A stretch of 64,000 nucleotides of DNA from positions 1 through 64,000 of the forward strand of contig JAPOYU010000131.1 in NCBI GenBank assembly GCA_026706395.1, written 5' to 3'. Position numbers and translations under genes: made by a program. Shown piece by piece: positions 1 to 64,000 of the stretch. This DNA comes from Chloroflexota bacterium (lineage in GTDB: Bacteria > Chloroflexota > Anaerolineae > Aggregatilineales > Phototrophicaceae). Positions within the stretch are counted from its first letter, which is position 1; the number at the start of each line of letters is the position of its first letter. Under the pieces are notes generated by a model that was not told the DNA's origin, ran no database searches, and saw only the letters and a program-made list of their open reading frames with translations.

Positions 1-377
1 ATCATGGCGCGGTGGTCGGCGCGGGCTTTGATGACTTCTACGGCGAAGGCGTGACTGTCGGGCGGATGATCGCCGCTTATGTTAATGGTACGCTGGATGT
101 CAGTGCGACCGGAATCAGTTCCAGGGTGGACATCGGCGTGGCCGTCAATCTCGATACTGCTGAGGAATTGGGGATTACCGTTGCCGATTCCATATTGGAT
201 TCAGCTGTCATGGTGATCGAGGGCGGAGAGCTCAATGTACTAAGCGAGCCACCCAGATTGCCGGAGATGACGCTGGAAGAGCGCATGGCGGAAGACGCCG
301 CCTTCCTGGCTGAGCTCGAATGCACGCCCGAACGCATCGCCGAGGAACAAGCGGCGCTGGATGCGGCGGCGGAATAG
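1..377 (+). CDS. ABC transporter substrate-binding protein, C-terminal part (cut by window edge)
   Basis: This is the 3' end of a gene that begins before the window; the frame is open from base 3. The roughly 125 visible residues match the ends of the two proteins encoded downstream: a GAxVGAGFDDFYGEG stretch, an AVNLDTAEELG stretch and the terminal LPEMTLEERMAEDAAFLAEL block. Those two belong to the PF04392-type (TrpX-like) periplasmic binding family, so this is the first of three tandem paralogs. The visible part covers the second lobe and the C-terminal tail. A GTG at base 12 is in frame but is not the true start, since the homologous region lies deep inside the paralogs. A terminator follows 35 bases after the stop. 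The ligand is unknown. Confidence 0.8.
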   Translation, partial: HGAVVGAGFDDFYGEGVTVGRMIAAYVNGTLDVSATGISSRVDIGVAVNLDTAEELGITVADSILDSAVMVIEGGELNVLSEPPRLPEMTLEERMAEDAAFLAELECTPERIAEEQAALDAAAE

Positions 378-411
378 GCAGCTCATTCTGTCGAACCTTT
401 CGAGTCCAAGG

Positions 412-443
412 AGAGGGCGGTTGGAGACAATCGCCCTCTTTTG
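412..443 (+). terminator. Rho-independent terminator after the first binding protein
   Basis: The arms AGAGGGCG (412-419) and CGCCCTCT (432-439) form a perfect 8-bp stem with a 12-base loop, followed by TTTTGGTTT. The same stem sequence follows both downstream paralogs. Confidence 0.85.
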
Positions 444-561
444 GTTTCCGTCGCGATCAGCTTTTGCAATTCGCGCCGGTTTTTGTGCTATTCTTGAGAT
501 GAGCTATGTCACATTAAGCTACGCTTGTCGCTGAGAAGCGGCAAAGAAAGCGGGACAACCT

Positions 562-1761
562 ATGCGCGCAAGAACGCTGATCGGACTTCTGATGGCGGTG
601 CTTTTAATCGCGGCGCCGGCGCTGGCGGGTGATGATGACAAGCCTACAGTCGCCATCCTGCGCTACGGTGGCACGCCCCTTACCGCTTTGGCCGAAAAAG
701 GCATTCTGGATATGCTTGAAGCCTATGGCCTGGTGAATGCGGAGGAACGCGCCGTATTGGACGAGGCGGAAGACCTGGAAGGCGAGCGCATTAACGTCAT
801 CTACGGCGACGCCGGCTTCGATATTCCGGCGGCCAACATTATGGTGGAGGATGCGCTGGATCGCGGGGCGGATGCGCTCCTGACGCTTTCAACGCCAGTG
901 TCACAGATCGCCGCCAACGCCACGCGGGAAATGGACGACCCGCCGGCACTCATTTTCGCTATCGTCACCACGCCCTATTTCGCCGGCATTGCCGACGCCC
1001 CCTGCATCAAAGACAGCCACATAGCCGGCACGCAGACCGATGTGCCCTACGACGAGTTTGTGCCGCTGCTGAAGGTGCAGGACCCGGATATGAAAATGAT
1101 CGGCACAATCGTGAATATGGCTGAACCCAATAGCGTCTTCGGCATGGAACGAATCACCGAACTCGCCGAGGGACTCGGGATGCGCGTTGAAATGTCTCCG
1201 GTTGTCTCCTTCGCCGATCTGCAGCTCGCCACAGACGGCTTGATCAGCAAGGGCGTCGAGGCCATCGTCCTGCCCGCCAGCTATACCACGTCTATCGGTT
1301 TGTCCTCAATCGTAGACGCCGCCGCAGAGTACGGCGGGATACCGGTCTTTTCCATTGTGGCGCAACATGTCTATCGCGGCGCGACGGTAGGCGCCGACTT
1401 TTACAGCCTATATCGCGAAGGCGTCATCGCCGCCCGCATGTTGCTTGCTCATCTCAACGGCGACATTGACATCTCGCGTCTGAGCGTCAACTTAAAGCCC
1501 GGCTTCACCGTCGCCATCAATCTGGATTCCGCGGCGGAAGCGGACGTCGAGATCTCCGACGAGCTACTGGCGATGGCGGATTGGATGATTAAAGATGGTC
1601 AAAGCACCGAAGGCGTCACGCCCGAACTGCCCGAACATGGTATCGAACTGCCGGAGATGACGCTGGAAGAACGCCGCGCTTCTGACCTGGAGTTCCTCGC
1701 CGAGTTGTATTGCACGGATGAGATGATCGCCGCGCAGAAGGCGCAGTTGGAAACCCAATGA
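562..1761 (+). CDS. ABC transporter substrate-binding protein (PF04392-like), second paralog
   Basis: A 399-residue exported protein. Residues 1-22 form a signal peptide (MRARTLIG, hydrophobic core, then PALAG) with likely cleavage after ALA, and there is no lipobox. The mature part has the two-lobe layout of the TrpX-like/PF04392 family: a first lobe starting PTVAILRYGG, an NATREMDDPPALIF segment typical of the family, and a second lobe ending with LPEMTLEERR. Members usually bind amino acids or small metabolites for an ABC importer. No permease or ATPase of this type lies beside it, so the partner must be elsewhere or upstream. The ribosome-binding site is weak. Upstream it shares CTATG plus ATTAAGCT (504-520) with the next paralog, which suggests that the whole transcription unit was duplicated. 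Confidence 0.85.
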   Translation: MRARTLIGLLMAVLLIAAPALAGDDDKPTVAILRYGGTPLTALAEKGILDMLEAYGLVNAEERAVLDEAEDLEGERINVIYGDAGFDIPAANIMVEDALDRGADALLTLSTPVSQIAANATREMDDPPALIFAIVTTPYFAGIADAPCIKDSHIAGTQTDVPYDEFVPLLKVQDPDMKMIGTIVNMAEPNSVFGMERITELAEGLGMRVEMSPVVSFADLQLATDGLISKGVEAIVLPASYTTSIGLSSIVDAAAEYGGIPVFSIVAQHVYRGATVGADFYSLYREGVIAARMLLAHLNGDIDISRLSVNLKPGFTVAINLDSAAEADVEISDELLAMADWMIKDGQSTEGVTPELPEHGIELPEMTLEERRASDLEFLAELYCTDEMIAAQKAQLETQ

Positions 1762-1802
1762 AGTGACTGAAGCTGCGTTATCGCCTGCAACTGCAATGTA
1801 TG

Positions 1803-1838
1803 AGAGGGCGGTTGATGAGGATCGCCCTCTTTTCTTTT
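1803..1838 (+). terminator. Rho-independent terminator after the second binding protein
   Basis: AGAGGGCG (1803-1810) pairs with CGCCCTCT (1823-1830), followed by TTTCTTTT. The stem is identical to the one at 412-443. Confidence 0.85.
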
Positions 1839-1914
1839 CCCAATCAGCCATTTTCGACTATGATTAAGATTAAGCTGTATTGCTAGAAAATAAATTGCTG
1901 ACGCGAGGTGACAA

Positions 1915-3123
1915 ATGGTTCAGAGATTCCTGCTCCTAATTGCGGTATTGGTACTCAGCGTGAGTCCGGCGCTGCGGGCGCAAGAGGATGATATTCCCAC
2001 GATTGCCATGATGAACTTCGGCTATTCCGCCGGGCAGACATTGGCCACCAAAGGCGCATTCGATGTTTTGCAGGCTTATGGTTATTTCAACGAAGAAGAA
2101 CGCGTTTTGCTGGATGCGGGCGAGGACATGTTCGGTGAAAACATGAATGTGCTCTGGCGCAACGCCGGCTCGGATACGCCGACAGCCAACCTCATGGTTG
2201 AAGACGCGCTTGATCGTGGCGTGGACGCCATGCTGATCGTCACGACGCAGGTGACGCAAATCGCCGTCAACGCCACGCGGGATATGGAAGACCCGCCGGC
2301 GATCATGTTCAGTCTCGTCGGCTCACCCTATTTTGCCGGCATCGCCGATGCGCCCTGCATCAAGCCGAATCACGTGGGGGGATCACAGTATCATTTGCCC
2401 TATGCGGAATCTGTCGCGGTTACGCAGCTGTGGAATCCGGACATCAAAACCATTGGCGTGATTATCGCTCCGGGCGAACCCATTAGCGTGTCGGGCGGGA
2501 GAAATATTCGACTGGCGGCCGAAGCGCTCGGATTGACGGTGGAAGTCGCCAACGTCATCACCTTGAGCGATCTGAATCTGGCCACGGAAGCTTTGGTGAA
2601 CCGCGGTGTGGAAGCGCTCATCAATCCGGTCAGTTCCATCATCTTGTCCGGAACATCGCTGCTGCAGACTTTGACCGCCGAGTACGGCATTCCCCTGTTC
2701 GGGATCTTCCCCTACCACGTCTACAACGGCGCGACCGTGGCCGCCGGCTTCAATAACGTCTATGGCGAAGGCGCCATCCAAGGTCGCATGCTGGTCGCCC
2801 ATCTGAATGGGGATATCGACATATCCGAAATCAGCATAAACCGGACCGAGGACTTCGGCATCGCCATCAATCTGGATTCAGCCAAAGCGCAAGGCGTCGA
2901 GATACCCGACGAACTCTTGGCGATGGCGGATTTTGTCATCGAAGACGGCGTCAGCACCACTGGCGCCACGCGCGAATTGCCGGAGGTCGTCACCGAGCTG
3001 CCTGAGATGACGCTTGAAAAGCGCCGCGCCGCCGATCTGGCCTTCCTGGAGACGCTTCGCTGCACGCCCGAGATCATCGCCGAACAGCGAGCGGAATTGG
3101 AAGACACCTGGGCGGAGGACTAG
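1915..3123 (+). CDS. ABC transporter substrate-binding protein (PF04392-like), third paralog
   Basis: A 402-residue exported protein, clearly paralogous along its whole length to the gene before it. It has a signal peptide (MVQRFLLLIAVLVLSVSPAL, cleavage near residue 22), first-lobe motif NATRDMEDPPAIMF, a shared TPYFAGIADAPC-like stretch (here SPYFAGIADAPC) and the same C-terminal LPEMTLEKRRAADLAFLETL tail. The start is supported by GAGGTGA six to eight bases upstream. It is most likely the extracytoplasmic receptor of an ABC importer. The differences from its neighbour are spread along both lobes, so the three receptors may differ in ligand. No transport partner is adjacent; the ligand cannot be read from the sequence. 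Confidence 0.85.
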   Translation: MVQRFLLLIAVLVLSVSPALRAQEDDIPTIAMMNFGYSAGQTLATKGAFDVLQAYGYFNEEERVLLDAGEDMFGENMNVLWRNAGSDTPTANLMVEDALDRGVDAMLIVTTQVTQIAVNATRDMEDPPAIMFSLVGSPYFAGIADAPCIKPNHVGGSQYHLPYAESVAVTQLWNPDIKTIGVIIAPGEPISVSGGRNIRLAAEALGLTVEVANVITLSDLNLATEALVNRGVEALINPVSSIILSGTSLLQTLTAEYGIPLFGIFPYHVYNGATVAAGFNNVYGEGAIQGRMLVAHLNGDIDISEISINRTEDFGIAINLDSAKAQGVEIPDELLAMADFVIEDGVSTTGATRELPEVVTELPEMTLEKRRAADLAFLETLRCTPEIIAEQRAELEDTWAED

Positions 3124-3153
3124 CCTGCCGATTTCATACAGACGTTTCCCACA

Positions 3154-3186
3154 GGAGGGCGGCTCCGCGCAGTCGCCCTCTTTTTG
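3154..3186 (+). terminator. Rho-independent terminator after the third binding protein
   Basis: GAGGGCG (3155-3161) pairs with CGCCCTC (3174-3180), followed by a run of five T. Same stem as at 412 and 1803. Confidence 0.85.
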
Positions 3187-3241
3187 TTTCCGCGCGATGG
3201 TGCTAGATTTGGTCGAGTGCCGAAGTTAGGGGAGAGCAACT

Positions 3242-4294
3242 ATGCAAGCAGCGCGACTGCACGGACCAACGGACATCCGCCTCGCCGATGAGCCGGGACC
3301 GCCGCCGCCGGGACCGGGCGAAGTCACGCTGAGCATCGGGGCGGTCGGCCTCTGCGGCAGCGACTTGCACATGTACGAGACCGGGCGGATCGGCTACACC
3401 ACCGTGAGCAAGCCGGTAATCCTGGGCCACGAATTCATGGGACTGGTCGCGGCGGTCGGCGCCGATGCCCTGGATGGACAGCATCAGCCGCTGCGGATCG
3501 GCCAGCGCGTCGCCGTTGAGCCGGCCGTGCCCTGCTGGCGCTGCGAACTCTGCGAGAACGGCCACCCCAATCTCTGCCCGAATCATTATTTTTACGGGCT
3601 ATTCCCCGAAGACGGCGCCCTGCGCGAGCGCATGAACGTCAGCGCCCGCAACTGTTTCCCCATGCCCGACGCGCTGAGCGACGAAGTTGGTCCGCTGCTG
3701 GAGACGCTGGGCGTAGCCATCCACGCCATCGACCTGAGCAAGATACGCATCGCGGGTTCGGTAGCGGTGCTGGGCGCGGGACCGGTCGGTTTATTAATCG
3801 CTCGGCTGGCGGTCTTGGCGGGCGCGGCGCAGGTCTTCGCCTTCGACAAGTTTGACTGGCGTCTGCGAATGGCGCGAGCCTGGGGCGCGACCGGCGCGTT
3901 CAACATCGATGAATGTGATCCGGTCGGCGCGCTGATGGACCTCACCGGCGGGCGCGGCGTTGATGTGGCGATTGAAGCGGCCTGGGCCGATCACTCGGTG
4001 CAGCAGGCGGCCGATATGGCGCGGCCCGGCGGGCGGCTGGTCCTGGTCGGCATCCCGCCGGACGACAAGCTGCAGCTCCAGCATTCGGTCGCCCGGCGCA
4101 AGGGGCTGACCATCATGATGTCCCGGCGCATGAAGCATACCTATCCGCGTGCCATCGAACTGGCGACTTCGGGTACGGTCAAGCTGGAAGAATTGGTCTC
4201 GCATCGTTTCACGCTGGCGGATACGGCGCAAGCCTACGCCAGCAACGCCGCTTATGCGCCGGGCGTCAACAAGGTGATCTTGCGCGTGAACTGA
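3242..4294 (+). CDS. Zinc-dependent medium-chain dehydrogenase (sorbitol / threonine dehydrogenase-like)
   Basis: A 350-residue cytoplasmic MDR-family enzyme that would oxidise a polyol or sugar-acid hydroxyl with NAD(P). Catalytic zinc ligands are visible as C38 (GLCGSD) and H63-E64 (GHEF). The structural zinc loop has C98, C101, C104 and C112. The nucleotide-binding fold starts at GAGPVG (about 178-183). The length is normal for the family. The start follows GGGGAGAGCAACT. It stands alone after a terminator, and converges with the Uma2 gene seven bases beyond its stop. The relatives with this pattern include sorbitol, L-idonate 5- and threonine 3-dehydrogenases; the exact substrate is not determined. 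A second, divergent member lies at 39.8 kb. Confidence 0.88.
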   Translation: MQAARLHGPTDIRLADEPGPPPPGPGEVTLSIGAVGLCGSDLHMYETGRIGYTTVSKPVILGHEFMGLVAAVGADALDGQHQPLRIGQRVAVEPAVPCWRCELCENGHPNLCPNHYFYGLFPEDGALRERMNVSARNCFPMPDALSDEVGPLLETLGVAIHAIDLSKIRIAGSVAVLGAGPVGLLIARLAVLAGAAQVFAFDKFDWRLRMARAWGATGAFNIDECDPVGALMDLTGGRGVDVAIEAAWADHSVQQAADMARPGGRLVLVGIPPDDKLQLQHSVARRKGLTIMMSRRMKHTYPRAIELATSGTVKLEELVSHRFTLADTAQAYASNAAYAPGVNKVILRVN

Positions 4295-4301
4295 TAGCGG
4301 A

Positions 4302-4874
4302 TTAGGGGGCTGGGAAGATCTCGCGGACGGGGACTTCAAATCCCGGCAGGACCTCGCCACCGCTAAGAACGTCAGCATCCACTAGCGTGGCGGCGCCTGA
4401 CTGCGTGTGAACCTCGATAGTGCGTGTTTCCGGGTGAACGATCCAAACCAGGGCTGTGCCCGCGGCTAGCAGTTGCCGAATTTTGTGGTGCATATCCGTC
4501 GCTTTGTTGCTGGGGGAGATGACTTCCACGGCCAGATCCGGCGCCACATCCATCAATTGGTCGGGAAGTACGGCAGGGACGCTCGCGCTGCTTAGGAATG
4601 CGATGTCCAAAGCGCGGACGGTATCTCTGCCATCGGGATTGCGTTCCAAGATGAAGCCCGTTTCTGCCGCAGTTACAATGCCAAGTCCGTTGTCGACGAC
4701 GTAATTCCCAATCTTCAGGCTCAAGAGAAATGTTATCTGCCCATGCAATCCGGTTGGCTTTGGCATCTTGATGATTTCCCCATCGACTAGCTCAAGGATG
4801 CGGTCAATATATTCCTCGCTGCCGACGATTTCGAGGAAGCCCTCCGCGCTGATGACTTGTCGTTCCATGACCAT
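4302..4874 (-). CDS. Uma2-family (DUF820) restriction-endonuclease-like protein
   Basis: A 190-residue protein of the Uma2 family, which has a PD-(D/E)xK nuclease fold and is abundant in cyanobacteria and Chloroflexota; its biological role is unsettled. The expected acidic and basic positions are present: D90 (RALDIAFL), E117 in LAVEVISPS and K124. The C-terminal GGEVLPGFEVPVREIF block is typical. The open frame extends to 4973, but the N-terminal 33 residues there are unlike the family. The ATG at 4874 gives the usual MVMERQVISAEGF start and has a GAAAGG about a dozen bases upstream. It is convergent with the dehydrogenase before it. A second Uma2 gene is at 39157. Confidence 0.85.
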   Translation of the reverse strand: MVMERQVISAEGFLEIVGSEEYIDRILELVDGEIIKMPKPTGLHGQITFLLSLKIGNYVVDNGLGIVTAAETGFILERNPDGRDTVRALDIAFLSSASVPAVLPDQLMDVAPDLAVEVISPSNKATDMHHKIRQLLAAGTALVWIVHPETRTIEVHTQSGAATLVDADVLSGGEVLPGFEVPVREIFPAP

Positions 4875-5039
4875 GGCGATTCGTGCCTTTCGTCCTTGTC
4901 TTGGGCAAGTCCATTTTAACAGACTACCCTGTGGAAACAAACAGCCGCGCCAGCGCCCCGGCTTCAATTCCAATGCCAGGTTCGTAATTTCGCCCGAAGT
5001 TCATTATCATAGGCGCATTGAGGCAGCAGGAGAACGAGC

Positions 5040-5498
5040 ATGCACATTGAAGGCAGCTACGACTTTAAGTTTCAGCGCGAGCTGGTCTGGGAAGTCCTGA
5101 TGGACATCGACGTCCTCGGCAGCATCATCCCGGGCTCGAAAGGCTTGAACGAAATCGGCGAGAACAAATATCACAGCAGCCTGGCGGTGAAGGTCGGTCC
5201 CGTCAACGGCAAATTCGAAGCCAGCTTCGAGCTGGTCGATGTGGTCGAGCCGGAGAGCTACCGCCTGCTGGTCGAGGGCAAGGGACCCGCGGGCCATGTC
5301 ACTGGCGAGGGCACGATCAGCCTGGCGCAGGCGGACGGCGGCACCGTGATGAATTACGCCGGCGACGCGCGCATCGGCGGCAAGATCGCCGCGGTCGGCC
5401 AGCGCCTGCTCAATGTGGCGGCCAAACAAATCGCCAAACAGGCTCTGCGCAAGCTTTCCAAACAAGTCGAGCTGCGACTGGAAGCGACGGCGGGCTAA
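5040..5498 (+). CDS. CoxG-like SRPBCC-domain protein (carbon monoxide dehydrogenase subunit G family)
   Basis: A 152-residue single-domain protein of the CoxG/SRPBCC superfamily (START-like fold with a hydrophobic ligand cavity). It begins MHIEGSYDFKF and shows the family features PxDVLGSIIPG-like helix entry (VLGSIIPGSKGL), LAVKVGPVNGKF, GPAGHVTGEGTI and a C-terminal amphipathic helix (LLNVAAKQIAKQALRKLSK). Relatives are encoded with aerobic CO dehydrogenase (coxMSL) and help its membrane placement, but no cox genes are nearby, so this is an orphan whose role may be different. GGAG lies eleven bases before the ATG. It is followed by a hairpin-repeat region and then the glycolate oxidase genes. 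Confidence 0.82.
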   Translation: MHIEGSYDFKFQRELVWEVLMDIDVLGSIIPGSKGLNEIGENKYHSSLAVKVGPVNGKFEASFELVDVVEPESYRLLVEGKGPAGHVTGEGTISLAQADGGTVMNYAGDARIGGKIAAVGQRLLNVAAKQIAKQALRKLSKQVELRLEATAG

Positions 5499-5620
5499 TA
5501 GATGATTCCCGCGCCATCTATAGATATGTAGATACACGCGCGGCAAAGCCACCGCCCACGCAAAATACCTTGCCAATTGCAAAGGGCGGGAAGTTGACTG
5601 AATGCTGTCTCGGCGAGCGT

Positions 5621-5772
5621 CTTACTCCCCTCCCTGACTCGTCGGGGAGGGGCCGGGGGTGGGGTAAGCTGCCCGCCGGAGCGCTCATGGCGGATACTCA
5701 ATGCATATCGAAATCTACAGCAATGCGCGCAAGTCTCCCTCCATTGCGAGGGGGGGACATTAGAGGGGGGTG
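5621..5772 (+). repeat. GC-tract hairpin repeat element (two-hairpin copy)
   Basis: Two hairpins separated by about 60 bases. The first (5621-5668) pairs CCCCTCCC with GGGGAGGGG and also has outer CTTAC/GTAAG arms. The second (5731-5772) reads AAGTCTCCCTCC, GAGGGGGGGA, ATTAGAGGGGGG. The second hairpin closely resembles the copy at 24315-24359. Its last G-run ends just before the glcD start. Confidence 0.7.
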
Positions 5773-5779
5773 ACCTTCC

Positions 5780-7228
5780 ATGAACCATCCCTTTATCGAA
5801 GCTCTCGAAACCATCTACCCGCCCGAACGCATTCTGACGCGGGACGCGCAGCTGCTGCCCTATGAATCGGACGGGCTGACGGCTTTCCAAAGCAAACCTG
5901 GCGCAGTCGTCATACCGGAAAGTGAAGACGAAGTCATCGCCACCGTCCGCCTCTGCCACGAGATGGAAATGCCATTTGTCGCCCGCGGCAGCGGCACCAG
6001 CCTGTCCGGCGGCTCCCTGCCCATACCCGATGGCTTGGTCATCGCCTTGAATCGCCTGAATCGCATCAAACGCATCGACCCGCAGCAGCGCATCGCCGTG
6101 GTCGAGCCCGGCGTGGTCAACCTGCGCATCACGGAAGCGGCCCAACCCTACAACCTCTACTATGCCCCTGATCCGTCCAGCCAGTCGATCTGCACCATCG
6201 GCGGCAATATCGCCTTCAACAGCGGCGGCGCTCACTGCCTGAAATATGGCATGACCAGCAACCACGTGCTGGGCATGAAGGTGGTGCTGGCCGATGGCGC
6301 GGTGACGCAATTCGGGGGCGAGAGCATCGAAGGCATCGGCATCGGACCCGACTTGATCGGCTTATTCGTCGGCTCGGAAGGGCTTTTCGGCATCGCGCTG
6401 GAGATCACCGTGCGGCTCATGCCACAGCCGGAGCTGTATCGCACGGTGCTGGCCGCCTACGACGATATCGGCAAAGCCGGCGACGCCGTGTCGCTGGTGG
6501 TGGCCTCGGGCCTGCTGCCGGGCGCGATGGAGATCATGGACCGGCTGGCGATCAAAGCGGCCGAGGCATCGGTCGACGCCGGCTATCCCGACGCCGAAGC
6601 CCTGCTGATCATTGAGTTGGAGGGCGAAGCGCCCCAAGTCGAAGCGGAGTTCGAGCAGCTGCAGGGCATCATCGAGTCATCGGACGCTTTTGAACTGCGG
6701 GTCGCCAATAGCGAAGACGAGCGGGCGCGCATCTGGAAGGGGCGCAAGGGCGCCTTCTCCGCCGTCGGGCGGCTCAGCCCGGACTTCATCGTGCAGGATG
6801 GCGTGGTGCCGCGCAGCCGCTTGGGCGAGGCCCTGCTTGCCATCAATACGATAAAGGCGAAGTATGGCCTGGAGGTGGCCAACGTCTTCCACGCCGGCGA
6901 CGGCAATTTGCATCCCTTGATTCTCTATGACGGGCGCGAGGCCGGCGCCTTGGAACGGGCCGAAGCGCTGGCGGGCGAGATCCTGACGCTCTGTGTCTCG
7001 CTGGGCGGCTCGATAACCGGCGAGCACGGCATCGGCATGGAGAAGCGCGATTATCTGCCGACCATGTTCAGCGAAGCTGAGATCGACATCATGTCCGCGC
7101 TGAGGCAGGCGATCGACCCGAAGGAGATCGCCAATCGCGGCAAGATGTTCCCGGGCGGGGAGGCGCCGGCATTGCAGCGGCAGGGCTTGCATCCGCTGGA
7201 GCGGCACGGGGTGATTTCACGCGAATGA
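5780..7228 (+). CDS. glcD: Glycolate oxidase subunit GlcD (FAD-linked)
   Basis: A 482-residue FAD-linked oxidase of the GlcD/D-lactate dehydrogenase family, oxidising glycolate to glyoxylate as part of the GlcDEF complex at the inner face of the membrane. The PCMH-type FAD site is seen at [11 protein letters not shown] (about 68-78). The C-terminal half contains [10 protein letters not shown] and [18 protein letters not shown], typical of this family and of its active site. Length is normal. The start is preceded by AGAGGGGGGTGA, which comes from the end of the upstream repeat. The stop overlaps the glcE start by four bases, indicating translational coupling. With glcE and glcF in order the assignment is firm at complex level; D-lactate or another 2-hydroxy acid is a possible alternative substrate. 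Confidence 0.92.
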
Positions 7229-8289
7229 CCGCGACCGCAATCCATACAAGCGCCGAATTGGCTGACTTCATCCGCTCGCATGAACACGTCCACGTCATCG
7301 GCCGCGGCAGCAAGACCGCCCTGCATCCGGGCGCAAAAGATGCCGCCCTTGCCGATCTCTCGGCGCTGAACGGCGTCGCAGAATATCAACCCAGCGAATA
7401 CACCATCACCGTCGGGGCCGGGACCGGCGTCACCGATGTGGCGGCGGCCCTGGCGGAAGCCGGGCAATACCTGCCCTTTGACCCGCTCCTGGCGGATTGC
7501 GCCACGATCGGCGGGACGGTGGCCGCCAACCTGTCGGGTTCGCGCCGTTTTCGCTACGGTGGCGCGCGCGATTTCATCCTGGACGCCCAGGTGGTCGATG
7601 GCTTGGGGCGCGAGTTTCGCGTCGGCGGCAAGGTGGTGAAGAACTCCGCCGGCTTCGACTTGAGCAAATTTCTCGTCGGCAGCCTGGGCCAATACGCCAT
7701 CATGACCGAGTTGACCTTCAAGGTTTTCCCCGATGTGTCAAGCTTCCGCAGTTTGAAAATGAGTTTCCGGAAACTGGACGATCTGCTCTCCGCGATCAGC
7801 GTCATCAATCAAAGCGCCTTCGAGCTTGACGCCCTGGACTTCGCGCCGTCCACCGGCGGCTGGTCGCTTTTGGCGCGGCTGGGTGGATCGCCGGCGATAT
7901 TGCCGGGGCGAGTCCAGCGCTTCACCGAGACCATGAAGCGGGAGACCGATCCGGACGATGTGTGCGACATTGACGACGGGCCCGCTCTGTGGAATCCGCT
8001 GGAGGGGCTTCGGGGCAACACCATCGTAAAGGTCGTGCTTCCGCTGAGCCAGGTCCCCGCGCTTGACGCCATGATTGCGGATTCGCAGCGGCGCTACGGC
8101 GTCGGCGGCAACCTGGCGTGGGTGGGGACGGACGATGTAGCCGGCCTGGATGCGGCGCTGAGACAACTTGGATTGCGAGGACTGTGCCTGCTGGGCGATG
8201 TGGAATCCCCCGTCATAGGCCAGCCGCTGGAGAACAAGCTGGCGGCCCGCGTGAAAGCCGTGCTCGATCCGCTTGCCAAGCTGGTCTGA
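7225..8289 (+). CDS. glcE: Glycolate oxidase subunit GlcE
   Basis: A 354-residue protein with an N-terminal FAD-binding PCMH domain ([13 protein letters not shown] near residue 25, [23 protein letters not shown] around 90-105) and a short C-terminal domain. It lacks the GEHG active-site region of GlcD, as expected of GlcE, which is the second flavoprotein subunit of glycolate oxidase. The family motif [18 protein letters not shown] is present. It overlaps glcD by four bases. The stop is followed by a 606-base gap before glcF, which is unusual because glcDEF are normally tightly packed. A longer open frame overlaps its end in another phase but has no protein-like features. Confidence 0.9.
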
Positions 8290-8895
8290 ATCTGAACTTG
8301 TCCCGAAATTATTTCCGCTCGTTATACTTTCGTATGATTATGATAGAAAATTCCAATACGAGAACATTTGGTCGCCTATCCTGCCTCGAAATCTGCTACG
8401 CTGATCCCATGAACACCTGCGCCCAAATCGCGATCGTCCGCTGCTCGCCGCCACGCCACCCGGTCAGATGGCCAGATGGCCAAAAAAACTTTTCCGTCGA
8501 CAACATCGTATTGGATTATCCATTGGAGAAAACACTTTTGCCCTTCCGATCAGTATCGTCGTTTCCAACCGAAAACCTACCCGATATACATGCCAAATCA
8601 ACCAATTGCTCGAAAATCAGTCCTATATCAATACAGTATCAATATAGTAGCATAAATCTATGTCCACAGTTCAGCCTCATCTCATCCATTTCCCATCCTT
8701 TGCTTATACTTTTCCATCACATTTCCGCGGATTTTCGCGACGCCAAATCGCGTTTTGCCCGATATTCCTTTCTGCCCTCGCATCTTTGCAATCCTGTTTC
8801 CCGCGTCATCGCCTCAGCGACCTCTATACGCTCCCCGAACTCAGTGGTAAAACAACCATATAAGCGCGTTCCAGCAATACGAGTGGTGAAAGACG
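8290..8895. other. 606-base gap between glcE and glcF without recognisable gene
   Basis: The stretch is visibly poorer in GC than its surroundings, particularly 8500-8870, and holds no protein I can support. It contains several TATACT words (8323, 8706), the words CAAATCGCG at 8426 and CCAAATCGCG at 8743, an A7CTTTT tract near 8482, and a near-palindrome at 8623-8647. Part of it (8412-8500) resembles the non-coding stretch at 43.65-43.70 kb in word content. It may be regulatory DNA for a separate glcF promoter or the decayed remains of an insertion. Confidence 0.5.
8623..8647. promoter_or_regulatory. Possible operator: near-palindrome with internal direct repeat
   Basis: Outer arms CTATAT (8623-8628) and ATATAG (8642-8647) are inverted, ATAC and GTAT flank the centre, and the word TATCAATA occurs twice (8626 and 8637) with an 11-base period. 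About 20 of 25 positions are symmetric. It lies 250 bases before glcF. The binding protein is unknown. Confidence 0.3.
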
Positions 8896-10197
8896 ATGCG
8901 CCATCAAATAATCAGTGACGACTTGCGCGCGCCTGAGATGGCGGAAGCGATCGAAAAATGCGTGCACTGCGGCTTCTGCCTGGCCGCCTGCCCGACTTAC
9001 AGCTTGCTCGGCGAGGAGATGGATTCGCCGCGCGGCCGCATCTACCTGATGAAGAATGTGCTGGAAGAGCGGCTCGCGGCGGAAGAAGCGCAGCCCTACA
9101 TCGACCGCTGCCTCGGCTGCATGGCTTGTGTGCCGGCTTGCCCTTCGGGCGTGGAATATGGTGATCTGCTGGTCGGCTATCGTGCCCTGCAAGAGAAAGA
9201 ACGGCAACGCTCCCCGCTCGACGCCTTGGCGCGCAAGTTGGTTTGCGAGACGCTGCCCTATCCGCGGCGCTTCCGAATGGCGGCGGCGACGGGGGGGATT
9301 GGCAAAGCGCTCTTGCCGGCATTGCCGCCCGCTTTCGCGTCGATGTTGAGTTTGCTGCCGGAAAAGCTGCCATCCGCCCTGCCCCTGCCGCCTGTGCTGC
9401 CGGCCCAGGGTGAACAGCGCGGCAAAGTGGCGCTTTTGCTGGGCTGCGCGCAGCAAGTGCTTGCGCCGGAAATCAGCTACGCGGCGGCGCATGTGTTGGC
9501 CGCCAACGGCGTCGAGGTGCATATTCCGCCGGAGCAAGGCTGCTGCGGCTCAATACTCCTGCATGTCGGCGCGGAGAAGCAAGCGCAAAGGATCGCGCGG
9601 CGCAATTTCGACGCCATCCCCGAAGATATCGACGCGATCATCACGACGGCGGCCGGCTGCGGCTCCGGCATGAAAGATTATCCCTTGCTGTTCAAGGGGC
9701 AGCCCGATGCCGAAGTCGCGAGGGCCTTTTCGCGCAAAGTCCTGGATTTCAGCGCTTATCTCGCCCGATTAGAGTTGCGGGACGGACCCGGATTCGCCAG
9801 CGAGCGGCGGGTCGTCTATCAAGACGCCTGTCACCTCTTGCACGCGCAGGGTCACCAGAGCGAGCCGAGAACCCTGCTCAACCAGGTGCCGAACTTGCGG
9901 CTCTTGAGCATCGCCGACGCCGGCATGTGCTGCGGGTCGGCCGGCACATACAACATTGACCAGCCGGCAATCGCGGCGGAACTGGCGCGGCGCAAAGTGC
10001 AGTCGATCCTCGCGGCTCAGCCGGATCTGGTCGTCTCCGGCAATATCGGCTGCATCATGCAGTTGCGGCAGGAGCTTGCTCGGCAGGGGCAGGCGCTGCC
10101 GGTGCTGCACATCGCGGAAGTGCTCATGCCGGCGGCGAGCAGGTCCAGCGCCTATGCCGGCGAGACCGGCTGGAACGAAAGAACCCCCATCGACTGA
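8896..10197 (+). CDS. glcF: Glycolate oxidase iron-sulfur subunit GlcF
   Basis: A 433-residue iron-sulfur protein that passes electrons from the GlcD/GlcE flavins to the quinone pool. Two ferredoxin-type [4Fe-4S] motifs are visible: C22, C25, C28, C32 (CVHCGFCLAACP) and C72, C75, C78, C82 (CLGCMACVPACP). The C-terminal part has two CCG-type cysteine-rich domains (GCCGSILLH and MCCGSAGTYN) as in GlcF, LutA and heterodisulfide reductase subunit B. Length fits GlcF. The start ATG follows GGTGAAAGACG. Its stop codon lies inside a hairpin shared with the convergent neighbour. The long gap from glcE suggests that it may have its own promoter. Confidence 0.9.
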   Translation: MRHQIISDDLRAPEMAEAIEKCVHCGFCLAACPTYSLLGEEMDSPRGRIYLMKNVLEERLAAEEAQPYIDRCLGCMACVPACPSGVEYGDLLVGYRALQEKERQRSPLDALARKLVCETLPYPRRFRMAAATGGIGKALLPALPPAFASMLSLLPEKLPSALPLPPVLPAQGEQRGKVALLLGCAQQVLAPEISYAAAHVLAANGVEVHIPPEQGCCGSILLHVGAEKQAQRIARRNFDAIPEDIDAIITTAAGCGSGMKDYPLLFKGQPDAEVARAFSRKVLDFSAYLARLELRDGPGFASERRVVYQDACHLLHAQGHQSEPRTLLNQVPNLRLLSIADAGMCCGSAGTYNIDQPAIAAELARRKVQSILAAQPDLVVSGNIGCIMQLRQELARQGQALPVLHIAEVLMPAASRSSAYAGETGWNERTPID

Positions 10198-10208
10198 CGG
10201 AGGTTCTT
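10179..10208. terminator. Possible bidirectional hairpin between convergent genes
   Basis: AAGAACCCCC (10179-10188) can pair with GGAGGTTCTT (10199-10208) around the glcF stop codon. A clear T-run is missing on either side, so termination is uncertain. Confidence 0.35.
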
Positions 10209-10241
10209 GAATGTACAGCTTCGCTTTTTCGCTCCGGCGCT

Positions 10242-11402
10242 CTAGCAATTCGCCCTGACGTATTTGTGGCCGATCCAGCCTGTCCGCCCGTTGTAAGTGA
10301 CCTGGTACCAAAAGGTGGTGCGTGTGGGCGAAACCAGGTTTGAGCCGCGCGGGACCGCGTCGAGCACCGTGCCTTGCAGGGACGGGGTAGTGCGCAGGAA
10401 GAGATGGCCCGTTGTGTGGATCGGGCAACCTGCGGGAGCTGGGCCGGTTCCGGTGGTCGGCTGGCTCACCGCTGGCTCGCCGAAAACAGGCGGAGTCCCG
10501 CCGGTGGGCTGGCCCGGCATCAGGACGACTGTACCGGGGCGGGCCACATAGGCGCAGGTGCTGTTGCCGCGGAGGTAAGAGTCGATGGTGGACACAGCGC
10601 GGGGGGAAGTCCCCGTATCAATGAAGGTGATCGAGCCGATATGCGGGAAGCAGATTTCGACGCCTTGTTCGACATAGCTCCAGAGATTGACGGCTGTGAT
10701 GAAGCCGGCGTCAACAATCGACTGAACGCCAATGCCTGGGCCATCCACTAACTGGCACTCTACCCCGCTGGCAAGGCCATATCTCGCTGTGACCACTGCA
10801 GTTGCGCTCGGCAGCTTGGCACAGGTGCCTGGCTCCGCCGGTGGCCGCGGCAAGTCAATGTCAGTGGACCCGGTGCCCTCAACAATTTCATCCGCGTCCA
10901 GACCGCAGATATCAGAGTCGCCCTTAATGGTTACGTGGCTGTTTTTCTGTTTGACGCCTCTCTTACAGTTTTTGACTCTGACATTGATGAGGGTCAACTT
11001 GCCGTTAAGGACTTCAAAAGCCTTGCCCGATCTCGTTCCTTCGTAGACAATTTTCAGATTCTTAATTGTCAAATGGCTGCCTTGGACCGTGAAGACAGGG
11101 TCAGCACTATCTGCGGTAAGCGTGTGGTAATTGCCTTCGATGACGATGTTCGAGGTGATTGATGGCAGGATGCCTGAACGGGGTTTGTCATCTCGCGTCA
11201 GGAAGATGGTGTCATCGTCGCTGCCCGCCTCGCATTGGTTTTGTTGCCTGTCTTTATTGGCGGCTTTGAGCGCTTCATGCAAAGTGCATGTATAGTCGAT
11301 GTAGATATTCGCCGCGGCGGCAGGCCAGGCAGCCACAATAAACAGACTCAATATCAGCGCGAGCAATACGCGCTTTTTCGCAGCATGCATCAACTTGAAC
11401 AT
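10242..11402 (-). CDS. Secreted protein with parallel beta-helix-like N-part and C-terminal SH3 domain
   Basis: A 386-residue exported protein of unknown function. Residues 1-31 are a signal peptide (KKRVLLALILSLFIVAAWPAAAA). After it comes a segment resembling the CSLREA/polymorphic-membrane-protein start (YTCTLHEALKAANKD, then GSDDDTIFL) and repeated short strands such as IVIEGNYHTL, LTIKNLKIVYEG and LTLINVRVKN, as expected of a right-handed beta helix. A Gly/Pro/Thr-rich linker (about 295-325) leads to a bacterial SH3 domain (HLFLRTTPSLQGTVLDAVPRG, WYQVTYNGRTGWI). Several cysteines suggest disulfides. It probably acts at the cell surface. GGAG six bases upstream fixes the start. It is convergent with glcF. 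Confidence 0.75.
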   Translation of the reverse strand: MFKLMHAAKKRVLLALILSLFIVAAWPAAAANIYIDYTCTLHEALKAANKDRQQNQCEAGSDDDTIFLTRDDKPRSGILPSITSNIVIEGNYHTLTADSADPVFTVQGSHLTIKNLKIVYEGTRSGKAFEVLNGKLTLINVRVKNCKRGVKQKNSHVTIKGDSDICGLDADEIVEGTGSTDIDLPRPPAEPGTCAKLPSATAVVTARYGLASGVECQLVDGPGIGVQSIVDAGFITAVNLWSYVEQGVEICFPHIGSITFIDTGTSPRAVSTIDSYLRGNSTCAYVARPGTVVLMPGQPTGGTPPVFGEPAVSQPTTGTGPAPAGCPIHTTGHLFLRTTPSLQGTVLDAVPRGSNLVSPTRTTFWYQVTYNGRTGWIGHKYVRANC

Positions 11403-11601
11403 AATTCGCTCCAGTTGTAAGTCTCTTCTTCATCGTAGGCAAATAGTATACAGTGCCTTAGAGGATAGCAAATGAAAGCTCGCTAAGCAAAAACAGGCTT
11501 TCGCGAGGCTTCCGCGATTTGGCCAAGCCAGGCCAATAAACTCAGGATGTCGAGAAAGCCGCCTACAGCGCCGGCTGGTACGTAAACAGTAGGGAAACCG
11601 C

Positions 11602-12600
11602 CTACCAAGCGTAGGCTTTTGGCGCTTCGCCACCGGGCCCGGGAAAGATCTCGTCGAGCTTGCCCAGCGTGTCCGAGTCCAGCGTGATTTCTGCCGCGCG
11701 GACGGCGCTTTCCAGTTGCTCCATAGTTCGCGGACCGATGATGGGGGCGCTCACGGCTGGATTGTGCAGCAGCCAAGCCAGGGCGACCTCGCCCGGCGGG
11801 TGGCCGATCTCGCGGCAGAGCCCTTCCCAGGCTTCCAGCTGCGGCCGCTTCGCCGCAACGCGTTCAATCAGCGCCGGGTTGCCGCGCCGGCCGGTATCGA
11901 CTTTTTCCAGCGCGCCGCCGAGCATACCACCCGCCAGCGGGCTCCAGGGGATCAGCCCGAGGCCGTAGTGGCGGCAGGCGGGGATGACTTCAAGCTCAAC
12001 AGCGCGATTATCGAGGTGGTAGATGCTCTGCTCGCTGACCAGGCCGAGCATATTGCGGCGCGCCGCTTCCTGGCAGGCGGTGGCGATATCCCAGCCGGCG
12101 AAGTTGCTCGAACCGACGTAGACGACTTTGCCTTGCCCGATTAGGCTGTCGAAGGCGGTCCAGGTTTCGTCCCAGGGGCAGTCGCGGTCGACATGGTGCA
12201 TCTGATAGATATCGATGTGGTCGGTCCGCAGGCGTTCCAGGCTGCCTTCACAATGCTTGCGGATCTTGTAGGCCGAGAGGCTGCGGAGATCACGGTTGGG
12301 CTCGGGCAAGAATTCCGCCCGGCTGACGGGATTGTAGACTTTGGTCGCCAGCACAACGGCATCGCGCCGGCCGCCGCCTTGGGCGAACCACTCGCCGATG
12401 ATCTGCTCGGTAAGACCAAATTCGACTTGCCGGCCGTAGACATCGGCCGTATCGAAGAAGTTGATGCCCAGCTCCAGCGCGCGATCCATGATGGCGAAGC
12501 TGTCTTCTTTGGACGTGTAAGGACCGAAGTTCATGGTGCCGAGGCAGAGGTTGCTGACGAGTACGCCATGCCGCCCCAAGCGTTTGTGTTCTATAGTCAT
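11602..12600 (-). CDS. Aldo/keto reductase
   Basis: A 332-residue NADPH-dependent (beta/alpha)8 oxidoreductase of the AKR superfamily, YghZ/Tas-like. Family features: LGRHGVLVSNLCLGTMNFG at the N-terminus, catalytic D and Y in FFDTADVYG, K in VLATKVY, H in IDIYQMHHVD, the NADPH-binding end LAWLLHNPAVSAPIIGPR. The open frame extends to 12717, but the first 39 residues are not family-like; the ATG at 12600 has GAGGAG about ten bases upstream. It stands alone, with the secreted SH3 protein downstream on the same strand some 200 bases away. The substrate is not predictable, though most members reduce aldehydes or oxidised sugars. Confidence 0.88.
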   Translation of the reverse strand: MTIEHKRLGRHGVLVSNLCLGTMNFGPYTSKEDSFAIMDRALELGINFFDTADVYGRQVEFGLTEQIIGEWFAQGGGRRDAVVLATKVYNPVSRAEFLPEPNRDLRSLSAYKIRKHCEGSLERLRTDHIDIYQMHHVDRDCPWDETWTAFDSLIGQGKVVYVGSSNFAGWDIATACQEAARRNMLGLVSEQSIYHLDNRAVELEVIPACRHYGLGLIPWSPLAGGMLGGALEKVDTGRRGNPALIERVAAKRPQLEAWEGLCREIGHPPGEVALAWLLHNPAVSAPIIGPRTMEQLESAVRAAEITLDSDTLGKLDEIFPGPGGEAPKAYAW

Positions 12601-12731
12601 TTGAGACCGGACTCCTCTGGTTGCAGATTCCAAATATTGTCTCGCCGAAGCTGGACGAGACAAGGCATCGTAACAATGCCCGCGCGTTTCCGCCATGCCG
12701 ATTCCCGGCTTCGTCAAAAAAGTAGAAAAGA

Positions 12732-12891
12732 TTTGCCACAGAGTACACAGAGAGGAAACAGGGCACAGAGAAAAGCTCGTTGTCTAGCTGGTTGGCAGCG
12801 ACGTTTCCGCCATGGACAGGCGTTGAACTTAGCTCGAAAAAATACCACAACCTCTGTGTCCTCAATCTAACTCGGTGTTCTCGGTGGCAAA
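12732..12891. repeat. 160-bp MITE-like element with 21-bp terminal inverted repeats
   Basis: The left end (12732-12752) and the reverse complement of the right end (12871-12891) agree at 18 of 21 positions, both starting TTTGCCAC and then GAG-ACAC-GAG. The interior carries further ACAGAG/CACAGAG words and no reading frame. It fills most of the 403-base gap between the aldo/keto reductase and the MOSC gene. A related single arm lies at 14849-14884. Confidence 0.65.
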
Positions 12892-13003
12892 AGCAGCATC
12901 TGGTGAGATTGCTCTGTCGGCTGTGCGAGACAGCACAAGACATTTTCGCCGTTCTGTCGTATAGTCGCAGAGGCACGGAAAGGCTGCAGAATTGGAGAAA
13001 ACG

Positions 13004-13534
13004 ATGCAAGCCACCAAGACAATTGAAGAACTTGAGGCGGGTTGGGAGGGGACCGAGCCATCGCCGCGCGATAAGGGCCGTGTGGAAATGATCGTTCGGC
13101 GTCCCGGGCGTGATGAGCGCGAGGCGCTGGAGAGCGCGACCTTCACGGCAGCGGGCGGATTGGCCGGTGATGACTGGCTGCGGCGGAGCGCCGACCCGGA
13201 GGCGCAGATCACGCTGATGAACAGCCGCTTGATTCATCTGCTGGCGGGCGAGAAATCGCGCTGGGCGGAATCGGGCGATCAACTTTTTGTCGACCTGGAT
13301 ATTTCACAGGATAATTTGCCGCCGGGCAGTCGCTTGCAGATTGGCGAGGCAGTGATGGAGATCAGTCCGCTGCCGCATACCGGCTGCACAAAATTCGCCC
13401 GTCGCTTCGGCGGTCCGGCGCGCAAGTGGATCATGTCCGATGAAGGCGTGCTGGAGAGACGGCGCGGCGTGTATGCGCGCGTCATTGAAGACGGCGTGAT
13501 AAAAGTGGGCGACCTGATCCGCAAGAGTGATTGA
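13004..13534 (+). CDS. MOSC domain protein
   Basis: A 176-residue protein with a MOSC (MOCO sulfurase C-terminal) fold, a beta-barrel found in proteins that handle sulfur or molybdenum cofactor. Supporting features are RRPGRDEREAL at the start of the domain, the central GDDWLRRS and NSRLIHLLAG segments, and PLPHTGCTKFARRFG, whose cysteine matches the conserved MOSC cysteine. It ends VYARVIEDGVIKVGDLIR. An in-frame TTG lies four codons upstream, but GGAG seven bases before the ATG at 13004 supports that start. It sits 34 bases before the RbsD/FucU gene and may be cotranscribed, although no functional link is evident. Confidence 0.85.
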   Translation: MQATKTIEELEAGWEGTEPSPRDKGRVEMIVRRPGRDEREALESATFTAAGGLAGDDWLRRSADPEAQITLMNSRLIHLLAGEKSRWAESGDQLFVDLDISQDNLPPGSRLQIGEAVMEISPLPHTGCTKFARRFGGPARKWIMSDEGVLERRRGVYARVIEDGVIKVGDLIRKSD

Positions 13535-13568
13535 TTGTGATTGAAGAGCCGAGGCAAGAGAGCGCGCG

Positions 13569-14006
13569 ATGATAGACGCAAAGCTGATTCACCCGCAGAT
13601 ACTGGGCGCCTTGGGCAAGGCCGGGCATGGCGCCACCATCTTGATACCCGATGGCAACTACCCGGTCGAGACAGGCGCCCACCCGCGGGCGGAGCGGGTT
13701 TACCTCAATCTGGCGCCGGGCATGGCGACGGTCACGGATGTCTTGGAAGCAGTGCTGAGCGTGACGCCGATCGAGGCGGCCCAGGTCATGCGCCGCGACG
13801 ACGGCGAGGAACCGAGCATCTATGCCGATTTCCGCCGCCTGTTGCCGGACGATGTCGAGCTGAGTCCGCTGGAACGCTTCGCCTTTTATGATGAGGCGAA
13901 GAAAGACGACTGCTGTCTCGTCATCGCGACGGGCGAGCAGCGCATCTACGCCAATATCCTGCTGACGATTGGCGTGGTGGCGCCGCCGGCGGATCAGGCG
14001 GTTTAG
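13569..14006 (+). CDS. RbsD/FucU family sugar mutarotase
   Basis: A 145-residue protein of the RbsD/FucU family, which interconverts pyranose or anomeric forms of sugars such as ribose and L-fucose before kinase or isomerase steps. The N-terminal part MIDAKLIHPQILGALGKAGHGATILIPDGNYP has the catalytic-region histidine (KAGHG) and the DGNYP motif. FYDEAKKDDCCLVIATGEQRIYANIL near the end matches FucU-type members, which have a Tyr-Ala-Asn ending. Its place before a rhamnulokinase-like gene and a class II aldolase favours a deoxysugar such as L-fucose or L-rhamnose over ribose. The next gene is separated by a repeat element of about 150 bases. Confidence 0.85.
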   Translation: MIDAKLIHPQILGALGKAGHGATILIPDGNYPVETGAHPRAERVYLNLAPGMATVTDVLEAVLSVTPIEAAQVMRRDDGEEPSIYADFRRLLPDDVELSPLERFAFYDEAKKDDCCLVIATGEQRIYANILLTIGVVAPPADQAV

Positions 14007-14014
14007 GTTTTTCC

Positions 14015-14168
14015 GCCCCCACCCCAAACCCCTCTCCTCATCTCCATGAGGAGCATCCCATAAAGAGGGAGGGGCTTTTGGCGCCAATCGCGAAATTACT
14101 AGCTCCCCTACCCTCCTCGTGGGATGCCCGCCTTAGAGATGGCGGGAGAGGGGCCGGGGGAAGGGGTT
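14015..14168 (+). repeat. GC-tract hairpin repeat element (two-hairpin copy)
   Basis: The left hairpin has CCCCTCTCC, an inner TCATCTCCATGAGGA palindrome and GAGGGAGGGG; the right hairpin contains GCCCGCC/GGCGGG and ends GGGGCCGGGGGAAGGGG. It fills the gap between the FucU-like and HAD genes, and its final AAGGGG lies about eight bases before the HAD start codon. Confidence 0.7.
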
Positions 14169-14173
14169 ATGAC

Positions 14174-14848
14174 ATGCCGATAGAAGCGATCATCTACGAT
14201 ATGGACGGCGTGCTGGTCGATAGCGAAGTCTATTGGGACCGGTCGCGCGTCGAGTTTGCCCGTGACCGGGGCAAGGTCTGGACCGATGAATTTCAGCGGC
14301 TGGCGATGGGGCGCAGCACAGTCGGCTGGGCGGGGGTCATGCAAGAGAAGCTGGAATTGGGTGAGAGCATCGACGAGATCATCGCGGAGATGAAAGCGCG
14401 GGTGATCGCGCATTATGAAGAACGCATGCCGACGCGCCCCAGCGCTTTGGAATCGGTGGCGCACATGAAAGAACACTTTCGCGTCGGCTTGGCGTCCGGA
14501 TCGCCGACCGAGATTATCAAAGCGGTCCTCAGCATCACCGGTTTGGATCAGCTTTTCGAAGTGATGATATATGGCGATGAGGTGCCGCGGGGCAAGCCGG
14601 CGCCCGATATCTATCTTGAGGCGCTAGAGGCGCTGGGGGTTTCGCCGGGGGCAAGCCTGGGCATAGAGGATTCGGCAAACGGTTTGCGCTCGCTGAAGGC
14701 GGCGGGCATGTTCGCGGTGGCGGCGCCCAGCCCGGATTTTCCCTTGTCCGATGATGTTCTGGCGCTGGCCGATGCGCATATTGCGACGCTGGAAGACTTC
14801 ACCGTCGATTTGGTGCGGCAAATTGAGCGGGGGCGCAACTCAGATTGA
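14174..14848 (+). CDS. HAD-family phosphatase (beta-phosphoglucomutase-like)
   Basis: A 224-residue haloacid-dehalogenase superfamily hydrolase, subfamily with an alpha-helical cap after motif I. The nucleophile and acid are D9 and D11 in YDMDGVLVDSE; motif II is GLASGSPTEII; motif III lysine is in RGKPAPDIYLEAL; motif IV is GIEDSANGL. It probably dephosphorylates a sugar phosphate or acts as a phosphoglucomutase. The frame continues upstream through the repeat, but the ATG at 14174 gives the family start MPIEAIIYDMDG, and AAGGGG from the repeat serves as its ribosome-binding site. It lies between the mutarotase and the kinase of the deoxysugar module. Confidence 0.88.
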   Translation: MPIEAIIYDMDGVLVDSEVYWDRSRVEFARDRGKVWTDEFQRLAMGRSTVGWAGVMQEKLELGESIDEIIAEMKARVIAHYEERMPTRPSALESVAHMKEHFRVGLASGSPTEIIKAVLSITGLDQLFEVMIYGDEVPRGKPAPDIYLEALEALGVSPGASLGIEDSANGLRSLKAAGMFAVAAPSPDFPLSDDVLALADAHIATLEDFTVDLVRQIERGRNSD

Positions 14849-14884
14849 TTTCACCACCGAGGACACCGAGAGCACCGAGTTAGG
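14849..14884. repeat. Single arm related to the 12.7-12.9 kb element
   Basis: TTTCACCACCGAGG-ACACCGAG-AGCACCGAGTTAG directly follows the HAD stop codon. It is close to the reverse complement of 12860-12891, including CACCGAGTTAG. Confidence 0.5.
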
Positions 14885-14960
14885 TACTCCTGCGCCTCTG
14901 AGAATCCATAGTCTGATCCTGACTATGCCTGCGAGGCGCGCGCCACTGCACAAGCGGGAT

Positions 14961-14989
14961 ATGACAAAGACGGCCGGAGCGTCTATAAT
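14961..14989 (+). promoter_or_regulatory. Sigma-70-type promoter for the kinase/ABC transport genes
   Basis: ATGACA (14961-14966), a 17-base spacer and a perfect TATAAT (14984-14989). It lies 115 bases before the rhamnulokinase-like gene, in a 256-base gap otherwise without a gene. Confidence 0.65.
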
Positions 14990-15104
14990 TGCGCTACTTA
15001 ATTTGCAGACGCTGATCTTTCGACTTTTAATTAATGCTAACGTGCAATCCGAAGCCTAAGTCAAATTCAACAATCTCGGTCGTCGCGTCATGCGAGAGCG
15101 GCTT

Positions 15105-16535
15105 ATGAGCGCTAGACACGTCATCGCCGTCGATCTCGGCGCGACCTCCGGGCGAGTGATGGATGTCGCATTTGACGGCGCGCGCTTGCAGTTGGATGAA
15201 GTCCATCGCTTTCCCAATATCCCGGTGCAGACACCGAATCTGCTGCACTGGGATGTGCTGCGGATCTGGCACGAGATCACGATTGGCATAGGCGCGGCGC
15301 CTGATGCGGCGTCAATCGGCCTGGATTGTTGGGGCGTGGATTATGCGCTGCTGGACCGCGCCGGCGAGTTGTTAGCCAATCCGGCGCATTATCGCGATCC
15401 GCGGACGAATGGCGCGATGGAATGGGTCTTCGAGCGCATGCCGCGCCGCGAAATCTTCGAGCGCACCGGCATACAGTTCATGCCGCTCAACGCACTGTAC
15501 CAACTGGCGGCGAGCATCCGCGACGGCAGTCCGCTGCTGGATCATGCGGCGACCATGCTGACCATCGCCGATCTTTTCAATTATTGGCTGACCGGGTCAA
15601 AGACCTGCGAATTCACCGAAGCGACGACGATGCAGCTTTACAATCCGCGGCTGGATGATTGGGATCGCGAGATCATGGCGGCGGTCGGCATCCCGACTGA
15701 TTTGCTGACGCCGATCGTTTCGCCCGGCACGCGGATCGGTGAATACCAGGGAATTGACGTGATCGTGCCCGCTTGTCATGACACCGGCAGCGCGGTGGTG
15801 GCTGTGCCCGCTTCATCCGACAACATCGCTTATCTGAGCAGCGGGACATGGAGCCTGCTCGGCCTGGAGTTGGATGAAGCGATCATCAGCGATGCGGCAT
15901 ACGAGGCGAATGTCACCAACGAGGGCGGTTATGGCGGCAGCTTCCGTTTGCTGAAAAACATCATGGGATTGTGGCTGGCCGATCAATGCCGGGCGACCTG
16001 GCAGGCGCGGGGGGTGGATTACAGCTTCGCGCAATTGACGGCGATGGTGGAGGGAGCGGCGCCGTTCAAAGCTTTCATCGAGCCGGATGATCCCTCTTTC
16101 CTGCCGCCGGGGGACATGCCGGCGCGGGTTATCGATTACTGCCGCCGAACGGGACAGCCGGCGCTGGAAAGCGATGCCGAAGTGATGGCGACGGTCTACG
16201 TCAGCCTGGCCTACAAATACCGCTATGTGCTCGAGCAGTTGATTTCGGTAACGGGGCGGCAGGTTGACGTTCTGCACATCATCGGCGGCGGCTCGCGCAA
16301 TGCCCTGCTCAATCAGATGACGGCGAACGCCACCGGCCGTCCGGTGATCGCGGGGCCGGCGGAAGCGACGGCGACCGGCAACGCCATCGTCCAGTTGATC
16401 GCGATCGGTGAATTGGGAGGCGTGGCGGAAGCGCGGGCGCTGCTCAGCCAGTCGGATGAGAACCGGCGGTATGAACCGAGGGAGATCGCCGCCTGGAACG
16501 AGCATTATGCGCGCTTTTGCAGCTTGCTGGACTAG
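15105..16535 (+). CDS. Rhamnulokinase-like FGGY carbohydrate kinase
   Basis: A 476-residue sugar kinase of the FGGY family, closest in pattern to rhamnulokinase (RhaB), which phosphorylates L-rhamnulose at C1. The phosphate-binding motif HVIAVDLGATSGRVM opens the protein, as in RhaB. GLDCWGVDYALLD (about 75-90), ACHDTGSAVVAVPA and the C-terminal adenosine motif HIIGGGSRNALLNQMTA are typical. GAGAG six bases before the ATG at 15105 favours this start over an ATG five codons upstream. The kinase leads an apparent operon with a sugar ABC importer and ends 45 bases before its ATPase. L-fuculose is a possible alternative substrate, given the FucU-like neighbour. Confidence 0.85.
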   Translation: MSARHVIAVDLGATSGRVMDVAFDGARLQLDEVHRFPNIPVQTPNLLHWDVLRIWHEITIGIGAAPDAASIGLDCWGVDYALLDRAGELLANPAHYRDPRTNGAMEWVFERMPRREIFERTGIQFMPLNALYQLAASIRDGSPLLDHAATMLTIADLFNYWLTGSKTCEFTEATTMQLYNPRLDDWDREIMAAVGIPTDLLTPIVSPGTRIGEYQGIDVIVPACHDTGSAVVAVPASSDNIAYLSSGTWSLLGLELDEAIISDAAYEANVTNEGGYGGSFRLLKNIMGLWLADQCRATWQARGVDYSFAQLTAMVEGAAPFKAFIEPDDPSFLPPGDMPARVIDYCRRTGQPALESDAEVMATVYVSLAYKYRYVLEQLISVTGRQVDVLHIIGGGSRNALLNQMTANATGRPVIAGPAEATATGNAIVQLIAIGELGGVAEARALLSQSDENRRYEPREIAAWNEHYARFCSLLD

Positions 16536-16580
16536 GTGGCGGAATATGCCCGCACCAGGCGCAAAGCAGGGGGCTGCCAA

Positions 16581-18113
16581 ATGAGCGACGCCTTGCTGGA
16601 AATGCAGGGGATTAACAAATACTTCCCCGGTGTGCATGCGCTGAAAGAGGCGCGTTTTGATGTGCGGCGGGGCGAAGTGCACGCCTTGATCGGCGAGAAT
16701 GGCGCCGGCAAATCGACCATGATCAAGATCGTCTCCGGCGTTTATCAGCCCGATACGGGCGATATCACCCTTGATGGGCGGCGCGTCGAATTCAGCAACC
16801 CGCGCGAAGCGCACGCGGCCGGCATCGCCACGATATATCAGGAGCTCGGTCTTTACCCTGAGCTTTCGGTGGCGGAGAACATCTTCATGGGGCACGCGCC
16901 GACGGTAAGGCGTTTCGGCTTCCAGGCCATTGATTGGGAGCAGATGGAAGCGGAGGCGGCATCCTTGCTGGCGGAGCTTAATATCACCAATCTCGATGTG
17001 GGCGCGAAGGTGGGCGCGCTCAATGTGGGCAATCGCCAGCGGGTGGAGATCGCCAAGGCTTTGTCGCTGGATGCGCAGATATTGATCATGGACGAGCCGA
17101 CCGCGGCGCTGACCGAAAGCGATGTGGAGCAGCTTTTCAGCATCGTGCGGCTGCTGCGGGATCGCGGCGTGAGCATTGTTTACATCAGCCATCGCCTCAA
17201 CGAAGTCTTCGAACTGGCGGACCGCGTGACCGTGCTGCGGGATGGCGAATACATCGGGACGCATGAGGTCAAGGACACCAGCGAAAGCGAATTGATCAGC
17301 ATGATGGTCGGGCGCACGATTGATAATCTCTTCCCCAAGCAGCCGGCGGAAATCGGCGATGTCGTGCTGGAGGCGCGCAACTTGAACCGGCCGCCGCTGA
17401 CACGCGATGTTTCCTTCACCGTGCGGGCCGGCGAGATCGTCGGCTTGGCTGGCTTGGTCGGCTCGGGGCGCAGCGAGACGGCGCAAGTAATCTTCGGCGT
17501 GCTGCCGGCGGAATCTGGCGAGATCCGGCTCAATGGCGAGCCGGTCAAGATCAGCCGGCCGTCGGAGGCGGTCGATCATGGCATCGGTTATGTGCCGGAG
17601 GACCGAGGGCACCAAGGGCTGATCCGCGAGATGACCATTCGCGAGAACACATCGATGGCGGTTCTTGAATTGGTCTCGAGGAACACTTTTATCAGCCGTA
17701 CCAGAGAGAGGCTGCTGGCGAATCATTCAATACGGCAGCTGAGCATCCGCGCCACCGGTCCCGACCAGATCACGAACAAGCTCTCAGGCGGCAATCAGCA
17801 GAAGGTGGTGGTCAGCAAGTGGCTGGCGAGCAGCCCCAAGCTGCTGATCATGGACGAGCCGACGCGCGGCGTTGATGTGGGCGCCAAGTCGGAGATTCAT
17901 CGCCTGATGAGCCAGCTGGCGGCGGAACAAGGTTTGGCGATATTGATGATTTCCAGCGAACTGCCCGAGATTCTGGGCATGAGCGACCGCATCCTGGTCA
18001 TGCGGGAGGGGCGCCTGGTGGCAGAGTTTTCGCGTGAGGAAGCGACGCAAGAACGGGTCGCCCATGCGATGATGAGCGAGCGATTGCGTCAAGCGGCGGG
18101 AGCCGGTCTATGA
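16581..18113 (+). CDS. Sugar ABC transporter ATPase, duplicated (RbsA/RhaT type)
   Basis: A 510-residue ATPase with two nucleotide-binding domains in tandem, as in ribose, xylose and rhamnose importers. The first domain has Walker [10 protein letters not shown] (38-46), [12 protein letters not shown] and Walker [11 protein letters not shown]. The second has a degenerate Walker A (GLVGSGRSE), the signature LSGGNQQKV and [13 protein letters not shown]. It energises import by the permeases at 18110 and 20048 with the receptor at 21292. An in-frame ATG lies 15 codons upstream, but AGGGGG seven bases before 16581 and the family-like start [17 protein letters not shown] support the start given. The stop overlaps the permease start by four bases. 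Confidence 0.93.
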
Positions 18114-19525
18114 GCAAGGCAAAAGCGGCGCCCGTCCCCCGTCGCCCGCTGCATTTCACCGGCATCGTTCTGGGATTGATCATCATCGGCGCTTATTTTC
18201 TGCTGCCATTCGTCGTGCAGCCGGAACGCGGACCATCCACCGTAGCGATCTTGACCGAAAGCAAGAAAGCCAATGAGCTTGGCTTATTCAAAACCGGCCT
18301 GGAAGTCATCCCGCTGGCGGGACTGGGCATACTGCTGCTGGGCATGTGGAATGTGATCGCGCCGGCGGCCAGCCGCGCCATTTCGCTGCTGATGACTGTG
18401 GCCGGCCTCTTGGCCATCGTGTACTACATCAACTTCTTTCGCAATACCCCCCTCGGTCCCCCCAATGAATGGGGAGAAGGGTCCATCTTGGCCAGCCTGG
18501 ATATTGCCTTTTGGATCATGCTGATCGCTGGCGTACTGGCCATCCTGCAGATCTTGATCCCTCGTGGCCTGCCGGATGAGCGCTACAGAATCATAAAGCT
18601 GTTTGGCAATCAAGAGAGCGTCATCCTTTTCGGTTTGCTGATGCTGATCTTCATCATTGGCATTGCCAATCCGCGCTTTTTGCAAGAGCGCAATATCTCT
18701 GACAATCTGCAAGGCAACGCCTATATCGCGGTGGCGGCGCTGGGCATGACCATGGTGATCGTGACCGGCAACATCGATATTTCGGTGGGGTCGCTGGTCG
18801 GCTTGCTGGCGGTGATCAGCGGGCGACTGGTGGTAGCGGGCCTGCCGGCGCCGCTGGCTTGGCTGGCGCCTTTGATCGTCGGCGCGGGATTCGGCGCATT
18901 CATCGGCTTCCTGGTAGCCTATTTGCGCATCCCGTCGATCGTGGTGACGCTCGGTATGCTCAGCATCATCAAGGGCATACTGATCATCTGGGCGGGTGGC
19001 GAACGCGTGCGCGATATGCCGCCGGAGTATTTCCTGTCACAGATGCGCCCGCTGGGCATTCCCATGCCCATCATCATCATGGTCGTGCTGACGATTGTGG
19101 TGGTCTTATGGATGCGATACAGCGCAACCGGGCGAGCATTCTACGCGCTCGGCGGCAATGCGGAAGCGGCGCGGCTTTCCGGTTTATCGCAGCGGCGCCT
19201 GTTGATGACGGTCTTCATCTTGAATGGCATTTTCATCGGCATCGCCAGCGTGATGTATTCGACGCAGTTCAACATCATTCAGGCGACTCCACCGCCGGCC
19301 TTGGAGCTTTCGGTGATCACGGCGTCGGTCGTTGGCGGCGTGAGCATATTGGGCGGGACGGGCACGGCGATCGGCTCGACCTTGGCGACGCTGCTGCTGA
19401 ATTTCATTCGTTCGGCGATGATATTCATCAATGTCTCGCCGTTCTGGCTGAAGGCGGTGCAGGGTCTGCTGATCCTGGCGACGGTCTTGGCCGACCTTAT
19501 ACGCCGGCGGCGGCAAAGGCTGTAG
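18110..19525 (+). CDS. Sugar ABC transporter permease (RbsC-like) with N-terminal extension
   Basis: A 471-residue membrane protein, longer than the usual 320-350 residues of this family. About 160 N-terminal residues add several hydrophobic segments (GIVLGLIIIGAYFLLPFVV, GLGILLLGMWNVI, ISLLMTVAGLLAIVYYI, FWIMLIAGVLAILQIL) before the conserved BPD_transp_2 core. The core shows NISDNLQGNAYIAVAALGMTMVIVTGNIDISVGS, the family's hallmark loop, and SVVGGVSILGGTGTAIG near the end. It overlaps the ATPase gene by four bases. Together with the permease at 20048 it probably forms a heterodimeric channel for a deoxysugar. The function of the extension is unknown. Confidence 0.9.
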   Translation: MSKAKAAPVPRRPLHFTGIVLGLIIIGAYFLLPFVVQPERGPSTVAILTESKKANELGLFKTGLEVIPLAGLGILLLGMWNVIAPAASRAISLLMTVAGLLAIVYYINFFRNTPLGPPNEWGEGSILASLDIAFWIMLIAGVLAILQILIPRGLPDERYRIIKLFGNQESVILFGLLMLIFIIGIANPRFLQERNISDNLQGNAYIAVAALGMTMVIVTGNIDISVGSLVGLLAVISGRLVVAGLPAPLAWLAPLIVGAGFGAFIGFLVAYLRIPSIVVTLGMLSIIKGILIIWAGGERVRDMPPEYFLSQMRPLGIPMPIIIMVVLTIVVVLWMRYSATGRAFYALGGNAEAARLSGLSQRRLLMTVFILNGIFIGIASVMYSTQFNIIQATPPPALELSVITASVVGGVSILGGTGTAIGSTLATLLLNFIRSAMIFINVSPFWLKAVQGLLILATVLADLIRRRRQRL

Positions 19526-19615
19526 CTTGCACGATCCCGCGGCAGGATTCGCCGGACGAGTGGGATGAAATCTGTAGATAAGATGAGGATGGACTTGGAC
19601 AGGGAGAGAAGGACG

Positions 19616-19924
19616 CTAGACAGAAATGATGCCGAGACTGACGAGAGTCGTTACCAGCGAGGAGATTGCGACGAAGACCAGCGCAAGCACACTGGCGCCA
19701 CCGGTGATTTTCATGCGCCAGCGGCGCTCATGCTCGATTTTGTCGCTAAGGTCTTTGAACTGCTTGCCGATGTCTTCGCTCTGCTTGTCGATTTTCGCGT
19801 CAATGGCTTTTATCGCTTCATGGACTTCCTTGCGAACGAAGTCCTTGGTGGCAAGCGACTCCAGCGTCCCTTCAATCCTGCCGATACTGCGTTCGTGGCG
19901 ATTTAAGGTGTCTTCAACATCCAT
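19616..19924 (-). CDS. Small coiled-coil membrane protein of unknown function
   Basis: A 102-residue protein encoded on the opposite strand between the two permease genes. Residues 1-65 are a charged heptad-rich helix (RHERSIGRIEGTLESL, IDKQSEDIGKQFKDLSDKIEHERR); residues 72-100 are a single membrane segment (GGASVLALVFVAISSLVTTLVSLGI). This layout resembles XhlA/hemolysin-type and other short bacterial coiled-coil membrane proteins, but no family assignment is secure. On its own strand TATAAT lies about 40 bases before the ATG. It interrupts an otherwise collinear transport operon, which suggests late insertion. Confidence 0.6.
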   Translation of the reverse strand: MDVEDTLNRHERSIGRIEGTLESLATKDFVRKEVHEAIKAIDAKIDKQSEDIGKQFKDLSDKIEHERRWRMKITGGASVLALVFVAISSLVTTLVSLGIISV

Positions 19925-20047
19925 TAGTTGCGCCCCATATAAAACACAGCAAATTATAGTACAAGTATGAAATTATCGTGAACGATTTTCAAGATTTGAA
20001 AGCTGAACTCAAGAATCTTTGGTCCAGCTGAGAGAGCAAACAGGAAC

Positions 20048-21043
20048 ATGGTCAAAGCCGAAGAGCCGAGCCCACGCAACCCGACCGTCAGCGAAAAGCT
20101 GCGCCACCTGGTGATCAGCCAGGAAGGCGTGCTCTTCGTGATCATGCTGGTGTCGGTGCTCTTCCTGGCGACGCGCACCGACAAGTTCCTGACGGTGGAC
20201 AACCTCTTGCAGCAGGGCCGCTTCATGACCGAGGTCGGCCTGATCGCCATCCCGATGACCTATATCATCATCACCGGCGGTATTGACCTTTCCGTGGGTT
20301 CGATCCTGGGTTTGACCGCCATCGTGCTCGGCTGGACCTGGCAGGAACTGGGCTTTCCGCTGGAGCTGGCGATCATCACCGGCATCTTGAGCGGGACGCT
20401 GGCCGGCTTCGTCAACGGACTGTTCATCGTGCGCGTTGGCGTGCCGCCGCTGATTATGACCCTGGCGACGCTGGCGCTCTATCGCGGCTTGGCTGAGGGC
20501 ATCAGCGAGGCGCGCTCGGCGCGGGGCTATCCCGAGTGGTTCTTCCAACTGGGTCAGGGCGAGTTCCTGGGCATTCCGACGCAGCTCTGGCTGCTTATCG
20601 TCGCGGTGATCATCTTCGGCATTGTGCTGGCGCGGACGCGGCTGGGGCGGGCGCTCTACGCCATCGGCAATAACGAGACCGGCGCGCGCTTCAGCGGGCT
20701 GACGGTCAACCGTCATCTGCTCTTCATCTATACATTTTCCGGTTTCATGTCGGCGGTGGCGGGTTATATCTTTGTGTCGCGCGTCAGCACAACGCGCTCG
20801 GATATGGGCACGGGCATGGAACTGGATGTGATCGCGGCGGTGGTGCTGGGCGGGACGAGCATCTTCGGCGGCACCGGTTCCATCCCGGGAACGATCATCG
20901 GCGTCGTCCTGATTCAACTGCTGAAGAATGGCTTGACCTTATCGGGCGTGACGAGCGATGCGACCATAGTCGTGATCGGCAGCGTGCTAATTTTTGCTAT
21001 ACTTGTGAATAATTTCATTCAGAGTCAGCGAGGGGAAAGCTAA
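20048..21043 (+). CDS. Sugar ABC transporter permease (RbsC-like)
   Basis: A 331-residue permease of the BPD_transp_2 family with the usual length and about eight to ten membrane segments. The hallmark loop reads FMTEVGLIAIPMTYIIITGGIDLSVGS, and the C-terminal VVLGGTSIFGGTGSIPGTIIG motif contacts the ATPase. It is the second permease of the deoxysugar importer and resembles RhaQ/RhaP pairs. AGGA lies just before the ATG. It is 522 bases from the first permease because of the antisense gene at 19616, and is followed by a repeat element and the receptor gene. The ligand is inferred only from the neighbouring kinase, mutarotase and aldolase. Confidence 0.9.
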   Translation: MVKAEEPSPRNPTVSEKLRHLVISQEGVLFVIMLVSVLFLATRTDKFLTVDNLLQQGRFMTEVGLIAIPMTYIIITGGIDLSVGSILGLTAIVLGWTWQELGFPLELAIITGILSGTLAGFVNGLFIVRVGVPPLIMTLATLALYRGLAEGISEARSARGYPEWFFQLGQGEFLGIPTQLWLLIVAVIIFGIVLARTRLGRALYAIGNNETGARFSGLTVNRHLLFIYTFSGFMSAVAGYIFVSRVSTTRSDMGTGMELDVIAAVVLGGTSIFGGTGSIPGTIIGVVLIQLLKNGLTLSGVTSDATIVVIGSVLIFAILVNNFIQSQRGES

Positions 21044-21050
21044 TCGACGG

Positions 21051-21208
21051 AGCCCCATCCCCCGGCCCCTCTCCTCATCTCTATGAGGAGCATGCCCATC
21101 AAGAGGGAAGGGGGGCCGAACCAGTCTGTGAATAGTGGGGCGGGAAGTCCCTCCCTCTTGATGGCGCGCGTAGACACTGCGCGTTGGGGAGGGATTTAGG
21201 GAGGGGGA
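21051..21208 (+). repeat. GC-tract hairpin repeat element (two-hairpin copy)
   Basis: It starts CCCCATCCCCCGGCCCCTCTCC, continues with TCATCTCTATGAGGAGCATGCCCATCAAGAGGGAAGGGG, and has a second half with TCCCTCCCTCTTGATGG and GGGGAGGGATTTAGGGAGGGGG. It fills the gap between the permease and the receptor gene. The left half is nearly identical to the copy at 22444-22578. Confidence 0.75.
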
Positions 21209-21291
21209 GAATGCGAAAGGAGGCGAACCACCGATTATAGAAACCACGTTTCTCAAATTCGTTTAGCCAATCAGTATAACGGAGTTAAATC

Positions 21292-22437
21292 ATGAAGAAG
21301 ACGTTCGCAATCACTCTGATCCTGGCGCTGCTATTGGCGCTGATGGGGATGCCGCTCAGCGCGCAAGATCGCTGGGACGGCGCCGACGACCTCGCCGTCA
21401 ATCCGCTGGCCTGTGGCATGGGCGACGAGATGATGGACGAGGGCGACGACATGGAAGAAGATATGGAGATGATGGAATACGATGGCGGCATGGCAGCCAT
21501 GGGCGATGACATGGCCGGCATGGACATCACGCTGGTTGACGTGCCGAAGCTGGTCGGCATAGGTTACTTCGCCGCGACCACGCTTGGTCAGCAGCAAGCC
21601 GCCGAGGAACTGGGCAACGTCTCCGTCACTACAGACGCGCCAACCGAAGCCAATATCGACGATCAGATCCAGGTCATCGACAGCTACATCACGGCGGGCG
21701 TGGACGGCATCCTCTTCGCCGCCAACGATCCGGTCGCCATCGCGCCGGTATTGCGCAAGGCGCTGGAAGCCGGCATCCATGTCGTTGGTTATGACGCCAA
21801 CAGCGAGCCGGACGCCCGCGAATGGTTCGTCAACCAGGCCGAGTTCAACGGCATCGCCAAGGCCCTTGTCGACAGCCTGGCGGACCAGATGGGCGAGGAC
21901 GCCTCCTTCGGCATCGTCACCTCGACCTTCACCACGCCGAACCAGGCGCGCTGGATCGCCGAGATGTGGGCTTACGCCAGCGAATGCTATCCCAACCTGG
22001 AATGGCTGGAGACGCTTGAAGCGCAGGAAGACGCGGTGCTGAGCTTCCAGCAAGCGCAGACGCTGCTGAACAAATACGGCGAGGACCTGGATGGCATCTT
22101 TGCCATGACATCGGTGGCGACGCCAAACGGGGCTGACGCGGTCCAGCAGGCGGACGCCTGTGAAGATGTCGCTGTAGTCGGCTTGGCGACGCCGAACGGC
22201 ATGAAGCCCTACGTCAACAGCGGCTGCGTCCGCGATGTGATCTTGTGGAACCCGGTCGACCTGGGTTACGCGGCGGTCTATGTCATGCGGGCGGTTGTAG
22301 ATGGCGAATTCTCGCCGGGCGATGCTTCCGTGATGGCAGGACGCCTTGGTGAACTGACGGTCGTCAATGGCAGTGAAGTTTTGCTTGGCCCGCCCTTCAC
22401 CTTCACGGCGGATAACATCAACGACTTCGACTTCTAG
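21292..22437 (+). CDS. Sugar ABC transporter substrate-binding protein with Met/Asp/Glu-rich insertion
   Basis: A 381-residue exported receptor of the Peripla_BP_4 (RhaS/RbsB-like) family. Signal peptide 1-24 (MKKTFAITLILALLLALMGM, then PLSAQ). Between the signal peptide and the first lobe lies an unusual low-complexity stretch (about 43-78) with 11 Met and 15 Asp/Glu among 36 residues. The binding fold then begins at LVDVPKLVGIGYFAATTLGQQQAA; DDQIQVIDSYITAGVDGILFAANDP and GYDANSEPDAREWFVNQ are typical of the family. GGAG eight bases upstream supports the start. It is the receptor of the importer encoded by the genes before it. The insertion may be a surface linker or a metal-binding segment; this is not established. 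Confidence 0.9.
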   Translation: MKKTFAITLILALLLALMGMPLSAQDRWDGADDLAVNPLACGMGDEMMDEGDDMEEDMEMMEYDGGMAAMGDDMAGMDITLVDVPKLVGIGYFAATTLGQQQAAEELGNVSVTTDAPTEANIDDQIQVIDSYITAGVDGILFAANDPVAIAPVLRKALEAGIHVVGYDANSEPDAREWFVNQAEFNGIAKALVDSLADQMGEDASFGIVTSTFTTPNQARWIAEMWAYASECYPNLEWLETLEAQEDAVLSFQQAQTLLNKYGEDLDGIFAMTSVATPNGADAVQQADACEDVAVVGLATPNGMKPYVNSGCVRDVILWNPVDLGYAAVYVMRAVVDGEFSPGDASVMAGRLGELTVVNGSEVLLGPPFTFTADNINDFDF

Positions 22438-22443
22438 GGCAAG

Positions 22444-22578
22444 CCACCCTCATCCCCGGCCCCGCTCCTCATCTCTATGAGGAGCATCCCCATCAAGAGG
22501 GAAGGGGAGCTCTTAGTAGCGAATACGGGCTGATTGAGTCCCTCCCTCTTTATGGGGGAGGGATTTAGGGTGGGGGTA
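22444..22578 (+). repeat. GC-tract hairpin repeat element (two-hairpin copy)
   Basis: The left half (CCCCGGCCCCGCTCC, TCATCTCTATGAGGAGCATCCCCATCAAGAGGGAAGGGG) is nearly identical to 21054-21110. The right half has TCCCTCCCTCTTTATGGGGGAGGGATTTAGGGTGGGGGT. It fills the gap between the receptor and the aldolase. Confidence 0.75.
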
Positions 22579-22590
22579 ATACAAGAACTC

Positions 22591-23361
22591 ATGACCAATC
22601 CTCTCGACAGCCTCATCGAGATGACCCGCGCCCTGGGCGAGCCGGCGATGGACTACGTCATCATCGGCGAGGGCAATACGTCTATGCGTCTGGATGCGAA
22701 CAGCTTTCTGGTCAAAGCCAGTGGTCACGGGATGCATGGCATCGGCGCGGAAGGCTTCGTCGCCGTGCGGCTGGCGCCGATATTGGCGCTGCTGGATGAT
22801 CCGCCGGCGACGCTCAGCGAGGAGAAGGCGATCACCAAGGCGGCCGTCATCGGCAAAGGCGAGAGCAAAAGCCCGTCGATCGAAGTCAGCTTTCACGCGA
22901 TGCTGCTGCATGAATGCGGCCGGCGCTACATCGGGCATACTCACCCCAGCGCCATCAATCAGATCATGTGCAGCGAGTACGCAGCCGACTTCGCGCTGCA
23001 GCGGCGCTTCCCCGATGAAGTCGTCTTGTGCGGTCCCCAATCGGCACTGGCGCCTTATGCCGATCCGGGTTTGCCGCTGGCGCTGGCGATGCGGGAGCGG
23101 GTCCGCGCCTACATGGCGGAGCAAGGCGAAGCGCCCAAGCTGATTCTGCTGGAGAATCACGGCATGATCGCGCTGGGCGATACGCCGGCGGAGATCTTGA
23201 ATATCACGGCGATGGCGGTCAAGGCGGCGCGGATATACCTCGGCGCGCTAATGACCGGCAAGCCGACATGCTTGCCCGATGAGGAAGTCGAGCACCTCTA
23301 CCAGCGCCCGGACGAGATTTACCGGCGCAGGCTGTTTGTCGCGGACGACTCCAACAGCTAG
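22591..23361 (+). CDS. Class II aldolase/adducin family protein (fuculose- or rhamnulose-phosphate aldolase-like)
   Basis: A 256-residue zinc-dependent class II aldolase, expected to split a ketose 1-phosphate into dihydroxyacetone phosphate and L-lactaldehyde. Zinc ligands are visible in GHTHPSA (two His) and LLENHGMIALG (third His). The N-terminal part has the family's IIGEGNTSMR and FLVKASGHGMHGIG substrate-binding loops. Together with the FucU-like mutarotase and the rhamnulokinase-like kinase it completes a kinase-aldolase route; only the aldose isomerase is absent from the window. An upstream in-frame ATG at 22534 lies inside the repeat and is unlikely. The ribosome-binding site of the ATG at 22591 is poor; the repeat's G-run is about 14 bases away. 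Confidence 0.85.
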   Translation: MTNPLDSLIEMTRALGEPAMDYVIIGEGNTSMRLDANSFLVKASGHGMHGIGAEGFVAVRLAPILALLDDPPATLSEEKAITKAAVIGKGESKSPSIEVSFHAMLLHECGRRYIGHTHPSAINQIMCSEYAADFALQRRFPDEVVLCGPQSALAPYADPGLPLALAMRERVRAYMAEQGEAPKLILLENHGMIALGDTPAEILNITAMAVKAARIYLGALMTGKPTCLPDEEVEHLYQRPDEIYRRRLFVADDSNS

Positions 23362-23403
23362 AATATTCCTTACTATTGGCCTGATCTATCTGGAGAGCAT
23401 CTG

Positions 23404-23784
23404 ATGCCAACAAATGGCGCTTTGACCTGGATGATACCCGACGCCTACCTGGCGGCGCCGGCCGACGACGATCCGATAAACAAGAATCACGAGTCGATTT
23501 GCATCCTCAACGTCACGCCGGACGATGCCAACGTCCTGCTCGATTTCTACTTCGAGGATCGCGAGGCGGTAGAAGGCATCGCGATCACGGTGCCGGCGAA
23601 GCGTTGCCCGCATGTGCGGCTCGACAAGCCGGAGCAGATAGCCGGCTACGAGATTCCCTTTGACGCGCCCTACGGCGTGCGGCTGCGCAGCGATGTGCCC
23701 ATCGTGGTGCAGTATTCGCGGATGTATGCCAGTGGCGGCAAGATCGAAAGCTTGATCACGACGATGGCTTATCCGGTGGAATAG
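23404..23784 (+). CDS. Sensory rhodopsin transducer (ASRT)-like domain protein
   Basis: A 126-residue soluble protein matching the family of the Anabaena sensory rhodopsin transducer (PF07100). Diagnostic pieces are TWMIPDAYL near the start, HESICILNVTPDDANVLLDFYFEDRE, ITVPAKRCPHVRL and DVPIVVQYSRMYASG near the end. No rhodopsin gene is present. The family has been proposed to be a small-molecule-binding beta-sandwich often linked to carbohydrate metabolism, which fits its place 42 bases after the aldolase gene of a deoxysugar operon. A good GGAG precedes the ATG. It may be an accessory sugar-sensing or sugar-binding protein; the partner and ligand are unknown. Confidence 0.8.
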   Translation: MPTNGALTWMIPDAYLAAPADDDPINKNHESICILNVTPDDANVLLDFYFEDREAVEGIAITVPAKRCPHVRLDKPEQIAGYEIPFDAPYGVRLRSDVPIVVQYSRMYASGGKIESLITTMAYPVE

Positions 23785-23815
23785 TCCCTGCCGTCTTCTA
23801 TCTCGCAGGATACAG

Positions 23816-24253
23816 CTACCCCGCGCTGGCGAAAACCAACTCAATCGGGCAGCCGATTCCGTGACCGCCGCCTTCGATGACCGTCTCCGTCCCGGCGAAA
23901 CCACCGGCCGCAGCCGCCCTCAGCACATAAGCAATCTCATAAGGAATCTCGCGTCCATCGACAGGCATCGGTGCAATGAAAACCGCGCTGCCGACGTACT
24001 CGCCCGCTTCATTGCGCAGCAGTTCGAAGTTGTCGAAGACCATCGCCGTCTCGTCAAGTCGCGTAATGTGGAGCCGCTCAGCTTCGCGCCCGGCGCATTC
24101 GCCGGTGTATTCGAGCGACCAATTTCCGGCGCGCGGCAATTCGGGCTGCGTTGTCAGCGAGGTCGGGGGCGGCTGCATCGTCCCGCAGGCGGTTAGCGCC
24201 AGCAGGAACACAATCTGTGCCAACCCCACCCCCCAACCCCCTCCCCGAGGCAT
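23816..24253 (-). CDS. Small predicted lipoprotein of unknown function
   Basis: A 145-residue protein with a lipoprotein signal: hydrophobic LAQIVFLLALTACG with the lipobox LTAC, cysteine at residue 23 if the ATG at 24253 is used. The mature part has a Pro/Thr-rich start and a small beta-rich domain (GNWSLEYTGECAGREAERLHI, IPYEIAYVLRAAAAGG) with no family I recognise. The start is unsettled: the ATG at 24253 lies inside a hairpin repeat, and GTG at 24229 would have GGAGGGGG from that repeat as its ribosome-binding site but would lose the positive charge usual in signal peptides. It converges with the ASRT-like gene. Confidence 0.6.
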   Translation of the reverse strand: MPRGGGWGVGLAQIVFLLALTACGTMQPPPTSLTTQPELPRAGNWSLEYTGECAGREAERLHITRLDETAMVFDNFELLRNEAGEYVGSAVFIAPMPVDGREIPYEIAYVLRAAAAGGFAGTETVIEGGGHGIGCPIELVFASAG

Positions 24254-24359
24254 CAGGGAGGGGGAGCGTCTACTACGTACAACTCTATCAGATCTAGTTC
24301 TTCGCGACTCCGTGCAAGTCTCCCCCCAACGCCTTGGGGGGAGATTTAGAGGGGGGTTG
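24224..24359. repeat. GC-tract hairpin repeat element overlapping a lipoprotein start
   Basis: Left part CCCCACCCCCCAACCCCCTCCCC with GGGAGGGGG; right part AAGTCTCCCCCCAACGCCTTGGGGGGAGATTTAGAGGGGGG. The right half is close to 5731-5772. On the minus strand the left half supplies the start region of the lipoprotein gene. Confidence 0.7.
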
Positions 24360-24378
24360 AAGCTGTGGGGCAGAAGGT

Positions 24379-25434
24379 TCAGAGCAGCACCTCGCGGCCT
24401 GTTTTCTGGCTTTCGTAGATGGCGTTGAGGATCTTCAACACTTGCAGCGACTGCTCGGCGGGGACGGGCGAAGGCGCGCCATCGGCGATCGCCTGGGCGA
24501 ATTCGATGCATTCCTGCGCGTGCGGTTCAGCTACACGCGGCATCAGCTTCAGCTTGCGATTGTAAAGTTGCATGGCATCGTAATCGGTGTCGTAGACCTC
24601 GCATTTGGGCCAATGCGAGCCGCCGCCGGTGCCGTAGAGCCACATCTGCATATCTTCGCCATCAATGTCGTGGTGGAGCAGCCAGGAGATCTCGAAGACG
24701 AGGGTCGCGCCGGTTTCGAAGCGGACGAAGGCCATCGCCATTTCTTCCACGTCCATGCCGTCGGGGATGGGCCCGAAGCGGGGCCAGCGACCGAAAGCCT
24801 TGGGATTGCTGGCGAGTTCGCGGCGGGCGACGCCGGTGACCGAGACCGGTTCGGGATTGCCCATCATCCAGAGCGTCAAATCGAGGATGTGCACGCCAAT
24901 ATCAATACAGGCGCCGCCGCCGGCGTGTTTGGTGGAGAGGAAGGCGAGGCTGGTGGGGATGCCAGCGCGGCGCAGCATCCAACTGCGGGCGTGATATATA
25001 TCACCGAGCGCGCCACGATCGATCTCCGCCTTCAGCGCTTTGGAGGTGTCGGCGAAGCGAAAGTGCTGCGCGGTCATGAGCAGCTTGCCGCTTTTGTCGC
25101 GGGCGTCAATCATGCGCTGGACATCGGCCGGGGTGGGCGCCAGCGGCTTCTCGCAGATGACATGCTTGCCCGCCTCCAGCGCGGCAATGCTGAGATCGGC
25201 GTGATACATATTGGGCGTGCAGACATCGATGATATCGATATCCGGGTCGTTGATGACGGCGGCGCTATCGGTTTCGAGGCGGCTGACATTCCATTGTTCG
25301 CCCCAGCTGTCGAGCGCTGCGGTCACGAGGTCCGCTCCAGCGATGACTTCGGCATGGGGCGATGCTTCCCAGCCCGGCATATGCGTCCGCGCTATCCCGC
25401 CGACACCGATGACACCCACCTTTAATGTACTCAT
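24379..25434 (-). CDS. Gfo/Idh/MocA family oxidoreductase
   Basis: A 351-residue NAD(P)-dependent dehydrogenase acting on a sugar or sugar derivative. The Rossmann start is VGVIGVGGIARTHMPGW; the family signature EKPLAPTPADVQRM (EKP motif with catalytic-region Lys) follows at about residue 95; the substrate-side domain includes GGGACIDIGVHILDLTLWMMG with the conserved Asp-Ile-Gly-x-His pair. It ends KILNAIYESQKTGREV. It is encoded 16 bases after a second, divergent member of the same family, at the downstream end of the amino-sugar operon. The pair may act in sequence, or on different sugars. The substrate is unknown. Confidence 0.9.
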   Translation of the reverse strand: MSTLKVGVIGVGGIARTHMPGWEASPHAEVIAGADLVTAALDSWGEQWNVSRLETDSAAVINDPDIDIIDVCTPNMYHADLSIAALEAGKHVICEKPLAPTPADVQRMIDARDKSGKLLMTAQHFRFADTSKALKAEIDRGALGDIYHARSWMLRRAGIPTSLAFLSTKHAGGGACIDIGVHILDLTLWMMGNPEPVSVTGVARRELASNPKAFGRWPRFGPIPDGMDVEEMAMAFVRFETGATLVFEISWLLHHDIDGEDMQMWLYGTGGGSHWPKCEVYDTDYDAMQLYNRKLKLMPRVAEPHAQECIEFAQAIADGAPSPVPAEQSLQVLKILNAIYESQKTGREVLL

Positions 25435-25450
25435 ATTGACTCGCTCCTCC

Positions 25451-26470
25451 TTATGATTTTTGGGGTTGAACCCAGGTATTTGTCGCCGCAGCTTGGTAAA
25501 AGGCAGCCATCACGGCGCTGCGGTCCGCCGCTTCTTTGGCCGAAATCAATGGCAGATCTTCGCCATTCAGCGCGTCCAGGAAGATATTGAAGGCGTGCGG
25601 CCCCGGCTCTGGCAAGTCCGTCCATTGGCCGCCATCAGCCCCCGAGAGATTATCCGACTTTACGAACAATTTTCCATTCTGAACATAGGCGACGCCCTCG
25701 GTGCCGCTGACCAGAACCGGCAGCGGGCTCAAGATATCAACCCAGCCGGCCGCCAGCGTGCCGATCGCGCCGTTGGCGAAGCGCAGCATGCCCTCGCCGT
25801 ATTCGTCACAGGAGTACTTGCCCAAGAGGCGATCCATCTGCGCGGTCACGCTCGCCACATCGCCCATCAGCCACATCAGGATGTCGAGAGAATGGGCGCC
25901 CAGGTCGCCAAAGCCGCCCATACCGGCACGCTGCATGTCGGTCATCCACAGCCAGCCTTCGTCATACCAGCCCTTGCCAGGATCAAACCAGCCGCCGATG
26001 GCGCCGTGATGCACATTGCAGTGGCGGACGCGCGTGATCGTACCAAGCGCGCCATCATCGATCCAACCCTTGAGCACGCGATTGAAAGGATAGCCGCGCA
26101 TGAAATGGCCGATGTGGAAAAGGACGCCAGCCTCATCAATGGCGCGCTGCATGGCGTAAGCGTCAGTTGCGGTGATGGCGAGAGGCTTTTCTACGAAGAG
26201 ATGTTTGCGCGCGGCAGCAGCGCCTTCGACCAGCTCGCGGTGAAGCGCGGTCTCCGAGCAGACGATGACGGCATCAATCTCGTCATCGCGCAGGATGTCG
26301 CGGTAGTCGGCTGCGACGGGACAGCCAGCGTGCCCGGCAGCGACGCTCGCCCGCGCCGGCTGATCATCCCAGAGGGTCTTGATGGCGAATTCGTTGGGAC
26401 GCTCAAGCACAGTTTTGATAAAGGATGGACTGTGGATGTGAGCGACGCCGAGGAATGCGAGTGTTTTCAT
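25451..26470 (-). CDS. Gfo/Idh/MocA family oxidoreductase
   Basis: A 339-residue NAD(P)-dependent sugar dehydrogenase of the Gfo/Idh/MocA family. It has a modified N-terminal Rossmann start (LAFLGVAHIHSPSF), in place of the usual GxGxxG, then FVEKPLAITATDAYAMQ with the EKP motif, and GGFGDLGAHSLDILMWLMG with the conserved Asp-x-Gly-x-His region. The altered dinucleotide loop is seen in members with atypical or tightly bound cofactor. It lies 31 bases after nanE and 16 bases before the next oxidoreductase, so it is part of the operon. Some members of the family process sialic-acid derivatives, but that is only a possibility here. Confidence 0.88.
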   Translation of the reverse strand: MKTLAFLGVAHIHSPSFIKTVLERPNEFAIKTLWDDQPARASVAAGHAGCPVAADYRDILRDDEIDAVIVCSETALHRELVEGAAAARKHLFVEKPLAITATDAYAMQRAIDEAGVLFHIGHFMRGYPFNRVLKGWIDDGALGTITRVRHCNVHHGAIGGWFDPGKGWYDEGWLWMTDMQRAGMGGFGDLGAHSLDILMWLMGDVASVTAQMDRLLGKYSCDEYGEGMLRFANGAIGTLAAGWVDILSPLPVLVSGTEGVAYVQNGKLFVKSDNLSGADGGQWTDLPEPGPHAFNIFLDALNGEDLPLISAKEAADRSAVMAAFYQAAATNTWVQPQKS

Positions 26471-26501
26471 TTTGTCTCCAAGCTATGATCCGTGAATAAG
26501 C

Positions 26502-27194
26502 TCAGGTTACTGACACATGTTCAATAGCGCTGACGAAACGGGCGGTGATGGTGCGCGGGCGGGTGATGGCCGAGCCCACTACGACTGACCATGCCCCAAG
26601 GTCCAGCGCTCGGCGCGCCTGCTCCGGGGTATGAACCCGGCCCTCGGCGATGACCGGAATCGGCAGGGCCTTGATCATCTGCCGCAACAGCTCAAAGTCG
26701 GGACCGTCCTGCGCCGGGCCATTTTCGGTATAGCCGGATAGCGTTGGCGCCGCCATTGCCACGCCGAGTTCGGCGGCCGCCTGCGCTTCGTTCAGGTTCG
26801 AGACATCGGCGAAAGTCGGCAGGCGCAATTCGCCGTGGATACGCGCCAGCAGATCCGCCAGCGGCACAGCATCCGGGCGCGGACGATTGGTGCAATCGAG
26901 GGCGATGATATCAGCGCCGGCTCCCGCGATTGCAGCGGCGGCGGCAAATGTCGGTGTGATGTAGACGCCGCTATTGCCCTGCTTGTACAAGCCGATCACG
27001 GGCAGATTGACCGCTTCTTTGATGGCGCGGATATCAGCCGGGCTATTGGCGCGTATGGCCACAGCGCCGCCGATCTTCGCCGCAGTTGCCATCTTCGCCA
27101 TGATCGCTGCGCCGTGCAGCGGTTCGTCTTCCAGCGCTTGGCAGGAGACGATCAGCTTGCCTTTGACGGCGGCGAGGAAGGCGTCGGCCTTCAT
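26502..27194 (-). CDS. nanE: N-acylglucosamine-6-phosphate 2-epimerase (ManNAc-6-P epimerase)
   Basis: A 230-residue (beta/alpha)8 enzyme of the NanE family, which converts N-acetylmannosamine 6-phosphate to N-acetylglucosamine 6-phosphate. The N-terminal [16 protein letters not shown], the [17 protein letters not shown] segment, [17 protein letters not shown] with the catalytic-region Lys, [12 protein letters not shown], and [21 protein letters not shown] are all typical. Length is normal. It overlaps the ROK kinase gene by four bases, which supports a kinase-epimerase pair as in sialic-acid catabolism. No N-acetylneuraminate lyase gene is present in the window, so the pathway may begin with ManNAc or another derivative. 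Confidence 0.92.
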
Positions 27195-28087
27195 ACGTCC
27201 ACCTTATGCCAGGCCAGCATGGCGGCGCCGAGCAGCACCGCCTCCACACCAAGCGCGGCCGGCAGCAAGGGCGTCCCGCGCAGCAGCGGCGGCAGGCTCG
27301 CGCGGAACGCGGCTGCAAAGGCATCACACCACAACGCGCCAATCTGCGGAACGCCCCCGCCCACTATTACAGCTTCCGGATTGATTGACGTGACATAGCC
27401 CGCCAGGATCTGGCCGAATCGTCGCGCCTTTTCCGCGATGATCATACGCGCCAGATCATCGCCGGCGGCCGCGCGTCGGCTGATCTCATTAAGCGGCGGG
27501 CCTTGATTAGCGCCGGTCGCTCTGTGATAAGCGCGCTCAATCGCGGGACCGGAACAGTACTGGTCGAGGATCAGGGGCTGATCGCCTTCCCAATCGACGA
27601 CCAGATAGCCGATCTCGCCAGCGCTGTAATGCGCGCCGTGCCAGACCGCGCCCTCCGCAACTATAGCGCCGCCGATGCCCGTGCCCACTGTGACGCAGAG
27701 CAGCGACCTGTATGCAGCGCCCGCGCCGACGGTCGCCTCGCCGAAGGCCATCGCCCGCACATCATTTTCCGCGCAAATCGGCAAGCCGCCGATATCGAGG
27801 GCGGCTAGTGCTGTGCCGGTCCAGCCCGGGATGTTGTCGTTGGCGTGAATCACGGTGGCGCTTGCCGTATCCACCATGCCGGCACAGCCAATGCCGATGC
27901 CGAGCACGGGCGCATCCGCCATGGCAATCAGCTGCTCGGCCAGCGAACGCGCGGCGGACAAAATCTCGGGCGGAGAGGGCGCGGTGGCGACTTGCCGGGT
28001 CCGCACGATTGCGCCATTGCGCGTCACCAAGCCAGCCAGCGTTTTACTGGCGCCGATGTCCAGGCCGATGACCAGCGATGAGCCCAT
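27191..28087 (-). CDS. ROK family sugar kinase (possible N-acetylmannosamine kinase)
   Basis: A 298-residue kinase of the ROK family. The phosphate loop is [17 protein letters not shown]; the catalytic Asp is in [27 protein letters not shown] and [15 protein letters not shown] are typical. The zinc-binding His of most ROK proteins is replaced: GEIGYLVV instead of GEIGH, and the CxCGxxGCxE cluster is missing ([18 protein letters not shown]). Such zinc-free members exist among bacterial kinases. Its four-base overlap with nanE makes ManNAc the likely substrate. The open frame extends to 28135, but the ATG at 28087 gives a family-like start. The ribosome-binding site is weak. Confidence 0.85.
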
Positions 28088-28194
28088 GGTCACAGCCGCT
28101 CGTCGGCAGCGATGTGGGCTTCCGTGCTCAGGCAAAACATCATACGCCCTCGGCCGCCGTAAATGTCGGTTTGATAGAAAGAAAAGCGGTCGCG

Positions 28195-28986
28195 CTAAGT
28201 CAGCTTCAAGAGCTCTTCCTGACCGCGGCGCTCGCGATAGCCGTGCACGATCAGACCGGGACGGCCGTTGCTTTGCCCGGCGACTTGATCGTTATGCGGA
28301 TCGCGGAAGCCCATGCGCACCATGCGACGCGGCTCATTCGTCTGGTTGATGTAGGAGCCGTGTACGGTGTAGATGTGGAACACCACAACATCACCGCGCT
28401 TGGCCGGCACGGGCACAGTGTCTTCCAGCTTGTAATCATTCGTGTTGAGGTGCGGCGAGCATGATGTTCCATCGGGATTCTTCAGGATATGCGGCAGTTT
28501 GCCCATTTTGTGCGAACCGGCCAGAAAGCGGATCTCGCCGTTCTCGTGGAAGGTATCATCCAGGTGAACCAGGGTATCGAGAAAGCGTCCATCGGCATGT
28601 TCGTAGAAAGGCGAATCCTGGTGCATGGGGAAAGGATGCCCGGTCTGCGGCGGTTTGATGTGCATGGTTGTATGATGCAATTCGACGCTGGAATCCAGCA
28701 ATTGCGACAGGCATTTGCCCAGTTTGGGATGGGTGACCGCGCGCATCCAGGCATCGGAGTACAGGTGCAGGTCGTGCATGGCGGTCAACTTGACTTGCTT
28801 TTCCACTTCCTCGTCCAGGTATACATCGCGCCAGGGTCCCGACCAACCCGGACTTGTGATAGACCAATCTTCGATCAGGCGGTCGAGGCTATCCGACAGC
28901 GCGGTGATCTCCTCTTCGTTAAAGACCTGCGGAATGCGCAGAAAGCCGTTTTCGTGAAAGAATTCGATCTGTTCTTTGCTGAGCAT
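28195..28986 (-). CDS. Phytanoyl-CoA dioxygenase (PhyH) family protein
   Basis: A 263-residue non-heme iron, 2-oxoglutarate-dependent dioxygenase. The iron triad is visible: H122 and D124 in MHQDSPFYEH, H209 in IYTVHGS. R220 or R221 in NEPRRMV would bind 2-oxoglutarate. The N-terminal QIEFFHENGFLRIPQVFNEEEI is typical of the PhyH family. GGAGACCCAA before the ATG at 28986 fixes the start; the frame continues upstream without family similarity. It lies between the ATPase fusion gene and the ROK kinase. PhyH enzymes hydroxylate many small molecules, so the role here may be to open or modify an imported amino-sugar conjugate. The substrate is not known. Confidence 0.88.
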   Translation of the reverse strand: MLSKEQIEFFHENGFLRIPQVFNEEEITALSDSLDRLIEDWSITSPGWSGPWRDVYLDEEVEKQVKLTAMHDLHLYSDAWMRAVTHPKLGKCLSQLLDSSVELHHTTMHIKPPQTGHPFPMHQDSPFYEHADGRFLDTLVHLDDTFHENGEIRFLAGSHKMGKLPHILKNPDGTSCSPHLNTNDYKLEDTVPVPAKRGDVVVFHIYTVHGSYINQTNEPRRMVRMGFRDPHNDQVAGQSNGRPGLIVHGYRERRGQEELLKLT

Positions 28987-29131
28987 TTGGGTCTCCTTTT
29001 TTTTGCTGACAGCAAATGGCAAATGGATGAGAAGAGGCGAATTGGCGCGCAAGCAAAAGTCGCCCCTTCTTGATAATCCGAGAAGAGGCAGAGCGCGAGA
29101 ATCTTACGGACTAATCTGCCAAGTTGCGATC

Positions 29132-31165
29132 TCAGGCATCAGAAATTGTAATGGTGTAAGCGTCGACGCCGCGGCCGCGCTCATCCGCGCCCAGCACGAG
29201 CTCATAGGTCCCGGTCGCGCCGAAAGTGAGTGTGCCGCTGTTGCTGCGGCGGGAACGATCGAAGGCAAAGACGATGCTGCCGTCCGGCGCGTAGATGGTG
29301 GCAAGCGGGGCAAAGAAGCCGGTGCCGCTCAGGCCGCGCCCGCCGGTGATGAGTTTGATATCCACCGTCGTCCCGGCGACGCCTTCAATGCTGTAGCTAT
29401 GGCGGTCGTCCACACTTTGGATTTCATCGCCGGTATCTTCGCCCAAGACGATGGCGCCCTTAGCGACCGCGCCCTCGCGCTCGACAACGAATGCCGGCGG
29501 CGGCAGCGTCGGCATGGGGGTCGGCTCCGGCATGTCCCCATCAATAGTGATGGTGTAGGCGTCGACGCCGCGGCCGCGCTCATCCGCGCCGATGACAATC
29601 TGATACGCGCCATCTGCAGCGAAGGTTAGCTCGCCACGATTGCTGCGGCGCGCGCGGTCAAAGGCGAAGACGATTTCCCCGTCAGGGTTGTAGATGGTGG
29701 CCAGCGGCGCATAGAAGCCGGTGCCGCTCAAACCGCGACCGCCAGTTATCAGCTTCAGCTCTACGGTCGCGCCTTCAAAGCCGGCGAAAGTATAGCTGTG
29801 CCGATCGTCCGCATTTTCGATCTCGCCGACGGTGTCCAGGCCCCAGGTGATGGATCCCTTGTCGACCGCCCCCGCCGGCTCGACAACGAATGCGGGAACA
29901 ATCACTTGCGATTCTGGCGTGGCGGTGGGTGGCGGGGTCGCTGTAGGCGGCTCAGTGGGCGGTATGGCCGTCGCCGTAACCACCACTTGCACCTCTTCGA
30001 CCACCGTTTCGACGATGGTCTCCGGTTCGCGCGTTAGAGAAAGCAACGCGCCCGCGATAAAAGCGACCACGACCAGGACAGCAGCTACAAGGCGTTCACG
30101 CTTGCGATTAGCTATCGATGCGACGGCCGCTTCGGTGATGGGCTGGTTCACGAGCATCGGCGGCTCAATCGGCGCGATCTCATTTTCTTCGTAGAGATAG
30201 CAAGCCGCTTCGTGTTTTGGCTTCTCCATCTTGAACAGGGGCGGCTGCGCTTCCAGGCATTTATCCATGCGATGGGGGCAGCGCGGATAGTAGCGACAGC
30301 CGATGGCGGCGGCGGTGCGCATCTCTTCTTCGCTGGGCAAGCTGATATTGACATCCCACTTGTCCGTCGGATCGGGAACCGGCACCGAGTCGATCAATAG
30401 CTGCACGTACGGGTGCTGGGGCGCGTCGATCACGTCCATCGCCGAGCCGCGTTCCGCCGTCGTGCCTTGATACAGCATGTAGATCTGATCGCCGATTTGG
30501 TAGGCGGTGCTCAAGTCATGTGTGATGTAAAGGAAGGAGATATTGTGTTCATCGCGCAGGCGCAGCATCGCATCGAGAATTGAAGCGCGTAGGGACGCGT
30601 CCACCATCGATACCGGCTCATCCGCCACGATCAGCCGCGGCTTGATCATGTAGGCGCGGGCCATCATGATGCGCTGGCGCTGCCCGCCGCTGAGTTGATG
30701 CGGGTACTTGCGCAAGACATCCTCGCCATAAAGGCCGACCACATTCAAGCCGGCTTCCACCATATCCCGATATTCGCTCTGGTTATCGGAGAGGCTGAAA
30801 TGCTTGTTGACAAGATCGAAGACATGGTCGATGCGGTAGAAGGGATTGTAGACGCCGAAAGGATCCTGAAAGACAGCTTGCACATTGCGGCGGTAGGCTT
30901 TCAACTGCTCGCTGGTCATATCGGTGATGTCTTCGCCATCAAAGATGATCTTGCCGGAAGTCAATTTGATGAAGCCGAGGACGAGGTTCGCCAGCGTGGT
31001 TTTCCCGCTGCCGCTCTCACCGGCGATCGTGGTGATCGTCGCCGGCGATTCGTCGATGGTCATATTAAAATTATCGAGGGCGACGACAGATTTTTTATCA
31101 CCGAGGAAGCCGCCGCTGGAATATACTTTGGTGGCGTCACGGATTTGCAATAGTGGCGAAGGCAT
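29132..31165 (-). CDS. Oligopeptide-type ABC ATPase fused to a membrane segment and two PPC-like beta-sandwich domains
   Basis: A 677-residue protein, about twice the normal length. Residues 1-325 form a DppF/OppF-type ATPase: Walker A GESGSGKT (49-56), signature LSGGQ (158-162), Walker B LIVADEP (178-184), H216, and the Cys-rich C-terminal oligopeptide motif (C290, C296, C303, C322). After KRER a single membrane helix follows (about 358-377). A Thr/Pro-rich linker (about 395-420) leads to two tandem repeats of about 115 residues (426-542 and 558-675) resembling bacterial pre-peptidase C-terminal domains; both contain KLITGGRGLSGTGF and GADERGRGVDAYTITI. The positive-inside rule puts the repeats outside. 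The start at 31165 has GGAGAGGAG upstream; it overlaps the previous ATPase gene by 29 bases. The frame is intact throughout. The function of the outer part is unknown. Confidence 0.9.
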   Translation of the reverse strand: MPSPLLQIRDATKVYSSGGFLGDKKSVVALDNFNMTIDESPATITTIAGESGSGKTTLANLVLGFIKLTSGKIIFDGEDITDMTSEQLKAYRRNVQAVFQDPFGVYNPFYRIDHVFDLVNKHFSLSDNQSEYRDMVEAGLNVVGLYGEDVLRKYPHQLSGGQRQRIMMARAYMIKPRLIVADEPVSMVDASLRASILDAMLRLRDEHNISFLYITHDLSTAYQIGDQIYMLYQGTTAERGSAMDVIDAPQHPYVQLLIDSVPVPDPTDKWDVNISLPSEEEMRTAAAIGCRYYPRCPHRMDKCLEAQPPLFKMEKPKHEAACYLYEENEIAPIEPPMLVNQPITEAAVASIANRKRERLVAAVLVVVAFIAGALLSLTREPETIVETVVEEVQVVVTATAIPPTEPPTATPPPTATPESQVIVPAFVVEPAGAVDKGSITWGLDTVGEIENADDRHSYTFAGFEGATVELKLITGGRGLSGTGFYAPLATIYNPDGEIVFAFDRARRSNRGELTFAADGAYQIVIGADERGRGVDAYTITIDGDMPEPTPMPTLPPPAFVVEREGAVAKGAIVLGEDTGDEIQSVDDRHSYSIEGVAGTTVDIKLITGGRGLSGTGFFAPLATIYAPDGSIVFAFDRSRRSNSGTLTFGATGTYELVLGADERGRGVDAYTITISDA

Positions 31166-32174
31166 CGGCTCTCCTCTCCTCAAATTGCTCGTCAAAGAGG
31201 TGACAAGCGACCTCGTGTTTTTCTTCGACTTGTAGAGGCTGCGGTTCGACCTCGGCGCAATGGTCCCAGGCAAAGGGACAGCGCAGCCGGAAGATGCAGC
31301 CGGAAGGAGGGTTGCGGGGATCGTGAGTGATGCCCTCGGTGATCTTTAGCGGTTTGCGTTCCTTGATCGATGGAATCGAGTCGATGAGCAGTTGGGTGTA
31401 GGGGTGCAAAGGGTTGGCGTAGACATTTTCGACCGGGGCGATTTCCACCATTTTGCCGGCGTACATCACAGCGATGCGGTCGACGATCTGCGCCAGCAAG
31501 CCCATGTCGTGGCCGATGACGATTAGCGATACGCCGATCTCATCTTTCACTTTGATCAAGGTCTGCGCCACGATGCGCTGCACGACGACATCAAGCGCGC
31601 TGGTCGCCTCGTCGGCGATGACCACCGTTGGATGGAGGGCCACGCCCATGGCGATGCAAACGCGCTGCTTCATGCCGCCGCTGAGTTCATGCGGATACAT
31701 ATTGTAGATGCGGTTAGGCAGACCGACATTCTGGAACAATTCAAAAATGCGCTCCCGCATGGCTTCTTTGTCGCGCTGTTTACCCTCGTGTGATTCGATG
31801 ACATCAATGATCTGATCTTTGACGCGCATGGTCGGGTTGAGCGAATTCATCGCCCCTTGCGGGATGAGCGACAAGCCCGTCCAGCGGAACTTGCGCAATT
31901 CTTCGTCCGTCAGGTTCAGCACTTCGGTGCCGTCGACTTCGATGCTGCCGTGCACGATGTAGCCGGGTGGCTGCACCAATTGTAGGATGCCATAAGCAGT
32001 GGTCGATTTGCCGCAGCCGGATTCGCCGACCAAGCCCAGGGTTTCGCCTTCGTAGAGATTGAAGCTGATATCGCTGACGGCGATGACATCGCCCTGTGGC
32101 GTGGCGTAGTGGATGCGCAGATTATCGACTTTGAGGACGACGCGCTCGCTGCCGTTTTCCATTTGCTTTTCCAT
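31137..32174 (-). CDS. Oligopeptide/dipeptide-type ABC transporter ATPase (DppD-like)
   Basis: A 345-residue ATPase of the oligopeptide family. Walker A is [10 protein letters not shown] (near residue 53), signature LSGGMKQRV, Walker B VVIADEATSALD; the C-terminal region has GCIFRLRCPFAWDHC, the cysteine cluster typical of DppD/OppD-type subunits. It would pair with the fused ATPase encoded next to it to drive the importer made of the two permeases upstream. Its stop is inside the next gene (29-base overlap). GGAG lies nine bases before the ATG. The family is named for peptides, but many members carry oligosaccharides; the surrounding amino-sugar genes favour a sugar ligand here. Confidence 0.92.
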   Translation of the reverse strand: MEKQMENGSERVVLKVDNLRIHYATPQGDVIAVSDISFNLYEGETLGLVGESGCGKSTTAYGILQLVQPPGYIVHGSIEVDGTEVLNLTDEELRKFRWTGLSLIPQGAMNSLNPTMRVKDQIIDVIESHEGKQRDKEAMRERIFELFQNVGLPNRIYNMYPHELSGGMKQRVCIAMGVALHPTVVIADEATSALDVVVQRIVAQTLIKVKDEIGVSLIVIGHDMGLLAQIVDRIAVMYAGKMVEIAPVENVYANPLHPYTQLLIDSIPSIKERKPLKITEGITHDPRNPPSGCIFRLRCPFAWDHCAEVEPQPLQVEEKHEVACHLFDEQFEERRADAFATIANP

Positions 32175-32193
32175 AGATGTCTGCTCCGGTGGG

Positions 32194-33132
32194 CTAACTG
32201 GCTTTGCGCAAGCGCGGATTGGCGATCTCGTCCAGGCCCAGGTTGATCAGCAGCAGAGCTACGAATACCACAGACAGAGTCACTGTCGGGATGCCCCACC
32301 ACCACCACATATTGCGGAAGAGAGCGCCCGCTTCTATGGAAAAGAAAATCGCGACGCCGAGGGAAGGGATGCGCTGTGGACCGAAGCCCAGCACCTCCAG
32401 GCCGACCGCCGAGATGATGGCGCCTTGCATATTGCCGATATAACTCGCCCCAAGGTAAGGCAGCAGATTGGGCATGATTTCCTTGAACATGATATCGCGC
32501 ACGGGCACGCCGGAAAGCCGGGCCATCTGCACGTAGCCGCTTTCGCGCATGCTGAGCACCTGGGCGCGGATATAGCGCGTCGGCGTCGCCCACGAGAATA
32601 ATGAGATCAGCAAAGCCATCGTCAGCAGGTCCACCCGCCCCAAAACAGCCTGTATAACGATGAGCACCAGAAGCGACGGGATGGTGATGGTGATATCGAC
32701 GGCTAATCGAATCACATCGTCGAACAAGCCGCCGAGAAATCCCGCCATGAAACCCAAAAATATGCCAACGAGCATGCCGACCGTGGCCGCGACCACGCCC
32801 ACGAAAATGGTTCGTGGCGTGCCGACGATCCAAAGCGCCAGCATGTCACGCCCGCTGTTCTCCGTGCCAAGAGGATGCTCCGGGACGCCTTCTTGCCCCC
32901 GCCAATTGGTAAAGCCGACGGGAGGCAGGTTAAGCGGCGCCCGGGCCGACAGCGCCATGTCCGTATCCCAAAACTGATAGCCGAGAAATATCAAAAAGAA
33001 CAGAAATCCCAGAATGCCGGCGCCAGTGAGAAACTTCCAATTGATCCAGGGATTGTCAAAACGATTGAGGACGCCCGCCTTCCTGGTGCCGCCGGCCACG
33101 GGAGCGTCTTTGGCTTTGCTGTCTTCGGCCAC
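32194..33132 (-). CDS. Oligopeptide-type ABC transporter permease (DppC-like)
   Basis: A 312-residue permease with six predicted membrane segments. The N-terminal hydrophobic helix (FLTGAGILGFLFFLIFLGYQF) is followed by the periplasmic loop HPLGTENSGRDMLALWI typical of DppC/OppC. The ATPase-contact EAA loop is around YVQMARLSGVPVRDIMFKEIMPNLLP. The open frame runs back to 33207 through a repeat. A GTG at 33132 has GGGAG six to seven bases upstream and gives a start (VAEDSKAK) that avoids repeat-derived residues; I prefer it. It lies 86 bases after the first permease gene, a gap made by a repeat insertion (see 33135-33239). Confidence 0.87.
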   Translation of the reverse strand: MAEDSKAKDAPVAGGTRKAGVLNRFDNPWINWKFLTGAGILGFLFFLIFLGYQFWDTDMALSARAPLNLPPVGFTNWRGQEGVPEHPLGTENSGRDMLALWIVGTPRTIFVGVVAATVGMLVGIFLGFMAGFLGGLFDDVIRLAVDITITIPSLLVLIVIQAVLGRVDLLTMALLISLFSWATPTRYIRAQVLSMRESGYVQMARLSGVPVRDIMFKEIMPNLLPYLGASYIGNMQGAIISAVGLEVLGFGPQRIPSLGVAIFFSIEAGALFRNMWWWWGIPTVTLSVVFVALLLINLGLDEIANPRLRKAS

Positions 33133-33134
33133 GT

Positions 33135-33239
33135 CTATCTCCCTTCCAGGCTGATAAGCGGTGTTCCCCCCAGCGGGGGGGCGTGGAGAGGGGAGTGTCT
33201 TTTGCATTTGAGCATGCGCTATCTCCCTTCCAGGCTGAT
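33135..33239. repeat. Hairpin element flanked by a perfect 21-bp direct repeat
   Basis: CTATCTCCCTTCCAGGCTGAT occurs at 33135-33155 and again at 33219-33239. The 63 bases between contain TTCCCCCCAGCGGGGGGG and GGAGAGGGGAG, a member of the GC-tract hairpin family. The downstream copy is the 3' end of the permease gene at 33219; the other copy holds the ribosome-binding site of the next permease gene. Confidence 0.75.
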
Positions 33240-34229
33240 GCGCGGGTCAATGAGCGGGTAGCTCAAGTCGATGATCAACACCGCCAGCGCGCTGGTCGTG
33301 ATCAAGATGAAAGATGTGCCTTGAATCAAGCCGAAGTCTTGCTCGCGCAGGGCGTTGACAATAAGCGTGCCCATGCCGTTGTAGTTGAAAATAACTTCGA
33401 CCAGCACCACGCCGTTGACGAGCGTGCCGATGGAGACCGCCAGCGCCGTCATCTGCGGCAAAATGGCATTGCGGATCATGTAGCGATACAAGACGTAGAA
33501 TGGCTTCAAGCCCTTGGCCTGCGCCAGGATCATATAATCTTCGCCTTCGATCGTGACCATCATGCCGCGCATGCCCAGCGCCCAATAGCCGAAGGTGACC
33601 AGCACAATCGCCATCGCCGGCAAGGTGCCATGATGAATGACGTTGGCGATGAATTCCAAGGTCAAGGCCGGCGTCTTACCGAAGCCGTAAGAATAGGTCT
33701 GCGGGAACCACCTTAGCAAGAACGCAAACGTATAGCTTAGCAGCAAACCGGCCAGCAAAGGAGGTATCGAAGTGAACATCATCGACATGGGGATCAACAC
33801 TTTGATCAATCTGGGCGTCCTCGCCCAGGCGAGCAGCGCGCCGCAGAGATTGCCGACGGTGAAGAATATGAAGGTCGCGACGCCGACCAGACCGATCGTC
33901 CAGGGCAGCGCCCGCCCCACCAACTCGGTCACGGTTGATGGAAATCGAGCCATCGAGTAGCCCAGATCTCCCCCCACCAGTCCAGTCAGGAAACGCAAGT
34001 ACTGAATGTAAACCGGGTCGTTTAAGCCGAAGCGTTCCTTCCAGCCCTCAATGATCTTATCCGAGTTTTCCACGAAACCAGCTTGATATGACAGGCGCGC
34101 CACCATCGCTGCGATAGGATCGCCGGGCGCCAGGCGCGGGATGATGAAGATCAAGGTCGCGGCCACCCAAAGCGTGAGGAAAAAGACCAATAGACGGCGG
34201 ACCAGATAGTTTAAGGATATTCCTCCCAT
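33219..34229 (-). CDS. Oligopeptide-type ABC transporter permease (DppB-like)
   Basis: A 336-residue permease of the DppB/OppB type. The N-terminal YLVRRLLVFFLTLWVAATLIF is followed by the family periplasmic region RLAPGDP and FGLNDPVYIQYLRFLTGLVGGDLGYS. The EAA-type loop is EDYMILAQAKGLKPFYVLYRYMIRNAILPQ. It forms the translocation channel with the DppC-like permease. The end of the gene (last 21 bases, SLEGR plus stop) is duplicated on the far side of a hairpin repeat. AAGGG about ten bases upstream supports the ATG; a GGAGG inside codons 2-3 lacks a suitable downstream start codon. Confidence 0.9.
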   Translation of the reverse strand: MGGISLNYLVRRLLVFFLTLWVAATLIFIIPRLAPGDPIAAMVARLSYQAGFVENSDKIIEGWKERFGLNDPVYIQYLRFLTGLVGGDLGYSMARFPSTVTELVGRALPWTIGLVGVATFIFFTVGNLCGALLAWARTPRLIKVLIPMSMMFTSIPPLLAGLLLSYTFAFLLRWFPQTYSYGFGKTPALTLEFIANVIHHGTLPAMAIVLVTFGYWALGMRGMMVTIEGEDYMILAQAKGLKPFYVLYRYMIRNAILPQMTALAVSIGTLVNGVVLVEVIFNYNGMGTLIVNALREQDFGLIQGTSFILITTSALAVLIIDLSYPLIDPRISLEGR

Positions 34230-34325
34230 GCCGGTGCCCTTCTCTAAAGTCGCTAGCGATGTTTTATTGAATGCAAGAAACTACTTGATCTAGTCAATAA
34301 TCGAACTGTTCTCTCTCGGATGAGC

Positions 34326-34356
34326 CGCTCCCCTCCTCTTTTATAGGGAGGGAGCG
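34326..34356. repeat. GC-rich hairpin after the receptor gene (GC-tract family)
   Basis: CGCTCCCCTCC (34326-34336) pairs with GGGAGGGAGCG (34346-34356) with one mismatch. In the minus-strand transcript it lies between the receptor stop and the first permease and could stabilise the receptor mRNA or reduce read-through. Confidence 0.55.
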
Positions 34357-34404
34357 ACAGTGGGGCCAAGGCAGTTGCCCCGACCCCAATAGCATCAGAT
34401 CCGC

Positions 34405-36174
34405 TTACATGCCGTCGCCGGCTTTGTGGATCTCCTGGAAGAATTGATGCGTCGATTGCCACCAGGTAGCCGGGTGGTTCCAGTTATTCTCGGAAGTCGG
34501 CCAGCCGTCCCAGTAGGTGTTGTTGAAGGGGATCAGCTTGGTCGCCTGGTTCAGCGGAATGAAGGGCAGGTCTTCGTAGAGATAGCCATAGGCTTCAACC
34601 ACCAGATCAATGGCATCCGGATGACCCAGCGGCAACGAACCCAGTCGACCAACCAACTCGCTGTAAGCTTCGTTGTTCGGTCCGTCCCAACGTACGTGGT
34701 TGCTGCCCGTGGAACGATCGCCAACCGGCACCCACCAGCGGGCGGTGTAGCGGTCGAGCGAAGCCCAAGGCTCGTTGATCGAACCGCAGGCGTCCCAATC
34801 GGTGGTGGATTCGTAGTTGCCGAAGCGCTTGTTGTCGCCCCAGGTCGCGCCGGCGATGACCGCGGCGGAAGCCTCGATGCCGAAGCTCTGCAACTGCTCA
34901 ACCAGGTTGGTGGTGATGCGGCGCTTCTCGATGAAGCCCTCATGAACCTGGATTGCCAGGCTAAGCGCGTTGCCGTCCATATCGACCCAGCGGCCGTCGT
35001 CATTGCGCGAGTAGCCGTTGTTCTCCAGCAGCGCGGCAGCGGCGTCAAGGTCGGCCTCCGTATTGAAGGTCATGCCGGCATCTTCAATCGCATCGATGTA
35101 GGGGAACATACCGCCATATTCGACGTACAGAGTACGCGAGGGGATGGTAACGCCTTCGTAAGCGATGTCGATGACTTGCTGGCGGCTGATGGCGTGGTTG
35201 ATCGCCCAGCGCATTTCGGCATTATCCCAAGGCTCAACTTGCGTCTGGAAGGACAGTTGCCGCGGGCAGGGATCCAGCCAAACAAATGGCATGCCCTCGA
35301 CCCAGGCGAAGATGTTGTCGTTCGCCGCTTGCATCGCCTCAAAGGCGCCCAGCGTGACGTCCATGATGCTGTCCAGTTCGTTGGCGACAGCCATGGTCGT
35401 GCGGATCTGATCGTTACCGGTCACGACCCAGACGGCGCGCTGCGGTTCAGGCAGGTTGAAGACGCCCGTTTTGGCGCCCCACCAATCGTCATTGCGATCG
35501 TAGGTCCAAGAGGTCTCGTTGGCGGCGGTCAATACGTAGGGACCGGTGCCGAGCGGGTAACCGGCTTCGAGATCAAAGTACTTCCAGGTAAAGGGATCGA
35601 CATCGGGGCTGTCCCAGACGTGCTCGGGCAGGATACTGATGCCGCCCCAGATGCGGACCGAGAAGAAGTCCAACTGGAAGCGCGGGTTGGGCTGCGTCAG
35701 ATTGAATTGAACCGTCAGGTCGTCAACCTTCTCGACGCTTTCGATCCAGGTCTGTACGTTGCCGGCGTAGCTGAGCGAGCTGGTCTCGTCATTCAGCAGC
35801 AGGTTGATCGTCCAGACAACATCGTCGGCATTGAAGGCCTCGCCGTCCGCCCATTCCGCGCCGTCGCGCAGGTTCAGCATCCAGACGTCAAGCGCGTCGT
35901 TGGCTTCCATGCTCTCCGCCAGCCAGGGCATGATCTCGCCAGTTTCGTAGTTGAGGATGAAGAGCGGTTCCATTACGGCCTGATGCAAACCGTAGGGACG
36001 GCGGCTGTCGGGCAACAGATAGTTCATCTGGTCGAAGTTGGCGACGGCGCCCGCAGGACCGTCAACGTCGAATACGACGGTATCTTCACGCGCGACGTCC
36101 TGGGCAACAGCGGTGAAGCTGATGGCCGCGAAGACGATGACGAGAAGAACGAGAAGAAGTGCTTTTGCTTTCAT
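34405..36174 (-). CDS. ABC transporter substrate-binding protein, family 5 (DppA/OppA-like)
   Basis: A 589-residue extracytoplasmic receptor of the SBP_bac_5 family. Signal peptide 1-25 (MKAKALLLVLLVIVFAAISF, TAVAQ); no lipobox. Family features include the N-terminal MPWLAESMEANDALDVWMLNLRDGAEWADGEAFNADDVVWT region, where the ligand cleft wall starts, and NDETSWTYDRNDDWWG. The C-terminal part has NHAISRQQVIDIAYEG. GGAG nine bases upstream of the ATG supports the start. It is the first structural gene after the GntR/LacI-type regulator. With amino-sugar genes behind it, an oligosaccharide or glycopeptide ligand is more likely than a simple peptide, but this is inference. Confidence 0.92.
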   Translation of the reverse strand: MKAKALLLVLLVIVFAAISFTAVAQDVAREDTVVFDVDGPAGAVANFDQMNYLLPDSRRPYGLHQAVMEPLFILNYETGEIMPWLAESMEANDALDVWMLNLRDGAEWADGEAFNADDVVWTINLLLNDETSSLSYAGNVQTWIESVEKVDDLTVQFNLTQPNPRFQLDFFSVRIWGGISILPEHVWDSPDVDPFTWKYFDLEAGYPLGTGPYVLTAANETSWTYDRNDDWWGAKTGVFNLPEPQRAVWVVTGNDQIRTTMAVANELDSIMDVTLGAFEAMQAANDNIFAWVEGMPFVWLDPCPRQLSFQTQVEPWDNAEMRWAINHAISRQQVIDIAYEGVTIPSRTLYVEYGGMFPYIDAIEDAGMTFNTEADLDAAAALLENNGYSRNDDGRWVDMDGNALSLAIQVHEGFIEKRRITTNLVEQLQSFGIEASAAVIAGATWGDNKRFGNYESTTDWDACGSINEPWASLDRYTARWWVPVGDRSTGSNHVRWDGPNNEAYSELVGRLGSLPLGHPDAIDLVVEAYGYLYEDLPFIPLNQATKLIPFNNTYWDGWPTSENNWNHPATWWQSTHQFFQEIHKAGDGM

Positions 36175-36329
36175 TGTGGTGTTCTCCTACACAACTAAGC
36201 CAATTAGAGGAAACGATTGCCGACTCCGGGATTGGTTTGCCATCCTTTGCGGGATGACGGGCGCGCCAGCGGCGCCCGGGATTGCCATGGGCAATGTGTA
36301 TCAAGGTCCTTCGATAGCGCCTCCTTATG

Positions 36330-37514
36330 TCAGGTCGATACAATTCTGCCGGCGTCCACGAGTGGCGCCGCCGTTGACGCGCGTATACGCAGCCGGGTTG
36401 GCACGGTACAAGTTCGGGCCGGCGAATCATCGCCTTCCAAGCGATCAAGCAAGTGCTCTGCCGCGGACTTGCCCAGTTCATAGGCATCTTGACAACTCGT
36501 AGTCAGGGGTACGCCAATGTACGACGCCATACAGATATCGTCGAAGCCGACAACTGAGACATCGGCTGGTACGCCATAACCCATGTTGCGCAAGGCATTT
36601 ATCGTGATTATGGCGAGAATGTCATTGATGCAGACAATAGCCGACGGCATTGGACCTTTGGCGTCGGTTAAGCTTTCAAGCTGTTGAATGATCTGTCGGC
36701 TCTGTGAACCAACCAGGCTGTAGATATCCGTCTCGTGAAATTCGTGGCGCTTGGGCGGGCTGATCTTCCACGGTTCATGGACCAAGATGCCATGCTCTTT
36801 TAGCGCGGCCAAATAGCCGCGCCGCCGTTCGTTGACCGGATGCAAGTCATCAAAATTGGGCATAAGTTGCACGATATGCCGGTGCCCCAACTCGATCAGA
36901 TGGCAAACTAGATTGTAGGAGCCATCGAAGTTATCGCTCGCGACGTAATCCGCTCGGATACCCTCGATGGGACGATCCATGAACACGACTGGAATCTCTC
37001 TACGTTCGTATTCCCCAAGAATGGAGACCGTTTCTTTGCTTGGCTCGGCATTTGCCCAAAGCATCAGCCCGGCTACCTCGTCGTCGAGCAGCTGTTGAAG
37101 AATCCGCGCCTCGTCATCCCGATCCCGCGAATTGCTGAATATCACTTGATAGCCGGCTGAACGAAGTTCTGTCTGGGCGCTATTGAGAATATTCGTGTGG
37201 ATCTCGTTGTGGAAACTGCAGGTTAGGTATCCGATGGTGCGGTTCGCCGCGTGGTCCTGCGGCTGGTAAACGACAAATGTACCTCGGCCGGCGGTACGTT
37301 TGATTAGTCCTTCTACCTCAATCCGCTGCAAAGCGATGCGCACCGTCGTACGGCTGATATCCAAATGGCGGGCAAGCTGCATCTCGGTCGGAATGCGCTC
37401 GCCATTCTGCCAGCGCCCGGAGACGATTAGACGGCGCAGTTGATTGTGCAACTGGACATGTAGGGAGATATAACTGTTGTGATCCAGCCGGATCTTCTCA
37501 AGTTTGTCGCGCAT
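36330..37514 (-). CDS. GntR-type DNA-binding domain fused to LacI-type ligand-binding domain (AraR-like regulator)
   Basis: A 394-residue transcription regulator. Residues about 10-75 are a GntR winged helix (LHVQLHNQLRRLIVSGRWQNGERIPTEMQLARHLDISRTTVRIAL); the rest is a LacI/periplasmic-binding-like sensor (RTIGYLTCSFHNEIHTNIL, VVFMDRPIEGIRADYVASDN, VSVVGFDDICMASY). This architecture is that of AraR from Bacillus. The sensor would bind a sugar released from the imported compound. The start at 37514 gives a family-like N-terminus; the frame reaches 37571 through the operator. The gene is directly upstream of the ABC operon on the same strand, 155 bases from the receptor gene. A perfect palindrome at 37551-37570 is its likely own operator. 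Confidence 0.88.
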   Translation of the reverse strand: MRDKLEKIRLDHNSYISLHVQLHNQLRRLIVSGRWQNGERIPTEMQLARHLDISRTTVRIALQRIEVEGLIKRTAGRGTFVVYQPQDHAANRTIGYLTCSFHNEIHTNILNSAQTELRSAGYQVIFSNSRDRDDEARILQQLLDDEVAGLMLWANAEPSKETVSILGEYERREIPVVFMDRPIEGIRADYVASDNFDGSYNLVCHLIELGHRHIVQLMPNFDDLHPVNERRRGYLAALKEHGILVHEPWKISPPKRHEFHETDIYSLVGSQSRQIIQQLESLTDAKGPMPSAIVCINDILAIITINALRNMGYGVPADVSVVGFDDICMASYIGVPLTTSCQDAYELGKSAAEHLLDRLEGDDSPARTCTVPTRLRIRASTAAPLVDAGRIVST

Positions 37515-37550
37515 AAAGACCGCATCGGCGAGCAAAAAACACTTTAGATT

Positions 37551-37570
37551 TGTACATAAATGTATGTACA
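37551..37570. promoter_or_regulatory. Operator-like palindrome upstream of the GntR/LacI-type regulator
   Basis: TGTACATA (37551-37558) and TATGTACA (37563-37570) are perfect inverted copies with a 4-base spacer. The half-site TTGTAC is the core of known AraR boxes, and the regulator has AraR architecture. It lies 37 bases before the regulator start and would overlap its promoter, so autoregulation is likely. Confidence 0.65.
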
Positions 37571-37762
37571 ATGCGCGAATATAACATGGACCAAATCAAG
37601 ATGCAATACAGGAAAAAATCCGAGTTTTGCCATAGCAAGCGCAACGATTGTCAAAGCGGTGTACTTTCTATGCCGGGTTTTGTGATATGATTCGCTTCGC
37701 TGTTGCGTCAATCTGTCAACCCGACAAGGTACCCGCCAAAGTAAACGAACGAGAGGAAGGCA

Positions 37763-38149
37763 GTGGTAGCCACTCGCAAGCAGGCAGGCTGCATCAAGAC
37801 ATCGCTCATCATGGTCGGCACGGGGATCGCGTTCATCGCTGTGATCATCCTACTGGCCGATATCAAATGCGCCTATGACATTGAGAATTGGTGGGCGCCG
37901 CTCTACCCCAATGGCGAGACGGTCGATGTGCAGTACGACCTGTTCCGCGCGCGCGCCCTGGGCGTGACCAAAGTGATCATGGTATCGAGCGATGATGTCG
38001 AAACCGTGAAGCAATTCTATCGTGACACGCGCCTGGCGACCCTCCAGGCTAAGAAGACGCGCGGGCTAGCCTGGTCCGAGTCCTTCGTGCAGCCGCTGGA
38101 AAATGGCGAGGGCAGCCGCATCATTATCACCAGCGCCTGTGGAACTTAG
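37763..38149 (+). CDS. Small membrane-anchored protein of unknown function
   Basis: A 128-residue protein starting at GTG with AGGAAGG a few bases upstream. Residues 12-33 form one membrane helix (KTSLIMVGTGIAFIAVIILLAD). The rest is a compact mixed domain (YDLFRARALGVTKVIMVSSDDVETVKQFYRDT, then SRIIITSACG) that would be outside the membrane if the N-terminus is inside. I do not recognise the family. It is divergent from the regulator and ends 21 bases before the TIM-barrel isomerase gene, so the two may be cotranscribed. An in-frame start a few codons later cannot be excluded. Confidence 0.6.
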   Translation: MVATRKQAGCIKTSLIMVGTGIAFIAVIILLADIKCAYDIENWWAPLYPNGETVDVQYDLFRARALGVTKVIMVSSDDVETVKQFYRDTRLATLQAKKTRGLAWSESFVQPLENGEGSRIIITSACGT

Positions 38150-38170
38150 CTGCTCGGCGGGGCTCATCCC

Positions 38171-39058
38171 ATGAAAATTGTCGCCTTTCCCAAATGCTAC
38201 CTGGACGCCATCGCGGGCGACCGAACAATGACGGTATTCGACTGGATCGAGATGGCGAAGTCCCTGCCCGCTGAAGGGCTGGAAATGTATGAGGGCTTCT
38301 TAACCAGCCTTGACGATGCCTATATCCTGCAACTGCGCGATGCGATTCTGCAAGCGGGCTTCACCATGCCGATGCTCTGCTGTTCGCCCAATTTCACCCA
38401 CCCCGACCCCGACGAACGCAAGCGCGCGGTCGAGCATGAAGCGAATATGATCCGCGTAACGCGACTGCTCGGTGGCGCCGGCGCCGTCTGCCGCATTCTC
38501 AGCGGCCAGCGCTACCCGGAAATCTCGCGTGAGCAGGGGCTGGCCTGGGCGGTCGAATGTATCGAGCAGGTGCTGCCGGTCGCCCGCGAGCACGAGATCA
38601 TCCTCGGCCTGGAGAACCACTATAAGGACGGCTTCTGGCAATATCCGGAATTCGCGCAGAAGATGGATGTCTTCTTGGAACTGCTGGACGCGATCGACGA
38701 GCGCGAGTATTTCGGCGTGCAGTATGACCCGTCAAACGCTATTGTCGCCGGCGATGATCCGCTTGAATTGCTGCGCGCGGTCGCGGACCGCGTCGTCAGC
38801 ATGCACGCCAGCGACCGCTTCCTGTCCGATGGTTACACACTCGATGACCTTCGTGACAGCGATGGGTCTATCGGCTACTCGCCGGCGCTGCAGCACGGCG
38901 TGACGGGCAAGGGCTTGAACGACTACGACGCGATCTTTAGGATCTTGCGCGATGTCGGCTACGACGGCTGGGTCAGCATTGAAGACGGCATGAACGGCAT
39001 GGACGAGATGCGCCAGTCGCTTGAGTTTCTGCATGTGATGCGAGACAAGTACTTCTGA
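38171..39058 (+). CDS. Sugar phosphate isomerase/epimerase (xylose-isomerase-like TIM barrel)
   Basis: A 295-residue protein of the AP-endonuclease-2/IolE-like TIM-barrel family, whose members isomerise or epimerise sugars and inositols using a divalent metal. Probable metal ligands are Glu in LGLENHYKDG (about residue 142), Asp in YFGVQYDPSNAIVAGDDP, His in VSMHASDR and Glu in GWVSIEDGM. Length fits the family. It lies 21 bases after the small membrane protein and before an Uma2 gene with its own promoter. It may provide an isomerase step for the sugar pathways on either side, but the substrate is undetermined. Confidence 0.87.
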   Translation: MKIVAFPKCYLDAIAGDRTMTVFDWIEMAKSLPAEGLEMYEGFLTSLDDAYILQLRDAILQAGFTMPMLCCSPNFTHPDPDERKRAVEHEANMIRVTRLLGGAGAVCRILSGQRYPEISREQGLAWAVECIEQVLPVAREHEIILGLENHYKDGFWQYPEFAQKMDVFLELLDAIDEREYFGVQYDPSNAIVAGDDPLELLRAVADRVVSMHASDRFLSDGYTLDDLRDSDGSIGYSPALQHGVTGKGLNDYDAIFRILRDVGYDGWVSIEDGMNGMDEMRQSLEFLHVMRDKYF

Positions 39059-39096
39059 ATCGGGGCGACCGGCGCCTCCGGCGACGCGCACATGAC

Positions 39097-39124
39097 TTAC
39101 AGTAAGCGCAGCCTGTGTTATACT
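39097..39124 (+). promoter_or_regulatory. Sigma-70-type promoter for the second Uma2 gene
   Basis: TTACAG (39097-39102), a 16-base spacer and TATACT (39119-39124), 33 bases before the ATG at 39157. Confidence 0.5.
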
Positions 39125-39156
39125 CGGCGTACGCGGCACTAGATGACGAGAAGACG

Positions 39157-39732
39157 ATGGCGATCCAAGAAAAACTTTACACGATCGACGATGTGTGGGA
39201 GCTTTCCCATCGTCCGGAAAACCATGACAAGTATTTCTATCTCATTGATGGGGAGTTGTATTGGGATATGCCACCAGGTGGAGAGCACGGAGACTTGGCC
39301 GGTGAAATAATCTTTCGTTTGAAGTCCTTCGCCGAGGGACAAGAATTGGGCAAGTTCACTGTCGAAACCGGCTACTATCCGCCGGATGACCGGAACACTG
39401 TGCTCGCGCCTGATGTCGCCTTTATCAGCACAGCGAGGGCGCCGCAGCCCTTTCCCAAGAGATTCGTGCCGGCTATGCCCGATTTAGCGGTCGAAATTGT
39501 TTCTCCCACCGATTCGCTGCAAGAACTCCGGCGCAAAGCCGCGGTCTACCTCGCCAATGGTACGACACTGGTCTGGATCGTTTTGCCGGCGGAAAAAGGA
39601 GTGGATGTCTGCCGCGCTAGCGAGGGCGCCGGGCTGAACATTGAGTTTGTCGGTCCAGAGGGCAGTTTGTCTGGAGAGGCAATTTTGCCCGGCTTTGAAC
39701 TAGAACTCAAGCTGCTCTTCCCCGACTCCTGA
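39157..39732 (+). CDS. Uma2-family (DUF820) restriction-endonuclease-like protein
   Basis: A 191-residue protein of the Uma2 family with a PD-(D/E)xK-like fold. The pattern is YLIDGELYWDMPPGGEHGDLAGEI at the N-terminus, D86 in LAPDVAFI, E113 in LAVEIVSPTDS, a Lys/Arg-rich helix (LRRKAAVYLANG) and TLVWIVLPAEKGVDV. The ending SGEAILPGFELELKLLF is typical. The frame continues 14 codons upstream, but the ATG at 39157 gives the normal start. It is only distantly related to the Uma2 protein encoded at 4302-4874. It has its own promoter and no obvious link to the flanking sugar genes. The role of the family is unknown, despite the nuclease name. Confidence 0.85.
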   Translation: MAIQEKLYTIDDVWELSHRPENHDKYFYLIDGELYWDMPPGGEHGDLAGEIIFRLKSFAEGQELGKFTVETGYYPPDDRNTVLAPDVAFISTARAPQPFPKRFVPAMPDLAVEIVSPTDSLQELRRKAAVYLANGTTLVWIVLPAEKGVDVCRASEGAGLNIEFVGPEGSLSGEAILPGFELELKLLFPDS

Positions 39733-39820
39733 ACGCGCCCAAGTCCAACAATCTAGCTTCATGCAATAGCTTGCTCCGCCTTCCATATTCTAAATTCTAA
39801 CATTTAAGGGACCCGGTTGA

Positions 39821-40864
39821 ATGCACGCTCTCATAAAATACGGACGCGAAGACAAAAATGTCGAACTGCGCGATATCCCGCAGCCGCCCGATCCCGCCCC
39901 CGGCCAAGTCGTGGTGGAAGTGGGCGCCGCCGGCGTCTGCGGCAGCGACCTGCACATGTGGCGGGATCATCAGAGCTGGGCGATCAAATTGCCGCTGGTG
40001 CTCGGCCACGAATTTTGCGGCACGGTCGCCGCGGTCGGCGCAGACGTCGCTGGCTTCAATGTCGGTGACCGGGTTGCGGTAGAGACGGCGGCGGAAATCT
40101 GCGGCAGCTGCGCCTATTGCCACTCGGGCGATTACAATCAGTGCCCGCATCGCCTGGGCTACGGCGCGCTTTACGATGGCGCCTTCACGCAATACGTCGC
40201 CGCTCGGCAGCAGATCCTGCATCAGATACCTGACAACGTCTCATTCGAGCAAGCCTCGTTGACCGAGCCAATCTGCGTCGCCTACAACGCTCTGGTAGAG
40301 AAGACTCCGGTCGTCCGCCCGGGCGATATCGTGGTGATTCAAGGACCGGGTCCCATCGGCATGATGGCGCTCTTGGTGGCGAAGCTGCGCGGCGCATCCG
40401 AGATCGTCATGCTCGGCAAAAGCGTTGATCGGAAGCGCCTGGCTGTCGCTGCCGAGATTGGCGCCACGCAGACGCTCAACATCGACGAAGCCGACCCGCT
40501 CGAATTGGTGCGCTCGCTGGGCGATGGCTACGGCGCCGACCTGGTCGTCGACTGCAGCGGCGTCAGCATCGCCTTGCAATCCGCGCTGGAGATGGTGCGT
40601 CCCAACGGCACGATCACCAAGATCGGCTGGGGCCCACAGCCCATGGACTTCAATCTGGATCCGCTGGTGCAGAAGGGGGTGACGCTGCAGGGCTGCTTCA
40701 GTCACCTCTACGATACCTGGGAGCGGGCGCTGCAATTGCTCTCGACCGGGCAGATCGACCTCGCGCCCATCATCGGCGGGGTTTATCCACTGGCGGATTG
40801 GGAAGAGGCTTTTGAGCAAATGGAATCGGGCGAGAATGTGAAGTCGGTGCTGGTCCCTGTCTAA
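39821..40864 (+). CDS. Zinc-dependent medium-chain dehydrogenase (sorbitol/threonine dehydrogenase-like)
   Basis: A 347-residue MDR-family dehydrogenase. Catalytic zinc ligands: C40 in GVCGSD and H63-E64 in GHEF; structural zinc loop: C94, C97, C100 and C108. The dinucleotide fold is VVIQGPGPIGMMALLVAKLRG. It is related to the dehydrogenase encoded at 3242 but clearly different. It is 89 bases from the hexulose-phosphate-synthase-like gene downstream; a dehydrogenase next to a decarboxylase/aldolase of this type suggests oxidation of a sugar or sugar acid to a 3-keto form, followed by decarboxylation or retro-aldol cleavage. The substrate itself cannot be read from sequence. Confidence 0.88.
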   Translation: MHALIKYGREDKNVELRDIPQPPDPAPGQVVVEVGAAGVCGSDLHMWRDHQSWAIKLPLVLGHEFCGTVAAVGADVAGFNVGDRVAVETAAEICGSCAYCHSGDYNQCPHRLGYGALYDGAFTQYVAARQQILHQIPDNVSFEQASLTEPICVAYNALVEKTPVVRPGDIVVIQGPGPIGMMALLVAKLRGASEIVMLGKSVDRKRLAVAAEIGATQTLNIDEADPLELVRSLGDGYGADLVVDCSGVSIALQSALEMVRPNGTITKIGWGPQPMDFNLDPLVQKGVTLQGCFSHLYDTWERALQLLSTGQIDLAPIIGGVYPLADWEEAFEQMESGENVKSVLVPV

Positions 40865-40909
40865 ATCTTTTCGGGATACCTTAGAATTCAGAACAGCCGC
40901 GATGCAGTT

Positions 40910-40950
40910 CCCCTCTCTGATGCTTCGGGGAGGGGTTTGGGGAGGGGTAG
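40910..40950 (+). repeat. GC-tract hairpin repeat (single hairpin copy) at a gene start
   Basis: CCCCTCTCTGATG and CGGGGAGGGG form the hairpin, followed by TTTGGGGAGGGGTAG. It is nearly identical to the copy at 43440-43480. The final GGAGGGG lies six to eight bases before the first codon of the next reading frame. Confidence 0.7.
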
Positions 40951-40953
40951 AAA

Positions 40954-41622
40954 ATCGACGCCAAAATCCAAATCTCAATTGATGTCATTGATCTCCAAGA
41001 GGCGCTGGACCTCGCCCGCGCCTCGGTGAACGCCGGCGTCGACTGGCTCGAAGTCGGCACGCCGCTGCTGCTCGCCGAGGGCTTGCACGCCGTCCGCGCC
41101 TTTCGCTTCGAGTTTCCCGATACGCCCATCGTGGTCGACCTCAAGACCATGGACGGCGCCGGCCTGGAAGCCGAGATGATGTTCAAAGCTGGCGGCGACA
41201 TGGTTGTCGTCATGGGTCAGGCGCATGACGCCAGCATCATCGAGCAGGTCAAAATGGCGCAGCGCTACGGCAAGAAAGTCATGTGCGATGTCATGCTCTG
41301 CCCGGATAAACCCGGCCGGGCGCGCCAAGCCCAGGACATGGGCGTCGATTACATCATCGTGCACACCGGCTTTGACGAGCGCAACATGATCCCTGGGCTC
41401 AGCCCGCTCGACGACCTCGAGGCTGTGCTGGCGGCGGTGGACATCCCCGTGCAGGCTGTCGGCGGTTTGAGCGTGCCGCAGGCGATTGAGACGCTGGCGC
41501 TGGGCGCGGAGATCGTCGTCTTCGGCGCGCCGCTCGTCATAAGCGGGCGGGAATTCAAAGCGGCCGACCCCAACTTCGACCGGCAGCTGCGCGACATCGT
41601 CAAGCAGGTGCGCGAAGCCTAG
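40954..41622 (+). CDS. Hexulose-6-phosphate synthase / keto-gulonate-6-phosphate decarboxylase-like protein; noncanonical start
   Basis: A 222-residue protein (if begun at 40954) of the orotidine-monophosphate-decarboxylase superfamily, HPS/KGPDC branch. The beta-1 strand KIQISIDVIDLQEALDLA, EVGTPLLLAEG, the metal/catalytic motif VDLKTMDGAG (D-x-K-x-x-D) and VDYIIVHTGFDER are typical. The first possible standard start is the GTG at 41026, which would remove strand 1 and helix 1. The frame is open back to a TAG at 40948, part of the repeat; codons from 40951 (AAA ATC GAC) continue the family pattern. I place the start at ATC 40954 with GGAGGGG of the repeat upstream. Either a rare ATC/ATT start is used or the gene was damaged by the repeat. 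Confidence 0.75.
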   Translation: MDAKIQISIDVIDLQEALDLARASVNAGVDWLEVGTPLLLAEGLHAVRAFRFEFPDTPIVVDLKTMDGAGLEAEMMFKAGGDMVVVMGQAHDASIIEQVKMAQRYGKKVMCDVMLCPDKPGRARQAQDMGVDYIIVHTGFDERNMIPGLSPLDDLEAVLAAVDIPVQAVGGLSVPQAIETLALGAEIVVFGAPLVISGREFKAADPNFDRQLRDIVKQVREA

Positions 41623-41719
41623 CTTGGTTCAGGGCGGAGCGTAGCTTTCACGCCAGCGCCGTGTTGTAACACACAGCGGTTTGTGAAAATTTTCGCATGC
41701 TCGCCCGTCGAGCCTCGTA

Positions 41720-41748
41720 TTGAGAAGCTGTGACAAAGGGACTATACT
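41720..41748 (+). promoter_or_regulatory. Sigma-70-type promoter for the first acyl-CoA-dehydrogenase-like gene
   Basis: TTGAGA (41720-41725), exact 17-base spacer, TATACT (41743-41748); the ATG is 41 bases further on. Confidence 0.65.
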
Positions 41749-41789
41749 TGCCAGCTTGACGCGGGCGAGAACCGAACGGAATCATCTGC

Positions 41790-43352
41790 ATGTCTGTGTA
41801 CCAGCCTGACTTCGGCGACATCGTCGACTTCGACCAACTGCGGCAGTCGATCCGCCATCTCTATGATTCGCTCCTGCCCGACTTCAATATGCACAAGTCA
41901 TTGCAAGTCGGCACGGAGCTGTACGGCGACGATCCCAGCGCCATGATCGCCGCCGGCGCCAGTATGCTCGCCTGGATGACCATCATCGCCGCCGGTGAAG
42001 ACGACATCGCCGAGGAGCTGAAGGACAGCCTCTTCACCCTGGGCTGGACCGAAGAAGAGATCGGCTCCGACTTGCTTAGCGCAACCACCGTTGCGACGCC
42101 GCTGAACGATGACCCGCATTGCGTCGACTACCACCTCCGAGGGCGCAAGTGGCTGATCAACAATTCATATCACGCCGATTATCATACGATCGTCGCCAAG
42201 ACCGATCCCAACTCCAGCGGGCCGCGCTCGCTCTCGATATTCCTGGTGCCGCAGAGCAGCTGCAAAAATTGGGAGCGGCTGGAGACGCACGTCCTGCGCC
42301 GCATGGTCTTGACCAGCTTCGACATCGATGGGCCGGGCCGCCTGCTGGGCAAGGTCGGGCACGGCTTGCAGATCCTCCAGCGCATGGCGATGCCGAGCAA
42401 GTATCAGTGCGCCTACGTCGGCGTCAAGCTGCTGAACGAAGCGATACCGGCCAGCATCGAGCACCTGTCGAAGAAGCGCATCTTCAAGGAAAACCCGATC
42501 AACTTCAGCAACGTGCTGCGGCAGATGTACAACCTCGTCCTGCAAAGCGCGGTGCTGAATTTCATCTATTACCGCGCCCTGGCCTTCAGCGCCGGCAGCT
42601 TTCTGCAGTTTCACGGCGTCATGCTGAAGTCCTGGCTGCTGCTGCGCGCCAACGAGCTGCTGGGGCAGAACCTGCTGGTGGTCGGCTCGAAAGGCTTCCT
42701 CGCCGAGTCTGTCATCGGGCGCAACGCCATCGATTCCTTCGTCCTGCCCGTCTTCGATGGCCACTACACCATCAACACGCTGATGACGGCGAAACACGCC
42801 AAGCGCTACCTGGGGGCGGAACGCCGCGCTGATGTGGCGGAACGGATGGCGACCTTGCGCCACGGCGTCACATGGTCGCGCTCGGGCGATCAGATCCGCG
42901 CCCACTCCCGCAAGCTGCGCAATCCCGACTTCTTTGATTACGCGGGCTATATCGAAGACCTGGCGCTGCCCATCGACCTGGACGCGCGGCAAGTGGTCGC
43001 CTCCATGCAAGCGCTGGCGGATGAGCTCGGGGAACGCGACTTGATGAATGACCCGGAGCATCGCTACAAACTCGGCACGATGCTGCACTGGATGGAAGCC
43101 CTGCTGGCGGCCTGCGAAATGTGGAAAGCCACCGAAGAAGAGGAATTCCTCAACGCCGTCGTCATGCAATACAACGCTTTCGTCAATCAGTTCAACCAGA
43201 TCATCAGCGAGAGCGCCCTGCGAACGCGCTTCCTGCCTTTGATGCGGCAGCGCTCCCTGCGCCGCGTCGAGGCGCCGCGGGACTTTCTGCTGCGGCTCTA
43301 CAACCTGGCGCAGCAATTCGCCGCCCCGCGCGAGGCGGCCGTGGCGAAGTAG
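41790..43352 (+). CDS. Acyl-CoA dehydrogenase-like flavoprotein (AidB-like), paralog 1
   Basis: A 520-residue protein resembling the acyl-CoA dehydrogenase superfamily, with the AidB-like layout. The FAD-binding middle domain is seen in LGWTEEEIGSDLLSATTVATPL, the HLRGRKWLINNSYHADYHTIVAKT block and RSLSIFLVPQSS. LETHVLRRMVLTSFDIDGPGRLLGKVGHGLQILQRM resembles the segment before the C-terminal helical domain. The last 150 residues are helical and not clearly conserved in the family. It has its own promoter. The paralog encoded at 45087 is similar throughout. The substrate is unknown; in AidB-like proteins dehydrogenase activity is weak and some bind DNA, so catabolic function should not be assumed. 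Confidence 0.82.
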   Translation: MSVYQPDFGDIVDFDQLRQSIRHLYDSLLPDFNMHKSLQVGTELYGDDPSAMIAAGASMLAWMTIIAAGEDDIAEELKDSLFTLGWTEEEIGSDLLSATTVATPLNDDPHCVDYHLRGRKWLINNSYHADYHTIVAKTDPNSSGPRSLSIFLVPQSSCKNWERLETHVLRRMVLTSFDIDGPGRLLGKVGHGLQILQRMAMPSKYQCAYVGVKLLNEAIPASIEHLSKKRIFKENPINFSNVLRQMYNLVLQSAVLNFIYYRALAFSAGSFLQFHGVMLKSWLLLRANELLGQNLLVVGSKGFLAESVIGRNAIDSFVLPVFDGHYTINTLMTAKHAKRYLGAERRADVAERMATLRHGVTWSRSGDQIRAHSRKLRNPDFFDYAGYIEDLALPIDLDARQVVASMQALADELGERDLMNDPEHRYKLGTMLHWMEALLAACEMWKATEEEEFLNAVVMQYNAFVNQFNQIISESALRTRFLPLMRQRSLRRVEAPRDFLLRLYNLAQQFAAPREAAVAK

Positions 43353-43908
43353 CGCAAGAATCCCATCGTAAACGCTCAGCAGTGATTCCAACTAAATGAA
43401 GCGAAATTCGCGGAACATACCATTCACGGCAGAAAGTCACCCCTCTCCGATGATTCGGGGAGGGGCTGGGGCTGGGGTAGACCAATCATCGAACATTTGC
43501 TCTATCGCCACCAACAAAGCTGTGATACCATTCCCTGTCACAGCCGCGAAAACGCTCGGGGAGCTGAAATCCGAAAACATGACCCAATCTGCGCCATCGG
43601 CACAAATCCGGCAAATGCCAAATCGCCCTGAAAGCCCCGCCATTCCTGGCCTGCGCCCCATTTCGCCATTTGCACATTTGCACAAAAAAGTTTTTGCTCC
43701 CGCGCCAATGCCAATCGGTCGCCGATTCGCTCCGCAACCCCCGCCGGCACTGGCATTCGCCATTGGCACAAATCGCGATTCCCATTGCCTGGAAAGCGCA
43801 ATGGACTGTTCGAATCATAGAAACGGGACGGCGCGATGAATGTGACAGTTACAGAACAAACACAGACCGGATCAGTGAAAGAACACCTAGAAACAGACAA
43901 GGTAATTC
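43353..43908. other. 556-base gap with hairpin repeat and odd-composition stretch
   Basis: The gap holds one GC-tract hairpin (43440-43480) and then about 350 bases without a supportable gene. From 43600 to 43800 it repeats words such as GCCATTTGCAC, GCCATTGGCAC, GCCAATGCCAATC and GCACAAATC, and contains a CAAAAAAGTTTTTG tract. Parts resemble the glcE-glcF gap (CAAATCGCG, A-tract followed by T-tract). Open frames here lack protein-like features. Confidence 0.5.
43440..43480 (+). repeat. GC-tract hairpin repeat (single hairpin copy)
   Basis: CCCCTCTCCGATGATTC and GGGGAGGGGCTGGGGCTGGGGTAG; same structure and ending as 40910-40950. Confidence 0.7.
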
Positions 43909-44439
43909 ATGTCAATTGATATCGTTGATACATTCATAGGCGGAATTCTGTTTGGATCGGCTATTTTTGTGGGACGGACTTTATATGCCATGCTCAAAGT
44001 AATTCGTAAAGTAATGTTATTTAGCACCTTTCACATGCTTTACTGGGACTTATATGAATATCAATCAAGAATGGCATGTAAACCCCATACGCATATACTG
44101 AAGCGGTTTATTAACAATTTAAGAATGAGAATCACTAGCCAATTCGTTATGGTTATCAAACATATACAAGAATACGAAAAGGAGTCAGGCTCTGATGCTT
44201 TGACTTGTTTCATGTTATGCGACTTGGAGAATCTGGAAGACATTGAAAAATGCGTGTGGCAGATGGGGCGAATGCAAATACACTATATTCGCAAACTGGA
44301 TAGTCTTATTGCAAGCTCTTATGTTTTGAAGCAGCTTTCATGTCTCATACACTATAAAAATATTCGCAAAAAACTAAAGGGGAAAGAGAACTGTCTTCTG
44401 TTTGATTACCACAAACCTAAAAAATATTCGTGGGGATAA
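43909..44439 (+). CDS. Unrecognised AT-rich gene encoding a basic helical protein
   Basis: A 176-residue protein that I do not recognise. It has one probable N-terminal membrane segment (about 8-28, DTFIGGILFGSAIFVGRTLY), followed by a Lys/Arg-, His- and Cys-containing helical region (SCLIHYKNIRKKLKGKE). A sampled 60-base line (44041-44100) has about 37 percent GC, far below the surroundings, and codon choice is AT-rich (ATA, TTA, AAA). This marks it as recently acquired or mobile DNA. It lies just before two DUF262-like remnants and between two acyl-CoA-dehydrogenase-like paralogs. AAGGTAATTC before the ATG is a plausible ribosome-binding site. It could be a small effector or immunity protein, but no evidence identifies it. 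Confidence 0.6.
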   Translation: MSIDIVDTFIGGILFGSAIFVGRTLYAMLKVIRKVMLFSTFHMLYWDLYEYQSRMACKPHTHILKRFINNLRMRITSQFVMVIKHIQEYEKESGSDALTCFMLCDLENLEDIEKCVWQMGRMQIHYIRKLDSLIASSYVLKQLSCLIHYKNIRKKLKGKENCLLFDYHKPKKYSWG

Positions 44440-44453
44440 GAAAGAAATAGCCT

Positions 44454-44594
44454 ATGAAAATCAAACTCCACGAAATCACCGTGCGCGACCTCGACGCCGG
44501 CTGCCATGACGATGGCGAAGCCGGCCTGGTCGGGCGGACTTGCGGATGCCAGAAGCCTAAGATACATTTCCAGCAGGCGAAAGGATGCAGGTGA
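44454..44594 (+). pseudogene. N-terminal remnant of a DUF262-type nuclease, copy 1 (46 residues)
   Basis: The ATG at 44454 opens a 46-codon frame starting MKIKLHEITVRDLDAG and continuing GEAGLVG. From memory this matches the start of DUF262/GmrSD-like endonuclease proteins (pattern MKI-L-EITVR-L--GY-D--EEGVVG), after which the similarity stops. The same motif recurs at 44849. The stop TGA overlaps the GTG at 44591, so it may be translated together with the coiled-coil gene. I call it a remnant; it could also be a functional short peptide. Confidence 0.45.
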
Positions 44595-44821
44595 ACGATA
44601 AAGAGCAGATTGAGTTAGTCAAGATCGCGAGCCGGCTGACAGCTGTTGAACAGGATGTCGCTCAGTTGAAGTCTGATGTGTCTCAGTTGAAATCCGATGT
44701 GTCTCAGTTAAAGGATGATGTAGCTGACATAAAGAGCGACATCACCTATATGAAAGGGAAAATCGACGTAATTGTCGATTTGCTAGGCAGCGTTGTCAGC
44801 CTCATAAAAATCCCCGACTAG
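44591..44821 (+). CDS. Short coiled-coil protein
   Basis: A 76-residue acidic coiled-coil protein. It contains imperfect heptads with the repeated unit QLKSDVS (AVEQDVAQLKSDVSQL, KSDVSQLKDDVADIKSD) and ends with a hydrophobic helix (KIDVIVDLLGSVVSLIKI). The repeated units are nearly identical in DNA, indicating recent expansion. The GTG at 44591 has AAAGG seven bases upstream and overlaps the previous frame's stop; an ATG two codons earlier (44585) lies too close to that AAAGG. Such short coiled coils are common in prokaryotes, and function is not predictable. Confidence 0.55.
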   Translation: MNDKEQIELVKIASRLTAVEQDVAQLKSDVSQLKSDVSQLKDDVADIKSDITYMKGKIDVIVDLLGSVVSLIKIPD

Positions 44822-44845
44822 ACAACTCAAGCCCAAGACGTCTTT

Positions 44846-45055
44846 GTGTCGCTGAAAATCGAGTTGATTGACCTCACCGTCCGCGACCTCGACGCCAGCT
44901 ACCATAAAGATGATGAAGGCGGCAAAGCGACCGACAAAACCGCAAAAAGCTCTGCACAAAATGCAATCGAGAGAAATCATCGAAATGACGCTCGTGACAA
45001 CTTTCCCCTGCCGGCCCCTGGCTTCCCCCCATCGCTATGGGGATGCCCGCCATAG
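44846..45055 (+). pseudogene. N-terminal remnant of a DUF262-type nuclease, copy 2
   Basis: From 44846 (GTG) the frame reads SLKIELIDLTVRDLDASYHKDDEGGKAT, the same motif as at 44454, with DNA similarity over about 70 bases (GTCCGCGACCTCGACGCCAG against GTGCGCGACCTCGACGCCGG). After this the frame continues with unrelated residues and ends in the hairpin repeat. No good ribosome-binding site is seen. It is probably a second fragment of the same kind of gene. Confidence 0.45.
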
Positions 45056-45079
45056 AGATGGCGGGAAAAGAGGGGGGTA
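45004..45079 (+). repeat. GC-tract hairpin repeat before the second acyl-CoA-dehydrogenase-like gene
   Basis: Contains TCCCCCCATCGCTATGGGGA and GCCCGCCATAGAGATGGCGGG, and ends AAAAGAGGGGGGTAAAAG. The AGGGGGG lies about nine bases before the ATG at 45087. The GCCCGCC-TAGAGATGGCGGG hairpin matches the one at 14125-14150. Confidence 0.7.
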
Positions 45080-45086
45080 AAAGCTA

Positions 45087-46631
45087 ATGCACACCATTAA
45101 AGACCCGCAGTTCGGCGACATTCTCGATTATCAGCGCCTGCGCGCCGGCATGATGGACGTGCTGGACAACGTCTACCCGACCTTCAACCTGATGGGCTCC
45201 ATGCTGGTCGCCACCCGCCATTTCAAGAACAACCCCAGTTATATGACCGCCTGCGCCGCCAGCGGACTGGCTTATATGATGCTGGTCGCCGCCGAAGAAT
45301 ACGAGTTGGCGGCCAAGCTCAAGGGCAAGATATTCACCCTGGGTTGGACGGAGGAGCACACTGGCACCGACCTGCTCAGCATCCGCACCCGCGCGACGCC
45401 CATCGCTGACGATCCGAGCGGCAAGCGTTATCACATCAAAGGGCAAAAGTGGCTCATCAATAATTCCTACCACGCCGATTATCACTCCGTCATCGCCAAG
45501 GTCGATCCGGCCGCCGATGGTCCCCGCTCCCTCTCGATATTCGCCGTCCCGCATAGCAGCACTTGTGACTGGCAGCGTTTGGAAACGCACGTCCTGCGCA
45601 GCATGGTCCTGACCAAGTTCGATATTGACGGCCCCGGCATCCTGATCGGCCAGGTGGGGCGCGGCCTGGAGATCTTGCAGCGGATGGCCCTGCCATCGAA
45701 ATACCACTGCGCCTATATGGGCGTGAAAATGGTGGACGACTCCCTGCCCGCCGCCATCGAGCACCTGTCGACCAAGAGCATCTTCGGCGACAATCCCATC
45801 GCCTTCAGCAATGTCTTCCGCCAGCTCTACAACCTCGTCCAGCAAGCGGCGCTGATCAACTTCTCCTTCTTCCGCGCCCTGGCCTTCAGCGACAGCCCCT
45901 TCCTGCAATTTCACGGCATCATGCTGAAATCATGGCTGCTGCTGAAATGCAATGAGATACTGTCGCAGAATCTGCTGGTGACCGGCTCGAAAGGCTTCCT
46001 GAAGGCTTCGAATATCGGCGGCAACGCTATCGATTCCTTCGTCTACCCCGTTTTCGACGGGCATTACACGCTCAACACCCTGCTCACCTATAAACATACG
46101 CGCCGCTACCTGGAAGCGACGGCGAAAGGCGATATCGCGGAGCGGATGCGCATCCTGAGCGAGAACGCCTATGTGCCGCTGGAAGGCAAGCAGATCCTCA
46201 ACAACAGCCGCGAGACCCGCCGCCCGCCTTTCTTCGACTATGCCGATTACATCAAGCGCTGCGCCTTGCCGATCGACCTCGACGCCCGCCTCTTGATTCG
46301 GGCGGGGGCGGGCATCATGGACGCGATTCAAGACCGCGCCGCCACCAACGAACCCGAGTACCGCTACAAAATCGGCATGCTGGTGCACAATCTGGAGGCC
46401 CTGCTATCGGCGGTGGAGTTGTGGAAAGTGACCGCCAACGACAACTATCTCAACGCCATCATCATGCAATACAACGATGTCGGCAAGCTGATAAACCGCA
46501 TCATCAGCGAGGGCGACCTGCCGGTGGACTTCATCGAGCCGCTGCGTCAACTGCCGCTGCCCAATGCCGAAGACCCGCAGGGCTACCTGCTGAATCTGCT
46601 TGACGTGAAAGGGCAGATTCGGCCTGATTGA
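45087..46631 (+). CDS. Acyl-CoA dehydrogenase-like flavoprotein (AidB-like), paralog 2
   Basis: A 514-residue paralog of the protein encoded at 41790. Shared blocks include FTLGWTEEHTGTDLLSIRTRATPI, YHIKGQKWLINNSYHADYHSVIAKVDP, ETHVLRSMVLTKFDIDGPG and the C-terminal LVHNLEALLSAVELWKVT. The T(E/D)xxxGTDLL-like region is where the flavin sits in the superfamily. AGGGGGG derived from a repeat serves as ribosome-binding site. The two paralogs flank the AT-rich island, which suggests tandem duplication followed by insertion of the island. Substrate and pathway are unknown; it converges with the aldolase gene at 46676. Confidence 0.82.
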   Translation: MHTIKDPQFGDILDYQRLRAGMMDVLDNVYPTFNLMGSMLVATRHFKNNPSYMTACAASGLAYMMLVAAEEYELAAKLKGKIFTLGWTEEHTGTDLLSIRTRATPIADDPSGKRYHIKGQKWLINNSYHADYHSVIAKVDPAADGPRSLSIFAVPHSSTCDWQRLETHVLRSMVLTKFDIDGPGILIGQVGRGLEILQRMALPSKYHCAYMGVKMVDDSLPAAIEHLSTKSIFGDNPIAFSNVFRQLYNLVQQAALINFSFFRALAFSDSPFLQFHGIMLKSWLLLKCNEILSQNLLVTGSKGFLKASNIGGNAIDSFVYPVFDGHYTLNTLLTYKHTRRYLEATAKGDIAERMRILSENAYVPLEGKQILNNSRETRRPPFFDYADYIKRCALPIDLDARLLIRAGAGIMDAIQDRAATNEPEYRYKIGMLVHNLEALLSAVELWKVTANDNYLNAIIMQYNDVGKLINRIISEGDLPVDFIEPLRQLPLPNAEDPQGYLLNLLDVKGQIRPD

Positions 46632-46675
46632 ACGGACCGTATCTTGTCCTGGTGAATGGCTGCCGGCTCTTCGTT

Positions 46676-47461
46676 TTAGGGCTTCGAAAGTGAAAGCGCT
46701 TCCGTCACCGATCGTCCCGCTCGCTGCAGCAGAGCGACCTCGGAAAAAGCGCTCAAGACCCGCATGCCCTTTCCCGCCCAGTGAGCCAGGCGGTCAAGAT
46801 CATTCATTTGAATGCCCGGCGCGACGCCATGCTTTTGACAGGCTGCAAGCGTCTTTTCTATCGCCGAAAGCAGCGGCGCCGAATCCAACTGACCGGCCAC
46901 GCCCAAGTCGATTGACAGATCGGTGGGGCCGATGAGCAGGGCGTCGACGCCGGCTATTGAAGCGACCGTGTCAATGTCCTCAATCAGGTCCCGTGTTTCA
47001 ACCTGGATGATCAGCAGCGTCTCTTCATTCGCCGCGCGCAGATTCTCCGCCAGCGGGCCGCCTTGAAAATCGGTGTGCCCACGCGAGAACGAGCAGCCAC
47101 GCCCTCCCAGCGGTGGATACTTCATCATGTTCACCACATCACGCACATCATCAGCCGTGCGCAGTCGCGGCGCCATAATCCCCTGCGCGCCCACGTCAAG
47201 CGCGCGCGCAATATAGGGATACTCCTTGTCCGGCACGCGAACCAGCGGCGTGATGCCGATATGGCGGCCAAACCGGCTCAGATCCGCGACCGACTCGTAG
47301 TCAAAGACACCATGCTCCATATCTATGGTGGCAAAGTCATATCCGGCATTTGTGAGCGCTTGCATAACCGCCGGCTGTCGAAACTCGATCAACATTGTGC
47401 CAGCCACAGCATGCCCGGCGCGGAGCAGCGTCTTCATACGATTCGAAGGAATGATGCTCAT
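46676..47461 (-). CDS. HpcH/HpaI family aldolase
   Basis: A 261-residue metal-dependent class II pyruvate aldolase, which cleaves 4-hydroxy-2-oxo acids into pyruvate and an aldehyde. Family pieces: DFATIDMEHGVFDYESV near residue 40, PLVRVPDKEYPYIARALDVGAQGIMAPRL, IQVETRDLIEDIDTVASIAGVDALLIGPTDLSIDLG (metal-binding Glu and Asp). Length is normal for GarL/HpaI-like enzymes. It is the last gene of an ABC operon that also encodes an RraA-type protein, another aldolase of oxo acids. The pair points to breakdown of a sugar acid or other hydroxy-oxo acid released from the imported compound. The substrate is not determined. Confidence 0.88.
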   Translation of the reverse strand: MSIIPSNRMKTLLRAGHAVAGTMLIEFRQPAVMQALTNAGYDFATIDMEHGVFDYESVADLSRFGRHIGITPLVRVPDKEYPYIARALDVGAQGIMAPRLRTADDVRDVVNMMKYPPLGGRGCSFSRGHTDFQGGPLAENLRAANEETLLIIQVETRDLIEDIDTVASIAGVDALLIGPTDLSIDLGVAGQLDSAPLLSAIEKTLAACQKHGVAPGIQMNDLDRLAHWAGKGMRVLSAFSEVALLQRAGRSVTEALSLSKP

Positions 47462-47540
47462 GGGATTGCCCTCGGTTGAAACGAAGCGCCCTCATGCTGG
47501 ATTGAACTGGAGCGGGCGCATGAATGCGGCGCTTTTCCTA

Positions 47541-48602
47541 TCATCTCTCTGTTGGCGGCGGCGCGGTATAGACCGGCAATTCTTTCGTCTCCCCGCGTGA
47601 GAAACCGGTCAGGTCGAGCTCGTCGGCGAAATGACAGGCGACGTAGCGATCCCCCGCGACTTCGGCGAGGGGCGGTTCCTCAAGCGCGCAGAGCTCCTGC
47701 ACATAAGGACAGCGCGTGCGGAAATTGCAGCCGCTGGGCGGGTTGGCCGCGCTGGGGACGGACCCGGACAGGGGTTTGCGGACGCGTTTGGCGAGGGGAT
47801 CGGGAATCGGAATGGCGCCCAGAAGCGCTTCCGTATAAGGATGACGTGGCGACTCGTAGAGGTCGGTCGCATCAGCGATTTCGACGATCTTCCCAAGGTA
47901 CATGACGACAACGCGCTTGCTGATATACTCCACCACGCTCAGGTCATGGGCGATGAACAGATAGGCGAGATTGAGCCGCTCCTGCAGATCCATCAGCAGG
48001 TTCAGCACCTGCGCTTGCACCGATACATCGAGCGCCGATACCGGCTCATCGCAGACGATCATCTCCGGGTTCAGCGCCAAGGCCCGGGCGATGCCGATGC
48101 GCTGCCGCTGGCCGCCGCTGAACTCATGCGGATACCGATTCATCTGGGCCGCGTTCAGCCCCACCATATCCAGCAATTCTTCCACGCGTTCGGATTGCTG
48201 CGCTCGCGTCCCGATGCGGTTGATGCGCAGCGGTTCGGCGATGATATCATGCACCGTCATCCGCGGATCAAGCGATGAAAAGGGGTCTTGAAAGATGATC
48301 TGCATTTTCTGCCGGACGCGCTTCATCTCCCCGTGATCGAAGCCGACAATATTTTCAAGCTGGCCATCGAGGCGATAGAAAATCGAGCCCGAAGTCGGTT
48401 CGTGGAGGCGCAAGATACAGCGCCCGGTGGTGGTCTTGCCGCAACCGCTCTCGCCGACCAGACCAAGAGTTTGGCCTTCCGACACCGAGAAGCTGACATC
48501 ATCGACCGCCCGTATCCAGCCGACCGTGCGTTTCAGAATGCCTTTCCTGATCGGGAAATGCTTTTTCAGCCCCTGGACTTGCAGGATGGTTTCACTCGAC
48601 AT
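47541..48602 (-). CDS. Oligopeptide-type ABC transporter ATPase (OppF-like)
   Basis: A 353-residue ATPase. [26 protein letters not shown] is the typical OppF/DppF opening. Walker [25 protein letters not shown], signature [15 protein letters not shown] and Walker [13 protein letters not shown] are intact; the C-terminal cluster [14 protein letters not shown] is typical of the family. It pairs with the OppD-like ATPase encoded just upstream, overlapping by 11 bases. The operon also contains two permeases, a receptor, an RraA-type aldolase and the HpcH/HpaI aldolase downstream by 79 bases. The normal length contrasts with the fused homologue at 29132. Confidence 0.93.
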
Positions 48603-49611
48603 GCTGTGTCATCGCCTCGTCCGAATACAGCCAGCATTTCGCGCGCTGTGATTCCGAGGGGTAGAACATCGGCGGCTCGCTCTGACAGATGGCCATCGCC
48701 TCCGGACAGCGTGGCGCAAAGGTGCAGCCTTCGGGGATATCCTGCATCATCGGGACGGCCCCCTCGATCGGCGTCAAGCGCGCGCTTAAGCCAATCTGAG
48801 GGATTGACGCGAGCAATCCGCGCGTATAGGGATGGCGCGGATTATAGAAGATATCGACTGTGCTGCCCTCTTCAATGACCTTACCCAAATACATGACCAT
48901 CACGCGGTCGCAGATCTCAGCGACGACGCCGAGGTTATGGGTGATCAGCATAATCGACATGTCGAAGTCGTTCTGCAAGTCGCGCATGAGATCGAGGATC
49001 TGCGCCTCAACCGTCACATCCAGGGCGGTGGTCGGTTCATCGGCGATAAGCAGGCGCGGGTTGCAGGATAAGGCCATCGCGATCATCACCCGCTGCCGCA
49101 TTCCCCCGGACAACTGATGCGGATAATCATCAATCTGGCTGTGCGGATCCGATAAGCCCACGCGATCGAGCAGTTCAAGCGCCCGCTTGCGCGCTTCCAT
49201 TTTGCTCACCTGCTGATGCAGCACTATCGCCTCAACAATCTGATTGCCGATGGTGTAAATCGGATTGAGCGATGTCATCGGTTCCTGAAAAATCATGCCG
49301 ATGTCGTTGCCGCGCAGATTGCGCATGTCATCGCCGTTTGGATCCAGCCGGGCGATGTCGACCGCTCGTCCATGATCGTCGATGTATTCGATAGACCCGC
49401 CGACGATATCGCCTTGGGGACGTTCGATCAACTGCATGATAGAATAAGCCGTTACGCTCTTGCCACAGCCGCTCTCCCCCACGATACCGAAGGTCTCGCC
49501 CCGTCTAATATCAAAATCGACGCCATCGACAGCGCGAATCGTGCCTTGTTCGGTGCGGAACTGCGTTTTGAGGCCGCGCACGCGAAGGAGTGCATCGCTC
49601 TGCTCCGTCAT
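48592..49611 (-). CDS. Oligopeptide-type ABC transporter ATPase (OppD-like)
   Basis: A 339-residue ATPase with [24 protein letters not shown] at the start, Walker [26 protein letters not shown], signature LSGGMRQRV and Walker [13 protein letters not shown]. The C-terminal [14 protein letters not shown] is the usual cysteine cluster. It is the first ATPase of the importer and overlaps the OppF-like gene by 11 bases; the permease gene before it ends 13 bases upstream. The whole arrangement (receptor, RraA, permease B, permease C, D, F, aldolase) is collinear on the minus strand. Confidence 0.93.
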
Positions 49612-49624
49612 GTCGTCGCCTCGG

Positions 49625-50743
49625 TCATTGTGAGTAAGGGTCGGCGGCGTCGCGCAGGCCGTCGCCCAGGAAGTTAAACGCCAAGGTCGTCACGATGATG
49701 ACGATCGCCGGGGTAAAGAGCCAGGGGAAGTTGACCACGGATTGCACATTCTGCGCCTCCCGCAGCAATGCGCCGAGGCTGGTCATCGGCGGCTGGATGC
49801 CGAATCCCAGGAAGCTGAGCGATGTCTCGACGATGATCATGACCGGCACGGCAAGCGTAGCCACGACGATAATGTGGCTGAGCGCGTTGGGCAGCATGTG
49901 CTTGAAGATGTTGTAGGAGCTTGACGCGCCGCTCGCCTTCGCCGCCATGACGTAGTCCATGCTGCGCAAGATGAGCACCTTGCCGCGAACCTCCCGCGCC
50001 ATGCCCATCCAGCCCAGAAAGGCAAGGATGGTGATGATGCCGAAGTAGATCCGCACCGAAGACCAATCGGTTGGCATCACTGCCGCCAGCGTCATCCAAA
50101 GCGGAATCCGCGGGATGGAGCTCAAGAATTCGATCACGCGCTGAACGATCAAGTCCACAACCCCGCCGTAGTAACCGGACAGCGTACCCAGCACCGCTCC
50201 CAGCACTACGCTGATGGCGACGCTGAGCATCCCGGCGGTGAGCGTGACCTGCGCGCCCGTCAATACGCGCGAAAAGACATCCTGCCCAAATCGGTCCGTG
50301 CCAAACAGGAAAATCTTGCCCGGCTCGTCAACGCCGAAGAAGTGGATATCGGACTTGACGATGCCCAGCAGACTGTATTCGGCGCCGCGCGTGAAGAAGT
50401 GGATGTAGTATTTCTGTTCGGTATCGGCAACATAGGTCCGCTGAAAGGTCTCCATATCCAGTTCTTGCTTGTAGCCATAAACGAATGGGCGCGAAGGCCC
50501 GTTCTCATCCCAAAACCAGATCGGCATGGGCGGGGTGTAAACGAACTTGCCGAACTTCTCGTTGGTGGGATAGGGCGAGAAGAATTCGGCGAACAAAATG
50601 ACCACATATACGATGATGAGAAATAGGCCCGAGAACATCGCCAAACGATGCCGCTTGAACTTGATGAACATCAGGTCCCACTGCGACAGGCCCTGCTGCA
50701 CCCCTTTAGTTATCTGCGCCGGCTTGGGCGATGCGTCAGACAT
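49625..50743 (-). CDS. Oligopeptide-type ABC transporter permease (OppC-like), long form
   Basis: A 372-residue permease, about 70 residues longer than usual because of a periplasmic insertion after the first membrane segment (about 50-130, including FWDENGPSRPFVYGYKQELDMETFQRTYV). The core has FLFGTDRFGQDVFSRVLTGAQVT and the EAA loop MDYVMAAKASGASSSYNIFKHMLPNAL. The same long form occurs in the OppC-like permease encoded at 59491, where FVYGYK is replaced by a similar YGHKVQ stretch. This form is seen in importers that take oligosaccharides as well as peptides. It is 13 bases from its neighbours on both sides. Confidence 0.92.
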   Translation of the reverse strand: MSDASPKPAQITKGVQQGLSQWDLMFIKFKRHRLAMFSGLFLIIVYVVILFAEFFSPYPTNEKFGKFVYTPPMPIWFWDENGPSRPFVYGYKQELDMETFQRTYVADTEQKYYIHFFTRGAEYSLLGIVKSDIHFFGVDEPGKIFLFGTDRFGQDVFSRVLTGAQVTLTAGMLSVAISVVLGAVLGTLSGYYGGVVDLIVQRVIEFLSSIPRIPLWMTLAAVMPTDWSSVRIYFGIITILAFLGWMGMAREVRGKVLILRSMDYVMAAKASGASSSYNIFKHMLPNALSHIIVVATLAVPVMIIVETSLSFLGFGIQPPMTSLGALLREAQNVQSVVNFPWLFTPAIVIIVTTLAFNFLGDGLRDAADPYSQ

Positions 50744-50756
50744 GGCAAAAGCGGCC

Positions 50757-51746
50757 TCACTCGAATTCGACGCGCGGATCGACAGCGACCAGCGCGATAT
50801 CGGCCAGCAGGTTGCCGACCAATAAAAGCAGGCTTTGAAAGAACAGGATCGTTCCCGCCAGGTACATATCCTGGTTGGTCAGCGCCTTGTAAAGCACAGG
50901 ACCCAGCGTCGGCAGCGAGAGCACGATGGATACAATCGTCGAGCCGGACAATATCTGCGGGAAGCGCATGCCGACCGCCATGATAATGGGCGAGACGGCA
51001 TTCATCGTGGCGTGCTTGCGAATGACGACGCCTTCGCGCAAACCCTTGGCCCGCGCCGTCGCCACATACTGCATCTTGAGCACGTCCAGCAGATTGCCGC
51101 GCATCCGCCGGGCGATGCCCGCGGTCCCGGCTGTGCCCAGAACGACGACCGGTATCCACAGATGCGCCAGCAAATCCAGCGCTTTGCCGATGCTCCAGGG
51201 CGCGTCCAAGTACTCATTTGAGAACAAGCCGCCCAGAGCCGGAATGCCGAAGACAAAATAGCCGACATACATCAGGATCAGCGCCAGCAAAAAATTGGGT
51301 ATCGACAGACCGATGAAGCCGATGAAAGTCGCCACATGATCGCCCAGCGTGTATTGGTGCGTCGCCGAAAAGATGCCGATGGCGATGCCGACGACCAAAA
51401 TGAAAAGCTGCGTGCTGACGGCAATCAAGACGGTGTAGCCGAGAAAATGGGCGATAACCTCAAGATTCTGTTTGCCGTAATAAGTGAAGGACGTGCCGAA
51501 ATCGCCGCGCAGCCAGCCGGAGACCCACTTGAGATACTGCACGGTCAAGGGCTCATCAAAGCCGTAGCGCACTTTGAGACTCTCGATCTGGTCCTGCGAG
51601 ATAGACTCGCCCTGGGACTCGAGCTCGGTGACGATCGAATCGAGGTAGGAGCCCGGCGGCAGCTGCGTGAGCACAAAGATGAAGATCGACAGCGCGACCA
51701 GCGTCGGGATCATCAAGAGTATGCGTTTGACGATGTACTGCGGCAT
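50757..51746 (-). CDS. Oligopeptide-type ABC transporter permease (OppB-like)
   Basis: A 329-residue permease with six membrane segments. MPQYIVKRILLMIPTLVALSIFIFVLTQLPPG is a typical OppB opening; SLKVRYGFDEPLTVQYLKWVSGWLRGDFGTSF follows; the EAA-type loop is LKMQYVATARAKGLREGVVIRKHATMNAV. It is 13 bases before the OppC-like permease and 68 bases after the RraA-type gene, within one operon. It closely parallels the permease encoded at 58517 in the divergent operon, supporting a common origin of the two import systems. Confidence 0.93.
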   Translation of the reverse strand: MPQYIVKRILLMIPTLVALSIFIFVLTQLPPGSYLDSIVTELESQGESISQDQIESLKVRYGFDEPLTVQYLKWVSGWLRGDFGTSFTYYGKQNLEVIAHFLGYTVLIAVSTQLFILVVGIAIGIFSATHQYTLGDHVATFIGFIGLSIPNFLLALILMYVGYFVFGIPALGGLFSNEYLDAPWSIGKALDLLAHLWIPVVVLGTAGTAGIARRMRGNLLDVLKMQYVATARAKGLREGVVIRKHATMNAVSPIIMAVGMRFPQILSGSTIVSIVLSLPTLGPVLYKALTNQDMYLAGTILFFQSLLLLVGNLLADIALVAVDPRVEFE

Positions 51747-51814
51747 GGCGTATCAACCAGAGCGGGCTCCACGCGCCGCGCGGAGAAGCCCGCCATTTGC
51801 AATCGCTGTTCGAG

Positions 51815-52522
51815 TTAGACGTCGACCGTCCAATCCGGCTCCCGTCCCAGCTTTTCGTAGATGCGGCGTCGGCCTCGCTTGTCGCCTTCCGCAACAACCC
51901 AGGCATGCTTCGCCACTTCCTCGGCAATTTCCAGCGGCACAACGATGACGCCATCGCCATCCGCCAAGACCAAGTCTTTCGGTCTAACGAGCACGCCACC
52001 GATATTGACGGGAATCTGGGTTGAGTCGAGTTCCAGCCGGCCGGGACGGATGGACTGAGTGACACGGCGCGAGTAGACCGGCACCCGCTGCTTGATTAGT
52101 TCATCGGTATCGCGGGCGCCGCCGTTGGTCACGATGCCGACTGCGCCGGCAGCGATCCAAGCGAAACCGTTGTTGGAGCCGATAAAGCCGACCGTGCCGA
52201 TTTCGCCGCCGTCAATGACGATCACATCGCCCTTCTGAATCTCGTCGACAGGTGGACCGCCGGCATACGTCCGATACCAGTTGCCCTTCCAGGTCTCGAA
52301 GTCTTCCGGTTCATAGGCGTCAACCGGCCGCGCAGTCGGCATGAAACGGACTGTGTACGCCAGGCCACAGAAACGGTGCGAGAAGTTATCGATATCGCGC
52401 CATAAAGGGCGGATGTCTCCCGCGACCAAGCCGATGTCCTGACGCCGCAAAGCGTCCATGCCATCGCAGACATCGGTCAAGCGCAATCCTTCATATCTTT
52501 CCAGAATATCGTACTCCGACAT
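51815..52522 (-). CDS. RraA-family protein (4-hydroxy-4-methyl-2-oxoglutarate aldolase-like)
   Basis: A 235-residue protein of the RraA family. Bacterial members are either RNase E regulators or, more often, divalent-metal aldolases that cleave 4-hydroxy-4-methyl-2-oxoglutarate and related acids. The key NGGARDTDELI motif (Arg and metal-binding Asp) is intact, preceded by GDVIVIDGGEIGTVGFIGSNNGFAWIAAGAVGIV. This supports an aldolase. AAAGG seven bases before the ATG at 52522 and the family-like MSEYDILERYEGLRLTDVCDGMDAL fix the start. Its location between the receptor and permease genes and the HpcH/HpaI aldolase at the operon end suggest a joint role in oxo-acid breakdown. Confidence 0.87.
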   Translation of the reverse strand: MSEYDILERYEGLRLTDVCDGMDALRRQDIGLVAGDIRPLWRDIDNFSHRFCGLAYTVRFMPTARPVDAYEPEDFETWKGNWYRTYAGGPPVDEIQKGDVIVIDGGEIGTVGFIGSNNGFAWIAAGAVGIVTNGGARDTDELIKQRVPVYSRRVTQSIRPGRLELDSTQIPVNIGGVLVRPKDLVLADGDGVIVVPLEIAEEVAKHAWVVAEGDKRGRRRIYEKLGREPDWTVDV

Positions 52523-52627
52523 GTCTTTGCCTTTCGCTTCAAGATGTTTATGAATTGTGAGACCGAGCCCGCGCATCCAGATTCTGATGACACGGACCCG
52601 GTTACAAAGTTTACCGGCGACCAGCCG

Positions 52628-54538
52628 CTACTGATGATCGGCCTCAATCCAAAACTGGAAGGGATCGGTGCAGCCGATGAATCCGCCGTGATGGTAGCTC
52701 CAGGTGCAGTCCCTCTTGACGTTGCGGAACCAGGTCTTTCTGATGACCGGTTTCGGCAAGGGCCCGACGACGCCGATGACCCACATGTTCTCGGCCTGCG
52801 TGCGGAGAATCGTGTCGTAGAGCTGGTCGCGTTCCATTTCGTCAGATGTCGCCAAGATCCGCGTCCAGACATCCTGCAGGTCCTTGATGTATTGCGGCGG
52901 CTCTTCGCCTTGCTCGCCGTTGGTGTGGTACCAAAGGCCCCAGAGGGGCGCCCAATCGGTATTGGTGCTGATGGGCACCAGATCGGTTTCGGTGGCGGCT
53001 TTCGCCATTGGCCAGCCGACGAACTGCATGTCACCGGCCCTCATGCGTTGGCCCCAAAGCGCGTTGTCGATCGGACGGATGATGAACTCGACGCCGACGT
53101 CCGCGTAGTCGTCACGAATGAGATTGAGGTTGTCAATCATCGGCAGCCGGTTGTTGGGCACTTCGATAACTATCGACAAGCGATTCCCATCAGACTTCAG
53201 GCGGAAGCCGTCGCCGTCCCGTTCGGCCAAGCCGACTTCGTCCAGCAGGGCGTTCGCTCCGTCCGGATCATACTCGGTGTAGGCGCGGGCGTATTCTTCT
53301 TTGTAATAGCGGGATTCGACCGGCGGCAGCGTCGCCGCAGTCGCTTGTCCCTGCCCGAAGTAGAGCGTGTCGTTCACGCGCTCGCGATTGATTGCGATGG
53401 ACATCGCGCGGCGGAAACGCACATCCTGGTAGAGTTCCCTATCGACTGGATCGGGTGTGTTCAGGTTGATCCAGATCGCGGCTTCGGAGATTTGCAGGTC
53501 GCCCCAGCGCAGGATTTCATATTCATTCGCTTCGGCGTTTTCGACATAAAGCGCCATGTCGGCGAAAGTCAGGGCGCGCGCCGCCTGGAAGTTCGGCTCA
53601 CCGGCCAGAATACGCAGCTTCATGACTTCGCCATCGACAACGCGGAAGTCGATCCGGTCGATGTAGGGCAACTGATTGCCTTCCGTATCGACAGCGAAGA
53701 AGTAGGGATTCCGCTCGAAGACGAAGCGATCGCCCGGCGGCTCGATAGTCGGCACCCAAGCCAGCATGGTCGGGAGTTCGGGATTGTTCATGCCGCGGCT
53801 GTTGCCGCCGCCCGAGGTATTCCAGCGCAGGTAAAAGAGGTCAACCCAGTTCGAGACGCCCGCTTCGTCGATACGCGCTTGCAGCTCATCTTCGGAAGTG
53901 TGGTTCTTGTGGAACTGCTTCATGTATTGAGCGGGCAGATAGGTGTGGAACTCCTTCGTCAGCAGCGTGAGGAACATGCCGTGCGGCTCGGGAAACTTAA
54001 AGACGACCGTGAGACCGTCGATCTGTTCCACTGTGCCGACGTGGCCATTCGGCGTGCGCATGAAGCCGGGTTTGACCGGGCGCAGCTCGTCATTGCTGAT
54101 GACATCGTTGTACCAGAACATGACATCGTCAGCGGTCATCGGCGCGCCATCGGACCACTTCAAGCCTTCGCGCAGCCTGATCGTGAATTCCTGGCTATCG
54201 TCGCTGATCTCCCAGCTCTCCGCCAAACTGGGAACCGTCGCATTCTGGTCGTTGTTCCACATGAGCAGACCAATGTCCTGCCAGATCACCAGGTTGGACA
54301 GGCGGCTGATGTTGTCGCCGAAGGTCAGCCAAGTCCCGCCGTAGACGCCGATTTCTTCGATCGGTTCGACGACGAGCGGATTGGCCGGCAGGCGCTCTTC
54401 GACCGGCGGCAACTCCCCAGCCGCGACCATTTCCGCCAGCGCCGGCGCCTCGCTATAAGTCATCTGCCCGGCAACGGGGGCAGAAAGCAAGGCGACAGGC
54501 AAGACCAGCACAAAAAGGGTGAACAAACGTCTAAACAT
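52628..54538 (-). CDS. ABC transporter substrate-binding protein, family 5 (oligosaccharide/peptide type)
   Basis: A 636-residue extracytoplasmic receptor. Signal peptide 1-24 (MFRRLFTLFVLVLPVALLSA). The mature start APALAEMVAAGELPPVEERL and IEEIGVYGGTW mark the SBP_bac_5 subgroup common in importers of oligosaccharides. SLAESWEISDDSQEFTIRLREGLKWSDGAPMTADDVMFW is the family's cleft region. GGAGGAGGATT just before the ATG is an excellent ribosome-binding site. The gene is divergent from another receptor of the same subgroup at 55047, with the same N-terminal motif. The ligand is unknown; the aldolases of its operon suggest an acidic sugar or similar compound. Confidence 0.92.
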   Translation of the reverse strand: MFRRLFTLFVLVLPVALLSAPVAGQMTYSEAPALAEMVAAGELPPVEERLPANPLVVEPIEEIGVYGGTWLTFGDNISRLSNLVIWQDIGLLMWNNDQNATVPSLAESWEISDDSQEFTIRLREGLKWSDGAPMTADDVMFWYNDVISNDELRPVKPGFMRTPNGHVGTVEQIDGLTVVFKFPEPHGMFLTLLTKEFHTYLPAQYMKQFHKNHTSEDELQARIDEAGVSNWVDLFYLRWNTSGGGNSRGMNNPELPTMLAWVPTIEPPGDRFVFERNPYFFAVDTEGNQLPYIDRIDFRVVDGEVMKLRILAGEPNFQAARALTFADMALYVENAEANEYEILRWGDLQISEAAIWINLNTPDPVDRELYQDVRFRRAMSIAINRERVNDTLYFGQGQATAATLPPVESRYYKEEYARAYTEYDPDGANALLDEVGLAERDGDGFRLKSDGNRLSIVIEVPNNRLPMIDNLNLIRDDYADVGVEFIIRPIDNALWGQRMRAGDMQFVGWPMAKAATETDLVPISTNTDWAPLWGLWYHTNGEQGEEPPQYIKDLQDVWTRILATSDEMERDQLYDTILRTQAENMWVIGVVGPLPKPVIRKTWFRNVKRDCTWSYHHGGFIGCTDPFQFWIEADHQ

Positions 54539-55046
54539 AATCCTCCTCCTTAGTTGACTTCTATTCTTCAGCGCTCCGCAATTGGCTGCGGAGCATCATG
54601 AACGAAACGCCGATACATACCTCCTTGCAATCTACGCGCGGATCGCTTTCATTTCAGTTCGTATCCGCCTGGCAGCCCCGGCCAATGCGGGCCGCATCGC
54701 CCTGGACAAGAGACCTAATCCCAGCAGCATTTGTCGCTATGAGAAGACGGAATAACGGCGCAGCAGGAACGCTCGCGCCAGAGAAAACATGAGCTTTGGA
54801 GACGTCGAATGAGCGTTTCTTCCAATAAGTCATTTTCTTCAACTGCAAAATTCAGTTCTGATAATTTAACTAAACAGTTCAGTTCTGTCAAAACATCAGC
54901 AAACGCAATCAGGGCGTCGGTCATCTTCTCAGTCATCTAGCCGTGCTGGTCCGCAATTGCAATTACCGGCTTTTTGACAGTAGCAGCCCAGCATTTTATA
55001 CTCTCCGCAACGCCAAAACATTGATGGAACAGATTGGAGAATAGTC
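54539..55046. other. 508-base gap between two divergent receptor genes
   Basis: The stretch carries the promoters of two divergent ABC operons. A near-consensus promoter for the rightward one is at 54974-55002. The word TTCAGTTCTG occurs twice (54851 and 54878). A minus-strand frame of 73 codons (54936 to 54715) begins MTEKMTDALIAFADVLTELN but loses protein-like character halfway, so I do not call it a gene. No regulator is encoded here. Confidence 0.5.
54974..55002 (+). promoter_or_regulatory. Near-consensus sigma-70-type promoter for the sulfatase/ABC operon
   Basis: Perfect TTGACA (54974-54979), 17-base spacer, TATACT (54997-55002), 44 bases before the receptor ATG at 55047. Confidence 0.8.
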
Positions 55047-56987
55047 ATGAAAAGAGTAATGACCTTTACGATTTGCGCCCTCCTGCTGCTGCTCAGCTTT
55101 ACCAGCGCGGTAGCCCAGGATGCCATGTATGGCGAAGCGCCGATGCTGGCCGCTCTGGTCGAGGCTGGTGAATTGCCGCCGGTTGAAGAGCGCCTGCCGG
55201 CCGAGCCCCTAGTGATCACGCCTTACGAACGCATCGGCGACTACGGCGGTGAATGGCGCTCGGCGATGGTCGGCGGCCTGGATCACATTTGGATGATCCG
55301 ATTGATGGCCTACGAAAACCTGATCCGCTTCACGCCGGAATGGACGGGCCTGATGCCGGGCGTCGCCAAATCATTCTCGGCGAATGACGAAGCGACCGAG
55401 TTCACATTTGAATTGCGCGAAGGCCTGCGCTGGTCGGATGGCGCGCCCTATACGGCGGATGATATTACCTTCTGGTACGATGATGTCCTGACGAACGAAG
55501 ACTTGACGCCGACGATAGCCACCTGGTTAATCTCGGGCGGCGAACCGCTGAGCGTCGAGAAGATCGACGACTTCACCGTGAAGTTCTCTTTCAGTACACC
55601 GAACGGTCTCTTTCTGCAAAACCTGGCGTCGATCCTGGGCTGCGGACCCACCAGCTACCCCCGCCACTACCTCGAGCCCTATCACATCAATTACGCCGAC
55701 GACATTGACGCGAAAATCGCGGAAGCCGGCGCAAGCGACTGGGTTGAGCTTTTCCAATCCAAAGGCGGCGTCGAGCCTTGCTTCTGGACCAATACCAGCT
55801 TCTGGCAGTCGGACACCGTCCCGACACTGCACGCCTGGAGGCTGACGGCGACCTATGGCGGCGGCACCGGTCGCGTCGAAGCGGAGCGCAATCCCTATTA
55901 CTTCAAGGTTGACCCGGATGGCAACCAGTTGCCCTATATCGATCGCATGATTTTTGACCAGCTCGAGGACAAGGAAACCCTGCTCCTGCAAGTCCTCAAT
56001 GGCGATATTGACATGATGGCGCGTCACTTCAACTCGGCGGCCAACCGGCCAATTGTGTACGACAACCGTGAAACTGGCGGCTACTACACCTACGGTATCG
56101 TCGGCGAGGGCGCCAACATGACGGCGCTGGCGATTAACCTGACGCACCTGGACCCGGCCAAGCGCGAGATCTTCCAGAACAAAGATTTCCGTATCGGGCT
56201 GTCACATGCCATCAACCGACAGGAAATCGTCGACATCGTTTACCTCGGCCAGGGCGAACCGCGACAGATCGCGCCGAATCCTGATTCGCCGTTTTACGAT
56301 GAGGAATTCGCCTACCAGTACACGGAATACAATGTCGACCTGGCAAACGAGCATCTGGACAAGGCCGGCTACACCGACCGGGATGCTGAGGGTTTCCGCT
56401 TGGGTCCGGACGGCAATCGCATCAGCATCATCGTTGAAGCCGGCGACCTCTTTGGCCGCGGCTGGCCCGATGTTCTGGAGCTGATCCAAGGCTATTGGGG
56501 AGCGGTGGGCATCCACATGGAACCCCGCATCATCGACCGCTCGCTGCTGGTCTCCCGCAAGGTCAACAGCGAACATGACGCCACGATCTGGGGCGCTTCC
56601 GGCGGACTCGATGTATACCTCACGCCGATCTGGTATTTCCCCTCTGATCCGGTCGAGAGCGCCTATGCGCCTCTGTGGACGAAGTGGTATTTCGATCCCG
56701 AAACCGGTGAAGAGCCGCCCGAAGCGGCGCAGCAGCAGATGGCGCTGTTTGATCAAATCAAGGGCACCGGTGACCTCGAACGCCAGGCCGAGTTGATGGC
56801 GGAACTGCTGGCCATCGCCAAGGACGAGTTCTACGTGATGGGTATTAACTCGATTACGCCGGGCTACGGCATCGCCAAGAACTACTTCCGCAACGTACCG
56901 GCGACATCGACGGGTTCATGGAAGTTCCCCTGGCCGGCGCCGATCGATACGACGCTCTTCTTCATCGAAGAGGGCGCTCAGCAATAA
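55047..56987 (+). CDS. ABC transporter substrate-binding protein, family 5 (oligosaccharide/peptide type)
   Basis: A 646-residue extracytoplasmic receptor. Signal peptide 1-24 (MKRVMTFTICALLLLLSFTS, AVAQ). The mature start APMLAALVEAGELPPVEERL and YERIGDYGGEWR place it in the same SBP_bac_5 subgroup as the receptor encoded divergently at 52628. The cleft region FELREGLRWSDGAPYTADDITFWYDDVLTNEDL is intact, as is LSHAINRQEIVDIVYLGQG. It is the first gene of an operon with a sulfatase, two permeases and two ATPases. The ligand may thus be a sulfated oligosaccharide, although this is only inferred from neighbours. It is followed by a strong hairpin 16 bases after the stop. Confidence 0.92.
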   Translation: MKRVMTFTICALLLLLSFTSAVAQDAMYGEAPMLAALVEAGELPPVEERLPAEPLVITPYERIGDYGGEWRSAMVGGLDHIWMIRLMAYENLIRFTPEWTGLMPGVAKSFSANDEATEFTFELREGLRWSDGAPYTADDITFWYDDVLTNEDLTPTIATWLISGGEPLSVEKIDDFTVKFSFSTPNGLFLQNLASILGCGPTSYPRHYLEPYHINYADDIDAKIAEAGASDWVELFQSKGGVEPCFWTNTSFWQSDTVPTLHAWRLTATYGGGTGRVEAERNPYYFKVDPDGNQLPYIDRMIFDQLEDKETLLLQVLNGDIDMMARHFNSAANRPIVYDNRETGGYYTYGIVGEGANMTALAINLTHLDPAKREIFQNKDFRIGLSHAINRQEIVDIVYLGQGEPRQIAPNPDSPFYDEEFAYQYTEYNVDLANEHLDKAGYTDRDAEGFRLGPDGNRISIIVEAGDLFGRGWPDVLELIQGYWGAVGIHMEPRIIDRSLLVSRKVNSEHDATIWGASGGLDVYLTPIWYFPSDPVESAYAPLWTKWYFDPETGEEPPEAAQQQMALFDQIKGTGDLERQAELMAELLAIAKDEFYVMGINSITPGYGIAKNYFRNVPATSTGSWKFPWPAPIDTTLFFIEEGAQQ

Positions 56988-57003
56988 GGCGACCAAGTGA
57001 AAT

Positions 57004-57041
57004 GTCATCCGCCGGACCGGATTGAAAGTTCGGCGGATGAC
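57004..57041 (+). promoter_or_regulatory. Strong intercistronic hairpin after the receptor gene
   Basis: GTCATCCGCCG (57004-57014) and CGGCGGATGAC (57031-57041) form a perfect 11-bp stem with a 16-base loop, without a T-run. It probably protects the receptor transcript from 3' decay or weakens expression of downstream genes, rather than acting as a full terminator. Confidence 0.6.
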
Positions 57042-57075
57042 GCTCCAATCTGGACTATCCGTGAAGGAATGACGG

Positions 57076-58485
57076 ATGGCGAATGCGCGTCCGAATATTC
57101 TATTCCTGATGAGCGATCAGCATCGCGCCGATGTCGCTGGCTACGCGGGCGATATTGTCGTGCGGACGCCCACGCTCGACGACCTGGCGCGCACCGGCGT
57201 CGTCTTCAACAACGCCTATGCCCCCTCGCCCATTTGCATTCCTTCACGGCAGAGCATGGCCGCCGGTCAACTGCCTCGCACTTGTGGCTGTGAGATCTTC
57301 GGGGAAGACCTGGCGCCCGGCCACATGACCTTCGCTCGACGACTGTCCCAGTATGGCTACGCGACTGTCGCCGCCGGCAAACTGCATCACAACGGCACCG
57401 ATCAGATGCAGGGTTGGACGCGCCGCATCGGCGACGGTATGAGCGTTCGACATGACTTCATCGAGGGACGGAATCTCGAAGCGCTTCGGGACTTGCCCGT
57501 CGCCACCGAGCATAAATGGACGCAAGCCAAGGAAGTCAAACGCGCCGGCATCGGGCGGGGTCCCATCAACGGGCACGATGCTTACACGCTGGATGGCGCC
57601 CTGCGTTTCATAGAAAACTTCTTCACCGACCCCTACTACGACCGCGCCATCCCAACACGCCCGTTGATGCTGATGGTGAGCTTCGTGCGGCCGCATGTCC
57701 CCTTCCTCACCACGCATGACAGATTCACTTACTACCTGAGCCGCGTTACGCCCTATGTGAACGAGACAGCTTTTGACCATCCCTTCCTCAGCAGCCGGGC
57801 AGTGCAGCCGAGGGTCGATGCCAGCGAGCGGGAAATCCGCCGGGCTACAGCGGCCTATTACGGTATGGTCGAAGGAATAGACCAAGATTACGGCCGAGTG
57901 TTCGCTGCGCTTGAACATGTCGGCCAAAACCTGGATGACTGGATCATCATCTACACCAGCGACCATGGCGAGATGTTGGGCGAGCACACGCTCTGGGAAA
58001 AGACCAAATTTTTCGAGGGCAGCGTCAAGGTGCCGCTGATCATTCGATTGCCGGGGCGCGCCAACGCCGGGCGGATTGTCGAAAAGAACGTCAACCTGTG
58101 TGACCTGTTCGCGACGCTTTGTGACCTCACAGATGTCCCGGCGGTCGACGGACTGGATAGTCGCAGTCTGGTTCCATTGCTGAACGGCGATAGCGCGGAC
58201 TGGGACAACGAAACCATCTCACATTATGGCGGCACGCATCTGGGACATGAAACGCACTTCGATCGCTACGAGAACCTGATGATCAAGCGCGATCATCTCA
58301 AGTATCAGTACTACGGGCGGGAAATGCCCGAAGTCTTGTTCGACTTGTCACGTAACCCGGAAGAAACGAGCAACTTTCTTGACGATCCTGATTACGCCGA
58401 TGCGATTGCGGCATTTCGCATTCGCCGGGATGAACTGGGTTACGGGCCAAACGCCAGCGCCGACTACAAAAACGCCGGCTATTAG
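57076..58485 (+). CDS. Sulfatase (alkaline phosphatase superfamily, Cys type)
   Basis: A 469-residue sulfatase. The N-terminal RPNILFLMSDQHRADVAGYAG has the metal-binding Asp (D14). The active-site motif is C54-I-P-S-R58, the C-x-P-S-R signature in which the cysteine is converted to formylglycine by a maturase. IIIYTSDHGEMLGEHTLWEKTKFFEGSVKVPLI contains the second metal pair (Asp-His). No signal peptide is visible, so it is expected in the cytoplasm; it would desulfate imported oligosaccharides or monosaccharides. No maturase gene is in the window. It lies between the receptor and permease genes of the operon, an arrangement that links transport with desulfation. Confidence 0.92.
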   Translation: MANARPNILFLMSDQHRADVAGYAGDIVVRTPTLDDLARTGVVFNNAYAPSPICIPSRQSMAAGQLPRTCGCEIFGEDLAPGHMTFARRLSQYGYATVAAGKLHHNGTDQMQGWTRRIGDGMSVRHDFIEGRNLEALRDLPVATEHKWTQAKEVKRAGIGRGPINGHDAYTLDGALRFIENFFTDPYYDRAIPTRPLMLMVSFVRPHVPFLTTHDRFTYYLSRVTPYVNETAFDHPFLSSRAVQPRVDASEREIRRATAAYYGMVEGIDQDYGRVFAALEHVGQNLDDWIIIYTSDHGEMLGEHTLWEKTKFFEGSVKVPLIIRLPGRANAGRIVEKNVNLCDLFATLCDLTDVPAVDGLDSRSLVPLLNGDSADWDNETISHYGGTHLGHETHFDRYENLMIKRDHLKYQYYGREMPEVLFDLSRNPEETSNFLDDPDYADAIAAFRIRRDELGYGPNASADYKNAGY

Positions 58486-58516
58486 AAGCGCATATCCGTC
58501 GAGAGCCGTCTGACTC

Positions 58517-59494
58517 ATGATCTGGTACATCGCGCGGCGAATCATCTATCTGATACCAACGCTGCTGATCGTCTCGATCATCGCCTTCGTGGTGATCCAA
58601 TTGCCGCCCGGCGATTTCCTCGCCTCTCTAATCAGCAAGGCCGAAGAGACCGTGGACCAAGCCCAGGTTGATGCCTTGCGCGAACGCTACGGTCTAGACG
58701 AACCGATCACTGTGCAATACTGGAAATGGATCAGCGGCATCATCACGAAAGGTGACTTCGGCGACTCCTTCGAATGGAATCGGCCGGTAAGCGACCTGAT
58801 CTGGGAGCGCCTGGGCCTGACAATGGTTCTATCGCTTTTCACGCTGGCATTCGTCTGGATTGTCGCCATCCCCATCGGCATTTATTCAGCCGTCAAGAAA
58901 TACACCATCGGCGACTATCTGGTGACGATCATCGGATTCATCGGTCTGGCCATTCCGAATTTTCTCCTGGCGCTCGTTCTCATGTATATCGCCTTCCGCT
59001 ATTTCGGGCAGAGCGTTGGCGGCCTCTTCTCGCCGGAATACATTGAGGCGGATTGGTCGCTTGACCGTGTGCTCGACCTGCTCAGCCATATATGGCTGCC
59101 TGTCATCATACTTGGCACGGCCGGCACAGCAGCGTTAATCCGCGTGATGCGCGCCAACCTGTTGGATGAGCTTTCCAAACTCTACGTTGATGCCGCCCGA
59201 GCCCGCGGACTCTCCGAACTGAAACTGCTCTTCAAATACCCGGTGAGAGTGGCGCTGAATCCCCTGGTGAGCGCGCTGGCCTGGGTCTTTCCCGCTCTGG
59301 TGTCGGGGTCCGCGATAACATCGATCGTTTTGAATCTGCAGACCACCGGGCCCCTGCTCTACCGTTCGCTTCAGGCGCAAGATATGTACCTCGCCGGCAG
59401 CCTCATCCTGCTGGTCAGCGTTCTCACCATCATCGGTACGCTGGTCTCCGATATTCTGCTGGCATGGATTGATCCCAGGATACAGCTCCAATGA
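58517..59494 (+). CDS. Oligopeptide-type ABC transporter permease (OppB-like)
   Basis: A 325-residue permease: MIWYIARRIIYLIPTLLIVSIIAFVVIQLPPG, then LRERYGLDEPITVQYWKWISGIITKGDFG, and the EAA-type loop LSKLYVDAARARGLSELKLLFKYPVRVALNP. It is similar along its length to the OppB-like permease at 50757. It overlaps the next permease gene by four bases (ATGA) and follows the sulfatase by 31 bases. It forms the transport channel with the OppC-like protein encoded next. Confidence 0.93.
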   Translation: MIWYIARRIIYLIPTLLIVSIIAFVVIQLPPGDFLASLISKAEETVDQAQVDALRERYGLDEPITVQYWKWISGIITKGDFGDSFEWNRPVSDLIWERLGLTMVLSLFTLAFVWIVAIPIGIYSAVKKYTIGDYLVTIIGFIGLAIPNFLLALVLMYIAFRYFGQSVGGLFSPEYIEADWSLDRVLDLLSHIWLPVIILGTAGTAALIRVMRANLLDELSKLYVDAARARGLSELKLLFKYPVRVALNPLVSALAWVFPALVSGSAITSIVLNLQTTGPLLYRSLQAQDMYLAGSLILLVSVLTIIGTLVSDILLAWIDPRIQLQ

Positions 59495-60648
59495 CCGCCG
59501 CCATGCCCCCACCCGCGGACGACGGCGCCGGCGCGGCTGCCGAGGTCCATGCCGAAACGCGCATTGTCGTCGCCAACCAGTGGCAGTTGATCTGGTGGAA
59601 GTTTCGCAAACACCGGCTGGCGATGCTTGCCGGCCTGGTCACGATATTCCTATATGTGGTGGCGCTATTTGCCGAGTTTTTCGCCCCGTATTCAGCCAGG
59701 ACATATAGCGCGCAGCACACCTTTCTGCCCCCGCAGAGCATCAACCTCTTTCAATGGACGGGCGCCGGCTGGCGCTTTTTTCCCCACGTCTATGGCCACA
59801 AGGTGCAGATAGATCAAGAATCATTCAAGCGCACCTACGTCCTGGACGAGACGATCACCTATCCGGTAGGTCTGTTTGTGCAAGGCGAGGAATATAAGTT
59901 GTGGGGCCTGTTCACGCTTGACGTTCATCTGATCGGGGCGGCGCAATTCGGCGACCCCGTACACCTCATCGGCACGGACAGGCTGGGCCGCGATGTGCTG
60001 AGCCGAACGATTTATGGCACAAGGGTGTCGATGTCGGTGGGTCTGGTCGGCGTCGGATTGAGCCTGCTGCTTGGCGTCATTCTGGGCGGAATATCTGGCT
60101 ATTACGGCGGCCTTATCGATAACTTGATCCAGCGCACAATCGAGATTCTGCGTTCGCTGCCGACGATCCCGCTTTGGATGGGCCTTTCCGCCGCCATCCC
60201 GCTGACCTGGCCGCCGGTGCGTGTTTACTTTGCGATCACCGTGCTCCTGTCTTTGATCGGCTGGACGGCCCTTGCCCGCGAGGTGCGTGGTCGTTTTTTG
60301 TCGCTCAAGACCGAAGACTTCGTTATCGCGGCGCGCTTGGACGGCGTGCGCGAGATACAAATCATCCTCCGCCACATGGTGCCCTCAATGACCAGCCACA
60401 TCATCGCCTCCGTGACCCTGGCGATTCCAGGCATGATCCTGGCCGAGACCGCCCTGAGTTTCCTGGGCATAGGACTGCGACCGCCGGTGGTCAGTTGGGG
60501 CGTGCTGCTGCAAGAAGCGCAAAATGTTCGCTCCATTGCGACGGCGCCCTGGCTGCTGTTCCCGGGCTTGGCGGTTGTGGTCGCCGTGTTGGCGATGAAT
60601 TTCTTGGGAGACGGATTGAGAGATGCAGCCGACCCATACCAGGCTTGA
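59491..60648 (+). CDS. Oligopeptide-type ABC transporter permease (OppC-like), long form
   Basis: A 385-residue permease. A 30-residue polar N-terminal region (PPPADDGAGAAAEVHAETR) precedes the first membrane helix (MLAGLVTIFLYVVALFAEFF). An insertion follows before the core, as in the permease at 49625. The core has HLIGTDRLGRDVLSRTIYGTRVS and the EAA loop TEDFVIAARLDGVREIQIILRHMVPSM. It overlaps both neighbours, by 4 and 26 bases, indicating tight coupling with the OppB-like permease and the first ATPase. Confidence 0.92.
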   Translation: MTAAMPPPADDGAGAAAEVHAETRIVVANQWQLIWWKFRKHRLAMLAGLVTIFLYVVALFAEFFAPYSARTYSAQHTFLPPQSINLFQWTGAGWRFFPHVYGHKVQIDQESFKRTYVLDETITYPVGLFVQGEEYKLWGLFTLDVHLIGAAQFGDPVHLIGTDRLGRDVLSRTIYGTRVSMSVGLVGVGLSLLLGVILGGISGYYGGLIDNLIQRTIEILRSLPTIPLWMGLSAAIPLTWPPVRVYFAITVLLSLIGWTALAREVRGRFLSLKTEDFVIAARLDGVREIQIILRHMVPSMTSHIIASVTLAIPGMILAETALSFLGIGLRPPVVSWGVLLQEAQNVRSIATAPWLLFPGLAVVVAVLAMNFLGDGLRDAADPYQA

Positions 60649-61696
60649 TGACCCGGCGAAAACCGACGATCAGACCTTGCTTGACGTCAAGGATTTGAAG
60701 ACGCATTTCTTCACCGATGAAGGCGTGGTCAAAGCCGTTGATGGGGTCAACCTATCCCTAAAGCGCGGCCAGACCCTGTGTGTGGTCGGCGAATCAGGCT
60801 GCGGCAAATCGGTTACTGCTCGCTCCATACTGCGCATCGTGCCCAGTCCAGGCGAGATCGTCTCTGGAGAGATCAACTTTCGGCAGCGAAATGGCGCAGC
60901 GATCGACCTGGCGCAGATAAACCCCAAAGGGCGTGAGATTCGATACATTCGCGGCGGCGAGATCAGCATGATCTTTCAGGAGCCGATGTCCTCGCTGAGT
61001 CCGGTGCATACCATCGGCAGCCAAATCATGGAGGCGATTCTGCTGCATCTGCCGGTCACAAAACAGGAAGCCCGCAAGCGCGCCACCTTCTTGCTTGATG
61101 TGGTCGGCATCCCGCGTCCGGGCGAGCAACTGGAGGCCTATTCTTTTGAGCTTTCGGGCGGCATGCGGCAGCGCGCCATGATCGCCATAGCACTGGCTTG
61201 CGAGCCCCAACTGCTGATCGCCGATGAACCAACTACCGCCTTGGATGTGACGACGCAGGCGAATATCCTCGACCTGATACGCGAACTGCAGCAGGCCACT
61301 GGCATGGCGGTGCTCTTCATCACGCATGACCTGGGCGTTGTCGCCGAAATCGCGGACGAAGTGGTTGTGATGTACCTTGGGCGCGATGTCGAAAGCGGAG
61401 AGGTGGATGCCATTTTCCATGATCCCAAGCATCCTTATACACGCGCGCTCCTGCAGTCAATTCCTCGCTACGATAGTCGTGAAAACAAGCGCCTGTATTC
61501 CATACGGGGAACGGTGCCGCATCCCTTTGATCGCCCGTCTGGCTGCCCCTTCCATCCCCGTTGCGACGACTTCATCGCCGAAAAGTGCGACAGCATTGAC
61601 CCGCATCGCCGCATGGTCAGCCCAAACCATAGCGCGCGCTGCCTGCTGTATTCCGCTTCGATTGAGACGGATTGTGACAAGGAATCGTCAAATTGA
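60623..61696 (+). CDS. Oligopeptide-type ABC transporter ATPase (OppD-like)
   Basis: A 357-residue ATPase. [27 protein letters not shown] begins the domain; Walker [29 protein letters not shown], signature [15 protein letters not shown] and Walker [15 protein letters not shown] are intact. The C-terminal [15 protein letters not shown] is typical of the family. It starts 26 bases inside the permease gene and ends at the TTG start of the next ATPase gene. This is the first ATPase of the sulfatase-linked importer. Confidence 0.93.
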
Positions 61697-62766
61697 ACGG
61701 TCAATCGGACTCGGACGGGACAATTCAAGCTAGGCGCCCGCTGCTGGAAGTTCGCCATCTTCAGATGCGTTTTCCAATCCGGCGGGGAATGTTTCGCCGG
61801 ACGGTTGGTTTCGTGCAAGCCGTTAACGATGTCAGCTTCAGCATCCGAGCCGGCGAGACCTTGAGCCTGGTTGGCGAGTCGGGCTGCGGCAAAACGACAA
61901 CGGGGCGCTGTGTACTGCGTGTATATCGACCGACGGCCGGTCAGATCCTGTATGAAGCCGAAGAGCGGGAAAGCATAGATCTGGCGGAATTGGACAACCA
62001 AGCTCTGAGACCCTTCCGGCGCGAGATTCGGATGATCTTTCAAGACCCATTCTCCTCATTAAATCCGCGGCTGCCCATTCTTCAAATCGTTGGCGAATCG
62101 CTCAAAGTCAATCGCATCGCCAGTGGCTCGGAACTGGAAGACCGTGTCGCGGCATTGCTGCGCCGTGTTGGCTTGCGCCCGGAATACATCCGGCGCTATC
62201 CCCATGCCTTCAGCGGGGGAGAACGCCAGCGAATTGGGATCGCCCGCGCCCTTGCCTTGAATCCCCGGCTTATCGTCGCTGATGAGGCTGTGTCCGCCCT
62301 GGATGTATCGGTACAGGCGCAGATACTGAATCTCCTGCAAGACTTGCAGGAAGAATTGAACCTGACCTATCTCTTCATCGCGCATGATCTCAGCGTCGTC
62401 GAGCACATCAGCCATCGCGTCGCCGTCATGTATGTCGGCAAAATTGTTGAGCTGGCCAGCAAGGAAGAGCTATTCGCCAATCCCTTGCATCCCTACACCG
62501 AAGCGCTGCTATCGGCCGTGCCCAAGCCCGACCCGCGACTCCGGAACAAGGGGATTCGCATCCGCCTTGAGGGCGAAGTCGCCGACCCGAGCAATCCTCC
62601 GCGCGGATGTTACTTTCACCCCCGCTGCCCATACGTTCAAGACCGCTGCCGGCAAGAAGAGCCAGCGGTCCGCGAAATCGGAAATGATCACTGGGTCGCC
62701 TGTCACTTTGCTGAGGAACTCGACCTGCGCGGCTTCGAAGCGATTGGATCGGCGCCAAGCGCCTGA
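61693..62766 (+). CDS. Oligopeptide-type ABC transporter ATPase (OppF-like)
   Basis: A 357-residue ATPase. The opening [32 protein letters not shown] is characteristic of OppF. Walker [26 protein letters not shown], signature [15 protein letters not shown] and Walker [13 protein letters not shown] are intact, and [14 protein letters not shown] is the usual C-terminal cluster. The start is TTG at 61693, overlapping the stop of the previous gene, with AAGGA nine bases upstream. It completes the second set of importer genes and lies 14 bases before a large unrecognised gene that is cut by the window edge. Confidence 0.92.
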
Positions 62767-62780
62767 AAGGCCAGAGAAAA

Positions 62781-64000
62781 ATGCTTGAACCCGCCGACCT
62801 CTTTCCGCCAGCGAGCGATTCCGCTCCGCCCCTCGTCTACGACCCGGATGTCCATCTGGTCGCCAACACCATCGATAACGGCGTCTTTCACAGTGCATGG
62901 ATGTCTGCCGAGTACGGCGTTGCCCTGGTGGAGAGCGGTTCGCCGGAAGCGATTGCCCGCGCTGAAGCGGTAATCGATGCAGTACTGGGTTGCCAGGACA
63001 TGGACCCGCGCTCGCCCCATTACGGCAACTTCAAATGGGAGCACGAGGATCAGGCGGTTGAGGACCTAAACGCCGTGCAATTCGTGCTCGTCCGGCTGAT
63101 ACCGCTGCTGTTGAATCATGCCGAGCGCCTGTCAAATGAACAGGTCGAGCACGTCAAGGCCCGCATTCGACTCGGTTTAGACGAAATCCGCCGGATCGAT
63201 GTTTCGCCCGTTTATTCAAACATCGTCGCGCAGGATATCTCCAACTCCATACTGGGTGGCCAACTCTTGAACCTGCCGGAATACACCCGGCGCGGCATAG
63301 CGAAACTTCGAAAGTGGCTGAGCATCATCGATCAGAGTGGTATCCCGCACGAATACAACAGTCCGACCTACTCTTTCGTGTGTATCGAAGCTCTGCACAA
63401 AGTCCTCGCCTATTCGGAACACCATGAAGCTTGCACACTTGCTCAATTGATTATCGCGCGCATCGGACTCAGCGTCGCCTTGCGCCTTCATCCCAAAACC
63501 GGTCGGCTCGCCCCGCCCCATTGCCGCGCCTATTATCCGGCGCTTATATGCGCGTCAGATCCGGAAGCAGCCACCTTTGCCAAACTGATTGAGCAGGGCA
63601 AGGCGCCTGGCTGGCTCGCGACCGTGCTGAATCATCAGCCGACGCCGAGGATGGTGACCGAAACATCCGATGCGAAAGCCAGCACGGTTATCAGCAGCTA
63701 CCTCGATGCTGAATTCAGTATAGGCGTGGCTTCACAAGAGCTGGCGACGCAATCGAACCGCTTCATCAGCAACCAGTCCAATGTCTTCGCTGTTCACTAC
63801 GCGGTAGACGGCCGGGAAAGGCCCGGCGTAGTTTTCTCCCGATATCTGATTAACGACAAATGGCTTGGTGACTATCGAAGCACCAGTTCGCGCACGAACG
63901 ATCATATCTTTCGCGATGAAGGCAGTTTCCGCGGTGTCTTGGCGGGTCCGCGCGCCATCGGCATGTATACATCGCGCGAACTCGATGCCTGGTCTCGCTG
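62781..64000 (+). CDS. Large unrecognised protein, N-terminal 406 residues (cut by window edge)
   Basis: The ATG at 62781 opens a frame that stays open to the end of the window, at least 406 codons. It begins MLEPADLFPPASDSAPPLVYD and has no signal peptide. The first 250 residues are helical (AIARAEAVIDAVLG, VEHVKARIRLGLDEIRRIDV, RRGIAKLRKWLSIID, FVCIEALHKVLAY), as in an alpha/alpha toroid; the later part is beta-rich (RFISNQSNVFAVHYAV, PGVVFSRYLIND). This layout is compatible with a polysaccharide lyase or glycosidase of toroid plus beta-sandwich type, which would fit the sulfatase and importer genes 14 bases upstream. No catalytic motif can be assigned, so the identification is tentative. 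Confidence 0.7.
   Translation, partial: MLEPADLFPPASDSAPPLVYDPDVHLVANTIDNGVFHSAWMSAEYGVALVESGSPEAIARAEAVIDAVLGCQDMDPRSPHYGNFKWEHEDQAVEDLNAVQFVLVRLIPLLLNHAERLSNEQVEHVKARIRLGLDEIRRIDVSPVYSNIVAQDISNSILGGQLLNLPEYTRRGIAKLRKWLSIIDQSGIPHEYNSPTYSFVCIEALHKVLAYSEHHEACTLAQLIIARIGLSVALRLHPKTGRLAPPHCRAYYPALICASDPEAATFAKLIEQGKAPGWLATVLNHQPTPRMVTETSDAKASTVISSYLDAEFSIGVASQELATQSNRFISNQSNVFAVHYAVDGRERPGVVFSRYLINDKWLGDYRSTSSRTNDHIFRDEGSFRGVLAGPRAIGMYTSRELDAWSR

Follow-up and report, generated by a model that had tools for sequence, protein, structure and literature searches.

In the stretch of Chloroflexota DNA analysed here (64,000 nucleotides, hereafter the window), the ATPase of an oligopeptide-type importer continues through a single predicted membrane helix into two PPC-like repeats, and this fusion is a real, stable variant of a known importer class that has apparently gone undescribed. 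A search of one open-access library of papers found no description of the architecture, which agrees with the claim of novelty made in an earlier note on this DNA. As judged from the ATPase tree and from the loci compared below, the fusion was gained once and kept by the descendants, and is thus a stable architecture across the clade. We tentatively read the tail as an outward-facing binding or anchoring module that would tie the importer to an extracellular polymer, and we place the probability of this reading at roughly 40%.

The fusion gene, its operon and the probable cargo

The coordinates and parts of the fusion gene agree with the earlier note, which had described a single 677-codon frame holding an ATPase, a basic stretch, a helix, a Thr/Pro linker and two repeats:

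29132..31165 (-), whole fusion gene, 677 codons plus stop, with ATG at 31165 and stop at 29132
30191..31165 (-), ATPase domain with the [4Fe-4S] region, residues 1-325 (Pfam, solved relatives, motif invariance)
30995..31021 (-), Walker A, GESGSGKTT, residues 49-57, invariant in 25 of 25 aligned fusions
30680..30694 (-), signature LSGGQ, residues 158-162, invariant in 25 of 25
30614..30634 (-), Walker B, LIVADEP, residues 178-184, invariant in 25 of 25
30200..30298 (-), predicted four-cysteine [4Fe-4S] site, C290/C296/C303/C322, invariant in 25 of 25
30092..30190 (-), juxtamembrane segment, predicted cytoplasmic, residues 326-358, with NRKRER at its end (sequence and alignment)
30032..30091 (-), single predicted membrane helix, residues 359-378 (hydropathy in 33 of 33 fused loci; pLDDT about 51-71)
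29897..30031 (-), linker, residues 379-423, acidic and then Thr/Pro-rich (sequence and alignment)
29531..29896 (-), PPC-like repeat 1, residues 424-545
29135..29497 (-), PPC-like repeat 2, residues 557-677 (pLDDT; 71% identical to repeat 1; PPC, PF04151, matched at residues 587-657 with 22.3 bits, below the 25.9 cut-off)

Immediately 5' of the ATG stands GAGGAGAGGAG, and the gene overlaps the preceding partner-ATPase gene by 29 bases. The tail repeats are about 121 residues each, and the hydrophobic segment starts at residue 356-360 in all 33 fused loci, one of which (L018) also carries a weaker valine-rich stretch. The 25 aligned fusions are a subset picked from the matches of the tail search described below.

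By its motifs and domain matches, the segment from residue 1 to 325 is a complete DppF/OppF-type importer ATPase with all motifs in place. Pfam assigns residues 32-185 to ABC_tran (E 7e-27) and residues 238-303 to oligo_HPY (E 4e-16, 59.6 bits against a cut-off of 27.1), and the closest solved relatives are OppD/DppD of M. tuberculosis and the DppF and OppF chains of E. coli. The spacing of the four cysteines is 6-7-19, compared with 6-7-17 in E. coli DppF and 6-7-18 in DppD by the residue numbers taken from PMC12136057. Among 179 NCBIfam matches, the protein scores under the curated cut-off of all 25 that were listed. The fused ATPase domain is unusually conserved, with at least 93% identity in the 120 long relatives listed of 7,991, and it is usually more conserved than the partner ATPase, the permeases and the binding protein.

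The genes around the fusion are:

36330..37571 (-), GntR-HTH / LacI-type sugar regulator (Pfam, NCBIfam)
34405..36174 (-), substrate-binding protein SBP_bac_5, with an export signal that by eye has no lipobox Cys
33219..34229 (-), permease 1, BPD_transp_1 (Pfam)
32194..33207 (-), permease 2, BPD_transp_1 (Pfam)
31137..32174 (-), partner ATPase of ordinary length, 345 aa (Pfam)
28195..29052 (-), PhyH-type 2-oxoglutarate dioxygenase, downstream and in the same direction (Pfam, conserved position)
27191..28135 (-), ROK-family sugar kinase, under the curated cut-offs of named kinases
26502..27194 (-), NanE, putative N-acetylmannosamine-6-phosphate 2-epimerase (PF04131, E 2.5e-58; NCBIfam, 284 bits against a cut-off of 189)
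25451..26470 (-), Gfo/Idh-type dehydrogenase 1, under the curated cut-offs among the matches listed (conserved position)
24379..25434 (-), Gfo/Idh-type dehydrogenase 2, under the curated cut-offs among the matches listed (conserved position)

All run leftward in the order regulator, binding protein, two permeases, partner ATPase, fusion, PhyH, ROK, NanE and the two dehydrogenases. PhyH lies downstream in 32 of the 33 fused loci, the remaining one (L018) ending before that position, and ROK and NanE are present in 25 of 33. Three loci (L006, L007 and L017) have PhyH and the dehydrogenases with no match to ROK or NanE, L004 has nothing beyond PhyH, and L005, L030 and L033 are short contigs. Unfused Anaerolineae loci keep the regulator, the binding protein, the permeases and both ATPases where the contig reaches, and they gave no matches to PhyH, ROK or NanE; both dehydrogenases are present in the unfused L056 (50% and 61%). 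Among solved binding proteins whose ligand is named, the nearest bind mannosides (4pfu) or chitin oligosaccharides (1zty). Taken with the NanE match above its cut-off, these point to an amino-sugar or manno-configured oligosaccharide as the likely cargo, and the operon probably encodes an (amino)sugar-oligosaccharide importer. Across the fused loci the binding protein and permeases come in two types, which appear to have been exchanged en bloc between close relatives (for example, L010/L011/L024 vs L013/L016/L026).

Elsewhere in the window, a second SBP_bac_5 importer operon (55047-62766) includes a sulfatase with an N-sulphoglucosamine sulphohydrolase C-terminus (57076-58485), which suggests uptake of sulfated glycosaminoglycan-like sugars. 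A third, dipeptide-type importer set (46676-52576) has ATPases of ordinary length and stands with HpcH/HpaI and RraA-like aldolase genes. Two proteins of 520 and 514 aa (41790-43352 and 45087-46631) have the acyl-CoA dehydrogenase middle domain as their only Pfam match at E<1e-5. A 669-codon open frame at 52544-54553 (+), with no Pfam match at E<1e-5, is faced on the opposite strand by a 636-codon open frame (52628-54538).

Distribution and origin of the fusion

The tail search found 53 proteins, 49 of which are listed as having both ATPase domains. Scanning one genome from each of 84,980 species with two exact peptide patterns (MMARAYM and DPTDKWD) gave 59 loci; since the patterns are exact, relatives carrying neither are missed. 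In all 33 close loci (L001-L033), which come from 32 genome bins because L028 and L031 share one, the ATPase is fused, and 32 of these genes end in a stop while one runs off its contig. By motif, 20 of them carry three repeats and 12 carry two (one of the latter truncated), and L020 has three divergent repeats that were read by eye. L034-L056 are more distant orthologs of the ATPase without a tail, 21 of them of 318-343 aa, together with L047 (256 aa from the chosen start) and L054, which is cut by its contig; L057-L059 are distant matches and were set aside. The same division appeared in 98 genomes of the same family, where 33 matches in 32 genomes shared at least 80% identity over the ATPase C-terminus, every one of them in an open frame of 634-903 aa. 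A further 18 matches reached 55-68% identity; 17 of these lay in frames of 335-388 aa and one, in a frame of 121 aa, at a contig start.

That an assembly or gene-calling artefact had joined two genes is a reading to which we give almost no weight, given that the same join recurs in 33 loci from 32 bins. In a search for long proteins, the 120 matches listed of 7,991 were 93-99% identical over the ATPase and 375-880 aa in length, and 112 of these 120 had at least 600 aa. Seven of the eight shorter entries listed were read: P0089, P0115 and P0123 have a single full repeat, P0056 and P0059 show a frame change downstream of the helix, and P0079 and P0117 stop within the helix and within the first repeat, respectively. 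A missed stop codon or frameshift at the join was looked for across the separate assemblies and none was seen. We also considered that relatives might carry the tail as a separate neighbouring gene, and rejected this for the six unfused genomes searched with the repeat profile, none of which has a tail gene near the ATPase; G013 and G057 gave no match, and G009, G021, G024 and G045 gave weak matches only, on contigs other than that of the ATPase. The covalent fusion claimed in the earlier note is therefore real, and its two parts are not always separate genes in homologs.

In a tree built from 55 ATPase domains, 21 unfused (with L047 and L054 left out) and 34 fused (that of the window among them), a branch with support 100/100 separates the fusions from the unfused domains, and the tree requires a single gain without any loss. 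G085 and G089, which are listed between fused genomes, had no close match, and we infer from the order of the list that they belong to the fused clade. Their best permease identities were 38% and 50%, whereas G087 and G096, controls that carry the fusion, reached 95% and 77%. As neither has a permease of orthologous identity, what they lack appears to be the operon as a whole and not just the tail, and a loss of the tail inside the clade was rejected on this check of G085 and G089, with G097-G099 left out.

No second ATPase with such a tail was seen in three clade genomes with 37, 32 and 22 oligo_HPY matches (91 in all) or in the window's two other oligopeptide-type importers, whose ATPases have 353 and 339 aa in one and 357 aa each in the other. 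Frames of more than 600 aa were examined among the 91, those of 416-473 aa being left out: three are the fusion, six have two oligo_HPY matches each and two have one. Of the two long frames with a single oligo_HPY match, one (L096) is an ATPase with an upstream open frame. The other (L095:1156-3582 (-), contig G001:C116), from a close relative, reads by eye as a different fusion, with an OppC-type permease in front and an importer ATPase behind it in a single frame of 809 residues.

Placement, fold and evolution of the tail

In the alignment of fusions, conserved Arg/Lys residues precede the helix and conserved acidic residues (Glu) follow it. With a single helix flanked in this way, the tail should be outside, so that the repeats would be extracytoplasmic and the ATPase cytoplasmic. 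The exported look of proteins that resemble the tail gives independent support for this placement: in 20 genomes the repeat profile matched strongly only in the fusion gene and weakly in 18 other frames, and all ten of the 18 that were fetched begin, by eye, with an export signal, a lipobox or a membrane helix. The earlier note had described a cytoplasmic motor tied to a surface module; the covalent tie is confirmed, and the outside placement is predicted from the helix and charge rule. A single copy of the tail repeat (77% identity) lies at the C-terminal end of an HtrA-type protease of 483 aa (P0054) that has a LysM domain and an export signal, and the module is therefore also found on another exported protein.

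The earlier note's description of the repeats as PPC-like is borne out by structure prediction, in which they form PPC-type beta-sandwiches (pLDDT blocks of 58-92, most 78-92) whose nearest folds are PPC and collagen-binding domains. The ATPase part of the full-length prediction was unusable because the alignment is too uniform. The PPC score reaches 29.8 bits in the relative L020, and identity to known PPC domains and clostridial collagenase collagen-binding domains is 9-21%. Against the sequences of solved structures, the repeat profile gave three short, weak matches only, to WD-40 repeat or beta-propeller entries. The predicted likeness to collagen-binding domains says nothing on function, and collagen binding is at most putative.

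The two repeats of the window are 71% identical to each other, whereas the first repeat shares 98% identity with its counterpart in the closest genome. The duplication is thus older than the split between these genomes and, contrary to what the earlier note had supposed, not recent in the window protein. Among 86 repeats from 33 proteins (L020 not counted), mean identity is 79% within a protein (73 pairs), 62% between different loci at the same position (1,246 pairs) and 59% for other pairs (2,336 pairs). Repeats are thus closer within a protein than across loci at the same position, which is a pattern of concerted evolution. By simple pairwise estimates in 16 ortholog pairs, dN/dS is 0.008-0.063 for the ATPase and 0.074-0.341 for the tail (median 0.13), with the tail dS less reliable because the repeats are homogenised. 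These values indicate that the tail is kept by purifying selection, less tightly than the ATPase. The linker is long and fast-evolving.

Possible functions of the tail

If the tail anchors the importer, the ATPase would sit on the permeases in the cytoplasm as usual, and its chain would cross the membrane once, with a flexible linker carrying one to three PPC domains next to the channel on the outer side. This array would act as a non-catalytic binder holding the importer against an extracellular polymer, for which the candidates are the cell's own envelope and a host glycoprotein or collagen-like matrix. Such anchoring could concentrate importers at sites of substrate release and would also keep the fused ATPase permanently at the membrane. 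We count in favour of this reading the single origin and constancy of the fusion, the predicted outside placement of the tail, the exported look of other proteins with repeat matches, the sugar-uptake operon, the PPC/collagen-binding fold, the purifying selection on the tail and the resemblance of one to three homogenised repeats to modular binding arrays.

Some bearers of the fusion apparently live in marine sponges, as 10 of the 33 fused loci come from bins with the prefixes COS, RHO and CAR, which we take to be initials of the sponge hosts studied by Robbins et al. (PMC8163846). In that study, fibronectin-binding genes, of Anaerolineae among others, were co-distributed with genes for the use of sialic acid and glycosaminoglycans, and broad carbohydrate uptake was described for sponge Anaerolineae and Caldilineae by Bayer et al. 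(PMC6306507). A simple habitat story is opposed by tail-less Caldilineaceae loci from the same sampling series (L043 vs L003, L044 vs L030). A more specific form of the anchoring reading, in which a matrix-binding (collagen or glycan) array on the motor of a symbiont's sugar importer couples attachment to uptake, we regard as quite unlikely as a whole.

Several other readings of the tail have to be weighed against anchoring. The helix alone might matter, anchoring the ATPase or helping it to assemble, with the PPC array as a tolerated stabiliser. The helix is indeed present in 33 of 33 loci and PPC domains are often accessory, but the array is under purifying selection and the seven short database entries read include no clean case of a helix without repeats, and we consider this reading unlikely. 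That the fusion is cut after export, so that ATPase and tail work apart, would fit the frequent processing of PPC domains in proteases; the single-chain gene has nevertheless been kept through the whole clade, which makes such cleavage improbable. The tail could also be a sensor, with the helix relaying the binding of an outside ligand to the ATPase so that transport is gated. Its covalent link to a motor that is extremely conserved (see dN/dS above) speaks for this, whereas the long, fast-evolving linker would be a poor rigid transmitter and the number of repeats varies among fusions, so that we hold a sensor to be rather doubtful.

Finally, the tail may be a docking scaffold that keeps the soluble binding protein of the importer near the channel, a scaffold that would be needed because a binding protein without a lipobox would drift away. 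The lipobox Cys is absent from all 28 binding proteins of fused loci that were read and from that of the window, but it is likewise absent from unfused Anaerolineae (L035, L036, L037, L051, L053, L056); it is present in those of four Caldilineaceae. The docking reading was examined indirectly, in the 20 of 33 fused loci in which all components were found. Here the binding protein and the permeases change together (distance correlations 0.81-0.92). With the distances of the ATPase, PhyH and the second Gfo/Idh protein removed, the partial correlation of the first repeat was 0.41 with the binding protein, 0.41 and 0.57 with permeases 1 and 2, 0.01 with the partner ATPase and 0.54 with the regulator. 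The value for permease 2 favours docking and is about level with that for the regulator; the value for the binding protein is lower than that for the regulator, a protein that cannot contact the tail. The earlier note had suggested that the tail may hold the receptor, and three close pairs with differing binding proteins divide on this. In two the tail differs as well (binding protein and first repeat 72% and 71% identical in L010/L013, 73% and 68% in L010/L026), whereas the third keeps its tail type (72% and 93% in L024/L026). Conversely, L001 and L010 have binding proteins 90% identical and first repeats only 43% identical. In the correlations the tail tracks the binding protein no better than the regulator. 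The result as a whole is mixed and gives docking no clear support; we consider it fairly unlikely, and retain anchoring as the preferred reading.

Comparison with known importers

Textbook importer ATPases are cytoplasmic, and the fusion clade has one that, on the topology proposed here, spans the membrane and displays domains outside. It thus offers a natural case for asking whether a motor subunit can, from the opposite side of the membrane, position or regulate its transporter. Should the tail bind polymers of the host or of the envelope, attachment would be linked to feeding in sponge symbionts, and in the self-anchoring form a single covalent chain would lead from cytoplasmic ATP hydrolysis to the host matrix that nourishes the cell. 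A link between attachment and feeding was suggested by Robbins et al. (PMC8163846) from the shared taxonomic distribution of separate genes.

The nearest counterparts, DppF and OppF of E. coli, share with the fusion the ABC_tran and oligo_HPY domains, the four-Cys C-terminal domain and the operon logic, in that the fusion, like the OppD/F and DppD/F importers, is encoded with an SBP_bac_5 protein, two permeases and a second ATPase. Their chains are, however, of 327-336 aa against 677 aa, and unlike the soluble peripheral subunits OppD/F and DppD/F the fusion does not end after the [4Fe-4S] domain. OppD/DppD of M. tuberculosis has two ATPase stretches in its chain, as opposed to one in the fusion, which with a single ABC_tran and a single oligo_HPY stretch is likewise unlike the two-in-one ATPases of the GsiA and YejF type. 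We know of no form of DppF, OppF or OppD/DppD with a membrane helix and outside domains.

Long C-terminal extra parts are also present in NrtC and CmpC (682 and 665-690 aa), the ATPases of cyanobacterial nitrate and bicarbonate importers, which match the fusion at the ATPase only. Their extension resembles a solute-binding protein and lies on the cytoplasmic side, and to our knowledge it has no membrane helix. Known PPC and collagen-binding domains are carried by secreted enzymes and are not known from an importer motor. In importers of the GlnPQ and OpuABC type an outside domain is covalently tied to the transporter, as in the fusion, but that domain is a solute-binding protein rather than PPC and is joined to the permease rather than to the ATPase.
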